NCBI RefSeq assembly: GCF_964355755.1
Contig: NC_092678.1
Span: 16,960,922 to 17,024,921 of the forward strand
DNA length: 64,000 bases
Origin: Antedon mediterranea
Lineage: Eukaryota > Echinodermata > Crinoidea > Comatulida > Antedonidae
Direction of reading: 5' to 3'
The first letter of the stretch is position 1. Each line of letters opens with the position of its first letter. The notes below the pieces were generated by a model, which saw only the letters and a program-made list of their open reading frames with translations, did no database searches and was not told the DNA's origin. Below, one piece after another: positions 1-64,000 of the stretch. The translations under genes were made by a program, and so were the position numbers.

Positions 1-727
1 TGGGCGTTTTTATTTGATTATGACATCTCTGCACATGCGCATCAATCAAAGCCCCGCTTTGCTATTTTTATCACCCATGCTGCTGCTGCTAGCTAGCTCA
101 CGAAAAAAAACAATAAACAGACCGAAATTATGTTCACCGTACGTACGTAGGCCTTTTTGCCGTTAAAAACACATTGAGGTGAGAAACAATAATTTACTAT
201 TGTAACATGTTTTATTGGTACAGTAAATAATGTAACTTTTAACCGGGCAGCATTCGGACCGGTGATTCAAAGCATTTTCAGTGACAACGTGATGACTTTA
301 AAAATATGTTTTTAGGAAACCGGACTTTCGAAAAACCGGAAAATATATGCCCGCCCAAGGGTGTCCGGTATTGGGAGAGTTGACTGTAGTAGTAAGACAG
401 AGCTTTAGATAGACAAGGGAGAGTTTTGTGATTATGAATGGATGAATACAATGCTGTCATTGTATATTGTCTGCCAGCAAGGAAAACAAAGTATAAAAGT
501 AACCAACATAACATCTACGTTCACTGAAGGGTACTGTAGCTAAAGAAATAAAGCAATAATGATTTTTTAGTGATGTCAGTGATGAAATTGGTACTATAGT
601 ATTAGTTTATGAAATCCAGCGTACAACATGAAACTACTGAGCTTGAGGGGTAAAAGCGGATGTTCACTAACTCACTATTATTATTCAATGTGATGATAAT
701 GTTAGCCAAAAAAAGCATTAAAAATTG
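1..727. other. ALAS intron 2 sequence, no feature seen
   Basis: If the ALAS exon at 936-1112 is read correctly, this stretch is the beginning of its second intron on the minus strand. I find no second ALAS coding exon here: no further Cys-Pro heme motif and no glycine-rich catalytic core. The rest of the gene should lie left of the window. A minus-strand ORF at 278-514 has no recognisable domain. Confidence 0.5.
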
Positions 728-860
728 AGTAATGGAGCTGTAGGTTGGTGGTTAATGTGCTTGCCTTCCAATCCCAAGGTCCGAGGTTCAATCCTGACCT
801 ACTGTTATGTAGGTCCAGGGTTTACTATCAGGAAGCACAATAAATTGTAAAATAGTTTAT
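728..860 (+). mobile_element. tRNA-derived SINE fragment
   Basis: A tRNA-like head has an A-box-like stretch around GTAGGTTGGTGG and a B box GAGGTTCAATCCTG that fits the pol III consensus GGTTCRANNCC. The part after the tRNA-like head (about 805-860) does not fold as a tRNA. There is no recognisable acceptor stem, so a SINE head is more likely than a functional tRNA gene. The 3' boundary is approximate. Confidence 0.5.
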
Positions 861-935
861 CCATCTATAATTGGCAAGTTGCTCGCTATTAAATGCGTAT
901 AAAAATAAAAATAACAAAATATGCATTTACCATAC

Positions 936-1112
936 CTGTACCTTCGCTGTCTATCTGTTTGCTCGAAGCATGCCTAGCCAGCATTTGCGTCATAACAGGA
1001 CAACTTTCGGCGTAGCTGAATAAAGAACTACCGGCACGTTTAGCAAAGCCATTTGGCAGACGGCCAAGAAACGGGCACTTCAAACGAGCGACTTGATTCA
1101 TGGTGACACGTT
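936..1112 (-). CDS. ALAS: 5-aminolevulinate synthase, first coding exon (mitochondrial presequence)
   Basis: ALAS condenses glycine and succinyl-CoA in the mitochondrial matrix, the rate-limiting first step of heme synthesis in animals. Translation starts at the ATG at 1101 (minus) with MNQVARLKCPFLGRLP, continues with a serine/arginine-rich stretch and a second motif ESCPVM, and reaches ...SKQIDSEGT. The N-terminal KCPFLGR and downstream SCP motifs match the placing of the Cys-Pro heme-regulatory motifs in vertebrate ALAS1 (family knowledge). The exon is bounded by an acceptor with a T-run (TTTTTTCCAG, AG at 1114-1113), leaving 11 nt of 5' UTR before the ATG, and a donor ACAG|GTATGG after 936; an alternative donor GAAG|GTACAG lies 6 nt earlier. 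The catalytic domain is not in the window. Upstream lies the likely UTR exon at 7688-7838. The short length makes this a motif call, but two correctly spaced CP motifs right after a start ATG are distinctive. Confidence 0.82.
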
Positions 1113-2333
1113 CTGGAAAAAAAACAACAACACAATGTGAACAAATTTAGCTATTTAACTAATTTTTGAAATTTACAAACAATTTAGCTGCCAGTGCCAC
1201 AACTTCCAATAGTAGTTTCCTACTGTACTTTGGTTCCGAGGCAAACCAAACATTTATGTAGGGCAACTAAAAATTTAAATAAAATGGTCTGTCCCCCAGG
1301 CGAGCGAGTGCGATCACTCACCTAACAGACTCCTAAACTGCCCTTGAGGTGTGCGATTTAAAACACGCTTAAATTTGGTAAACTTCTATACACGAATTAT
1401 ATACAAACAGCACACCTACAACACCTCTGAATGTATTGAGGAGTGTAATTTGTAGCACACCTATAATTTTCAAAAGACAAGGCCTGACAACCAAGTAAAA
1501 ATTGACAATGGCTGTTTACATCTGTTGTGGAATATAATCAGTATCATCAGTCCAAAAATTTCAGTCACCATGTTTCAAGAAATTGAGCGGGGAACTAAAT
1601 CTCAGACTGGTTGTCTTAGGGCCGTTGGCTAGCAGAATTGTATTAATCAATTACTGGTCTATACTAATGTATTGTATTGTTTTTTAATTCGTAATTGTTA
1701 ATTTTTTAAGTAAATAATAATTACACAACAAATTCTTTAATTACAAATAAAAACCTCATTAATTGCTGATGTTTACAGTACTTACGATAAATATTAAACA
1801 TTAGGTAATATTATTAAACTCTGCCGACCACAAAGATAAGAGATGTTGAACCAAATTTAAAATCCAGTCAAATTATTCAGTAAGGCAACCGAATGGCAAG
1901 ATTGTAGAATAAACAAATTGAGTTGAAACTTCACAATACAACCTCATATACCACACACTAGTTAATCCTTTTATGACGCTTGTGAAGCATTGTCAATAGA
2001 AAAGGGAAAGAATACTGAGCTGATTTCTGAACAGGATGTACAGCCACATTGATAATACAGATTTAAAGCTGAAGAATTCAATGAAGGTACTGTACTTTAA
2101 AGGTGATTAGTATTATGAAAAAGATCAACCAATCAGTGACTGACAATTGATTAATCCACAGACAAGTACTGTACGTTATAGTACTGTACGTTATTCATTA
2201 TTTAAAGTGATCAACGAGGAAGTAGTTTTTATTGAGAGGAAAGGTTTTAGAACAATTTTGTTGAGGATATTAATTTCAATAAAATTTTGCAAATTTAAAT
2301 GAATCTCAATGATACTATTACTATGTAGATAAA

Positions 2334-2371
2334 GTATTTATTTATTTATTTTTATTAATTTATTTATTTAT
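2334..2371. repeat. (ATTT)n microsatellite
   Basis: An interrupted run of ATTT units is followed by ACACTATTTTACGAGGGTGG. It looks like the A/T-rich tail of an old retroposon, but no coding remnant is attached. Confidence 0.7.
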
Positions 2372-3848
2372 ACACTATTTTACGAGGGTGGTCCATCCAG
2401 CCGAAAATGATTATTAGGAACCCTCACAAAAATACAATGTCAATGTTCAATATTGAATATCGAAACGTGCCAGGCTGAAGGCGCTTGACCTTTGACAAGA
2501 TCGCCTAAACTTTTTAGTATATTAACTTTACAATACTTAGTGTTGTATATTCTGGTACAGCCGCTCCATAATCTCTTTGCTTTTCTTCCTTATATCTATA
2601 TTTTTTTCAATTTATACTAACATAACAAATGTCTTTTTATTAATATTATAATAATAATATATCAAAAATTATTTTAATAAAATTTTTCGCATAATATACA
2701 ATCTAAAGAACAGGGCACACAATCTACACATAATCAAACATCGTATACTCTATCTCTCACAATTTTTTCAATCTTCTATCGACTAAAGCCGAAGTATAGT
2801 CGTTATCTCGGAACCGTTCTATGGTTACCACCAGGTAGGCTTACTTCATTAAAGCTTCTATGAATGGATGTACTGGTTGGGAGCAGGAACGCTAGTAGAC
2901 AAAACCCAGTACCGTTTTGATTATGATCAATCGGGAAATTACCTCACGACATGTAACAATAAAAAATAAATAGAATTTAAGAAGATTAGAATTAGAATCA
3001 AAAAGGGAAATAAAAAAAAATAAATAAATTATAATAATTGCATTTTTTAAACAATTTAGTTGATTCTTTTGCTCATTATTATTGCTTTAATACCTTTAGC
3101 ATTGAGTCAGTTAGAAATGCACTCACATCACAGTATACATTCCCTGGTTCCATAATGGACTATCCAAATCGGAATTGTATTGAAATATGACCCCAAATCT
3201 GGGGTGGGCTTATATCAGAGAGTGGGATTACACCTGAATCAAAACAAGTGCAAATCTTTATGAATGATACTGTATGTAAAAATTGCTTTACTGTACTATC
3301 ACTTAACTTAACAAATACAGATGCCAAGATTACAGGTACTGTTCTACACTAATTGTCCAATTTGTTTGGTAGTAAAACATTTGGCATGACTGATTGTTAA
3401 AACCAAAATTGGACCGTAATAATATATTCAAATAAACGCCCCTGGGCGTTTACTGATAATGAGGTGTTTTTTTTTTCTTGGTGTAACATGTACAGTACAT
3501 GTTCTAATTAAATAAATACAACACAATTAATATAAAGAAATGATAAAATACAGTAACAATTTTAGGCTTGGTCAATTGATCATGGAGGTCAATGAATTCT
3601 ACTGCAAATGTGTTTTAACAATGTTGTGTATTTTGCATATGGAGAGGCGTTTATTCGAGTAAATAAACTTTCGGGGCATTAATTGAGGGGGGTTGTTTAT
3701 TTCAAATGATATTCTACAGTATGAATATGAGGGGTATTTATTCGAGGGGGGCATTTATTCGAATAAATATAGTACCGTGCAATTTATTCTTTTGAATTTA
3801 ATACAGAGAATACAGATGCTATAGATTTAAATAAAAAGTTATTATTAA

Positions 3849-4936
3849 AATGGACCTGAAATGGAATTTCGATTTTCAAGAAATTCACACATGTTATTTA
3901 AATGTATCAAATTAACACAAACCCATACAAATAAAAACAAAACGTATAGTATTTTGAGTAAAAACGAAATTTTAAGATACCATGGTAAATTAGCGAAAAT
4001 TACTCACGCCATTGCAATATTCTATTTCAACGGCCGTCGGAAGCCTCTATATTCACGACGTCACATATACACACGATGATATCGAGAGCGTGTATGCCGC
4101 CCGATAGTCAGTGAATGATCGACGGCCTGGAAAGATACGCGAAGCGTTGACACTAATACTAATTTATCGTTTGTTCTAAAACCCGAATTTAGAAGGCCTA
4201 GTACCTCCCAAACCTTTACTAGGCCTAGGCCCCCAATCCAGCACGCGGAGTCGATCCACCACCTACATCATGCGGCGAGGCTCCGTTTCATGTGCATCCA
4301 AGGACCAAAGCGATATCAACAACTTGCTGCGCTCATTGTCAAGCCAAAGTAAAATATGAATAAAATTCGTTTTCGAACTGCCTGATTCGTTACAAATAAA
4401 TTATCATCTCATATTACTAATTTAATTCTGCTAAACTAAAAACTAAAGAAACTAACACATTTTAGCAGTATAAATTACGAACGATATACAAAATACACGA
4501 ACGGAAAATATGGATACGCATCATTGCGCACGGAGCTGTATCCCCGACAACGTTGCCAGGCCAACTTCGGTATTGCCAGAAAAAAACCGTTGATTTTAAG
4601 ATTTTAAATCGTCATTTACTCGATGAATAACCGTCTATACGGTAATAATTTTATCTAAAAAAATTCTAAATACGTTTCTGCAAATGCACAAGCATTTTTT
4701 AGAAAATACTCCATAGATTTCAAGAGTTATAGCCAAAAAACTGCAAATTGTCCATTGGAGGGATAGGAATATATTCGCAAAGTGACGTCACCCGCGAATT
4801 TTTTTTATTTTCAAATGGGGCTTTCCCCAAAAGGGCCAATTTATATTTTGTAACAATATACATTCTAGCAACACCTAATAGCCCCCAAAACATCATTCTA
4901 AAATGAAAAAAATCGAAAATCCATTTCAGGTCCATT
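3849..4936. mobile_element. TTAA-flanked non-autonomous DNA transposon (piggyBac-like target site)
   Basis: The element starts AATGGACCTGAAATGG and ends with the reverse complement CCATTTCAGGTCCATT. Terminal inverted repeats agree for roughly 30 bp with a few mismatches. Both ends abut TTAA (3845-3848 and 4937-4940), the target duplication typical of piggyBac-type transposons. Length is 1088 bp. No transposase is encoded: ORFs at 3861-4079 (plus) and 4720-4935 (minus) begin in the inverted repeats and show no transposase motif. Superfamily assignment rests on the TTAA duplication only. Confidence 0.65.
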
Positions 4937-6297
4937 TTAACTTAAAATGGAATTCCTTTCAAAGTACTGTAGCTGAAGCATAACATAACAAACAAGACCA
5001 TAAAACTAAGTTTATTTACAGAATTATTCAGGACCAGTGATTAGTTGGAATCTATATGCCAGTGTACAATGGAAGGATAAAGTCTAACCAAATTTACTGA
5101 AGCATGACAATGCAATATCAGAATGACTAATGGTATTAACAAATCTATTCAGGGTAAATATAAAAGAATAGTGCCACTACCATGGTACTACCAACCAGGA
5201 AGAATGACAAGGCAGAATAACAAGGTGTGTCAATTACTGATAATGCAAATTATTTCTGCGTTTAACAACTTTCTTGAATTTTTCCCGATTTATTTTAGTT
5301 AATAAATTTAAATTCAAACCTAAACGTATTTAAATTACGATCTTATTTTTTATTACAAGATCAAATATAAAGTTTAACCAGGCTCTCTTATTTTATTTGG
5401 CTAATTCTAGGTGTAGTCAAAATATTTAATGTTGTTAGGTCTATTTTTTTAATCAACATCCCTTTAGATGGTAAAATAATGAGGAGGGACGCGGAGATTT
5501 TAACAAATTCTAAATGTTTTTATCAATTCCAATAAAAAAATCTTCTTAAAACAGAATATCTGGAACTATTATGTTGTGAGCCACAGTATTAACAATAAAA
5601 ATAATAACTGGTTTTGTGTGAACGATACTGTAGGTTTAGTTGGGCATAGAATCTATGCGATAGGGCTAGGTCTAGGGGCTTACATGGCCTAGTCATTATC
5701 TTTTTTAAATAACTAGGGCAGGCCCAGGCCTACTGTATAGCTTAATTGTTATTAAATATTATTAATAATAATATCTGAAAAAAAAAATAAATAGAACGAT
5801 TGTAAATGTTAATATGCTAATTATTAAGGTTGTGGACCTAATAACAACTATAGTCGATGCTGTAGGGAGGATGACATTTAATTATCAATTACATGATTTC
5901 AATGGACGGTTTTCATGCTGCTGCTATATAAGCCATCTTGCAGAGATGTCGTGACCAGCTAGCTGAGCGAAAAAAAAATAATACGATAGGGCCTAGGTCT
6001 AACGTTTTCAGGGAATTTCAGGACACCATGTTAACTAATTTAAATCCAGAATGGAAGGCCGTATGTTAAAAAAAATTACTGCAAAATGTTCTTGAAAGAT
6101 TGGCCTAGGCCTACAATGCATCACTGTATGATTGAAAAAATTATAAATATTGTTTTGAATGCCTAAAATTCACCGAAAAAAACACCACACAGTCTATAAT
6201 AATAAGTAGGGTCTAGGCCTACGTACTAGGCCTAATATTATAATAAAGCATAGATTAGTAGTTACTGGTAGGCACATACACTGACCACAAATTATTG

Positions 6298-7374
6298 GGC
6301 GCTAGTTCCGTTTCGCACCTGTCGTTTATTTCGACTCAAAATTAGTTAAGTAACTTTATCGTGAGTACCACACCTTAGAATTAAGCCTCTTTAATACTTT
6401 TACGAAGGAGATCACACAAAAAGTAAAATATAAATCCTTTAAATTGATGAATTTACTAGACGTATTTCTCGCACATCGCAGGGGAAAATTTCATTTTAAA
6501 ATTTTGTTTAGCAATATTGCTAATCAAACTGATTTTTGAGTCCAGAAACATATAGTTTTGTATTGTATTTTTTGCTACACAATTGTAGAAATGTGTAGCA
6601 ATAAGGTTGTTTTGTATAGCTTTTTGCTATGCTACACTGGCGAAATTATTCCCTGCATCGGTTCGTGAATTTCGCATACTCGATGTTCAATGTTGTTGTT
6701 TCCATGGAGCGCCAAAAGAGCAATCATAATAGAGGGCTAAAAACTCAGTAAATTGTGTATATTTAATGCATTTATTGGTGAAAATTATGTTCAATTTTAT
6801 CATATTTTGTCAATGCAACAAAAATATTACTGTTGATACTGTACATGGTTTTTTCAGGAGCTTTTAGTTAGGAATGAAAATCGACAAATTCATCATCATA
6901 TTACATGTACTGTAGGGGTATACCTTAATCTAAATAATATGCCTCTTAGTCTTAGTCTTACTCTTAGGTTGGTTGCTATTTGAAAACAGCAAATTATTAG
7001 CAGTAAAATGTTACAGCATTTTTATTGACAAAATATATTACAATTAAACGTGTATTTCAATAATAAATGCATTAAAAGAAGACGCATTCCACTGAGGTTT
7101 TAACCATCTATTGTTGTTGCTCTTTTGGCGCTCCATAGAAAGAAAAATATTGAACTTCCAGTATGCTATATTCGCGGCGAACGGTATGCGAGAAACATGT
7201 CTGTAAAATCATGAATTTAAGGATTTATTTGTTACTTTTTATGTGATTCTTCTTCATAAAAGTACTTATGAGGCCCAATTTTAAGGTGTGGTATTCACAA
7301 TAAGTTGCTTAACAATTTGGAGTCAAAAGGAAGTCGAAATAAAAACAGGTGCGAAACGGAACTAGGCTAGCGCC
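6298..7374. mobile_element. Palindromic (foldback) hAT-type MITE, copy 1
   Basis: The element begins GGCGCTAGTTCCGTTTCGCA and ends with GCGAAACGGAACTAGGCTAGCGCC. The arms are inverted copies several hundred bp long, separated by a short A/T-rich centre. An 8-bp direct repeat AATTATTG flanks it exactly (6290-6297 and 7375-7382), as expected for hAT transposition. No transposase is present. A sister copy with its own 8-bp duplication is at 27351-28448. Confidence 0.85.
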
Positions 7375-7687
7375 AATTATTGTCGCCCACCGTTTTCCGT
7401 GGTGCAGTTGCGCAAAAATCGTCTACCTAAAAGAATAGGGGTCTTGCTAGCTAGCAAGGGTGGCACACCTTGTTCTTAGTCATTTACTTTAGATAGTTGG
7501 TGGTCAGCTCACTCTCTCTTCCGATCCTCTCCGGCGGGCCCAGCTAGGTCCTAGTTATTAGCATACTAGCCTAGGCCTAGCTAGGCCTGATACTAGCCTA
7601 GCCTACTACCCGCCTACAGCAGGCAAAATAAACTACACATTTCAACGTTAAATATATAGCATGTGTATAAAATGTAAACTTACTTAC

Positions 7688-7838
7688 CGATTTAAAAAAA
7701 TATGTAGTTGAGCTTTAAAAAACGAAGTTTCGTGATCTACTCTGAGAACGACGAAACTAAAATTCTGGATTTCTCTTTTTTTTTAGACAAGTTGTTAGAA
7801 TAAAATTGAGGTTCAAAGAAGTTGCCAGTTTTAACTAA
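7688..7838 (-). other. ALAS: Putative non-coding first exon (5' UTR) of ALAS
   Basis: The left edge is set by a near-consensus donor (TCG|GTAAGTA, last exon base 7688). The right edge is estimated at about 7838 from a TATA box at 7864-7870 on the same strand. Nothing in between suggests coding on the minus strand. The exon contains an IRE-like hairpin at 7726-7758. Assignment to ALAS rests on strand, order, the free acceptor just before the ALAS ATG and the known link of IREs to ALAS messages; the transcription start is not visible directly. Confidence 0.55.
7726..7758 (-). promoter_or_regulatory. Iron-responsive element (IRE) hairpin in the ALAS 5' leader
   Basis: Read on the minus strand: an 8-bp perfect lower stem (AGTTTCGT with ACGAAACT), an unpaired bulge C, a 5-nt upper stem (GTTCT with AGATC, one U-U mismatch at its second pair) and the six-base loop CAGAGT. 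Bulge C, five-base spacing and a CAGWGH loop are the defining IRE features bound by IRP1/IRP2 (established). In a 5' leader an IRE would block translation when iron is low. It lies about 80 nt from the predicted cap and 38 nt before the splice donor. The mismatch lowers certainty of strong binding. Confidence 0.68.
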
Positions 7839-7863
7839 GATTCTCGCCCAATAAAAAATGCCA

Positions 7864-7870
7864 ATTTATA
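7864..7870 (-). promoter_or_regulatory. TATA box upstream of the ALAS leader exon
   Basis: The minus strand reads TATAAAT about 25-30 nt upstream of the estimated start of the leader exon. A reversed CCAAT-type ATTGG is about 15 nt further downstream. The call is positional only. Confidence 0.4.
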
Positions 7871-8370
7871 GAGGGCGTCAATCATTTTAAAAAACACATT
7901 GATAATCACTTAGTAACACTATGTAACATTATATCTTCATTTTTTTTTTTCATCCGGAAGTTTATAAACTATTTATTATTCGTTAATAATCGGCAGTATC
8001 TGTTAACGTTTTCAATTCAACCTTTTAATAATTCAGACATTTGTAGGCCCTTGAGAATGCATTCTATTCTTTTCAGTTATAATTAGAAAGTCGATCCTTG
8101 TCCTATATTATTCAATATCTCTGCCATATTCTGTAATCGTCTTTCTGTCTCTTCGTACATTTCACCGTTCGTAGTTTAGTATGTCTTCCCGAAAAGGGCA
8201 TCAATATTAAGACGAAATATTTTATTTACATCTAACTACAGAGCCTCGATAAGCATTTCACCAGACAATATTATAGGACTAAAAAGTACAACAAAAAAAA
8301 CTTTACCAATTATATTTTCACAGCAATGATTTATTTCAATCAAATATTAATAAATGTTCACACAAAGTAA
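7871..8370. other. Intergenic, no feature seen
   Basis: A/T-rich sequence with no convincing ORF, splice-bounded exon, repeat border or RNA fold. Confidence 0.5.
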
Positions 8371-8701
8371 AGCTCATGGTTCCCACAAAAGACGCAATGC
8401 AAGGAGGATAGGCCTATAGGTAGAAGCAAAGCAAGTGAGTTGACCAATCACACAAGCGACAGTAGAGTTCGAATAACCCATCGCTTGTAGGCTAATATTG
8501 GTTACATTGTTAACTTTTAATACTGATTTTATGTAAATGCAATACTTTCAGCTTCTGCTGCTTTTTGTATATGTGTTTTTTATACCGAAAAAAAAGTACA
8601 TAGGCTGGATGCAAGTGAGTTGACCAATCACAAAATCCATCACTTGTGATTGGTAACTAACGTTGCGCTCTGTGCATTGCGTCTCTGTAGTGGAACCAAG
8701 C
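8371..8701. mobile_element. Short MITE with inverted ends
   Basis: The left end reads GGTTCCCACAAAAGACGCAA and the right end is its imperfect inverse, TTGCGTCTCTGTAGTGGAACC. A 21-bp direct repeat starting GCAAGTGAGTTGACC occurs inside at 8431 and again at 8611. The terminal motif resembles the element at 47659-47856 (ATTCCCACTAGAACGCAACG). The target duplication is unclear, so exact ends are approximate. Confidence 0.5.
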
Positions 8702-10068
8702 ATAATGTACCAAGCATTTCAAGCATGTTCACAGAATCTTCACCAGACTATACATTGATACGGTATAACAATTAATCACAACATGATAAAGCAAACAAAG
8801 TTACAGATCGGGGTTGATGAAATATGTCATTATACCGGTACGCGTTTAATTTGTCCATTATAATGTTGTTGTGGACAGTAAAACACCAATCTATTTACTT
8901 TTATTCAAACACTTTCCAACAGGAACAATGTTCCCACTTACAGGTGATGTTATATAAAAAATAAAATATAAAATATATATGTATATACTCAAAAGCACAT
9001 TACTCCCATAACGGTATTATAATGGACAGGTTCACCAACCCTATGGAAATTACATTATTACATTAAATCAAAAACTCTTGTATGGTATAGTGTTAACAAT
9101 AAAATTCACAACAATTACATCAATATTTTTTAAAAGGCTAAATAAAATAAGTATTTAAGTTGTTTTAGTTTTTTTTTCTAAGGAAATAATTAGATGAGAA
9201 TAAAGGCGGCTTCTCTCATATAGTGGACCGACCACAGTGTACACGGCAAGTAAGTAGCCTACCGTACTGTTTGTCTATTCGTCAGTATTGGTCATATTAT
9301 CCGATATATTTTGGTACCAACAACGTTAAACGAACGATAGAGGTCATAGGTCAATTATTACTAAATTACTGAATTTGCACTATAATAACTATATATCTCG
9401 TCAGCCAAACAAATCTTGAAGCAGATTCATGTTTATGTTCATGTTAACACATTCGTTATATGCATACAGTATTATCAACTAAGTTATTAACATTAACACT
9501 TATTTAGCGATATAGGCCTACATTTCTATAGATGAAGCACATATCAGCGGCGCTTCACATACTGTAATAATATTATTTGAAAAAAAAAGGTTTTAATTGA
9601 TTTTTAAATTGTTAATTTATATAGATTATAGTAATCCACATTGTTAATATTACTTGGCAAATTGCAACGGAAAACGAGCGGTCAGCAAATATTTTCGCAT
9701 AACATCCGTTGCACTGCCAAACCGACCCTCTAGAAAAAGAAACCTAAACTATCTTTAAAAGAAGTCAGATAATCCCAGGGGGCTTTATATCGATTGTGGG
9801 CTTCTTTTCGAGATTACCTTTTCAAAATAAAGAGTGGTTTCTTTTTAATTTGTTATTTTGGGAGGTTGGCTACTTACGAGGTCGGCCAGCCTATATAGCT
9901 CTTGAAATTCGTTTTTCTTTAAAAAAGGAATTTCATCAGTGGGGATCGAGATACAAAACAATTATAGTATTTGTTTTATATGGCCTATGAAATGTTCATA
10001 ATAATAATAACTTTATCTTCATTTTAATGAAAAGCGATCATTAATTATAATAATATAGTATATAGTGT
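8702..10068. other. Intergenic, no supported gene
   Basis: A/T-rich, with short microsatellite-like runs. A plus-strand ORF at 9796-9990 has no recognisable domain and no start context or splice partner that would support it. Confidence 0.5.
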
Positions 10069-10830
10069 ATAGTACTTTATCTATCAAATCTTACTTACTA
10101 ATACAATATAACAATACTAATACAATTCACCAAACAACATCCATGTATAGGTATAATGAAATAAGCCAACATCAATTGAAATATAACAACATCGTATCTA
10201 CCAAATCTTACATAAAACTAATACAATCCACCAAACTACATCGATAAATGTATAGGTTATATTAATGAAATAAGCCAACATCATTGAAATAAATACTACA
10301 TCTTATCTACCAAATCTGACAAAACTAATACAATCCACCAAGCTACATCCATAAATGTATAGGTTATATTAATGAAATAAGCCAACATCAATTGAAATAA
10401 ATACTAAACTAATACAATCCATCAAACTACATCCATAAATGTATAGGTTATATTAATGAAAAAGCCAACATCAATTGAAATAAATACTAAACTAATACAA
10501 TCCATCAAACTACATCGATAAATGTATAGGTTATATTAATCAAATAAACCAACATCAATTCTTACATAAAACTAATACAATCCACCAAACTACATCGATA
10601 AATGTATAGGTTATATTAATTTAAAAAGCCAACATCAATTGACACAAAACACAATCTTATCAGCCAAATCTTACATAAAACTAACACAATCCACCGAACT
10701 ACTGTAAATCGATAAATGTAAATGGTAATATTAATGAAAAAGCCAACATATACACAGAAATAAAACATCATCTTATCTACCAAATCCACCCAACTACACT
10801 GTAAATCAATAAGTGTAACCGTATAATTAA
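10069..10830. repeat. Minisatellite, units of about 108 and 82 bp
   Basis: About seven tandem units share the core AAATGTATAGGTTATATTAA followed by AAGCCAACATCA. Successive AAGCCAACATCA cores are spaced roughly 107, 108, 82, 85, 80 and 114 bp, so full units alternate with shorter ones that lack a CTTATCTACCAAATC segment. The last units are more diverged. No coding potential. Confidence 0.85.
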
Positions 10831-12453
10831 AGGCCAGGTGCGGGCAAAACAGTTCTATTGATCATACATTCCAATAATTATCGATCTATAGATTCCCCTA
10901 TGTTTCATACTTTTTGGGATTTTATTTGTGTTACACAAGCGAGTTGAAAATAAGCACTTTCTTATCAGAATCTTTATTTGCAGATAGTTCTAGTTCATGA
11001 CTTTTCCGTTACCTAAGTCAGGCCTATAAATACAGTTAATTATTTCTCAAAATATAAAGTATGTTATCTATTTGTAGTAAGTCGGATGTATGTATGGATA
11101 TACGGATCGGATAGAAACAGAAATATGGAATTAAAGTCCTCAATATTGAATATTGTTTTTGTGCAGAATTACATGAAGTACCATTTGGAAAAAACAATCA
11201 TTGTGGAATAAATTGATTGTTGAGATAATTAAGGGTTGTAATGTCATTAATATATTGATATGAAAACATGATCATGCATTTCATTTTGCCAAAGTAGTAG
11301 ACAAGAAATCCAAAATGCAATAAAAAAAAAAACATTTAGAAAACAATGAACAATGAACACGATTACATTATTAGTCTTCGTCTGGAAATTTCAGAGGAAA
11401 CCTTATTTTTAATTTTTACAAGTTGTACACAAAGCCTTATCGACAAACAGTGTATTTCGGCGAAAATTACCATGGAAAGCAGAGCGTATGTCTGCCACTT
11501 TCGCTAACCAGAAGCCGATAGCAAAGACGAAAGTATCCGTGGCCATCTTGGTTGTAACGTTGTTAACGGATTATATGCTTTATCGCCTTCTCATTTCAGA
11601 AATCAGGAGCCATGGTCTGCAGAAGAAAAAAACAACGTAAAAACAAATATTAAAAATGGAAAGAAAATTAGGAATCATAATTTTTACCGATTGTTGCTGT
11701 TGTTTCCGATAATCATAATGCGTTTCTGTTCAGAAACGGGGTAGTGGGATAATCCTGAGAAAATGATAGGCCTCGTTTTGGATTTGTACAATTGCCTACA
11801 TGTTCACATGCAAAAAGGTATGAGCCAAGCCGGACCTTCCCACTGAGCATTTACACGTCACGCGAAAAGATTTGCACGAAGCTAGACAAAGTTCTATCGA
11901 TTTCGCGGGTTGCAAATTCATCGCTTTAACCATGGAGGTATACCTCCATGCTTTAACTGAAAATCCACTGACGTTCAACACAGGCATGGGAACGGTGAGA
12001 GGGAGGACAATTGACCTCCCAAAACTTAAATCATGGGATGACAAATAAAAATAGCATTTTAAAGAGATTTCTTTTCAACAACATATTCTTATAACTCCTT
12101 TCGCTCAGCAATACAAACATGATAATATAATAATAACAGCCAGACCGAAACAATGCGCTTGTCGCGAGAAAGGGTTTTCTGTAAAATGCTTCTGAATTTG
12201 TAAAACTTAATGGAATTGGTATGAATGTTCTTTTACCGGTCACATTATTGTAACTGCTTAAATATAAAAACTAAAAAAAAACACAATGTTTGTCTATAAT
12301 ATACAGAGAATATATAGAGAGAGATGTAAAGTGTACAGCAGAATGAAATAAATGACCAAAAAAAGAAAGAATAAAATGTTACTTAGTAGGTGGATTGTCA
12401 GTGTTAAGGTAAGATAACACAGTGCTGTGTATTCATATACTACTGTACATTAC
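10831..12453. other. Intergenic; only weak ORFs
   Basis: Minus-strand ORFs at 11796-12044 and 12031-12243, and a 38-codon plus-strand ORF starting at the ATG near 11932, have no domain I recognise. G+C is locally higher at 11460-12030, which could mark an exon or promoter, but I cannot assign one. Confidence 0.4.
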
Positions 12454-12607
12454 CGTAAAATCTTCAGTGTTTCTTGTCGAATCCGTCGGACACATCAACT
12501 CTCGGAATTTTCCCTTTAATATTTCTTTACATGCTGCAAGGGTAACTCTCGGCTCGCAGACTTCAATTTTATAAACAAGGCAGCAAATGCGGCGATGATC
12601 CGATTTC
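12454..12607 (-). CDS. Exon-like ORF, unknown product
   Basis: An open stretch of 51 codons is bounded by an AG acceptor (ACCAAAAATAG) and a GT donor (TTTTACG|GTAATG), phase 2 in and phase 0 out. The peptide is Cys-rich and basic, including RRICCLVYKIEVCEPRV, LAACKEILKGKF and ELMCPTDS, with five cysteines. I do not recognise the family. The acceptor has a poor pyrimidine tract. No neighbouring exon of the same gene could be identified, so this may be a chance ORF or an isolated exon. Confidence 0.3.
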
Positions 12608-12998
12608 CTATTTTTGGTGATGTACAAATAAAAACATGATATAGTTATTCACTTAGACCATGGATCAAGAAAAAATAATAAATTTCCTGAAAAAACTGTA
12701 ATTTATTCAGATTGGCGTTTATGTTTTATAACTGAAAACATTTGTTTTTTTTCCTTATATTTTTAGTAGTAAACTTTATTCAAACTACAAATGACCTATT
12801 CATTTTTTATGTTTTTTTGTACAATACACATGTTATCGAAATATCTTGCTATATATCGACATAGTAATTCGATAACGATGTCTTACCTGAATATACGTTC
12901 GTACTTTTAAGTCGATTAATTTGATTAGATTTAAGTTATCTTATATCTTATGCAAAATTCATGTTACGAATGAGAGTACGTTTATTGTAAATACATAA

Positions 12999-13132
12999 TA
13001 TAAAAATAACGCTTAAAAGAGAACGACGTTTCGACTCCATCATGGGGTCATTATCAAGTCCATTGATAATGACCATATTATGGAGTCGAAACGTCGTTCT
13101 CTTTTAAGCGTTATTTTTATATTATGAAATTC
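12999..13132. repeat. Near-perfect 130-bp palindrome
   Basis: The left arm (AATAACGCTTAAAAGAGAAC... then GACGTTTCGACTCC) is repeated inverted in the right arm around a centre at about 13065. Each arm also holds a TTGATAATGACC / GTCGAAACGTCG pair, a layout like that of hammerhead-bearing Penelope-like terminal repeats, but the hammerhead core (CTGATGA) is mutated to TTGATAA. Probably a foldback remnant. Confidence 0.75.
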
Positions 13133-14067
13133 ATGTTTTTAAGTTAATTTGATTAAAGTATGTGACCATCGGATCAATAATCAATATCAATGTAAACTTT
13201 ACACCGACTTGTAGGTTCATGTTTTTTATATTAATTGTATATTAATATATTGCACACTTTTGACGATGATCTTAGCTTTAAAAAACCATGTGAATACTTA
13301 CAATTCGTTTATGTTGATCAAGTTTTCAAAAGTACTATCTTTGTAATTTTTTAATTCGTTGTCATATATCCAACTGCAAAAAAACATTTTAAAATAAAAA
13401 TGAGTAAAAGATTCAGTGGTGTTAGGTCATGAAGAAATTTCTCATTCTTATGTCTTTAGTGGTTTACTAACTTGGACGTAACGCACGGACGCTGTAATAC
13501 AAAAATAGGTCATCCGAACTGTTGCTTTTGATTGAAATATATACAGTAGTTCATTTTAGATATTATATCTAAGCATATATTACTATTATATTTACAATAA
13601 TTTAAACTAATTTCTTTACAAAACAGACAGATTTAACTACAAGTTATGACTTCATACTGTAATTTAAATATGATAATATAATATAATATAACATGTATAT
13701 CTATCCGTGCCACCACCACCACCACCAACCATTAATTAAGGAGATATGAGACTTCAAGTGGTAAATGGCGATCATTTTGAATTTATGTTAATTAACCCAA
13801 TTTCCTTTTGGTAAACTTTAGATATGATGTTCATTTGGACCATATCAAGCAAACAAAACCAAACAAAATTGTTGTTGCAATTTGTTTTAATGTTGACTTA
13901 TCTTTACTGGACAAAGATACAATGACCTCATGGCAATGTTTTAAAGACGCCGTTGTGTGCTCAAATGCGCGTTCATGTCTAAAATATGGCACTGATGTTA
14001 TGTCATTTTAAAGTAGACTTAATGGTCAAACATCATATTTAAAAAGAAACAATGTAATGTTTAGTGA
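13133..14067. other. Intergenic, no supported gene
   Basis: A/T-rich. A plus-strand ORF at 13808-14011 has no recognisable domain. A short CAC-codon-like run (CCACCACCACCACC) lies at about 13711. Confidence 0.45.
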
Positions 14068-14863
14068 GAGAAAGGTTGTAGTCAAGAGGCAGGAAACTGC
14101 AGGTGTTGTTTATTGCCTTTAGACATAAACAGGTACCACCGTACGAGAATCGGGTGTCCAACGGACGAGTACCATGTGTGTATATCGGGAACAAAGCTAT
14201 TATAAAGTGTACAGATTTTACAGACTATGTCTACGACACATAATCTGTTGTATGACAAGAATTAATGAATGAGTCCGATAATTGTACAGAGCATCAAACA
14301 ACTACATGCAGATTATTAAACATTTTGACAAACATAGCGTTTCATACGTATGGTAAGTGTACACACTGCATAGAAAACATCGAAACGCGACAACAGAAAA
14401 AAGACAATAACAGAGACTTGGGACAAGTCTACACAGTATTAACTTACAGTATTGAAAGTGATGAAGCAAAAGCAGAAAATGCACCTTGATCTATGGTAGT
14501 TATAGCGTTATCGTTTAAATACCTACAGATATTGAAAAAAAAAGACACACATTTCAAACGGATTGATTTAAAACAATATTAATAATAATACTGTACAACA
14601 ATACAATAAATAGATAACCACTACATTTGTCTGCTATATTTCACAGTACAGTTATTTGTATTCAGCATTTCAGTGGGCGATTTAGACTTCGTTTGACACT
14701 CGAAACAATGTCAAATGAAAGGCAAGCTAATATTGCCATGAGGAGGTGCAAATCTGAGGTAGAGGGGAAAATGTAATGTGTACAAACAGATATCACCTCA
14801 CCTTTATTTATAAAAGTTGAAAATCAGAAAAAAGGGGAGAATGTAGTGTATTATTTTTTGTTG
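14068..14863. repeat. Dispersed repeat A, copy at 14 kb
   Basis: This stretch starts GAAAGGTTGTAGTCAAGAGG and matches almost base for base 38708-39490 and 44587-45640 (the latter with a SINE inserted). It is cut at the right by the poly(T) start of the minus-strand LINE at 14864. Small ORFs here recur in the other copies only because the DNA is duplicated. Confidence 0.8.
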
Positions 14864-15235
14864 TTTTTTTTTTTTCTCTTTTGTGGCGCAAACACCACTT
14901 TTATTCACATTCATATTATCTCATATTACATAAAATCGTATTATTTAACTTGTAAATGTCGTTACAGTTCATAAGTAACATTTTTAAATATATGAATTCT
15001 GTATTACTCCTTTTTTCATTAATTTTCGTATATTTTGTTATACACTTGACAGGATCATCATTGTCATCTATCCCGTTTTAAAATAGTTCACACATTTTCA
15101 TTTGTTTGTTTTCATTTTACAACCCGGATTATACAATATATTTATATACATGATAAAAAAAACAATAATAACTCAGTACCACCAGTAACCCGTATCACTG
15201 TAATTCTTTTTCGGTTAATCGTATCAAATTAGAAA

Positions 15236-16071
15236 TTATATTATCATAATCTTATTTCTTAAAGCTACCCATTTTTCTATACTTGTTTCTTTATTGTTAT
15301 ATGTTTCACATTCAATGTTATATAACATATTGCTTTTAAATGAATTCCATAAAGATTTACCCACTGGCTTATTTAGTGCAGATAACATTTTTATTCTATA
15401 AATAGTAAATGCTGCAAAAGTGTAAATATAATCTATTAGCTTATCTCCCGTTCCTAGTATTAATTGTTTAAATGATATATTATTGTGATTTAAACTTACA
15501 AAGATACTAAGCATTTTCCTCCAATATTTCTGAATAAATCTACAACTAAAAAACAAATGATTTTCATTTTCAATTTCTCCACATTTGTCACACGTTTGTG
15601 TTTCCTTAACTTTCCACTGATACAGCCGTTTGTTGGTAGGCAGTATTCTATGTAACATCTTATAATTGAATTGTGCTAGTTTCTTATCTTTCATTTTACA
15701 TACTTTCCGTAACCAAGAAGTTTTCCAATCAATGTTGTTATCATTGAAGTACTCTTCCCATTTTAGTTGTGACATTGGAATAATGAAATATTCTTTCACA
15801 AACCATGAGTATATTAGTTTGGTAGTATTAATCTCATACTTGGTCCCAACTAATTCATCATTATCATCACAATTGAAAATATCTACCTCCTTAATAATAC
15901 GTTTCCATTGAATTGGTATTGCCTTAATAATGCACAAATACTCATTTAACCAGTTTGTTTTACATTGTAGTTTCACCAGTATTTCGTTTGATGTTAAAAA
16001 AGTGTTCTTATTAACAATGTCTTTAATACTGATAATGCCACTGTCAATCCAATGCTTGTAGAAAAGCGATT
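15236..16071 (-). pseudogene. L1/Tx1 ORF2 C-terminal region
   Basis: This segment continues in the same frame as 16109-17008 after the stops at 16072-16111, and the longest open run is 15236-15976. It contains the retroelement C-terminal Cys-His motif CDKCGEIENENHLFFSC (C-x2-C-x7-H-x4-C) near residue 130 of the open run, preceded by the basic segment RILPTNKRLYQWKVK. In L1-like ORF2 proteins this region follows the RT thumb and helps bind RNA (family knowledge). The protein ends at a TAA at 15236-15238. Confidence 0.8.
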
Positions 16072-17057
16072 TTTTTTTTTAGTTTAACGTAGTGGTTTCC
16101 CCAAAGTTTCAGGTTTTTTTTTTAGAGATTCTGTTATAATTTATGTAGGCTTTTATCATATTTTTGTAAAACAGTGGAATTTTATCAGAATTAACATCAA
16201 TAATGTTATAACATGACATATTAAGTAAAACATTAACATCACATATTTTTTTAATATAATACATTGGAATATTTTTCCATTTAGCACCATCATCATTAAT
16301 AATTCTTTTTAACCAGCCACACATGAGTGCGTTAACATGAAGAGTAAAATCAGGCATTTTAATGCCTCCCATCTCAACATCACCAATTAGAGTTTTTCTT
16401 TTTATCTTTTTCCTTTTATTGTTCCAAATAAAATTATTTATTAGATTTGTAACTTGTGTATATACATATTTTGGAACATCAGTGATATTTGCAGCATATG
16501 TTAATTTAGATAGTGCAAGACTTTTCAGGATTATTATTCTACCAAAAATTGAGAGATTTCTAGCATTCCATTGTTTTAAAGTCTTTTCTAGCTCTATTAA
16601 TTTAACATCCCAGTTTTTTCTGGTACATTCTTCTGTATTATATCCTACATATATGCCTAAAATTTTGATCGGGTGTTTTACCCAATTTAATTCTAAAGGT
16701 CTATCTATTCTGTTCTTCCATTTACCAATCCAAAAAGCATTGGTTTTTTTTTTATTTAGTGTCATTCCAGATACTTCACAAAAACGTTCAATTACACTGA
16801 CTGCTGACTTAATACTTTTGTCATTACCAACATACAAAACAGTATCATCGGCTAATTGGCTTATTCTAGCTTCTATGTTATTTTCATTATTTGGAAGTTT
16901 AATACCCTTATAGTCATATTTGTTTCTTATTCTAGATGCCATTACTTCAACCACTAAAATGAATAACAGAGCAGATAGAGGACAACCTTGTCTAATACCT
17001 CTTTCCATTTTAAAATTGTTTGAAACCCAACCATTGTTAACTGTGACACATTCAACG
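16072..17057 (-). pseudogene. L1/Tx1 ORF2 reverse transcriptase, central part
   Basis: Reverse transcriptase copies element RNA into DNA at a nicked target. Motifs in order: GIRQGCPLSALLF (RT block 4), LADDTVLYVG (catalytic block 5, an ADD box with Leu in place of Phe/Tyr), LNKKKTNAFWIG and LGIYVGYN (blocks 6-7), then the long thumb with WNARNLSIFGRIIILKSL and FIWNNKRKKIKRKTL, the order seen in L1/Tx1 ORF2. In-frame stop codons (TGA at 16109-16111 and a TAA near 16079) end this part. Its upstream end abuts the hAT insertion at 17058. Confidence 0.88.
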
Positions 17058-18921
17058 CAGTGGTGGCGCCAGCGGGGGGGGCTACGGGGGCTCTAGCCCC
17101 CTCGTCGGGGAGCCTAGCCCCCCCCGTCGGGGAACACGGGTACTTTTTGTCGGGGAATATAACATACAGTAAAAAACGTTCGCGTTCACTTCATATAGCT
17201 TCAGCGCCTAGAAAACCACGACGTTCCATTGACCGTGAGAGTACGTCAGAGGGCTATTATGCACTTTTATGCATTCATTATTGCCAGAGATCTAACTACT
17301 AAACAATAGCTATAGGTACGCACTTGTCTGGCGGTATCCCTTTGTACGAATCGTTCACCGTTGGGTGAGACGCGTGATATCATGTTCCATCCAGGGACCA
17401 AAATGTGTAATGTAGTTATTTTCCAGGCGAAGTTTTACCGACGGTTACCAAAGGGAACACGGGTACTTTTTGTCGGGGAATATAATATACAGTAAAAAAC
17501 GTTCGCGTTCACTTGGTAGCTTCAGCGCCTAAAAAACCGCGACGTCTCATTGACCGTGAGAGTACGTCAGGGTGCTATTATGCAATTTATATGCATTCAT
17601 TATTGCCAGCGATCTAACTTACTACTAAACATTAGCTAGGTACGCTTTTGTCTGGCGGTATCCCTTTGTACGAATTGTTCAACGTTGGGTCGAGACGCGT
17701 GATATCAAGTTCCATCCAGGGACCAAAATGTGTAATGTATTTATTTTCCATGCGAAGTTTACCGACGGTTCGGGTACTTTTTGTCGGGGAATATAATTCG
17801 TTCGCGTTCACTTCGTAGCTTCAGCGCCTAGAAAACCTCGACGTTTCATTGACCGTGAGAGTACGTCAGAGTGATATTATGCACTTTATATGCATTCATT
17901 ATTGCCAGCGATCCAACTTACTACTAAACAATAGCTATAGGTACGCACTTGTCTGGCGGTATCCCTTTGTACGAATCGTTCAACGTTCGGTCGTGATATC
18001 ATGTTCCATCCAGGGACCGAAATGTGTACCGTGTAGTTATTTTCCAGGGGAAGTTTACCGACGACGGTTACGTTGTGTACTGTGTCGACGTACGCTACAC
18101 TACAGCAAAAACAAATTATGTTAATTGTTCGTATGTTCACCAATTTTTTAATTTACAAGTAACCTTCTGTACCGTGGGGCACCTAAAATAAATATTTCAT
18201 CTATTACTAAACAAAAAACATGCCATTTTCGCTTAGCCAACATCTTATTATAGCTAAGTTATTAAATTTTCAATGTCCTGTATGTCATGAATTTCTCACC
18301 ACTCCAGATGGTACGCAGGCATACACTTGGGAGGAATAAACTTATTTCCCCGACTAAAAAGGTCTACGCTTGCGTTTTTTAAGCCTCTGGGCCTGATGTT
18401 TCCAAAGTATAAAATGCAATTTTTTGAAGACCACCTGCAGCTCTAGTTTGAAACATTTTCTTAGCTCAGCCCCAACAATAAAGCTGATCATATTTCGAAG
18501 TACAAGAAGTGTATTTTCCGGGACCTAACATCTCTATTTTTCAAACATTTCTTAGCTCAGTCACAACCATGATAGGGACTTATATATTTTGTTTCATGTT
18601 TTGAAGTATAATAAGTCCAGGACCTCCAACTCTATTTTTCTAAATTTTCTTTGAACTTTTATTTTTTAAATTGAAAAATATGGATTGAAACAGTCATCGC
18701 GCATCGTTTTTTTGCACGCAGTATTTTATTTATGCATTATAAAAAATGGAAAAAATGGCTACCCTAAATTTGATTAAAATGACCTCAAATGACGCTAGAA
18801 CGCGTTGCTTCGGCCCTTGGCGGCCCCCTGGCCCCCAGCCTTGTGTTGCTCGCTTCGCTCGCATAGCCCCCTCGTCGGGGAATGTAGCCCCCGCGTCGGG
18901 AAGATCCTGGCGCCACCCCTG
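17058..18921. mobile_element. Non-autonomous hAT element inside the LINE
   Basis: The ends are CAGTGGTGGCGCCAG and CTGGCGCCACCCCTG, inverted copies with one mismatch and typical hAT CAG...CTG termini. The 8-bp duplication ATTCAACG sits at 17050-17057 and 18922-18929. The 1864-bp body has G+C-rich ends repeating a CCCCCTCGTCGGGGA hairpin and three tandem internal units, and no transposase. Removing it with one duplication copy (1872 bp, divisible by 3) would leave the LINE frame continuous, so it inserted after the LINE. Confidence 0.9.
17138..18075. repeat. Three tandem units of about 315 bp inside the hAT element
   Basis: Units begin GGGTACTTTTTGTCGGGGAA at 17138, 17461 and about 17772, and run through TTCAGCGCCTA, GACCGTGAGAGTACGTCAG and GACGCGTGATATCA to a GTTTTACCGACGG end. 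The third unit is slightly shorter. Internal tandem units are common in non-autonomous hAT elements. Confidence 0.85.
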
Positions 18922-19200
18922 ATTCAACGTTATTGTATAATACTTTTACCCAGTTACAAAAGAACATTCCAAAGTTAAACTTTTCTAGAACATTGAACAT
19001 AAAATCTCTACTAATAGAGTCAAAAGCCTTCTTAAAATCTACGGTAATTATTGCCCCTTCGATATCATTATACTCTGTATAATAAAGCAGGTCTTCTATT
19101 AACCGAATGTTTTCACCAGCGAAACAGCCTTTTTTATAAAACACGATTTTGTGCCATAACGGATTTCTACAATCCGCATTATTTATAGAATTTTCCTAAA
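18922..19200 (-). pseudogene. L1/Tx1 ORF2 reverse transcriptase, N-terminal RT piece
   Basis: The peptide contains KKGCFAGENIRLIEDLLY (RT block 2, the gate region) and the catalytic block 3 VDFKKAFDSISRDF with the first Asp. It ends ...FFCNWVKVLYNNVE at the hAT border and continues in frame at 17057. The LINE breaks off at about 19200, a typical 5' truncation. Confidence 0.85.
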
Positions 19201-19712
19201 AAAAAGCTATCATTAGAATTAAAAATATTATTTGAAAAAACAGATGTGGTTGTAAGATTTGTTTAATTATTGAGAAAGCATACAGTTTGATAATGTCAGC
19301 CATAATGTACATTATGGTAAATATTTTAGAGATAGAAAAAGATCAATAAAATAGATCGACAATATGCAAATCCTTGTTTATTCTATAAATTTATAATTCG
19401 CTATCATTTTTATAATTATAGAAAAAAACATACTAGCTTTTTTAGGTTAAAATATACTGTCCGTTTTCCAAAACAACAATAGACATTACACAATGAGTTT
19501 TGTTCGGATTATGAGCTTCTTATTTAAACTAGGTTTAATGTGCAGAAACTGCTTTATTTAATTAAAAAATAAATGGTATGGGCCAAAAAAATCTTTATAA
19601 TGTCCATTTTTTTCGCGAAGTACACACAAAGCAAAGAAAACAAATTTTAATAACTGCAGAATATTTTTAATTTTTAATCATTCATTGTTTTAATACAACT
19701 TTACTATAAAGT
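19201..19712. other. A/T-rich spacer, no feature seen
   Basis: No ORF, repeat border or RNA signal that I can support between the LINE and the satellite. Confidence 0.5.
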
Positions 19713-20262
19713 TCATCTACATGGTCATAAACATTATGACTACAGTATATGGTTGAGCTATTGTTATAAAAACTACATGGTCATAAACTTGACTACAGTA
19801 TATGGTTGAGCTACTGTTATAAAAACTACACGGTCATAAACATTATGACTCCAGTATATGGTTGAGCTATTGTTATATAAACTACATGGTCATAAACTTT
19901 ATGACTACAGTATATGGTTGAGCTATTGTTATATAAACTACATGGTCATAAACTTTATGACTACAGTATATGGTTGAGCTATTGTTATACAAACTACATG
20001 GTCATAAACATTATGACTACAGTATATGGTTGAGCTATTGTTATATAAACTACATGGTCATAAACTTTATGACTACAGTATATGGTTGAGCTATTGTTAT
20101 ATAAACTACATGGTCATAAACTTTATGACTACAGTATATTGTTGAGCTACTGTTATACAAACTAGATGGTCATAAACTTTATGACTACAGTATATGGTTG
20201 AGCTATTGTTATATAAACTACATGGTCATAAACTTGACTACAGTATATGGTTGAGCTACTGT
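19713..20262. repeat. 56-bp satellite, about 10 units
   Basis: Unit core: CATGGTCATAAACATTATGA then CTACAGTATATGGTTGAGC and TATTGTTATA. GGTCATAAAC occurs ten times about 56 bp apart; a few units are 52 bp through loss of ATTA. Each unit contains the small inverted repeat TCATAA...TTATGA. The array ends about 120 bp beyond the stop codon of the DUF7869-like gene. Confidence 0.92.
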
Positions 20263-20381
20263 TATATACAATTATGAAATTGGTTGAAAATTAAATAATT
20301 TTTTTTAGATTCATTATACATGTAAAATTCCATTAATGTGCACCCTATTGTGACAACCAGTGAGTTGTAAAACTCCCTGCA

Positions 20382-20711
20382 TTAACTTTCATTTAAAAAG
20401 TCATCTCTTAATTCTTTTAATTTAACAATAACATTGGTAGGCAATCTACTAGTTGGTGTTAAATTAAATATACTTATCACCTCCTCCTTCGATATTATTT
20501 CTCGCCATTCTTGTCCATCTTTTTCACACAGAACAAACCGGGAAGTATACGTTCCAGTGTACCACACTACTTCTACCTCATTGTTATTTATGCTGAATAT
20601 TTTGCCTATCTGAGGCCATTCTGTGGGATATCTCCTTAAAGCTGTTGCTACCATAGCACCAACATCGAGTTGCTGTGGTGGCTTACGCTTCGAAAATTTA
20701 CCAATGTGTAC
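20382..20711 (-). CDS. DUF7869-like gene, last exon
   Basis: Acceptor CACACTACTAG, phase 0. It encodes about 109 residues from VHIGKFSKRKPPQQLDVGAM to DDFLNES and a TGA stop. The middle has VEVVWYTGTYTSRFV, a beta-strand-rich, chromo/SH3-like pattern that ends related transposon-derived proteins (family impression). No poly(A) signal was located with certainty; the 56-bp satellite starts about 120 bp downstream. Confidence 0.72.
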   Translation of the reverse strand, partial: VHIGKFSKRKPPQQLDVGAMVATALRRYPTEWPQIGKIFSINNNEVEVVWYTGTYTSRFVLCEKDGQEWREIISKEEVISIFNLTPTSRLPTNVIVKLKELRDDFLNES

Positions 20712-20904
20712 CTAGTAGTGTGGGAGAAAGCATAGAAAAGTCATAATCATTTTTCTTACAACCCTAAAAATATAGAATTTTCGTTGATGCATTTGCTTGA
20801 TGCGATTATGAGATCATATCCCAAATATAAGCACTGCTTTAAACTATGTTGCATTACATGTTTCAAAGATGTAATTTTGAAAATCTATAATATCTTTATC
20901 ATAC

Positions 20905-21032
20905 CGGTCTTATTTCATTTTCATTATCCGAGTCACTAATGTCTGTCTCGTTTCCATCAGATTCCTCCCTCATAGGGCTTGCATTGTTGTCATTAAAAAT
21001 GATGTCATGGAGCAAAAATCGCTGTTCATTTC
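20905..21032 (-). CDS. DUF7869-like gene, acidic penultimate exon
   Basis: Acceptor after a T-run (TTTTTTTTTAG), donor CCG|GTATGA; phase 1 in, phase 0 out, matching both neighbours. It encodes about 43 residues with GNEQRFLLHDIIF then a very acidic NETDISDSDNENEIRP tail, probably an unstructured linker. Confidence 0.68.
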
Positions 21033-21447
21033 CTAAAAAAAAAGAGTACGCATTAGTTTTAAAAAGTAAATAATATACATTCATACAAAATATCATGATA
21101 TATTTATGCTGAGGTGTTTGTTGCATAAAAGCTGGGCCAATACATTGCGCACCATGCTAATCAGATGCTGATTGATTGATTTTATCTTATGAATTAATCA
21201 GGAGGCATGTTTCTCCAGTGTACTCCACTAGATATCGATCATGTTATTTGATAATTTTAGGTTCTCACATAAAATGATCAGTGGAAGCATGCATTGGTGA
21301 ATGTGACCCAACATAGTTGTGTGGAGTAAATAGTTGAATTTTGGTATAGCTGCTGAATCTATACTAAAATCAAAATTCTCTTGTTAACCAAAAAATATAT
21401 GTGTAAAATGGTGAAACATCACACATGCAATGTAGTACAGTACATAC

Positions 21448-21964
21448 CTTCTGTGATCTCTTCTATATTATTTAAAAATTCCTCCCACCAGTCACGTTCT
21501 TCTATTCGCAAAAAATTTGCAACAGACGCCAGACTTTTTTTTAACTTTGGTATATCTGCATTACTAAAATCAGGAGTACACAACACTGGTATATCAGCAG
21601 GGCTTTCCTTGAGCAAATATGGAAGTGTGTCCATTTCTCTTGCACATTCACACCAAGTACAATCCGTTGACCAGTTCTTATAGGACATGATGCATTTTCC
21701 GGTTTGAGCCAAAACAAACTTAAACTGGTGTGGTTTGCTGTGGTAACGTATGTCTTGCATGTATGGTACTAACCAGTTCTTAATGTCATGCAGATAGGAA
21801 ATGATACTTGATGTAATCGGCAACTTTTTGTACGAGTTTTCAACAGCACTTCGAAGATGATCAAGTGTAGATGCTCTATATTTGTTCAGGTATTTGGCCA
21901 CACATGAAAATAATTGGTCAATATCCTCGTGAGTGTGACCCACCATTAAAAACCCAATCTTTAT
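21448..21964 (-). CDS. DUF7869-like gene, GHTHEDIDQ core exon
   Basis: Acceptor TACTCTTTCAG, donor GAAG|GTATGT; phase 0 in, phase 1 out. The exon begins IKIGFLMVGHTHEDIDQLFS, the hallmark I associate with DUF7869, and continues through a helical stretch and a CxxC-containing segment (TDCTWCECA) to EEITEG. The acidic residues of HEDID are candidates for the third catalytic position of a DDE-like core (inference). Confidence 0.75.
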
Positions 21965-22277
21965 CTGAAAGAGTAAAAGAAGTAATGATTTAAAATTAAA
22001 ACTTTTCAAAGCAAAATAAAAAAAATACATTTTTAGTATATTTCCATTTTTTCCTCATCTAGTTAGACTAGAATGTTATTGAATATTTTATGTCTTTAGA
22101 TAATTACCAATAGTAAATTAATTACTGTCCTATTAGGCTGGTGGAAATCACCCAACACAGGGGATATTTTGTGGTGAACGAGAACAGGGTAAATGAATGA
22201 TGAACTGGGTTCTTTAAAGTGCACTGTGTATACTGTTTTATTATTTATATATCATTTATAAATGTATAGTCATTTAC

Positions 22278-22672
22278 CTTTCGAAAAATCTTTAACGCTA
22301 CAAGAAGAGCACATAGGGCAAAAACAAATCTGTTTTTATTATCCTTTCCGCTATTGTCCAACTGCAGATATAAGACTGGTGGTAGAGGTTGTATCTCTGA
22401 CAGCACCGTCAGTATAATGTTGCAGGTTAGGTTTGAGTCATGTGGAAACTGCTTTAGGTCAATGAAGCAGTGCCCATGTCGCCCATGTACCAGAACACCA
22501 GTTACATGTGTGGCTAGTTTCCACATCTTCGACGTTTCTTTTGATTCGCAAGCAAAAGATGGTAAATCAGTCTTGCTTTGGTCCATTCCATCGATAATTA
22601 TTGACAAATACTTGTTGGGATTCTGTCTTGCTTTCTGCATAATTATGTTTATAGTACTTTCGACGTTCAATA
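22278..22672 (-). pseudogene. DUF7869-like gene, core exon with a 1-nt frameshift
   Basis: Acceptor AATTTTTCAG, donor GAAAG|GTAAAT. The frame set by the upstream exon (phase 2) gives IERRKYYKH at the start, as the family pattern expects; the downstream frame gives QKARQNPNKYLSIIIDGMDQ and the rest through LQLDNSGKDNKNR. The two frames are offset near 22627-22640. The exon is 395 bp where phase 2 to phase 0 needs 394, so one inserted base explains it. Either the gene is dead or this is an assembly error. Confidence 0.72.
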
Positions 22673-23144
22673 CTGAAAAATTAAAATCATATGTTTATAG
22701 TTTTATTTTGCATTTAATAATAAATTTTTGTTTTGTTTAGTTATATGTTATCTATTAGCCGATGACAAGATGAGACAATGCTTTACTTCTAATCTATTAA
22801 AATTATTGATTAAATGTAGAGGTTTTTTATATAATAATGATTTTGTTTATCTTTTCTCTTTTTTTGTTTACAACCACTTTTATTCATTCATTGTTCATAC
22901 ACAATAATTATTTTCATTTTCTACCATTTTTCCCCGTTATTTTCTGTTTTATTTCAATCACTCTTAATTTTATTAAGTTAGAATTATTTTTAAAAACACT
23001 AATAATACTATAGAGGAGGTATACAGTGGAAGCAATAATTATTTTTCCTATCTATGGTAATACCGGGTATACAAGTTCAACAGAATTTCTTGTTGAAAGG
23101 TTTAAACTACTGGTTTTGTACACAAAATAGGTAGGCATACTTAC

Positions 23145-23266
23145 TTTTGTTTTCGTAAATGCTTCTCTCTCTTCATCATTAGTATTTGCCGTTTTTGCTT
23201 TTGATTTGTCTTGTGCAGCTTAAATTTAATTCTGGTGCATTTGCTGCATTTTGCAAAACGATTTTC
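23145..23266 (-). CDS. DUF7869-like gene, basic Cys exon
   Basis: Acceptor TTTTTTTAATAG, donor CAAAA|GTAAGT; phase 0 in, phase 2 out. It encodes ENRFAKCSKCTRIKFKLHK followed by a highly charged helix KREKHLRKQ. The CxxC plus Lys/Arg helix is typical just before the DGMDQ block in this family. Confidence 0.66.
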
Positions 23267-23557
23267 CTATTAAAAAAATTGAAAAAATACAGCACGTAAA
23301 AATATAAAATTAAACAAATTTTGCATTCAATATAGTGAATGTAGGGAAGGAGTTGTGAGGCCCATCATACATGCATCTGGATTGTACAGTATGTTTTTCC
23401 AGTATTTTATTATGAATGAAAATTGAACCTACAGGACTTTCTGTATAACATTGAAGTGAATTTATAAAAATACGTTAAAAAATACTTCAGTCAATGAAGA
23501 TGACATGGATTTTGTCCATTGGTACAAACCATAATAAGTGTAAAAACGTAAACATAC

Positions 23558-23832
23558 CTCAGGCATTACAATATGCTTGAATTCAACACACCAAAACTTG
23601 TAGAATGTCGCTAATGCACACACATCTTCATTTCTTAGCTCAAACTCATCTTTCATATGCATGTACACATCATGTTTGGTAAGCGTTGATGGTAGATGGA
23701 TTTGTCCATTAGTTGGCATTTGATCACCGTATTCATTACAAAATTTAATAAACCAAGCCCGACACTGTTGAGTTGAATTGCTATATACCATCTTTCTGGT
23801 GAAGTTGGGTGGTAAAAGATAACAGCATCCTT
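23558..23832 (-). CDS. DUF7869-like gene, exon before the Cys exon
   Basis: Acceptor TTTCTTTTCAG, donor CTGAG|GTATGT; phase 1 in, phase 0 out. It encodes about 91 residues, including CCYLLPPNFTRKMVY, QIHLPSTLTKHDVYMHM and FYKFWCVEFKHIVMPE. The LPS...K...Y pattern and closing W-x(3)-F...V...P stretch are recurrent in DUF7869 proteins (recognition from memory, not a search). Confidence 0.68.
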
Positions 23833-24238
23833 CTGAAAAGAAATAAAATGTAAATTTCAAATATTAGGAATTTCAAATACTGTACTATTTTATTATTGTT
23901 TGGTTTAATCCATTGATTAATGACTTATGATCATTTTGCATTATCTTTCTAACATAGTGTTAAGCATATTAATTTTATTGTGTAAAAATAATTAAACAAT
24001 AATCAAATGCATTCTATTCATTTAAAAAAAAGTTATTCTCCACTCCTCGTCAGATCATGCCTATGTCCCTGTATAATACAACTATAAGTATAATGGAAAG
24101 TAATCTTCACACAGTCACAGTAATCTTTCCGTTTCAGCAACATTAAAACACATACATTAAAAGTAATATTAACAGCATGTAAAATTAAATAATGTAAAAT
24201 GTACTGTAAAACTAAACAATTAATTACCAATAGCTTGC

Positions 24239-24533
24239 TTCCTTATTTTGTAAAAAGTTGACCGGCCAATACCATTTACTAACATCCATGCTTTTGCACA
24301 AACTTTGTTAGCACCAACTAGTAGACAGATTTTGGTGGCACCTCCGGATGTGCTGAGATGTTCATTGAAATATTTAAGGATCCAACAGCGTTGTTCATAT
24401 TCGGTCATTGCTTGAAATGCTTCCCTTGTTTGTTTTATTTCTCTAAAATGTAGCATACCAATGCACATTAATGCACAACAGCAGGTCAAATACAAGTTGT
24501 GTATTGGCTGTAGGTGATTCCTTTTCCTTTTTT
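24239..24533 (-). CDS. DUF7869-like gene, basic patch and helix-turn-helix-like exon
   Basis: Acceptor TTCTTTCTGTAG, donor TATTG|GTAATT; phase 1 in and out. The exon starts with a nuclear-localisation-like KKRKR and continues to TKICLLVGANKVCAKAWML and VNGIGRSTFYKIRKQA. The last part fits a helix-turn-helix (a short turn, IGRSTFYKIRK), plausible for DNA binding. The phase and open frame through the start of the ORF support the upstream acceptor over an internal one. Confidence 0.64.
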
Positions 24534-24969
24534 CTACAGAAAGAATAAACTTGCATTATCCATTGGCAAAAAAAACAAACAAACAAAATAACAATTATAT
24601 GGTACCAATTGCGGAAAATGTGATCAGTCAATACGGTTTCAGAAGTTTATGAGGTTACGTAAAACTAGGTGACTAATTCGCATTAATATATAGATACTTT
24701 TAATTCTTTGACAAACAATTTTTTTTTCGGTTCAGATAATTCAATTTCAATTTTCGAGTGTTCAATTACAGGTTGTGCAGGTGCCTTGTTCATTAGACAG
24801 TTGTACCTATTTACATACCATACAGACATAACATTAGAACCTGACCATAGAATCAGACACAAATGGAAACAACCAGCAATTTCCATATCTTTTAGGTACA
24901 GCACAACCATCAACATCAAGCACTATTTAATAAAAGTAGTTTTAAAAATTAATGACATATCAAACTTAC

Positions 24970-25080
24970 CACTACGCTTACTTGTGTGATTAGAGATTTT
25001 AATCTCATCATCACTTGATCCAGATGAATTAAGGTAATTAGTTTCTACAGTCTCTAGGCCTCCTGTATTTCTCTTGCAGG
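24970..25080 (-). CDS. DUF7869-like gene, acidic linker exon
   Basis: 111 bp, phase 1 in and out, donor AGTG|GTAAGT. It encodes CKRNTGGLETVETNYLNSSG followed by SSDDEIKI, a Ser/Asp-rich linker. The intron to its right contains the (TAG)n microsatellite. Confidence 0.6.
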
Positions 25081-25434
25081 CTAAATAAAAATATAGTAGT
25101 TTAATATTTATAGCAGCCTATGCAACATACATGTACAGTAATTCTTCATTTGGGGTAACTGGTGATTGATAGCAGACATTTTCAAATTTTGGATAGTGGA
25201 AGATAATATTTTGATCCAGGAGCTATAGGCTTTATGGGAGGTTATTACCATTTATCCTTTTTTTTTTCACCATTATTCTCATCGTTATTAATAATGAGGT
25301 TTTTGTTGTATTTTGTTATTTCTGAAGAATGCACCTTTGTAATTATTAAGTATGCTAATGATTTAAAGGTGTAGTAGGGAAGTAAATCTAAATAAATAAA
25401 CTAGCCTCTATAGAGGATACTAATATCTACTGGC

Positions 25435-25475
<41 letters not shown>
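25435..25475. repeat. (TAG)n microsatellite
   Basis: About 13-14 uninterrupted TAG units, in an intron of the DUF7869-like gene. Probably length-variable. Confidence 0.95.
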
Positions 25476-25600
25476 TTATTAGGCTGGCTGCTTAAAAGGT
25501 AATTCCCTACCCAAGCCTAGATGAAGTTTTGTATAAAGTTGGTAGGAGCCCTACTAAGAAAGGTTAGCAAAAGCTCATGGTTAATGTTATTGCTACTGAC

Positions 25601-25723
25601 CTGCTGATATGTCATCATCGGAAGTATCGACATCGGAAGTATCGACATCTGTTGTAGAAACCTCCCATGCTTTTCTCTCTGCTGCTGGAGGAACTTTGGT
25701 AGTTGTTACTAGACAAACAGAGT
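25601..25723 (-). CDS. DUF7869-like gene, acidic exon copy 1
   Basis: 123 bp, phase 1 in and out, donor GCAG|GTCAGT. It encodes SVCLVTTTKVPPAAERKAWE then VSTTDVDTSDVDTSDDDI, with a DVDTS duplication. It is a shorter relative of the exon at 26216-26494, sharing both ends, so the two arose by tandem exon duplication. Because it is symmetric it can be skipped or repeated without shifting the frame. Confidence 0.62.
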
Positions 25724-26215
25724 CTATGTTGTAATCAGAAAATGTGCAATTTAAACTATTATTATAGAAATAATTAGATACACTTATTGTTTAAAAGGGA
25801 CTGCTAATTTCAATTTTTTATTTTATGATTCCAGATCAATTATTTATTTTACATATCAAAATAATTTCTTTTTTTTCCAGTAAAAAACCCTTGCCAAGGG
25901 GACATTATTTTGTTCCTGAAGCCTTAATAGGGGTTATACTGAACGTAACTAGAGGTGGTCCAGTGAAATAGAAAACGTTAACAATGCAAACTTCTTTGTT
26001 AAGAACAATCTCAACGCACACAATTGTGTTATAAGTACGGAAAGGTAAATCAACAAAAAAAAAACTATACTCAACGATAAATGTCCCAATCGAATACGAC
26101 ATTGCTACCTCCCAGATCGGGCCCATAAAAACATAGGGATAGGCCTAGAGGCGGCCTCTACTCTAACCTAGTAAATAACTACATAACATGTCATTGTATT
26201 GTTAAAGTTACTGAC

Positions 26216-26494
26216 CTGCTGACTCTGTCGGTATGTCATCATCAGAAGTATCGACATCTGTTGTAGAAACCTCCCATGCTTTTCTCTTTGCTGCTGGAGG
26301 AACTTCGGTAGTCGAAATCCCAGTAGGTGACCCTTCTGTATCATCAACAGCAGAACATCCATTATTGATTGATTGAATTGAACCGTTCCCACGTACAATT
26401 AGGCCTACTTCATCATCTTCACTTGAAGAATAGTAAAGCATACGCTCAGTTGGATAAGCAGTGCTGTGTGTTGTTGTTACTTGACAAACAGATT
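26216..26494 (-). CDS. DUF7869-like gene, acidic exon copy 2 (full length)
   Basis: 279 bp, phase 1 in and out (acceptor GATACAG, donor GCAG|GTCAGT). It encodes SVCQVTTTHSTAYPTERM, then LYYSSSEDDEVGLI, SAVDDTEGSPTGISTTEV, PPAAKRKAWEVSTTDVD and TSDDDIPTES. It is the longest of three related copies. The motif YSSSEDDE also occurs in exon 1 (YSSEDDAYF), so the whole N-terminus seems to have grown by duplication. Confidence 0.6.
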
Positions 26495-26929
26495 CTGTAT
26501 CGTAATCAGAAAAATTTGCAATTTGATTAAATTATTATCATACATAATTAATTAGATATTAAATCAAGAATGATTCCACCGAAATTTTGAGTTAAAATAA
26601 CGATAGTGAAGCATATGAATAGGCAAACTGCCTAAAAATTGACATGTTTTGAGAAACTATTCTCATCTTCCACCAGAACAGAAAACAACGCCTAGGCTTA
26701 GAGTACTTATATACCAATAGGACAGGTTGTATGTAAATGAGGAAGTAATTAGCATGATAAAACAACAAGGAATGTAGGCAACAAACAATCATATGGCAAG
26801 CGTGACGCCTATTCATCAAATGCCTCACTATCGTTATTTTAAATAATTAATTATATGCCACACATCGTAAAATATTATTGAAAATGTGTATGTTTGATCT
26901 CTTCTTTGGGACACCCTTTCCCACAAACA

Positions 26930-27240
26930 AGTGGATATAGGCCTAGGCCTATTAAGGGGGCCGGCACACATTTTGAGTGTAGGCCTACCTGGCAAATGGT
27001 TGATTACCCCTATTAAGTTTTTTCTATCCCAAACACAGTACAGTACTACATACTAAAATTCCCATATGAATAGGCCTAGGCTAGAGCCTATCTCTAGCTA
27101 GGCTTAGTAATAAGTAATATTTACTAGGCCCAGGCCTAGGGCCTAGTACTAGGCCTAGTAGTAGTAAATAACTAGGCCTCTAGGCCTACCTAGGTATGAA
27201 CATTCATTGTTGTAGGCTAGCCTAGGCCTATTGTATTGTT
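26930..27240. repeat. AGGCCTAG palindrome-rich low-complexity stretch
   Basis: Dense runs of AGGCCTAGGCCT-like overlapping palindromes separated by A/T-rich DNA. Similar clusters lie near 6090-6240, 7520-7620, 27840-27960 and 28510-28545. Confidence 0.7.
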
Positions 27241-27246
27241 ACTCAC

Positions 27247-28540
27247 CTGCTGCTGCTGACTCTGTCTGTAGGCCTATGTCATCATCAGAAGTATCGAAAT
27301 ATGTTGAAGAAACCTCCCATGCTTTTCTCTTTGCTGCTGGAAGAACTTCGGGCGCTAGTTCCGTTTCGCACCTGTCATTTATTTCGACTCAAAATGTGTT
27401 AAGAAACTTTATCGTGAGTACCACACCTTAGAATTAGGCCTCAAAAATACTTTTACGAAGGAGATCACACAAAAAGTGACAAATAAATGCTTTAAATTGA
27501 TGAATTTACAGACGTGTTTCTCGCACATCGGTTCGTCAATTTCGCATACGCCATGTTCAATGTTGTTGTTTCTATGGAGCGCCAAAAGAGCAATTATAAT
27601 AGAGGGCTAAAAACTCAATATAATGCGTATATTTAATGCATTTATTGGTGAAAATTACGTTCAATTTTAATATATTTTGCCAATGTCAATGCAACGAAAA
27701 TGTTACTGTTGATACCCTACATGGTTTTCGCAGTTTTCGTTAACTTTTAAGGATGAAAATCGACAAATTCATCATCCATATGCATGCATGTACTGTAGTT
27801 TTTTTACCTCAATGATCTAAATAATATTCGCCCTCTTAGTCTTAGGCCTAGGCTAGGTAGTGATGCTGATTTAGGCCTAGGGTTTTGTTGCATTGACATT
27901 GACAAACTATATTAAACGTAGTTTAGGCCTAAATCAGCATCACTACCTAGCCTAGGCCTAAGACTAAGAGGAATATTATTTAGATCATGAGGTATAAAAA
28001 CTACAGTACATGCATGTATATGGATGATGAATTTGTCGATTTTCATTCTTAAAAGTTAACGAAAACTGCGAAAACCATGTAGGGTATCAACAGTAACATT
28101 TTTGTTGCATTGACATTGGCAAAATATATTAAAATTGAACGTAATTTTCACCAATAAATGCATTAAATATACGCATTATATTGAGTTTTTAGCCCTCTAT
28201 TATAATTGCTCTTTTGGCGCTCCATAGAAACAACAACATTGAACATGGCGTATGCAAAATTGACGAACCGATGTGCGAGAAACGCGTCTGTAAATTCATC
28301 AATTTAAAGCATTTATTTGTCACTTTTTGTGTGATCTCCTTCGTAAAAGTATTTTTGAGGCCTACTTCTAAGGTGTGGTACTCACGATAAAGTTTCTTAA
28401 CACATTTTGAGTCGAAATAAATGACAGGTGCGAAACGGAACTAGCGCCGAACTTCGGTAGTCGGAAGAACTTCGGTAGTCGAAATCCCAGTAGGCGACCC
28501 TTCTGTATCATCTACTCCTAGGACTAGGCCTAGGCCTTAG
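27247..28540 (-). pseudogene. DUF7869-like gene, acidic exon copy 3, split by a MITE
   Basis: The right part (to about 28540) has VDDTEGSPTGISTTEV, and after the MITE (27351-28448) the exon resumes with PAAKRKAWEVSSTYFDTSDD and a donor GCAG|GTGAGT after 27247. Frame continues across the site if the MITE and one duplication copy are ignored. Its beginning is damaged by AGGCCTAG repeats causing a stop. The exon is symmetric by its donor phase, so skipping would not hurt the rest. Confidence 0.6.
27351..28448. mobile_element. Palindromic (foldback) hAT-type MITE, copy 2
   Basis: Starts GGCGCTAGTTCCGTTTCGCA and ends TGCGAAACGGAACTAGCGCC. The two arms of about 500 bp are nearly identical inverted copies meeting near 27900, so the whole 1098 bp could fold as one hairpin. 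Target duplication GAACTTCG at 27343-27350 and 28449-28456. Arm identity is visibly higher than in copy 1, so this copy is younger or was homogenised. Confidence 0.9.
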
Positions 28541-28631
28541 GCCTTCTTCATCGTCTTCACTTGAATAAACGATATAATCAAAAGTATAGCTCTAGCGGCG
28601 CGCCATACAAAATACCGGAAGTTGATTTTAT

Positions 28632-28678
28632 CGCGACCGATTTCAAACGCGACCGATTTCAAGCGCGACCGATTTCAT
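28632..28678. repeat. Three 16-bp tandem units
   Basis: GCGACCGATTTCAAAC repeated three times, just inside the first intron of the DUF7869-like gene. Confidence 0.85.
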
Positions 28679-28685
28679 CTGACAC

Positions 28686-28800
28686 CTTCTGTCGTGCCAT
28701 CATCAGAAAATGTGATATTCATAATGTTATTATCGTAGAAATATGCATCGTCTTCGCTTGAGTATTGAAGCATTAGCTCAGAGTCGCTTATCATGTTCAT
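28686..28800 (-). CDS. DUF7869-like gene, first coding exon
   Basis: Starts at the ATG at 28800: MNMISDSELMLQYSSEDDAY, then YDNNIMNITFSDDGTTEG, donor GAAG|GTGTCA, phase 1. TFSD and SSEDD echo the later acidic exons. Just upstream lie a CCAAT-type site (GATTGG on the plus strand, about 28898) and a CRE-like TGACGTCGTCA (about 28929), compatible with a promoter. The start is chosen because the upstream frame soon closes. Confidence 0.55.
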
Positions 28801-29784
28801 GATTTAACAAATTGATAAAAGAAATGAACAATATACGGTTTTATGTTCATTTAACCGTCATTCGCATCTAATCTTTGGAAAAAGCGCGAACGAATTTGAT
28901 TGGCTGCTGATCAACGTTATATTTCATGTGACGTCGTCAACGTCCAAAGCAATTATAATACTGTACTTTATTCATTTAAAAAATTTAGGATCAACCTGAG
29001 TTTTCGGAATGTATTGAATATAGGACTATTCCATTATTATTTATAGGGGTGTTAGTCAATATGTTGGGTTGGGTGTGCCAGGCTTGTTGAGGCTTCTATT
29101 GTTCGTGTCATTGTGCCAATTGTTTTGTATTTCACTGTGTTTGATAAAAACAAACAAAAAACTGCTGCTATAGTTAGCCTATGTGTCTTTAAATTATATC
29201 GTATTTTACACTATATTTATATAGCCTATAGGCCCTAACATGTTTTTTACCGTCAACAGTTAAATCATATCATGTTTTATTTTACATTTCATGTAATATT
29301 ATTAGATGTTTTTTTTTCTCAACAGCCGAATCAAGTTATATAGCCTCTTACAAATAACAAGAAAAAATACATTCAAACGTTATTCACAATAAGGAGAAAA
29401 CATATACAACTTATTTAATTTATGTTTTAATTTATATAAATCCAAAGGAAAATTACTGAAACAACGACAATGATGTGGGTATCAGTGGCTGGATCTCAAT
29501 AGAGATACAAAAAAAAAAGCGAAAAGCTAAATCAAAACGATAAAGTAAAACAGCCAGAAAAACAATTTATATAAATACATCCATGTTTGTTTTTTTCTCA
29601 ACAGTTTATGACTTTAACAAATTCAGTACACTTAAAGGCATAAGATTAAGCAAAACATACATTGTGTAACATATTTAATTTAAGGTACAGTATATATGTT
29701 TTATTTCATCGACCCAGTTTTAAGTGTTATTTAGTAGTGTCATGTTTGGTTCAACTCAATGAGTTAGCAATGTTCGTGAGGGCC

Positions 29785-30300
29785 TACACTGTTAAAAAAA
29801 TTCTTATAAAAAAACTGTAAATTACTGGCAATCTGGACGCCAGTTATTTACCGTAATGTAGAATTAATTACAGGTACTGTTGAAAATAAATTACTGTAAA
29901 ACTACAGTAAATTACTGTTGGTCATAAAGTCGGTTGTCTACCGTAATGTAGAATCACAGGTACTGTTGAAAATAAATTACTGTAAAACTACAAATTACTG
30001 TTAACTTGAAAGTCGGATGTCAACTATAACGTAAAATCACAGGTACCGTTTCTAATAAATTACTACAGTATAATTACTGTTAATCTGAAAGTCTGTTTGT
30101 CAACAATAACGTAAAATCACGGGTACCATAAAACTACGTAAAATTACTGTCGATTTCAAAGGAAGTGGTCTACCATTAATGTAGAATAATGTTGATAAAT
30201 AACTGTAAAACTACATTAAAATTACTGTAGATTTCAATGGTCAATGGTAATGTAAAATCACAGGTACCGTTATTAATAAATTACTGTAAAAGATTCAGTG
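29785..30300. repeat. About six degenerate units of 80-90 bp rich in ACTGTAAA
   Basis: Units contain AAATTACTGTAAAACTAC and GTAGAATCACAGGTACTGTT. The same array recurs at 31199-31710 with over 95% visible identity, so the block was duplicated recently. Confidence 0.8.
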
Positions 30301-30444
30301 AATGCCAACCAAACAAAATATTACAAAAATATAAATACCATACAAACAAAATAAATACATGCCAATAATCTTATTTCATGCCTTATATTAAAATGACCAT
30401 CAAATAAATGGAAGGTTTATTCCAGAGTACAGGACCTGGATGTG

Positions 30445-31190
30445 GTAGATGGACACTTAACAATGAGAATTATATCGTCGGCCAAGAATGAGTATTTTTA
30501 TCAATAAAAAATATTAATCTCTTTCTCTTTGAAATCTTTTGTAAGTTCATTTATATATAATATTAACAGAATTAGAAAGAGAGAGAGACAGCCTTTGTGG
30601 GTTGAAAAAAATGGATAATTTTCAATATAAATCCAAATTACTGAAAAAAAGACAATGTTGTGGGTATCAGTGTGGCAGTGGGTATCAGTGGCTTGATCTT
30701 AATAAAGATACAAAATAATATAAATAAAAAGCTAAATCTAAACGATACAATTTAAACAACTAGACAAAATTAGCAGAGCTTTCGGGCAAAACTAGCCCTT
30801 CATCAGTGTGTAGAAATCAAGCGCTGCCTGAGTGGACTGGAATAAAAGAAATAAAACAAAAGAGGCATAATGCTGGTGAAAAGAGTGAGATTAGAAAACA
30901 ATAAATATAGCTTGGTATATATAAACAATTTAGAAATTGAATTAAAAATCAACTCAAATGGTGGTTAATATTGAAACATTACATTTAGGTAGTCGATGGA
31001 ATAATTTTACCGATCTGGGAATATGTTCCTAATGTTAAGTCAAAATATTTCGTGGTTTTAAGTAGTAATTCCAAGTGGTTTTCATGGTTCTCTCTCCAGC
31101 TGATCCTGACACAAAAACTAAAATAGTCAGAAATAAAATTGCAGAACTTTCTCTCATGCAACACACACTAACCCTTCCCCAGTACAGGAT
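30445..31190 (-). mobile_element. LINE / possible Penelope-like fragment, copy 1
   Basis: The stretch 30445-31080 is repeated almost exactly at 33718-34345. On the minus strand its first part reads as reverse transcriptase (LILYINELTKDF...), cut within the catalytic box; the rest is non-coding with a hammerhead-like hairpin at 30765-30812. The joint to the transposon block at about 30442 is abrupt. Confidence 0.55.
30765..30812 (-). ncRNA. Hammerhead-ribozyme-like motif
   Basis: The minus strand reads CTGATGA, A, GGGC, loop, GCCC, GAAA, then a short GC-TCT-GC stem ending in TA. Core boxes CUGAUGA and GAAA and stem II are present, but the 10.1-11.1 pair is A-C and I cannot pair a convincing stem I. 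Likely a degenerate hammerhead of the kind found in Penelope-like element ends. A second copy at 34030-34073 has a weaker stem II. Confidence 0.35.
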
Positions 31191-31198
31191 ATATAGGG

Positions 31199-31710
31199 CC
31201 TACACTGTTAAAAAAATTCTTATAAAAAAACTGTAAATTACTGGCAATCTGGACGCCAGTAATTTACCGTAATGTAGAATTACAGGTACTGTTGAAAATA
31301 AATTACTGTAAAACTACAGTAAATTACTGTTGGTCATAAAGTCGGTTTTCTACCGTAATGTAGAATCACAGGTACTGTTGAAAATAAATTACTGTAAAAC
31401 TACAAATTACTGTTAACTTGAAAGTCGGATGTCAACTATAACGTAAAATCACAGGTACCGTTTCTAATAAATTACTACAGTATAATTACTGTTAATCTGA
31501 AAGTCTGTTTGTCAACAATAACGTAAAATCACGGGTACCATACAACTACGTAAAATTACTGTCGATTTCAAAGGAAGTGGTCTACCATTAATGTAGAATA
31601 ATGTTGATAAATAACTGTAAAACTACATTCAAATTACTGTCGATTTCAATGGTCAATGGTAATGTAAAATCACAGGTACCGTTATTAATAAATTACTGTA
31701 AAAGATTCAG
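31199..31710. repeat. Second copy of the ACTGTAAA-rich array
   Basis: Near-identical to 29785-30300, with a few substitutions (for example a 1-base change in CCATACAACTACG versus CCATAAAACTACG). Confidence 0.8.
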
Positions 31711-31799
31711 TGAATTCCAACCAAACAAAATATTACAAAAATATAAATACCATACAAACAAAATAAATACATGCCAATAATCTTATTTCATGCCTTATA

Positions 31800-32042
31800 T
31801 TAAAATGACCATCAAATAAATGGAAGGTTTATTCCAGAGTACAGGACCTGGATGTGGTAGATGGACACTTAACAGTAAACCACAGTAAGAATGTTGTTGA
31901 TCCAATAACAGGAGTCCACACTCAAAACATAGAATCCTACTGGAATCGTGAAAAATTAAAGTTAAAAAGAATAGGTGTAAACGGGAATGGTTACCGGAAT
32001 ACCTTGACGAATTTATGTGGCGAGAAAGATATGGCATAATAT
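31800..32042 (+). pseudogene. IS1595/Merlin-like transposase, C-terminal remnant
   Basis: The plus strand reads SNKWKVYSRVQDLD, then GHLTVNHSKNVVDPITG and VHTQNIESYWNREK, and in a shifted frame EYLDEFMWRERYG with a stop. NHSKNFVDP..GVHTQ.IES.W and the ending YL.EF.WR.RY are hallmarks of the ISXO2/IS1595 DDE transposase domain used by Merlin elements (family knowledge). The usual SD.W catalytic Asp is Asn here and a frameshift separates the last block, so it is inactive. The first part recurs truncated at 30405-30442. Confidence 0.72.
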
Positions 32043-32619
32043 AAATTAAACAGATTAAGTAAGTTAAAATAGTATATGTTCCTTGTGCCTTATTAAATAA
32101 TGTTAAAGTCTTGTGCCTTATATTTGAATAAAGTTTGAAGAATGTATCTTTCGATCTAACGATTTTTTTCTTGTTGTTTGTAGAGGCTATTTGCAACTGT
32201 TGAGAAAAAACCAAACATGGATGTATTTATATAAATTAAAACATAAATTGGATATTTTATATAAATTAAAACATAAATTAAATAAGATTAAAATGTATAT
32301 GAATCTTTTTCTTGATATTTTCTTGTTATTTGTAGAGGCTACTTGATTTAACATGTTAGGGCCTATAGGCTACTGTATATAGTGTAAAATACGATATAAT
32401 TTACAGACACATAATAAAAGCTATAGGCTAACTACAGCAGCAGTTTTTTGTTTGTTTTTATCAAACACAGTGAAATACAAAACAATTGGCACAATGACAC
32501 GAACAATAGAAGCCTCAACAAGCCTGGCACACCCAACCCAACATATTGACTAACACCCCTATAAATAATAATGGAATAGTCCTATATTCAAATACATGCC
32601 GAAAACTCGGGTTGATCCC

Positions 32620-33650
32620 TAGTTTTTAATCTTTCTCAGTTTACTTTTAATAATGCTTTGTTTTTTTACGTTTTGTTTTATATTTGAAGATATCAAATTT
32701 GTCAGTGGTTTGTCATGACAAATTATACTTTTTAAATATTTTTTTTTATGGTTTTTATGTATATTTTTTAAAAAATATAATTATGTTTATTTACTCTTGT
32801 TGCACATCTCCCTCATTGAGACTGTGCCTCTGATAAAGAGATACAAAAAAATTCATAACATAATTAACTGTACGCCACATTAAATCTTAAAAAAAAAGTT
32901 TATATAAACTTTAGATTCTATCATCAGAACACTTCCCCTATTATGATCAAATCATCTTTCATGTAAACTTGGCCTATTTTTCAGAAATGAATATCCTTAT
33001 AGTAATACGATGAGTGGTAAGTTCAGAGCTTGGGATTTTTTTAGGAAACAATGAGTTTGAAAGAATCCCAATTTGATTGGTCAAAATTATCGCTACTTAT
33101 ACGTCCGCTATAGATGGCGCTTTTTTTCATACAGATAACTACATAAACAGAACACAATTATTAATGAATAATTAATAATATTAAAGAACCAATTCTTTTA
33201 ATTATTCCTTGTCTAAAAATTGTCCCCATGTATGGCAAGATATTCCTAATTTTATCGTATATCATCTTTAATTGTCTGTACACACGAACCATGTTATCTG
33301 TATATTTAAATGATTGTTCACACAATTTATTATATCTTATGTATTTTTATTGTTTTACTAAGTTTTATGATTGAAATGCAGTATAGATAACCAATTCGAT
33401 AGTGCTTAGCACTCAAGAAAGGAAATCCCCAGGTTGCTTTGTTGCGTTGTTTGACTGCATGAAAATTTAATAAAATAATTCTGTTCGATCCTTTTCCTTC
33501 ATCTATATAGATTGTGTTTTTGTAATTTATGTGTGCATGCTATACATGTTAGCTTCGTCTATGAATTTGTTACCGATTGGCTATTTCCTTTGATTGTTAA
33601 TGCGTTGGTGGTTGGTTACAATCAGGCCTGCATATTATTTTTCAAAATTA
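32620..33650. other. A/T-rich spacer, no feature seen
   Basis: Long T and A runs, no supported ORF, no repeat border found. Confidence 0.5.
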
Positions 33651-34345
33651 TAACATTTTAAATTTTGTTGTAAATTGATGCTTTCAATAATGATTGTAGA
33701 TCATTTTCACTATTTCCAATGAGAATTATATCGTCGGCCAAGAATGAGTCTTTTTATCAATAAAAAATATTAATCTCTTTCTCTTTGAAATCTTTTGTAA
33801 GTTCATTTATATATAATATTAACAGAATTAGAGAGAGAGAGAGAGACAGCCTTTGTGGGTTGAAAAAAATGGATAATTTTCAATATAAATCCAAATTACT
33901 GAAAAAAAGACAATGCTGTGGGTATCAGTGTGGCTGTGGGTATCAGTGGCTTGATCTTAATAAAGATACAAAATAATATAAACAAAAAGCTAAATCTAAA
34001 CGATACAATTTAAACAACTAGACAAAATTAGCAGAGCTTTCGGGAAAAACTAGCCCTTCATCAGTGTGTAGAAATCAAGCGCTACCTGAGTGGACTGGAA
34101 TAAAAGAAATAAAACAAAAGAGGCATAATGCTGGTGAAAAGAGTGAGATTAGAAAACAATAAAGATAGCTTGGTATATATAAACAATTTAGAAATTGAAT
34201 TAAAAATCAACTCAAATGGTGGTTAATATTGAAATTATTAAATTTAGGTAGTCGATGGAATAATTTTACCGATCTGGGAATATGTTCCTAATGTTAAGTC
34301 AAAATATTTCGTGGTTTTAAGTAGTAATTCCAAGTGGTTTTCATG
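33651..34345 (-). pseudogene. LINE reverse transcriptase fragment with downstream repeat, copy 2
   Basis: On the minus strand 33651-33850 reads LLILYINELTKDF, then FLADDIILIGNSENDL, QSLLKA: RT block 4/5 with an L-ADD catalytic box, preceded by a (GA)n expansion. A stop lies between the two blocks. The rest matches 30560-31080, including the hammerhead-like motif. Class beyond non-LTR RT is uncertain. Confidence 0.6.
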
Positions 34346-34980
34346 GTCTGCCCTGTCGTGAAAGAACATCTCAATTGACACATTTTAAAAAAGCTTTTTG
34401 GGCAATTTAGGGAATGATACACCTTGTGGTGCATTCGGATTTTCAATTACTTGCAATTATTGTTCATTCCGGATGATAACAAAAACACGTTTGGTTGATT
34501 ATCTGAAAATTATGCAGTATGCAGTTGAGAGGTTATTTCATGACGGGGCAGAAATGTAGGCTAATAATAATTTGTTTTGCACAATGCATGGTTAATATTA
34601 AACATCTTTTTTTATGCGAGTCTTCCTTATTACTTTCATTTAAACGAAACACAATTAAGTCACCTATGTGCGCTCACTTTGCTTTTTCACTTTGCAATGT
34701 TATCGATAACTTTAAACGAAGGGAGCCAACCGAAGCGCACCCGCATCATTTGGACGCAATCATAATGGGTTTTTGGACCGATGTCTTATTAACGTTCCCT
34801 TTTGTAATGAAAATTATGTATAAAGGGGTTTTTTTCGGACCGACATAAAAGTAATTCGAGATTCATGACATTTTTCGTTCTTTAATTTTTAAATGCCAAG
34901 GAGAACTAAAATTAGCAAAAGTATAGTCACGCGAGGGTTTATGAGTGCTATAGGATCAAGTACAGCACGTTAGTAAATCA
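34346..34980. other. Spacer with unassigned ORF
   Basis: A plus-strand ORF at 34519-34848 (109 codons) has no recognised domain, and the overlapping ORF in another frame is no better. I would not call a gene. Confidence 0.4.
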
Positions 34981-36075
34981 GGAAAGGTATGGATGATTTG
35001 TATAATGATATTGTTTGTGCTCTATCTAGTGCCTCCAAAATGTGTTTTAAAAATAAGAAAATAAAAAATGGGACCCACATTCCAGGGTGGAATGAAAATG
35101 TCGCAGAATGCCATAATGTGGCTAGAGAATCATTCCTTCTATGGGTTAATAATGGAAAGCCTAAATCTGGTTCATTATTTGAGGCGATGCGTTTTAAATG
35201 ACAAGATCTCAATTTAAAATGAGTTTACGCTAGTGTAAATCAGAAGAAGAACAGCATAGGGCTGATTCTATGGTTAAGTCTTTATTAAAAAATGATTATG
35301 CTGATTTGTGGAAAAGGTTTATAAGTCTAAATCATGTACTCCTGTTCTTACTTCTTCTTTCTTGGAAATTTAAGAAATACTTACAGAATCTTTGGATAAT
35401 GTTAATGGTGAATATGATAATTATAAGTAAGATAGTAATAAGGATTATGTTCACAGTATACTTGTTAATTGTAATGATGATTGTGGTTGTGAGGTAAATG
35501 TCCAACAGGTAGCGGGCATTATTAAAGATTTATCTAGTGATAAATTGTTCCGATTTTAAAATCTAAATCAGGTGATATTACGAGTAAAAGCAATTAGGCC
35601 TATAGCTTTAGCTAGTGTGGTATCTAAGGTACTAGAATTTGTATTAATTAAATTCTCCGGAGATAGCCTTAAGTCATCTGACCATCAGTTTGCGTTTAAA
35701 TCGGGTCACTCCACAGATACATGTATATTAGTCTTAAAACAAGTTGTTGCATTTTATACTCGGCAAAATAGCCCTGTATATGCTTGCTTTCTTGATGCCT
35801 CTAAGGCATATGACAGATTAAATAACTGGACTCTTTTTTAAAAATTGTTAAACAGAAAGATGCCAACCGCAATTGTAAAATTGTTATCGTGTTGGTACTC
35901 ACAGCAACAGTTTTGTATTAAATGGGGAAGATCTATCTCCCGATGGTTCTATGTAAGAAACGGAGTGCGACAGGGTGGAATCATGTATCCGTTACTGTAT
36001 AATGTTTACATTTCCCAAGAACCAGTGGGAATATTAAAAGAAAGCCGATCACGCTTACTAACATCTTTTAAACGG
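34981..36075 (+). pseudogene. Decayed LINE (CR1/Jockey-like) ORF2 fragment
   Basis: Plus-strand pieces in order: the endonuclease-RT linker (HIPGWNENVAECHNVARESF, LLWVNNGKPKSG), then IRPIALASVVSKVLE (RT block 1), KSGHSTDTCILVLKQ (block 2), FLDASKAYDRLNNWTLF (block 3, catalytic Asp) and NGVRQGGIMYPLLYNVYI (block 4). A stop at 35839-35841 interrupts one frame and at least one frameshift separates the linker from the RT. The catalytic YADD block is lost; after about 36030 the sequence is unrelated. Related family members occur at 51880-53030. Confidence 0.8.
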
Positions 36076-37825
36076 AGTTTTGGACGACGATATCAAATGC
36101 CTGTTGCCACTGAATTGGACTGTGACTTTCATATCTTGTTTTTACGTGATATTAGGATTTATTGCTAAAAATCATATACAGTATAACCAAAGTTAAATAT
36201 AAACTATGAAATATGAGTCTATGAAACATTTTAATTAACGCTTGAACTTTTTTTAAATTAATGTGATTGTAAATAGGGGCCTACCTGATTTGTATTAAAA
36301 TGTTTCTATAATTATCAATTATTCCTTATATTCATCTGAATATAAAACAAAAGTCTACTTCCGAATTGGCAGGGTCGGAGTCACTATAATGTAATTAGCT
36401 ACCCCATTTGGACGGAAAATAATAATAATAATAACGTTCAAATTACTAATATAATGTTCAGATACTTTAGTCTAATACCACCTCAGCCCGACCATGGGGT
36501 TGGTTAGAGCATTTTTTAGGAATATGGACATAGCTTAGATTGCTAGCAATTCCACTATTAACTCTTGATAATATCACAGATAAGTTTAAAGTTTTAAAAA
36601 ACCGCTGATTATAGTTTCAAGCAATAAATAGATAGGACTGGACATGCCCTCTAGAGTAAAACTAGGTAAAACTATAGGAATCCATCCCAAAAACGTATTG
36701 GATTTGTTTCCGTTTAAAAAACTTTTCATTTACAATAATTTTTAGTTCATACATTAAATGCCAAGGAAAACTAAATTTAGCAATATTATTTGTTTAGGAG
36801 TGCAAATAAAAGTGAAAACTATAGACAAGATGTAAAGTAGTCTAATGTACCGTTTCTTCGATAATCTTAATTTTACCTATACCTATACCTTTATTCAGAC
36901 ATTCCGGATTTTTAATCCTCTCAAAAATAATGTTAGCTAAAAGTAAGAGTGCATTGCCTGGTCTATATTCCTGAAAAAAGTTTTGTCGTCTCTCGATTTT
37001 ATGATGCTGTGTCCGATTCTATAAATACGTTTTATATTAACACTGGCAGTATTTATCTATATTAACGAACACATCCCTTTTTACTTTCCGTACGTTTGAA
37101 CCTTCTGAACATAGTCTGGTTATACTGAGATTGTTTATCTAATTGAATTCGTATCATATATTACGTAATATTAGGATATATTGCTAAGAATCAAGAAGTA
37201 AATAATTGTTCGGGTTGAGTGCTATAGGATAGAATTACAGTTATGAAAAATGTAACGAACAATACACTTTAGAAGTTGTTTAAATACCTATATTCGTGTC
37301 ATTGATATTACACGATTGCATCATACATACATTAAAAGTTATGCTGGTGATTGTAAATGAAAGCTCTTTTAAATGGCAACCATATACCATACGTTTCTTA
37401 TAGACCTAATCCGTTAGAAAATTAAAATACTTTTAAAACTTTTAATTTGCATCTCCTATTTAGGCATCAAAACTTATTGTGTGTTGTCCCTTAGATGGAA
37501 ACCAGGCAATCTAGCACAAAAAATAATTTCGTAATTATATACTGTAGGCCTAGTGTATATATTAATATAAATCACTCGAATAATGACAATACAAGTTATT
37601 GCCTATTTCCTATCGAAGTTAAAAGTTCTTCTGTATGACTAAGATACAGTCACTAAAGGCAATATTGTATGTATGTTACAAGCCCGTACTTCATCATTCA
37701 ACATAATTAATAATTTCGCCATGCAAACTTCGAAGTGTTTTTTTGTATACTTTACTAAGTACTTTCCATGTATTTTAAATAGTCAATTAAGCTAAGAATA
37801 TAGAGCACCGTGTTTTTATAGGTTC
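36076..37825. other. Spacer, no feature seen
   Basis: A/T-rich DNA without supported exons. I searched it for an LRR C-terminal cap (CxC...W pattern on the minus strand) that would close the LRR gene and saw none. Confidence 0.45.
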
Positions 37826-39985
37826 AGCTTTTAAATCGGTAACGAGTCGGTGACAAACCGAACGGATCATCCAGGATTTCTGAAAAGTATGGCCAAGTGC
37901 GCTCCCTTTGCGCAGTATTATACGGAGGCGTGTCTATTTTTGTTTTCGTATCTAATGTTGGCTTTAAAAACATGTCGGCCCAAAACAATCGCTACACCTG
38001 GATCCGCCCCGTCGGAATATTGTCGATATAAAGTGATGGAGGTTCAGACGTTCTGTGGTACATTTAAATTGTATTATTTGTATTCCCTCTTTAAACTTCA
38101 TCTTAATTTCAATATAATGATATCAATTAAGTAATATTGTTTACTTAGAAGCGTGCCAGTTATTCAGCACTGAAGAAAACAAAATCAGAAAAATGTAAAC
38201 ACATGTTACCATGTTTTTTTAAAACATTAATAAAGCTAAGTGTGTTAATTAATGACATGTAAAGCACATTTTAGCATGAGGAAGTGAAAATATGGAGGGA
38301 AAGAAAACATAAAGTGTAGACACAGATATCACCTCACAAGCAATCTATTGCTGACCCAGTGTGAAGCTAGAAATCAAGAGTTGTTCCAGCTCCCCAATTA
38401 TTGTGGTCCCTTTATTTATAAAACTTGAAAAGCAGAAAAAAGAGGAGGAGGTGTATGTTTGTTTGTTGGCAGACTATAACGCTTGTTCAGATTTTAAGTT
38501 AAGTTTATCTTACTGACGGATAACGCTAATAATGTACGTACCACAACATTAGGTAACCGATACGTCACCATTATAACACGTGTGAATAAAGAACAAGTGC
38601 TATTCCACTGTACGGAAGGATAGCTACCCGATGCCTCTCATAATAATATTATTTTTCATTCAATAACATATACTAATAATGATAATAATAATTTACTTTA
38701 AAACAAACGAAAGGTTGTAGTCAAGAAGCAGGAAACTGCATGTGCCTTTAGACATAAACAGGTACCACCGTACGAGAATCGGGTGTCCAACGGACGAGTA
38801 CCATGTGTGTATTTCGGAAACAAAGCTATTATAAAGTGTACAGATTTTACAGACTATGTCTACGACACATAATCTGTTGTATGACAAGAATTAATGAGTA
38901 TGAGTCCGATAATTGTACAGAGCATCAAACAACTACATGTGGATTATTAAACATTTTGACAAACATGGCGTTTCATACGTATGGTACGTGTACACACTGT
39001 ATAGAAAACATCGAAACGCGACAACAGAAAAAAGACAATATTACAGAGACTTAGGACAAGTCTATACAGTATTAACATACAGTATTGAAATTGATGAAGC
39101 AAAAGCAGAAAATGCACCTTGATCTATGGTAGTTATATTTTTATAGGGTAAATACCTGCAAAAATTGAAAAAAAAAGACAAACATTTTAAACGGATTGAT
39201 TTAAAACAATATTAATAATAATACTGTATAACAATACAATAAATAGATAACCACTACATTTGTCTGCTATATTTCACAGTACAGTTATTTGTATTCAGCA
39301 TTTCAGTGGGCAATTTAGACTTCGTTTGGCACTCGAAAAAATGTCAAATGAAAGGCAAGCTAATATTGCCATGAGGAGGTGCAAATCTGAGGGAAAGAAA
39401 ATATAAAGTGTACAATTCCAAACAGATATCACCTCAACTTTATTTATAAAACTTGAAAATCAGAAAAAAAGGGGAGAAGGTAGTGTATTATTTGTGGTTG
39501 TTGCCAGATGCCTAAACTCTAGAAAATGATAAATTAAGTTTATCTTACGGACGGATAACGCTAATAATAACAATTATTAATTCATAGTTATGCTTTATAG
39601 CTTTTTGAGGTTTTTTTTCGTGCACTTAGAAGAACTTATTTAAAGTGCATTTTAAGTATTGTTTTTCTTCTAGATTATTTCAGTCATCACAATAGTTAAT
39701 GTTTGTTTTATTTGGAGGTTCAGACTTAAACACAAAGTACAAATGTATATAGTGCACTATGCTGTGTGAAATAAAACTGAAACTGAATGTACATACCACC
39801 ACATTAGGTAACCGATGCGCCCTCATTATGACGTTTTTTATAAGAGAAAGATACAAACCGTGTGTTGCGCGTGCGAATAAAGAACAAGTGCAGCTATTCC
39901 AACGTACGGAGGGAAAGATAACCAATGCCTCTCATAACAACATTTTTTTTCATTTAATAATATTTACTAATAATGATAATAACAA
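37826..39985. repeat. Repeat block A, copy 1
   Basis: Near-identical to 43705-46130; parts also at 14068-14863, 47500-48430 and 51475-51860. It contains the stretch CTGGATCCGCCCCGTCGG, reminiscent of hAT termini, and a small plus-strand ORF (37850-38134) repeated at 43728-44012 only through duplication. Confidence 0.8.
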
Positions 39986-39989
39986 CTAG

Positions 39990-41040
39990 ATTTGAACTCG
40001 TCTATGGACGAGTTAGGTTATCCACAGCGCAAACGCCACGTGCACGTCATACTTTAGAATATTGCGCACAGAAAAACGATTATGGCATTGAAAAATTGTT
40101 AGTGTGCTCTCTATTTTGTGTCACGTCTAACTAATAGAGTATACTTTATATATCTGTATACGTACTACATACAGTGCAGAATAGTTGAAAATACCTGGAC
40201 CCGTTTTTTCATCCAATTTTTACCATGATGATGTCATCAAAATGAAACACATAGATAGCAATCTTGGAAGGAAATTATCTGAGCAACAACATATCGTGTT
40301 GAATAAATTTGGATACGTAGAATACGGAAGCGCGCCCTTTTAAATGTCATGAACTATGACGCAAAATATGAAATTACGACTTTTATAATTGAACTGGCCA
40401 TATGATGACGTCACAACATCCGATTCGCATAATTTGTACATGATTTCCAGCTTCCAGAAAACGTTTTAATCATGTGTATCACTTTTTATTCTGAGGAGCT
40501 ATAATATATTTAAATTTATTGGAATGATGAAAAAAAGTGATCAAAGTTATTCACGCTTTTGTACATGATGAAGTCATCACAATTTTAAAAATTGTAAATC
40601 ATGCGAAAGATAATTGATTGACCTAGACAATATAAAAAAAATGGTGGGAAATGGAATATGGATAAGTGGAGATGCGTTCTATTAAATGTGAGGAGCTATG
40701 ACAAAAGAGACAAAAATCCTTTATTTTATATTCGAGTGGCCATACGATGATGTCACAATGTCTAGTTAGCCATATTGATACATGATCCGATATCAACAAC
40801 TCATCTACTTCCAGAATATGTTAAAAAATAAACTTCACCATGTAGTTTAGAAACTATGACTGTTTAAAAAAGGCATAAATATGACGATTTATTATACTTT
40901 TTCAGCAAAAACGAGCGCAAATTGTCCAATTCGACGTGCTCGTATGACGTGATTTTAAGTCGAAATTGTTTGAAAGCTGGTAAAATTACTAGAAAATGCT
41001 GGAAAAACATAAATCACGCTAAAAAAATAACATTTACTAA
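39990..41040. repeat. Repeat block B, copy 1, with spaced CRE-like sites
   Basis: Starts near ACTCGTCTATGGACGAGTTAG and is repeated at 46130-47180. GATGACGTCA-like motifs recur at about 40229, 40404, 40567, 40746 and 40943, so the block itself is made of diverged units of about 165-200 bp. Confidence 0.7.
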
Positions 41041-41168
41041 TAATGATAATAATAATTATACGAATAGGGCAAAGGGTAAAAAATAAAATAATATGACAAT
41101 AAGTGTGGTTTTATTACAACGAAAATATACTATTTTCAAAAGTATGATAAACAAGAGAAAGCACTCAC

Positions 41169-41240
41169 AGTATTGTCAATGATTTCAAACCATCAAAGAC
41201 GTTTTCTGGTAATGTAGTTATTTGGTTACTGGACAACGAT
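41169..41240 (-). CDS. LRR cassette exon (left subfamily), intact
   Basis: 72 bp between acceptor GGTTTTCAG and donor GTGAGT; phase 2 on both sides, so exactly one 24-residue leucine-rich repeat: SLSSNQITTLPENVF then DGLKSLTI and a split Leu codon. The LxxLxLxxN-x-I-x-x-L-x-x-x-x-F-x-x-L spacing is the typical extracellular LRR, which forms one turn of a curved binding surface. It is the leftmost LRR exon seen, so if the gene is intact its C-terminal exons should lie further left. Confidence 0.85.
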
Positions 41241-41392
41241 CTGAAAACCGTGAAAATGCAATACATAAGTTTAGTTTTGGATGAATATTCTGTCTTTGCA
41301 AAGGATAAAAAATGAAATGATGTGACAATAAGTGTGGTTTTATAACAACAAAAATATACTATTTTCAAAAGTATTATAAACAAGTGAAATAT

Positions 41393-41440
41393 TCGAACAC
41401 ATTTGCTGGTAATGTTGTTATTTGGTTATTGGCCAACCAC
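41393..41440 (-). pseudogene. LRR cassette exon, 3' half deleted
   Basis: Acceptor AATTTTCAG is intact and the start reads WLANNQITTLPANVFE, but the exon then runs directly into sequence normally found in the downstream intron (ACTTGTTTATAATAC). The donor and last eight residues are gone; read-through meets a stop at once. Confidence 0.8.
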
Positions 41441-41449
41441 CTGAAAATT

Positions 41450-42900
41450 GTGAAAAATGTAATAAATACTATATACAGTACCAAGGGATAGGATGATAAA
41501 ACATTATATATTTTATATATAATTTAGAAAAACAAACAAAACATAACAATACATATCTTATTGTGCCAGCAGAGGTCAAGTCCAATTAGGCGTGTCACTC
41601 CAGAAATGAAACCATTACAAGGTATATACAAGGACATACTAATACTTGTTTAATGTTACTTTAGCTCGTATTATCATTATTTGCATGTTTTAACTGTTTT
41701 TCATTAACTTCTTCTACAGGATATATAATTATGTTTTATCTGTATTTTACTGTAATCATGTTGTACTTTGCATATCATATGATGACATAGATCAATATCT
41801 ACGATACAATACAACCGTTAAATGACGATGATCCATGTGTTCTGCTATATTTTTACGTTTTGTTATGGCCGCCGATGGTGCTACAGTAAACAATAAACAA
41901 TGCCAAATAGAAAAACTCAAAAAGAGCAAAAAGAAAGATATTACATTTGAACGTATTACGCATGAAACAGACATATTTCATTGAAGTATTAATTCCTAAA
42001 ATAAAATAATTGTTTTTATGAGGAAAAGAGTTAAACTGACGTTTTCATGAGAGGAAGATATATAATATTTGTTCCTCATGCAAAATAAGCTTATTACAAC
42101 ACTATTACACTAAAGCATAAAGTTACACTTAACTGTGCTTTAAAATAAACATAATTTAAAGCATTACACAGTATAGGCCAATAGTTCACCCGATAACAAT
42201 TTCTGATTTGTCCAAATTTTTTTTTTTAAATCTGACAAATATAAACATGAAGAAATAAAAAAACATGTCGTTAATATACATCAGACTTAAGAATAATGAC
42301 ATCAATTTTCGATAATCATAAGGACGAGTTCTCTCATTTGTGCCCATGGAATTGATATTTCCTAAGTTCACCTAACTACGGAGGAATAACGCATTTATAT
42401 TTATATAATGACTACATTAATCATAATATTTAATGATGCTGTGTTATCGAATTTTCTATGTTACTGGAGAAATCGGGATACAGTACCGATAATCAGGTGT
42501 GTTAGACCAGAATACGTTACTCCGGCTTAAAATGGAGGTATTTGCTTTAACCACGTTCTGAAATGTGTCTGTAAGATTATGTTAGGCAAAAAAAACACCT
42601 TGTATGCCTTAGCAGCCTGGTCTAGAGACCTATGTATTGCCTTCGCTAAATCCTTTCTTAAACTTGTTCCCACTTATACCTTCTGGAGGAATGTTATCCA
42701 TCGATATAACCCTAATATACTGCTGATTGGATTCGTCATTTTATAATTGTAACACAATGTGTCATAAGAACTGTTCGTTATACCATGGTAGTATGTGGTA
42801 CAATTAATTAAAGAATTATATGATTTGTAAATAGTTTACACAAAGTGCAACACAGTGTGACGTATTATCTGCTACAATATCTAATGATTAGGCCTACACA
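41450..42900. repeat. Repeat block C, copy 1
   Basis: Intron-like DNA shared with 48800-49700 and partly 50220-50760. It includes a stretch at 42490-42590 whose minus strand stays open in both copies (NVVKANTSILSRSNVFWS). Confidence 0.7.
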
Positions 42901-43704
42901 TTTTTAATAATTATGTAAATTCTCATTTAATAAACCACTTATAATAACAAATTACCGTATTAAACGTACAAATCAAAGTATACAAACAATAAGTATATAC
43001 AGTACCAACGGAAATTACGATACAAAAGTATCTATTTATTAATTTCGAAAAAAAAAAATAATAACAACAAATTATCTATATTGTGCCAACAGAGGCCAAA
43101 AAGACTTATGTCCAATTAGGCGTGTCACTCTGACAGTGAAACAATTACAAGGTATAATTGATATAATACTAATTTAATGTTACTTTATCTCGTATTATCA
43201 TTTCATGTTTTAGCTGTTTTTCATTAACTGTCTTTGCATGATTATAACAATGTTTTATCTAGATTGACTGTAATCATGTTGTACTTTCCATATCATATGA
43301 TTTCTCGTATTATCATTATTTGCATGTTTTAGCTGTTTTTCATATGATTTCTAGATGTATTTCAATATCTACGATACAATACAACCGTTAAATGACGATG
43401 ATCCATGTATTCTGCTATATTTTTATTTGTCATTATGGCCGCCGATGGTGCTACAGTAACTGAATTAAAGAGACAAAACAATGGCAAAATAGAAAAACTC
43501 AAAAAGAGCAAAAAGAAAGATATTATATTTGAACGTATTACACATGAAACAGACATATTTCATAGAAGTATTAATTCCTAAAACAAAATAATTGTTTTTA
43601 TGTTTAACTCTATGCCTCATAGAGTTAAACTGACGTTTTCATGAGAGGAAGATATATACTATTTGTTCCACGTGCACAATAAGCTTATAAAACTATTGCA
43701 GATT
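42901..43704. repeat. Repeat block C variant, copy 1
   Basis: Matches 50700-51480 closely and resembles 41460-42070. There is no LRR exon at the place where the other C blocks have one. Confidence 0.7.
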
Positions 43705-46129
43705 ATACGTGAATCGGTAACGAGTCGGTGACAAACCGAACGGATCATCCAGGAGTTCTGAAACGTCTGGCCAAGTGCGCTCTCTTTGCGCAGTATTATA
43801 CGGAGGTGTGTCTATTTTTATTTTCGTATCTAATTTTGGCTTTAAAAACATGTCAGCCCAAAACAATCGCTACCACTGGATCCGCCCCGTCGGAATATTG
43901 TCGATATAAAATGATGGAGGTTCAGACGTTCTGTAGTACATTTAAATTGTATTATTTGTATTCCCTCTTTAAACTTCATCTTAATTTCAATATAATAATA
44001 TCAATTAAGTAATATTGTTTACTTAGAAGTATGCCAGTTATTCAGCACTTAAGAAAACAAAATCAGAAAAATGTAAACACATGTTACCAGGTTTTTTTAA
44101 AACATTAATACAGCTAAGTGTGTTAATTAATTAGATGTAAAGCACATTTTAGCATGAAGAAGTGAAAATATGGAGGGAAAGAAAACATAAAGTGTAGACA
44201 CAGATATCACCTCACAAGCAATCTATTGCTGACCCAGTGTGAAGCCAGTAGTCAAGAGTTGTTCCTGCTCCCCAATTATTGTGGTCCCTTTATTTATAAA
44301 ACTTGAAAAGCAGAAAAAAGAGGAGGAGGTGTATGTTTGTTTGTTGGCAGACTATAACGCTGGTTCAGATTTTAAGTTAAGTTTATCTTACGGACGGATA
44401 ACGCTAATAATGTACGTACCACAACATTAGGTAATCGATGCGCCCCCATTATGACACGTGTGAATAAAGAACAAGTGCTATTCCACTGTACGGAAGGATA
44501 GCTACCCGATGCCTCTCATAATAATATTATTTTTCATTCAATAACATATATTAATAACGATAATAATAATTTACTTTAAAACAAACGAAAGGTTGTAGTC
44601 AAGAGGCAGGAAACTGCAGGTGTTGTTTATTGCCTTTAGACATGAACAGGTACCACCGTACGAGAATCGGGTGTCCAACGGACGAGTACCATGTGTGTAT
44701 ATCGGGAACAAAGCTATTATAAAGTGTACAGATTTTACAGACTATGTCTACGACACATAATCTGTTGTATGACAAGAATTAATGAATTATGAGTCTGATA
44801 ACTGTACAGAGCATCAAACAACTACATGTGGATTATTAAACATTTTGACAAACATGGCGTTTCATACGTATGGTACGTGTACACACTGTATATAAAACAT
44901 CGAAACGCGACAACAGAAAAAAGACAATAACAGAGACTTGGGACAAGTGAGGGCGTGTGGCGCAGTGTGTTGGACGTTGGACTACCGATCGTCAGACCTA
45001 GGTTCGAATCCAACTCTCGCCGCATTGCTTGTATCCGTAGGCAAGATACTTTACTTACGTTGCCTCTCTCCACCCAGGTGTATAAATGGGTACCCAGTTA
45101 GATCTAGACACAACTGCGCTGGTTACCGGCTGCATTATGGGAGGATGTTTCCATACGTGTTTGATCCCAAAAAATACTGGGGTAATAATGCTTGTAAAGC
45201 GCCTTTGAGCATGATTACTCATGAAAAGGGCGCTATATAAATCTGGTATTATTATTATTATAAGTCTATAAAGTATTAACTTACAGTATTGAAAGTGATG
45301 AAGCAAAAGCAGAAAATGCACCTTGATCTATGGTAGTTATAGCGTTACCATATAAGTACCTGCAAATATTGAAAAAAAAGACACACATTTCAAATTATTA
45401 ATAATAATACTGTACAACAATACAATAAATAGATAACCACTACATTTGTCTGCTATATTTCACAGTACAGTTATTTGTATTCAGCATTTCAGTGGGCGAT
45501 TTAGACTTCGTTTGGCACTCGAAACAATGTCAAATGAAAGGCAGGCTAATTTTTGCCATTGTGTACAATTCCAAACAGATATCACCTCAACTTTATTTAT
45601 AAAACTTGAAAATCAGAAAAAAAGGGGAGAAGGTAGTGTATTATTTGTGGTTGTTGCCAGATGCCTAAACTCTAGAAAATGATAAATTAAGTTTATCTTA
45701 CGGACGGATAACGCTAATAATAACAATTATTAATTCATAGTTATGCTTTATAGCTTTTTGAGGTTTTTTTTTGTGCACTTAGAAGAACTTATTTAAAGTG
45801 CATTTTAAGTATTGTTTTTCTTCTAGATTATTTCAGTCATCACAATAGTTAATATTTGTTTTATTTGGAGGTTCAGACTTAAACACAAAGTACAAATGTA
45901 TATAGTGCACTATGCTGTGTGAATTAAAACTGAAACACAAAACCACCACATTAGGTAACCGATGCGCCCTCATTATGACGTTTTTTTATAAGAGAAAGAT
46001 ACAAACCATGTGTTGCGCGTGCGAATAAAGAACAAGTGCAGCTATTCCAATGTACGGAGGGAAAGATAACCAATGCCTCTCATAAAAACATTATTTTTCA
46101 CTTAATAATATTTACTAATAATGATAATA
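43705..46129. repeat. Repeat block A, copy 2
   Basis: Same order as 37826-39985 but with a SINE inserted at 44949-45261 that the copies at 14 kb and 39 kb lack. Confidence 0.8.
44949..45261 (+). mobile_element. tRNA-derived SINE with (ATT)n tail
   Basis: The head has TGTGGCGCAGTGTGTTGG (A box) and AGGTTCGAATCC (perfect B box). The 3' domain ends GAAAAGGGCGCTATATAAAT then CTGG(TATT)n, an end found on SINEs of several deuterostome and fish families (recalled). The 4-bp AAGT lies at both borders, and empty sites exist in the sister repeats near 14424 and 39059, so the borders are precise. Confidence 0.9.
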
Positions 46130-47180
46130 ACAAGACGAGTTAGGTTATCCGCAGCGCAAATGCCACGTGCACGTCATACTTTAGAATATTGAGCACAGAA
46201 AAACGATTATGCCATTGAAAAAATGTTAGTGTGGTCTCTATTTTGTGTCACGTCTAAGTATATAGAGTATACACTATATATCTGTATACGTACTACTTAC
46301 AGTGCAGAATAGGTGAAAATACCGGGACCCGCTTTTTCATCCAATGTTTACCATGATGATGTCATCAAAACGAAACACGTAGATAGCAATTTTGGAAGGA
46401 AATTATCCGAGCAACAACATATCAACGTGTTGAATAAATTTGGATACGTATAATACGGAAGTGCGCTCTTTTAAATGTCATGAACTATGACGCAAAATAT
46501 GAAATTACGACTGTTATAATTGAACTGGCCATATGATGACGTCACAACATTCGATTTGCATAATTTGTACATGAATTCCTATTGTACAATTCAACAGTTT
46601 CCAGAAAACGTTTTAATCATGAGTATCACTTTTTATTCTGAGGAGCTATAATACATTTAAATTTATTGGAATGATGAAAAAAAGTGACCAAAGTCATTCA
46701 CGCGTTTGAACATGATGAAGTCATCACAATTTTAAAAATGGTAAATCATGCGAAAGATAATTGATTGACCTAGACAATATAAACATATGGGGGAAAATGG
46801 AATATGGATAAGTGGAGATGCGCTCTATTAAATGTGATGAGCTATACAAAAGAGACACAAATCCTATATTTTATATTCGAGTGGCCATACGATGACGTCA
46901 CAATGTCTAGTTAGCCATATTGATACATGATCCGATATCAACAACTCATCTACTTCCAGAATATGTAAAAAAAAACTTCACCATGTAGTTTAGAAACTAT
47001 GACTTTTGAAAAAAAGTCATAATTTTGACGATTTTTTTACTTTTTCATAAAAAACGGGCGCAAATTGTCCAATTCGACGTGCTCGTATGACGTGATTTTA
47101 AGTCGAAATTATTTGAAAGCTTGGAAAATTACTAGAAAAGGCTGAAAAAACATAAATCACGCAAAAAAAATAACATTTAC
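46130..47180. repeat. Repeat block B, copy 2
   Basis: Near-identical to 39990-41040, with small indels (an extra TTCCTATTGTACAATTCAAC near 46576). Confidence 0.75.
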
Positions 47181-47310
47181 TAATAATGATAATAATAATT
47201 ATACGAATAGGGCAAAGGTAAAAAATAAAATGATGTGACAATAAATGTGGTTATCTTACAACGAAAATATACTATTTTCAAAAGTATGATAAACAAGAGC
47301 AAACACTCTC

Positions 47311-47382
47311 AGTTCTGTCAATGATGTCAAAACATCAAACACATTTGCTGTTAATGTAGTTATTTGGTTATTGTACAAGTAC
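47311..47382 (-). pseudogene. LRR cassette exon with mutated splice donor
   Basis: 72 bp, frame open: YLYNNQITTLTANVF then DVLTSLTE. The acceptor GGTTTTCAG is normal, but the donor reads GAGAGT instead of GTGAGT, so the exon should not be spliced in. The usual LPxN is LTAN. Confidence 0.82.
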
Positions 47383-47499
47383 CTGAAAACCGTGAAAAAA
47401 TTCAATAAATAAGTATAGTATATATACAGTACCAAAGAATAGTACGATAAAAATGATCTATTTTATTAATTTAGAAATACTTTCCATATCATGATTTCT

Positions 47500-48430
47500 G
47501 GATGTAGATGTGTTCTGCTATATTTTTACGTTTGATATAATATGATAGAGGTTCCGACGTTCTGTGGTATATTTATTATTGTTTTATTTGTATGATCCCT
47601 GTAAACTTCATCTTAATTTCAAATATAATAATATCAATAAAGTAATATTGTTTACTTAAGCGTGATTCCCACTAGAACGCAACGCAACGTAGCGACGTGT
47701 CGACGCAAACTGCTGTATTGCGTAATCACAAATGGGAACCGACGACGCTACAATGCTGCAAAGCCGCAGGTTTGATTTCACGCAGGCGAGGGAAAACACA
47801 ATTATCGGAAGGGCATTTTCTTACGCTGCGTAGGTTGCGTTACGTTGCGTCGCTAGAAGTTAGAAGAGTGCCAGTTATTCAGCACTGAAGAAAACAAAAT
47901 AAGAAAAAATGTAAACACATGTTACCAGGTTTTTTTAAAACAATTATAAAGCTAAGTGTGTTAATTAATGAGATGTAAGCACATTTTAGCATGAGGAAGT
48001 GAAAATATGGAGGGAGAGAAAACATAAAGTGTAGACACAGATATCACCTCACAAGCAATCTATTGCTGACCCAGTGTGAAGGCCGAAATCAAGAGTTGTT
48101 CCTGCTCCCCAATTATTGTGGTCCCTTTATTTATAAAACTTGAAAAGCAGAAAAAAGAGGAGGAGGAGGTGTATGTTTGTTTGTTGCCAGATGCCTATAA
48201 AGCTGGTTCAGAGTTTAAGTTATGTTTATCTTACGGACGGATAACGCTAATAATGTACGTACCACAACATTAGGTAACCGATACGCCCCCATTATGATAC
48301 GTGCGAATAAAGAAAAAGTGCTATTCCACTGTACGTAGGGATAGCTACCCGATGCCTCTCATAATAATATTATTTTTTATTCAATAACATTTAATAATAA
48401 TGATAATAATAATTTACTTTAAAACAAACG
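47500..48430. repeat. Repeat block A, copy 3 (partial)
   Basis: Matches the first 800 bp or so of blocks at 37826 and 43705, with the MITE at 47659-47856 inserted. Confidence 0.75.
47659..47856. mobile_element. MITE with TTA target duplication (Harbinger-like)
   Basis: Absent from the same site in the copies at 38130 and 44020. Flanked by TTA on each side. The left end AGCGTGATTCCCACTAGAAC, CGCAACGCAACG is inverted at the right as CGTTACGTTGCGTCGCTAG, with the outer bases lost. TTA duplications are typical of PIF/Harbinger. The motif resembles the element at 8371-8701. Confidence 0.65.
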
Positions 48431-48667
48431 AATACAAGTAGGCCTCATTACACACAATACAACTACAAACATGAGCTTGTGTTAAAAGAAAGGTTTAGGG
48501 ATCAATCATAATCAAACAAAAACGGGCATATTATATTATTTTAGTTTTGGATGAATATTCTGTCTTTGCAAAGAGTAAAAAATGAAATGATGTGACAATA
48601 AGTGTGGTTATCTTACAACGAAAATATATTATTTTCAAAAGTATGATAAACAATAGAAAGCACTCAC

Positions 48668-48739
48668 AGCCCTGTCAATGATGTCAAACCATCAAACACG
48701 TTTTCTGATATTGTAGTTATTTTGTTACTTTCCAACCAT
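48668..48739 (-). CDS. LRR cassette exon (left subfamily), intact
   Basis: 72 bp, acceptor AATTTTCAG, donor GTGAGT, phase 2 both sides. It encodes WLESNKITTISENVF then DGLTSLTG. Ser replaces the usual Pro after the TT(L/I) core. Only about 1.36 kb separates it from the donor-dead exon at 47311. Confidence 0.83.
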
Positions 48740-48799
48740 CTGAAAATTGTGAAAAAATGCATTAAATAAGTAGCCTATATAAATACAGTACCAAATGAT

Positions 48800-51474
48800 A
48801 ATACGAAAAAAAAAAAATTATTTTTTAAATTTGTATATACAAAAAAATATAACAACAAATATCTTATTGTGCAAACAGAGGCCAAAAAAAGCTTATGTCT
48901 ATTAGGCGTGTCACTCCAGCAGTGAAAACATTACAGGGTAGGCCTATATACAAGGACATAAAAATGTTTGTTTAATGTTACTTTAGCTCGTATTATCATT
49001 AGTTGCATGTTTTAGCTGTTTTTCTTTAACTGCTTTTACATGATATAACTATGTTTTATCTAGATTTACTGTAAATATGTTGTAATTTCTTTAATATCTA
49101 CGATACAATACAACCGTTAAATGACGATGATCCATGTATTCTGCTATATTTTCATTTTTCATTATGGCCGCCGATATTGCTACAGTAACTGAATTAAATA
49201 GTCTTGAGTTCGCATAAACAATGTCAAAATAGAAAAAATCAAAAAGAGCAAAACGAAAGATATTACATTTGATCGTATTACACATGAAACAGACATATTC
49301 CGTAGAAGTATTAATTCCTACAATAAAATAATTGTTTTTATGAGGCATAGCGTTAAACTGACGTTTTCATGAGAGGAAGATATAAAATATTTGTTCCTCG
49401 TGCACAATAAGCTTATTACAACACTATTACACTAAAGCATAAAGTTACACTTAACTGTGCCTTAACACCGTTTAATAGTTCAACCGATACAACATTCTGA
49501 CTTGTCCAAATTTCTTTTTAAAAAAATCTGACAAATATAAACATGAAGAAATAAAAAGCAATGTCATTAATATACATCAGGCTTAAGAATAATGACATCA
49601 ATTTTCGATAATCATAAGGACGAGTTCTCGAATGATTCTCTCATTTGTGCCGATGGAATTGATATTTCCTAAGTTTACCTAACTACGGAGGAATAGATGC
49701 CTCAAATAATAACGTTTTCATGAGAGGAAGATATATAGCATTTGTTCCCCGTCAACACTATTTCAAATCCCATGAATCGAAACAATATGTCGAGTGTGCC
49801 TATTCCTTCTTGTTCTTATTCCTCTTGAGAGGAAGATATATAACATTTGTTCCGCGTGCAAAATAAGCTTATAACACTATTGTAGATTATACGTGAATCG
49901 AAACAATTATGTCGAGTGTGCCGATTCCTTCTTGTTTTACTGTGGACAACCGCATAGAGAAACTTTAACATTAACGCCATGCGTCTGGATTGTCTGTGAT
50001 TTTAAACGATTGTCAATGCTATCTCGACATATGACAATTATTTCTATTTGGTAATACAGAATCTCAAATGTATCACATGTGGTTCTTGTATCATTAGGTT
50101 AAGAATAAACATTTAAAATAATTATATAATTTCTCATTTAATAAAACATACCAGTTATACAACAAACTACGTACAGGAGCTCGAGCTTGTGTTAAATTAG
50201 TACATATTTTTTATCATTTATATTAAGAATACATTAATCATAATGTTTAATGATGCTGTATTATCGAATTTTAATGTTACTGGAGAAATCGAGATAGAAT
50301 ACCGATAATCAGGTGTGTTAGACCAGAATACGTTACTCCTGCTTAAAATGGAGGTCTTTGCTTTCACCACGTTCTGAAATGTGCCTGTAAGATTATGTTA
50401 GGCAAAAACAATACCGTGTATACCTAATAGCGGCCTGGTGAGACCTATGTATTGCCTTCGCTAAATCCTTTCTTAAACTTGTTCCCACTTATACCTTCTA
50501 GAGGAATGTTATCCATAGATATAACCCTAATATACTGCTGATTGGATTCGTCATTTTATAATTGTAACACAATGTGTCATAAGAACTGTTCGTTATACCA
50601 TGGTAGTATGTGGTGCAATTAATTAAAGAATTATGTGATTTGTAAATATTTTACACAAAGTGCAACACAGTGTGACGTATTGTCTGCTACAATATCTAAT
50701 GATTACACATTTTTAATAATTATGTAGTTTCTCATTTAATAAAACATACCAGTTATAATAACAAATTACCGTATTAAACGTACAAATCAAAGTATAAAAA
50801 CAATAAGTATATACAGTACCAACGGAAATTACGATAAAAAAGTATCTATTTTATTAATTTCGAAATACAAAGAAAAAATAACAACAACATATCTATATTG
50901 TGAGGCCAAAAAGGCTTATGTCCAATTAGGCGTGTCAGTCTGACAATGAAACAATTACAAGGTATAATTGATATAATACTAATTGTATGTTACTTTATCT
51001 CGTATTATCATTATTTGCATGTTTTAGCTGTTTTTCATTAACTGTCTTTGCATGATTATAACAATGTTTTATCTAGATTGACTGTAATCATGTTGTACTT
51101 TCCATATCATATGATTTCTGGATGTAGATCAATATCTACAACACAATACAAACGTTAAATGACGATGATCCATGTATTCTGCTATATTTTTACTTTTCAT
51201 TATGGCAGCCGACGGTGCTACAGTGACTGAATTAAATAGTCTTGTTCGTAAACAATGCCAAAATAAAAAAACTCGAAGAGAGCAAAAAGAAAGATATTAC
51301 GCTTGAACGTATCACACATTAAACATACATATTCCGTAGAAGTATTAATTCATAAAATAAAATAATTGTTTTTGGAGGCATAGAGTTAAACTTACGTTTT
51401 CATGAGAGGAGGATAAGATAATATTGGTTCCTCGTGCAAAATAAGCTTATTACAACACTATTGCAGATTATAAC
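48800..51474. repeat. Repeat blocks C, further copies
   Basis: 48800-49700 matches block C of 41500-42370; 50220-51470 matches 42420-43690. Between them 49700-50150 shows short internal repeats (GAGAGGAAGATATATA repeated, GTGAATCGAAACAAT repeated). No LRR exon here. Confidence 0.7.
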
Positions 51475-51879
51475 GTGAATCGGCGGTGATTGTACAGAGG
51501 CGTGTCTATTTTTGTTTTCGTATCTATAATTTTGGCTTTCAAAAATGGCAGCCCAAAGCAATCGCTACCCCTGGATCCGACCCGTCAGACTATTTTGATA
51601 TACAATGATAGAGGTTCAGACGTTCTGTGGTACATTTAAATTGTATTATTTGTATTCCGTCTTTAAACTTCATCTTAATTTCAAATAGAATAACATCAAT
51701 AAAGTAATATTGTTTACTTAGAAGTGTGCCAGTTATTCAGCACTGAAGAAAACAAAATCAGAAAAAAAATTTAACACATGCGACCACATTTTTTTAAACA
51801 TTATTAAGGCTAAGTGTGTTAATTATTGAGATGTAAAGCACATAGGCTGATTTTAGCATGAGGAAGTGCAGACTAGGCG
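51475..51879. repeat. Repeat block A, copy 4 (fragment)
   Basis: Contains the CTGGATCCGACCCGTC and CACTGAAGAAAACAAAATC stretches of block A, then stops at GAGGAAGTGCA where the LINE fragment follows. Confidence 0.7.
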
Positions 51880-53030
51880 AGAGGTGTTCGGTTTGTTTAC
51901 AAATCTATACCCACTATTTCTGATTGGTCGCGAGCTTTCAATTGCCATAGTTGCTTTCTGGACGCACCAAAAGCGTTCGATCGAGTCAAATCTTATTTAA
52001 AGTTTTAGTTGAAAGAGGTGTGCCTATCTTTGTAGTTAGGATCTTACGACACTGGTATGATAATCAAGAATTTGTTGTTAGATGGGGACATTGTGTCCCT
52101 TTACCTTTTTTCTGTTATTAACGGTGTGCGCCAAGGGGGTGTAATGTCTCCACTGCTTTACAATGTAGCCTATTATATTGACGATCTTTATGTACAACTT
52201 AGAGAGTCCAATCATGGGTGTACTATTGGTGATAACAAAGTTAATTGTCTCAGTTACGCTGATGACATGCTTCTCATGGCTCCTTTTTCTATTGGAGTAC
52301 TGAATCTCATTAATGTTTTTGAACTTTATGCTACGAATCGAGATATTGTGTACGGTACTATACAATCCAAGTGTATGTTTTTATGTGCTCGTGTACGTAA
52401 GTTACAAGGTTGACCTAGTGTTAAGCTAAACCACACTGACCTTGAATTTGTTGACTGTATAACATACTTGGGTCATATGATTTGTAACTCTCTGAATGTT
52501 GATAATGATATTAAGAAACAGTATCGAGCTCTGTGTATCAAAGCTAATGCATTATACAGGACATTCTACAAATGTTCCGTTGAAGTTAAATGTCAGTTAT
52601 TTAAAATGTTTTGCGTTAATGTAGGCCAATACTATATGACTCTATGGAGAAAATTCCGTGAAGGTACTGTAAACTAATTTAGAGTTTTCTTTAATAACGG
52701 GTTGCGTAAGCTACTGAAAATTCTTAGTTATAGCATTATGTTTTTTAACGAATAACGTTCCCTCATTCTATAATTTGATGGAACGCTATACATTATAGTT
52801 TTAAGAGCATAATTCATGACAGTTGCAATAGCCTGATTCAAACCAACGTCATTCCACAATCCAACCTACATCAGCGTTGGTACAAATTGGTATTTTTTAG
52901 GATATTGTAAGTTGATTTGTGGAAGTTGCTTATTTAATTTCCTGGTTAAATTGTTTCTATTTTTGTTTTTTGTATGATTTGTATATGGATGTACTATCCG
53001 AAATAAAGAAAATGAATGAATGAATGAATA
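51880..53030 (+). pseudogene. LINE (CR1/Jockey-like) reverse transcriptase and 3' end
   Basis: Plus-strand RT pieces: LDAPKAFDRV (block 3, near 51960), NGVRQGGVMSPLLYN (block 4) and LSYADDMLLMAP (block 5, intact YADD). After a TGA at 52411-52413 the same frame continues VKLNHTDLEFVDCITYLGHM and ALCIKANALYRTFYKCSVEV, the LINE thumb region. The copy ends with a GAATGAATGAATGAATAG tail at about 53010-53030, the usual short tandem 3' end of CR1-like LINEs. Confidence 0.82.
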
Positions 53031-53194
53031 GTGTACCGTCATTTTAAAAGTGATATTATTGGCCTAATACAACGTCATGGTATTTAGAAACAGTTAAACC
53101 TACCCTTAAATGCATAATTTCACAATTAACCAGATTTACTTACAATTGTAAAGCTTGTTGTTACAAGTAAGGAAAAATGAGAATAAACACTTAC
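53031..53194. other. LRR intron
   Basis: Intron downstream (in gene sense) of the 53195-53266 exon; the same sequence recurs next to the other right-subfamily LRR exons. Confidence 0.6.
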
Positions 53195-53266
53195 AGTGTA
53201 ACCAATGACGTCAAACCAACAAATTCATTTCCAGACAATGTAGTAATGCCGTTAGAGCTTAAATCC
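53195..53266 (-). CDS. LRR cassette exon (right subfamily), intact
   Basis: 72 bp, acceptor TTTTGAAG, donor GTAAGT, phase 2 both sides. It encodes DLSSNGITTLSGNEF then VGLTSLVT. This subfamily differs from the left one in NGITTL, GLTSLV and in its flanking intron sequence, so the two sub-arrays expanded separately. Confidence 0.85.
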
Positions 53267-53535
53267 CTTCAAAATAAAAACATGAATACTTGGTAAATAA
53301 CAGTTCACGAGTTGAGGTTTCCTTCTTCGGGGAAAAATTGTTACAGTTTGGTGTGTATGTCAGCGGACAAAATTGTGACCGTAAAATAATGTATCTGCAT
53401 TGTACTGTTAGTGTGTATTAATGTGTCAGTGAAAATTAAAGAGGGTCGATAATGGTGCAAACATTAAAATATTAAAACTAAAATAGAAAGTTTATCAATT
53501 GAGTACGTAGAACTAAAGATCCGAAGCCTAGTTGG

Positions 53536-54180
53536 TTGGAACTTGTTCCGCCAGAGATGGTTCCTGATCAAGTTCAAACTATCAAACACGTCACAGGAAT
53601 TGTGGACAAATGTGGAAAACGCGTCAAACTTCGAAGGAAAAAATTCAAACCTCCAATGCCATCTGTTATTTTTGGTAATGCGCAATCACTCAAAACAAGT
53701 GAAATGGCTGCAAATGTATTCGAATACAGGAACAGTTGCCTTATGGCGATCACTGAAACTTGGCTAATTGAATCTTTTCGGATAATGAATCAAAAAATTG
53801 TTCTTGTTATCTGGAATTATTAACAGTTGCTCTTCGTTCCTTTTACTTGCTAAGGGAATTCTAGCAGGTTCTAGTCATCATTATCTATATGCAGACTTCA
53901 AAGTAGCTTGCGCTAAAGTCGCTGAGGTAGATATAGGCACATAAGCTGCAAATCTCCAGATTCAATAAAGCTGTTAGCTTACTATGTGATCTCCACAAAG
54001 GATCCCATAAAGAGCTTTCAAAGGTAATTCCACACCTTCATCAATATGTAAACGTTGCTACTAGAGAAGGCACTATATACTTGATATGTGCTATGGAAAT
54101 GTTAAAAATGCTTATACAGCAAAGAGATGTCCAAGCATTGGGCGGTGAGATCACGAAATGATACAACATGATCCCAAGCT
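53536..54180 (+). pseudogene. LINE endonuclease-domain fragment, unit 1
   Basis: The plus strand (antisense to the LRR gene) reads MPSVIFGNAQSLKTSEMA, then NSCLMAITETWL: the Asn- and Glu-containing start of the APE-type endonuclease of CR1-like LINEs. Further on, in broken frames, come CYGNVKNAYTAKRCP-like and GRSDHEMIQHDP-like pieces, its C-terminal end (the SDH box). Frames are shifted, so inactive. Copied in the next three units because it sits in the duplicated intron. Confidence 0.75.
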
Positions 54181-54369
54181 ATAATTCACGAACGTAGGAA
54201 TCCTCAAAATGAATATGATACGCACATAGCTTAGTGCCTTTAATTATGATATTCATTAGGCCTACATTGGCCTGGGTTTACCCACTGTGAACTGTAGTGC
54301 TTTTTTTTTTCCTTATCAACCTATTCACGGGTATTAAAACGTATAAATCTAAAATTCCAACACAGTATG

Positions 54370-54785
54370 ACTCTATGATGGAGTAAATTCAGTGAAGGTA
54401 GGCCTACTGTGAACTCATTCAGAGTTTGCTTTAATAACGGGTTGCGTAAGCTACTGAAATTTTCTAGTTATAATAGTGCAAGCATGATAATTATTTGTAA
54501 CGAATAACGTTCCCTCATTCTATGAATATTGGAGGAACTCTATACATAGTTTTAAGAACAGAATTCATGACAGTTGCAATAGCCTGATTCAAACCATATT
54601 TAACGTCCTAACACAATCCAACCTACTGTACAGTACATCAGCGTTGGTACAAATTGGTATTTTTTAGGATATTGTAAGTTGATTTGTGGAAGTTGCTTAT
54701 TTAATTTCCTAGTTAAATTGTTTCTATTTTTGTATGATTTGTATATGGATGTACTATCCGAAAATAAATGGGTGAATAGTGTACC
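54370..54785 (+). mobile_element. LINE 3'-end fragment
   Basis: Closely matches the last 400 bp of the LINE at 51880-53030 (AACGGGTTGCGTAAGCTACT, GTATATGGATGTACTATCCG). No coding left. Confidence 0.75.
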
Positions 54786-54948
54786 GTAATTTTACAAGTT
54801 ATATTATTGGCTAATACAACGTAATGGTATTTAGAAACAGTTAAACCTACACTTAAATGCATAATTTCACAATTAACCAGATTTACTTGCAATTGTATAA
54901 AGCTTTTAAATTGTTACAAGTAAGGAAAAAATGAGAATAAACACTTAC

Positions 54949-55018
54949 AGTGTAACCAATGACGTCAAACCAACAAATGTATTTTCATACAATGTAGTAA
55001 TGCCGTTTCTGCTTAAAT
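54949..55018 (-). pseudogene. LRR cassette exon lacking its acceptor
   Basis: Donor GTAAGT and most of the repeat are present (LSRNGITTLYENTF then VGLTSLVT), but the 5' end runs straight into intron sequence normally about 45 bp further upstream. A deletion between two AAATAA-like stretches removed the acceptor. Confidence 0.82.
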
Positions 55019-55274
55019 AACAGTTCACGAGTTAAGGTTTTCTTCTTCGGGGAAAATTGTTACAGTTTGGTATATATGTCAGCGGACAAAATTGTGACCG
55101 TAAAATAATTTATCTGCATTGTACTGTTAGTGTGTATTACGTGTCAGTGAAAATTAAAGAGGGTCGATAATGGTGCAAACATTAAAATATTAAAATTAAA
55201 ATACAAAGTTTATCAATTGAGTACATAGAACTAAAGATCCGAAGCCTAGTTGGTTGTAACTTGTTCCGCCAGAG

Positions 55275-55890
55275 ATGGTTCCTGATCAAGTTAAAACTAT
55301 CAAACACGTCACAGGAAGCGTGGACAAATGTGGAAAACGCGTCAAACTTCGAAGGAAAAAATTCAAACCTCCAATGCCATCTGTTATTTTTGGTAATGCG
55401 CACTCACTCAAAACAAGTGAAATGGCTGCAAATGTATTCGAATACAGGGACAGTTGCCTTATGGCGATCACTGAAACTTGGCTAATTGAATCTTTTCGGA
55501 TCATGGATCAACAAATTGTTCTTGTCATCAGGAATTATTAACAGTTGCTCTTCGTACGTCACTTTTACTTCCTAAGGGAATTCTAGCAGGTTCTAGTCAT
55601 CATTATCTATATGCAGACTTCAAAGTAGCTTGCGCTAAAGTCGCTGAGGTAGATATAGGCACATAAGCTGCAAATCTCCAGATTCAATAAAGCTGTTACT
55701 ATGTGATCTCCACAAAGGATCGCATAAAGAGCTTTCAAAGGTAATTCCACACCTTCATCAATATGTAAACGTTGCTACTAGAGAAGGCACTATATACTTG
55801 ATATGTGCTATGGAAATGTTAAAAATGCTTATACAGCAAAGAGATGTCCAAGCATTGGGCGGTCAGATCACGAAATGATACAACATGATC
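55275..55890 (+). pseudogene. LINE endonuclease-domain fragment, unit 2
   Basis: Near-identical to 53536-54180 (MPSVIFGNAHSLKTSEMA). Frame breaks are shared, so the damage predates duplication. Confidence 0.75.
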
Positions 55891-56534
55891 CCAAGCTATA
55901 ATTCACGAACGTAGGAATCCTCAAAATGAATATGATACGCACATAGCTTAGTGCCTTTAATTATGATATTCATTAGGTCTACATTAGGCCTGGGTTAGCC
56001 CACTGTGCAACTGTAGTGCTGTTTTTTTTTTTGTTCTTTAGTTCGATTCTTACAGGATAGTATTGTTTTATTTATCTAATCTATAGAAGGTTCAAAATTT
56101 TGTTTAGGGATTAATGTTAGATGGTGTGAGACTAAACGAGTTGTAACAGTAATGAAATTGAAGATGAGTACCACTTTCTGTTAATGTGTTAATACAACTT
56201 AAATTTATCGTTTGATTTATTTTGCAAAATACACTAAATTAGGAAACAACAGATTTTCTGTTGCATCCGCTTTAATAATAATTTGTTCACGGTCAGACCA
56301 CCACCATAACGCTTTGACAAAATAAACATTTTAACCTTTCTACGTATTGATGATATAGTTTATAATTATTAAAATAGGCCTATATGGTAAGATATAACCA
56401 CGTTACCCTAGCGTCATGGTATTTAGACTAAACCTACACTTAAACGTATAATAATCACAATTAACATGATTTACTTACAATTGTAAAGCTTTTAAATTTT
56501 TACCAGTAAGGAAAAAATGAAAATAAACACTTAC

Positions 56535-56606
56535 AGTGTAACCAATGACGTCAAACCAACAAATTCATTTCTAGACAATGTAGTAATGCCGTTACTGCCT
56601 AAATCC
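56535..56606 (-). CDS. LRR cassette exon (right subfamily), intact
   Basis: 72 bp, TTTTGAAG acceptor, GTAAGT donor, phase 2 both sides. It encodes DLGSNGITTLSRNEF then VGLTSLVT. Four bases differ from the 53195 exon, three of them replacements. Confidence 0.85.
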
Positions 56607-56875
56607 CTTCAAAATAAAAACATGAATACTTGGTAAAATAACAGTTCACGAGTTGAGGTTTCCTTCTTCGGGGAAAAATTGTTACAGTTTGGTGTGTATG
56701 TCAGCGGACAAAATTGTGACCGTAAAATAATTTATTTGCATTGTACTGTTAGTGTGTATTACGTGTCAGTGAAAATTAAAGAGTGTCGATAATGGTGCAA
56801 ACATTAAAATATTAAAATTAAAATACAAAGTTTATCAATTGAGTACGTAGAACTAAAGATCCGAAGCCCAGTTGG

Positions 56876-57320
56876 TTGGAACTTGTTCCGCCAGAGATGG
56901 TTCCTGATCAAGTTCAAACTATCAAACACGTCGCAGGAAGCGTGGACAAATGTAGAAAACGCGTCAAAAAACTTCAAAGGAACAATTTAAAACCTCCAAT
57001 GCCATCTGTTATTTTTGGTAACGCGCACTCACTCAAAACAAGTGAAATGGCTGCAAATGTATTCGAATACAGGGACAGTTGCCTTATGGCGATCACTGAA
57101 ACTTGGCTAATTGAATCTTTTCGGATCATGGATCAACAAATTGTTCTTGTTATCTGGAATTATTAACAGTTGCTCTTCGTCCCTTTTACTTGCTAAGGGA
57201 ATTCTAGCAGGTTCTAGTCATCATTATCTATATGCAGACTTCAAAGTAGCTTGCGCTAAAGTCGCTGAGGTAGATATAGGCACATAAGCTGCAAATCTCC
57301 AGATTCAATAAAGCTGTTAC
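56876..57320 (+). pseudogene. LINE endonuclease-domain fragment, unit 3 (left part)
   Basis: Same fragment as units 1 and 2 with a small in-frame change (KKLQRNNLKPPMPSV). It is interrupted at 57321 by the 401-bp insert and continues at 57722-57920. Confidence 0.72.
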
Positions 57321-57721
57321 CAGGGAGATGGAGTAACATCATAGTATGTTCTTTTGATCAGTCTACTTTTCCGACAGGAAGTAAAATAGATAAGACTTAA
57401 TCCCCGATAAACAGTTCCTCATCAAGTAAACAATTTTCCCTGACGTAATCAATGACACGCGCATGCGCAGAAAAGTCAAAGTTGCTTCGCTTCGCTTGAA
57501 TAACTCTGGCCTACGTCACACATCGTCAAGGTGTTTCAGAAAGCCAGATGATACAATCGCGACACACAATGACAACTGACGACTTCTATACCGATGTACG
57601 TAGACTTTTCCGATTTAGATTTCGATGATAGCGATTTAGAAGATGTTGATCTAAAATGAAAATGTGCCAATGTATTGCCCATGTGGGGAAAGTTCTGACG
57701 ATCAAATGATCGCTTGTGAAG
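57321..57721 (+). mobile_element. 401-bp insert with a PHD-finger-like start, GCTGTTAC duplication
   Basis: Unit-specific insert flanked by GCTGTTAC (57313-57320 and 57722-57729). It carries an NRF1-like GCGCATGCGC site, an ATG followed by acidic codons (DFDDSDLEDVDL) and, in a shifted frame, YCPCGESSDDQMIACEGC, the first Cys pairs of a PHD zinc finger. No inverted ends. It looks like the promoter and first exon of a PHD-finger gene or transposon, captured and decayed. Confidence 0.6.
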
Positions 57722-57920
57722 GCTGTTACTATGTAATCTCCACAAAGGATCCCATAAAGAGCTTTCAAAGGTAATTCCACACCTTCATAAATATGTAAAC
57801 GTTGCTACTAGAGAAGGCACTATATACTTGATATGTGCTATGGAAATGTTAAAAATGCTTATACAGCAAAGAGATGTCCAAGCATTGGGCGGTCAGATCA
57901 CGAAATGATACAACATGATC
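57722..57920 (+). pseudogene. LINE endonuclease-domain fragment, unit 3 (right part)
   Basis: Continues unit 3 after the insert, corresponding to 55690-55880 in unit 2. Confidence 0.7.
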
Positions 57921-58567
57921 CCAAGCTATAATTCACGAACGTAGGAATCCTCAAAATGAATATGATACGCACATAGCTTAGTGCCTTTAATTATGATATT
58001 CATTAGGCCTACATTAGGCCTGGGTTAACACACTGTGCAATTGTAGTGCTGTTTTTTTTGTTCTTCAGTTCGATTCTTACAGGAAAGTATTGTTTTATTT
58101 ATTTAATCTATAGAAGGTTCAAAATTTTGTTTAGGGATTAATGTTAGATGGTGTGAGATAAAACGAGTTGTAACAGTAATGAAATTGAAGATGAGTACCA
58201 CTTTCTGTTAATGTGTTAATACAACTTAAATTTATCGTTTTATTTATTTTGCAAAATACACTAAATTAGGAAACAACAGATTTTCTGTTGCATCCGCTTT
58301 AATAATAATTTGTTCACGGTCATACCACCACCATAACGCTTTGACAAAATAAACATTTTAACCTTTCCACGTATTGATGATATAGTTTATAATTATTGAA
58401 ATAGGCCTATATGGTAAGATATAACCACGTTACCCTAGCATCATGGTATTTAGACTAAACCTACACTTAAACGTATAATAATCACAATTAACATGATTTA
58501 CTTACAATTGTAGGCCAAAAGCTTTTAAATTTTTACCAGTAAGAAAAAAATGAGAATAAACACTTAC

Positions 58568-58639
58568 AGTGTAACCAATGACGTCAAACCACCAAATGTA
58601 TTTTCATGCAATGTAGTAATGTCGTTACTGTTTAACTTC
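58568..58639 (-). CDS. LRR cassette exon (right subfamily), intact
   Basis: 72 bp, TTTTGAAG acceptor, GTAAGT donor, phase 2 both sides. It encodes KLNSNDITTLHENTF then GGLTSLVT, the most diverged of the right subfamily. Confidence 0.85.
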
Positions 58640-58930
58640 CTTCAAAATAAAAACATGAACACTTGGTAAATAACAGTTCACGAGTTGAGGTTTTCTTCTT
58701 AGGGGAAAATAGTTACAGTTTGGTGTGTATGTCAGTGGATGAAATAGTGACCGTAAAATAATGTATCTGTATTGTACTGTTAGTGTATATTACATGTCAG
58801 TGAAGATTAAAGAGGGTCGATAACGGTACAAACGTTAATATGTTATTAAAATTAAAATACAAAGTTTATCGATAGAGTACGTAGAACTAAAGATCCGAAG
58901 CCTAGTTGGTCGGAACCTGTTCCGGCAGAA

Positions 58931-59570
58931 ATGGTTCCTGATCAAGTTAAAACTAATGAACACGTCACAGGAAGAAGCGTTGAAAAATGTGAAAGACGCG
59001 TCAAACTTCGAAGGAAAAAATTCAACTCTCCAATGCCATCTGTTATTTTTGGTAATGCTCACTCACTTAAAAACAAGTTTAGTGAATTGACTGCAAATGG
59101 CAGTATTCGAATACAGGGACAGTTGCCTTATGGCACTCGCTGAAACTTGGCTAAATGAATCTGTTTCGGATCATGGATCAAACATTTTTCTTGTAATCTG
59201 GAATTATTAACAATTGCTCTTCGTTCCTTTTACTCGCCAAGGGAATTCTAGCAGGTTCTATAGTCATCATTATCTATAGGCCTATACACCCGAAAGAATA
59301 CTTCAAAGTAACTTGTGCTAAAGTCGCTGAGATAGACACATAAGCTACAAATCTCCAGATTCAATAAAGCTTGGTGATTTCCACAAACGATCCCATAAAG
59401 AGCTTACAAAGGTAATTCCACACCTTTATCAATATGTAAACGTTGCTACGAGAGAAGGCACTATATACTTGATAATTATGTGCTATGGATATGGTAAAAA
59501 TGCTTATACAGCCAAGAGATGTCCAGGCATTTGGCGGTCAGATCACGAATTGATACAACATGATCCAAAG
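58931..59570 (+). pseudogene. LINE endonuclease-domain fragment, unit 4
   Basis: Related to units 1-3 but more diverged and with a longer middle (FGNAHSLKNKFSELTANG), closer to the intact LINE sequence; probably the oldest copy. Confidence 0.7.
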
Positions 59571-61654
59571 CTATAATTCACGAACATAGGAAGCTTCAAA
59601 ATGAATATGATACGCACATTATCTTAGTTTCTTTAATTATGATATTCATTAGACCTACATTGGCATGGGTTTACCCACTGTGAACTGTAGTGCTGCTTTT
59701 TTTTATTCTTCAGTTCGATTCTTCCTGTATAGTATTGTTTTATTTATTTATTCTATAGAAGGTTCATAACCATACGAACGTTAGATTATTGTAAAAACAA
59801 AATGTTCGATAAACTAAATCATTGGATTTTTGTCTAGATTTGGTAGTTTTTTTAGTTTTACGAATTAATTTTTCCTTTTGTTAAGTGGGATTGATCGGCT
59901 GAATGGGTAATAATTTGTATGATTTAGCTTTGTAATTTATTTGTTATAGGTATAGTCTCTGGTCTATGTAGCAAGGGCAAATATTCTACAATTCAGACTC
60001 CAATAAATGAAATTAAGCAAATTTTGTATAGGAATTAATGTTAGATGGTGTGAGATAAAACGAGAAAATAGACTATGTCAAGTTTGTAACAGGAATGAAA
60101 TTGAAGATGAGTACCACTTTCTGTTTTAATATGTTAATACAACTTAAATTTATCGTTTTCTTTTGCAAAATACACTAAATTAGGAAAAACATATTTTATG
60201 TTGCATCCGCTTTAATAATAAAAATAAATAAAATATATTTTTATTGTCCACCACCACCATAACGCTTTGACAAGCAAACACTTAATCCTTTCCACGTATT
60301 AATGCTATAGTGTACTAATATTACAATAATTATATTGTAAGACATCAGCACGTCACCCTGAACGTCATGGTACTTAGAAACAGTTAAACCTACCCTAAAT
60401 GTATAATCACAATTAGCATGATTTACTGACAATTGTACACAGCAACCTCAAATCAAATCAAATCAAGTCTATATTCGTTTCATATATAAAAACGTAGCAA
60501 GTAAGTACTTGTCAACTGGTTTAACCAAAAAATTAACATTTATTTATTAAATAAAAAATTTACATTGTTTTCCTCGAAAGAAAAATATGGTAAAACATTC
60601 ACAATTACATCATACATAGAAAAAATTTACAATTTAAAAACATTAATAACATCCATATATATATATATTGCATGTGCGCTATTATCATCTAACAATCTTT
60701 GAGTTAAAATATGCGTTGAATTTGGTACAAAAGACAGTCGGTGTCTTGACGCATCAGCTCTAAGAGCCTTTACATTTTTATAAGTAATTTTTCTGTATTG
60801 TATTACGTGTATTACTAGATGGTCGATAACAATAAGAACGTTAAATTATTATTTAAAAAACTATGTAAAGTTTATTGACAGATTGTAGATCATCGTTTTT
60901 AACTAGAATTGGTAGTTTTTTTAATTTTTACGAATTCATTTTTCCTTTGGTTAAGATGTTAATAATTTATATGATTTAGCTTTGTAATTTATTTGTTATA
61001 GGTAAAGTCTCTGCACCTTGTTCAAATGTAATCTGATGTTTGCCTAACAATAATTTTAGAATTACAGAAAATCAATGATGTAATGATTTATTTGCTGTCT
61101 AGCACGTGAAATTATTCTTCCTTCTCTGTGCCTAAGGCAGAATGTGAAGGAAAACATTAGTATACATTTCCCAAAAAGTGACATAAAAGTATAAAGAATA
61201 CTCGATAAAAATACTTTAAAAATAATCTCATATAGCGCCGCTACATACTCGCACATTATTTGTTTAATAATTTAAGCAGATTCTGAAAGATATGAAGCGT
61301 TTTTTTCTATGTCAAAATACTACGTATGTAAGGATCAACGACTGTAACAATAACATCGATGGATTTAAGAACAACCCTAAATACCTGTAATATAATAAAT
61401 TACAAACAGTAATACAAATTAAAACTTAAAATCATCAGCTAACATACCCTTTTATCCGCTTTAATAATAAAGAATAAATCAAAGAAGTTGCTTTTGTTCA
61501 CAGTCATACCACCATAACGCTTCACTTTGAATGTACCGTAATTTTACAAGTAATATTTAACAGTTAAACCTACCGTTAAATGTATAATTTCAGAAATAAC
61601 ATGATTTATTTGAATTTTTATAAGTAAGAAAACAAAATGAGAATAAACACTTAC
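59571..61654. other. LRR intron, partly unit-repeated
   Basis: The first part continues the repeated unit (AATTGAAGATGAGTACCAC... as at 56158 and 58185). From about 60440 to 61380 the sequence is not shared with the other units and holds no supported exon. Confidence 0.5.
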
Positions 61655-61726
61655 AGTATAACCAATGATGTCAAACCACCAAATGCATTTTCATACAATG
61701 TAGTAATGCCGTTACTGCTTAAATCC
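61655..61726 (-). CDS. LRR cassette exon (right subfamily), first after the cap
   Basis: 72 bp, TTTTGAAG acceptor, GTAAGT donor, phase 2 both sides. It encodes DLSSNGITTLYENAF then GGLTSLVI. By position it is the first repeat after the N-terminal cap exon, whose phase-2 donor fits it. Confidence 0.85.
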
Positions 61727-62992
61727 CTTCAAAATAAAAACAGTTGGTAAATAACAGTTCACGAGTTGAGGTTTTCTTCTTTGGGAAAAATATTTACAGT
61801 TTATGTCAGTAGATGAAATAGTGACCCTAAAATAATGTATCTGAAATGTACTATTGTTGTGTATTACTGTACGTGTTAGTGAAAATTAAAGAGAGTCGAT
61901 AACGTTACAACAAACGTTAAAATATTATTCAAATTATAAATACAAAATATATCGATTTAGTACATACTGTAGTACGTCAGGAATAGGTTGTTCGTTTATA
62001 TAATTACTGATATAAAGACGGAGAGATAACATTTTAATACATCTTAAAGGCAATTGAAAAATAATCAATCCTTTACTATAAGCCGAAACGTAGCAAGAGT
62101 ATGTAACTTATTTGTTATAGAGAGAAAAATAGTGCATGTTTAGACACAAACCAGCACAGCTGATGTAATCTGAGGGTAGCCTACAATAATTAAAGTACAC
62201 GTATAACTAAACGATAAAGAAAGAAATGTATACATAAATCAATGTCAAATAACTAGCTCGATGATATCAAACGGCGCCTCTACACACTCACACATTGATT
62301 CAATCCAAAGAGTTTACACTGACAAGAAAAGTCAGCATTTTTTTAAAGTTATGAATAATCAACTACCAAAATAATATTAAAATTGTTTAAAATACCGTTC
62401 GTTATCTAATTTACGGACGTAGGAAGTCTAAAAATCAATATATATGTACATATTTGTTATTTAGTGCCTTTGATTCTAACATCCGTTACTCTATTGTGTT
62501 AACCCACTGTGTAATAATAGTGTCTGTTTCTGTGGTTAATTGCGCGGTGCAATGCTGTTTTTTCAATTGAGGATTTTTCAATTCTGTTCTCGCACGATTG
62601 TATTATTCTATTTTATGAAAAGATGAGGGGCATTTTGGAAACACATTTTTTATACAATTCGAATGAGTGTACGATGTATTTAAACCAATTTACAGAACGT
62701 ACGTACCGAAAAAAAAACACCATGGACTGAAATCGTTATTTTGTGAGGATGGTGCTAATTGGAATGATTCGTCTACGATAGTCCAGTACTTTTACAATTA
62801 ACTAATATTAATTTTCCGTTGTATCATTTTCATTTCTATATTTTGTAATAAAAATAATATAATCATAATAACAATTTTTTTTTTAATATAAGCTTTAGAA
62901 TTAACGTAACTGCGATCAACGTTTCAATGTTACTACGCCTGTTTTATGAAAGCTTACAGTTTGCACAAAACAGGTTCTTTGATGATACTTAC

Positions 62993-63105
62993 AAGAATGT
63001 TATTGGTTGATGATTATTGTAGTTCCTGACGGATTCTGCTGTTGCATTAATATATTTCCGACAGCTTAAGTAGTTAAATATGCAATCGCATCCAGTTGGA
63101 CATAT
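62993..63105 (-). CDS. LRR N-terminal cap (LRRNT) exon
   Basis: 113 bp, acceptor CCTAAAACAG, donor TTCTT|GTAAGT; phase 0 in, phase 2 out. It encodes ICPTGCDCIFNYLSCRKYIN then ATAESVRNYNNHQPITF and a split Leu codon. CPxxCxC followed by a fourth Cys is the disulfide pattern of the LRRNT cap that shields the first repeat of secreted or membrane LRR proteins (family knowledge). The start codon and signal peptide should be on an upstream exon, to the right; none was recognised by 64000. Confidence 0.83.
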
Positions 63106-64000
63106 CTGTTTTAGGAATAATAATTGTTCTGTAAAAAAAAAATGTTTGTGAAATTAGGTACTAGTTTCGAATTTACCTAAATGGACAGTAAAACAATAGC
63201 TATAAAAATGTAATAACTATGTTTGTCATTTAACTATTAATTGTATAGGACTTGGCTCTTGAGTAGGACTAGACGTTTTGAAAAGGTAGATGTATCTTAA
63301 GTTTAGGTCATTCTTCAAAGATATCATAATCTAATATCATTTTGATACATTACTGTTGTACATGTGCAATTTTGGATTTGTGGATTTGACGCACACTGGA
63401 TAAATATTGATGTTTTTTTCTTCAAATGTCTCTCAATTTTGTGTCCAATTACGTCTGCCGGTGGAATTTGTATAGTCTCTAACAATGCACCATCACCGAG
63501 TTGGCCGCATTGGCCGCCTTCTCCTGAGTAGGGGTCAAAGAGCCAGTGTTGTGGTGGAATAATGTTTTATAATTCAGGTGATTCATTATTGTCTCGTTTC
63601 TAACAATATCGGAATTTTTACCGGGATGAAGTCTCTTTTGCAAAAAGAAGCTTTGTGTTATGTTTGTTTAGAAACCTCTTACTATTACGTTTGTGAATTT
63701 TTTCCAATTGATCAATTGTTTTTGCAGAGGTTTTTTAAAGATTTTAGGTTGTCCAGGGAGCGTTTGTTTGCCTAATTCTCTGCAATCTAAGGTTGTGTCT
63801 AATTATCAATCAAGTAAAGAGCTTAAACTAGATTATGATTAATTACTGTAATTGAATATTTAATTAATGGCAGTAACATAGCCTAGATTATAGAGTATAG
63901 ACAGCGATTCAGATTAATATTTGTTATAAAATCAAACAACAAACGTAAAAGACTTTAGTATATAATAGCTATCTTCCTTGTATTAGCTACAGTGTTTTAT
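63106..64000. other. Upstream of the LRRNT exon, no exon identified
   Basis: A plus-strand ORF at 63578-63775 has no domain. I looked on the minus strand for a hydrophobic signal-peptide exon ending in phase 0 and could not support one. Confidence 0.45.

Follow-up and report, generated by a model that had tools for sequence, protein, structure and literature searches.

A probable iron-responsive element in the putative leader of an ALAS gene from the crinoid Antedon mediterranea

The window, i.e., the whole stretch of 64,000 nucleotides analyzed here (C9:16960922-17024921, in a genome of 354 Mb and 18 contigs), carried on its minus strand a hairpin that is probably a weak-to-moderate iron-responsive element (IRE), as judged from its sequence, in the putative noncoding first exon of a 5-aminolevulinate synthase (ALAS) gene. 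The more specific reading that it is an IRE of the erythroid ALAS2 type, lying in the noncoding first exon of this very gene, is favored here, with reservation. Such a hairpin is no rarity genome-wide, yet it is unlikely to occur by chance at exactly this position upstream of ALAS.

The ALAS gene and its putative leader

The ALAS start exon began at 1112 on the minus strand and further exons of the gene lay on that strand at C9:16945343-16950362. Ten coding exons joined in frame to give a protein of 606 aa, whose best PDB match was human ALAS2 (625.5 bits). The Pfam matches Aminotran_1_2 (239 bits) and Preseq_ALAS (39.7 bits, cut-off 21) supplied both the catalytic domain and the presequence expected of a 5-aminolevulinate synthase, and on its protein sequence the gene is a genuine ALAS. 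The original prediction that the encoded N-terminus bears ALAS1-like Cys-Pro heme motifs was borne out by the translation and the presequence match, with KCPFL at residues 8-12, SCPVM at 33-37 and, encoded by exon 3 beyond the window, a second KCPFL at 60-64. Both KCPFL motifs, and not SCPVM, fit the HRM_t pattern [NKR]-C-P-[K or hydrophobic]-[LM] of PMC3904948 (2/3). A single ALAS gene was counted in the genome, because profile matches on C7 and C10 were taken to belong to related enzymes within its fold family. One intron of the gene held short tandem repeats, such as those of YGSDMPK, that stay open in several reading frames (L004:2215-5353; C9:16956714-16959852), and the segment containing them recurred about 1.3 kb further on.

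Elsewhere in the window, LINE-like pieces of reverse transcriptase interrupted by stops were found at 15236-19195 (-) and 52036-52413 (+), with RVT_1 matches of 60.2 and 31.2 bits and a zf-RVT match of 35.4 bits. Two DUF7869 matches (114 and 124 bits) at 21419-22694 (-) probably belong to a mobile-element gene. A 56-bp tandem repeat occupied 19717-20268 (ten copies, 94% matches), and two 83-bp arrays, at 29866-30127 and 31270-31539, had one unit in common.

Table 1. Features of the putative ALAS leader and of a rival first exon in the window.
Feature	Position	Strand	Basis
IRE-like hairpin (bulged C at 7750, loop CAGAGU, lower stem of 8 bp, four of five upper pairs)	7726..7758	-	sequence, fold, scan, chance rate, ALAS2 stem similarity
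Putative noncoding exon 1	7688..7836	-	start guessed from TATA box; end at donor TCG/GTAAGT
TATAAA box	7865..7870	-	sequence; one of 30 TATAWAW sites in 1113-20000 on this strand, hence weak
Putative intron 1, 6575 nt, GT...AG	1113..7687	-	donor and acceptor read directly
ALAS exon 2, with 11 leader nucleotides before the ATG (1101); encodes presequence with the first KCPFL and SCPVM	936..1112	-	reading; Pfam Preseq_ALAS
Rival promoter and first exon: TATATAA from 1403, donor TAG/GTGAGT, last exon base 1322	1322..1403	-	donor score 6.64

The features of the putative leader are collected in Table 1. Human ALAS2 likewise has a noncoding exon 1. Direct reading placed TATAAA at 7870-7865 (-) and the last exon base ahead of GTAAGT at 7688; the original prediction of a TATA box and a strong donor was therefore right as to presence and place, and neither signal proved distinctive. 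By a position weight matrix the donor scored 5.1, ranking 22nd of the 3685 GT sites of the whole minus strand, and six of the 1118 GT sites in 1150-20000, itself counted, equaled or exceeded this score. The rival donor at 1322 outscored it, and further good donors occurred at 6319, 6374, 12887 and 14802. The spliced leader of 160 nt would be devoid of ATG, an absence seen in 5.7% of 3192 minus-strand windows of that length. Among 48 ORFs of at least 45 aa on both strands of 1113-9500, the ALAS start exon was the only one recognized by eye. The distal exon was favored because of the hairpin and the ATG-free leader, and the scan described below gave no IRE-like hairpin in the rival region 1322..1403. 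The splice from 7688 to 1112, which we infer, is the weak link of the IRE reading. Just within the putative intron, at 7560-7625 (-), was a patch of near-palindromic repeats of the CTAG/AGGCCTAG type.

Cap positions were predicted by counting 30-34 nt from each TATA, which set the hairpin about 80 nt from its cap, versus 16-20 nt for this animal's own ferritin IRE. The start set by the TATA box is a guess, and if transcription began closer to the hairpin the difficulty of cap distance would disappear.

Structure and chance rate of the hairpin

Read in minus-strand order, the hairpin consisted of AGUUUCGU (7758-7751), C (7750), GUUCU (7749-7745), the loop CAGAGU (7744-7739), AGAUC (7738-7734) and ACGAAACU (7733-7726). 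All eight pairs of the lower stem were Watson-Crick (8/8), C7750 was unpaired in the predicted fold, as is expected of the bulged C at position 8 of an IRE, and the loop allowed the cross-loop pair between C14 and G18 (PMC8466369). The AGU at positions 15-17 that Volz 2021 expects was replaced by AGA, with A17 for U17. The original description of a perfect 8-bp lower stem, bulged C, CAGAGT loop and distance of 38 nt to the donor, on the strand of the ALAS start exon, agreed with direct reading; it had passed over a U-U mismatch at the second pair of the 5-nt upper stem, in which four of five positions pair.

The computed fold had the shape of an IRE. A 38-nt piece folded at -9.7 kcal/mol (z -2.25), equaled by 2 of 200 shuffles, and a 51-nt piece around the hairpin gave z -2.22, equaled by 6 of 200. 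In the putative 148-nt leader the hairpin was retained in both the minimum-energy and the centroid structure, and the leader overall was no more stable than its shuffles (z +0.61; 145/200 as good).

Chance occurrence was estimated in order-1 Markov sequence with the dinucleotides of the window, counting hairpins with a C bulge, a CAGWGN loop, at least four upper pairs and at least eight contiguous lower pairs. Hairpins of equal or better quality numbered 37 per 4.07e9 simulated positions, which corresponds to 6e-5 per 6575 nt (the distance from the ALAS acceptor to the proposed donor), 0.0012 per window on both strands and about 6 in the genome. Smaller runs yielded 6 hairpins in 480 million positions and none in 20 million, and relaxing the criterion to five lower pairs raised the expectation to 7e-4 per 6575 nt and 0.014 per window.

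A scan for IREs covered 323,270 strand-nt from 13 sources with the 17 SIREs loops and a loose filter. Four matches passed the filter, and only two had the full lower stem, namely the ferritin leader and the hairpin upstream of ALAS. A weak match near the second ferritin locus (L006:2681), with a poor lower stem, no evident leader and a fold z of +0.31, was discarded. Upstream of mitochondrial aconitase, ferroportin and SDHB, where up to 10 kb before the first profile match was covered, and in the 7.1 kb upstream of IRP1, no hairpin passed the filter; the leaders of ferroportin and SDHB may lie outside the region scanned.

Rfam gave no IRE match at the hairpin with E up to 10. In a genome-wide search with RF00037, in which 82 of 122144 candidates were scored, the matches listed included two weak ones (L001, L002) and missed both the ferritin and the ALAS element. 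The silence of Rfam was counted neither for nor against the hairpin, because Rfam was nearly blind to the ferritin IRE of the same genome. The IRE_I model seems ill-suited to the IREs of this animal, in that the canonical-looking ferritin element (L005:7190-7260) reached just 13.2 bits against a gathering score of 34.

One IRP-type gene was found. Fourteen of 15 profile matches were on C2, and the fifteenth was the mitochondrial aconitase locus; the joined pieces scored 1305 bits against human IRP1 and 170 against mitochondrial aconitase. The residues S371, K379 and R269, which contact the loop (Volz 2021, PMC8466369), were retained as S, K and R in an alignment whose chain numbering was shifted by one. 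On C1, a ferritin gene had a TATA box and an IRE with a C bulge, 5/5 upper pairs and a CAGUGA loop, all ahead of the ATG. With an IRP1 gene and a ferritin IRE both present, the genome therefore holds the IRE/IRP machinery.

Alternative explanations and a possible mechanism

The hairpin could have arisen by chance upstream of an ALAS gene that has no IRE, the true first exon lying elsewhere, e.g., in the stretch of about 1372-1322 that follows the TATATAA at 1403. The better donor at 1322, the other good donors and the abundance of TATA-like sites are in keeping with this, as is the lack of an Rfam match, and a U-U mismatch together with A17 is what a chance hairpin would show. The whole window was searched first, which makes 0.0012 a fairer expectation than 6e-5 if no gene is assumed, although 0.0012 is itself a small number, and the gene downstream of the hairpin on the same strand is one where an IRE is expected. 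The likeness of its stem to that of ALAS2 and the leader without ATG also speak against chance, which is considered a rather unlikely origin.

Alternatively the exon may be real and the IRE decayed, i.e., inherited by the ALAS gene with its binding of IRP1 no longer useful. Here authorities disagree on CAGAGN loops. Volz 2021 finds only U at position 17 in functional IREs, considers A17 non-functional, and lists a five-base-pair upper helix as a criterion, with exceptions allowed (PMC8466369); a published human TFRC hairpin also has the loop CAGAGT (PMC2413145), and according to Volz 2021 it is no IRP1 site (PMC8466369). In SIREs 3.0, by contrast, CAGAG(A/C/U) is classical motif 2 (PMC12230718). 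Decay would agree with A17, the U-U pair and the distance from the cap, an IRE shifted away from the cap having shown partial derepression in a mammalian reporter (PMC6721798). Set against it are the classical standing of the loop in SIREs and the perfect lower stem and C8, which appear to have been maintained, and decay is regarded as less probable still than a chance origin. That the hairpin is another thing altogether, such as a repeat fragment or a miRNA-like precursor, seems highly improbable: cmscan matched mir-4875 on the opposite strand, but its 16.5 bits are far under the gathering score of 90, and a genome search with 7600-7900, in which very common words were skipped, returned the window alone.

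Under the favored reading of an ALAS IRE, exon 1 (about 7836-7688) would be joined to exon 2 (1112) across an intron of 6.6 kb. When iron is scarce, IRP1 without its iron-sulfur cluster would sit on the bulged C and the CAG of the loop and slow initiation. Repression would be partial, with scanning hindered more than loading of the 43S complex blocked, because some 80 nt would separate the hairpin from its predicted cap. When iron is plentiful, the cluster would be loaded, IRP1 released and ALAS produced, and heme could then restrict import via the Cys-Pro motifs. A graded effect at most is expected, given A17, the U-U mismatch and the cap distance. The full proposal, that a natural IRE with A17 and a U-U pair works far from the cap in an ALAS leader, giving a graded iron response by hindered scanning and a product with heme motifs, is tentative and open to considerable doubt. 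If such an element does work, the AGU rule derived from mammals would not be valid for all animals, and if the hairpin is an IRE its A17 loop would offer a natural case for the dispute over whether CAGAGN loops regulate.

Comparison with known IREs

Among eight IREs compared, a set that leaves out the DMT1 and TfR1 sequences of PMC12845348, the upper stem of the hairpin was nearest to that of the human ALAS2 (eALAS) IRE (sequence in PMC12845348 and PMC2413145). Seven of ten bases were identical (G-C/U-x/x/C-G/U-A), versus 5, 5, 2, 2, 2, 1 and 0 for the other seven IREs. A random hairpin would reach 7/10 against ALAS2 with P = 0.004 under the composition of the window and P = 0.014 under even composition; the probability of at least 7/10 with one or more of the eight was 0.11. 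ALAS2 was the predicted match, and the stem likeness was therefore counted as moderate support.

Both elements have a bulged C and a loop of six bases in which positions 14-16 are C-A-G and position 18 is G, and both lie in the leader of an ALAS gene, a putative leader in the crinoid. The loop is CAGAGU here and CAGUGC in human ALAS2, and the second upper pair is U-U here and U-G there. The lower stem of the crinoid hairpin is longer and perfect, whereas its predicted cap is farther off; its gene has ALAS1-like Cys-Pro motifs, and its splice to the leader is predicted. With the animal's ferritin IRE (L005:7216-7242) the hairpin has in common the C bulge, a CAG-W-G loop and a leader behind a TATA box, and the two would be targets of one IRP1. 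The ferritin IRE differs in its CAGUGA loop, its fully paired upper stem and its nearby predicted cap, and five of ten upper-stem bases are identical between the two.

The combination of a predicted IRE with heme motifs in invertebrate ALAS has been in print since 2014, and the hairpin described here is probably a further example. Tzou 2014 (PMC3904948) predicted IREs in the ALAS 5'UTRs of tunicate, sea urchin, sea anemone and honey bee, with counts of 1/2 in non-vertebrate chordates, 1/1 in echinoderm, 1/2 in arthropods and 1/1 in cnidarian, and reported HRM_t in 3/3 chordate and 2/2 echinoderm ALAS. The same source predicted IREs in three of four teleost ALAS1 5'UTRs, which runs counter to the original statement that among vertebrate ALAS genes ALAS2 alone carries one. 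A literature search for further ALAS IRE sequences returned none beyond those of PMC3904948. If the IRE reading is true, this crinoid would add one more ALAS gene where iron and heme control may meet, and its genome, in which one ALAS and one IRP-type gene were found, would support a double control predating the split of vertebrate ALAS1 and ALAS2, in line with the proposal in PMC3904948 that a common ancestor had both IRE and heme motifs. The crinoid gene resembles the invertebrate ALAS genes of that study in that an IRE-like hairpin goes together with Cys-Pro heme motifs near the N-terminus; the 5'UTRs there were sequences collected as such, whereas the leader here was deduced from genomic DNA.
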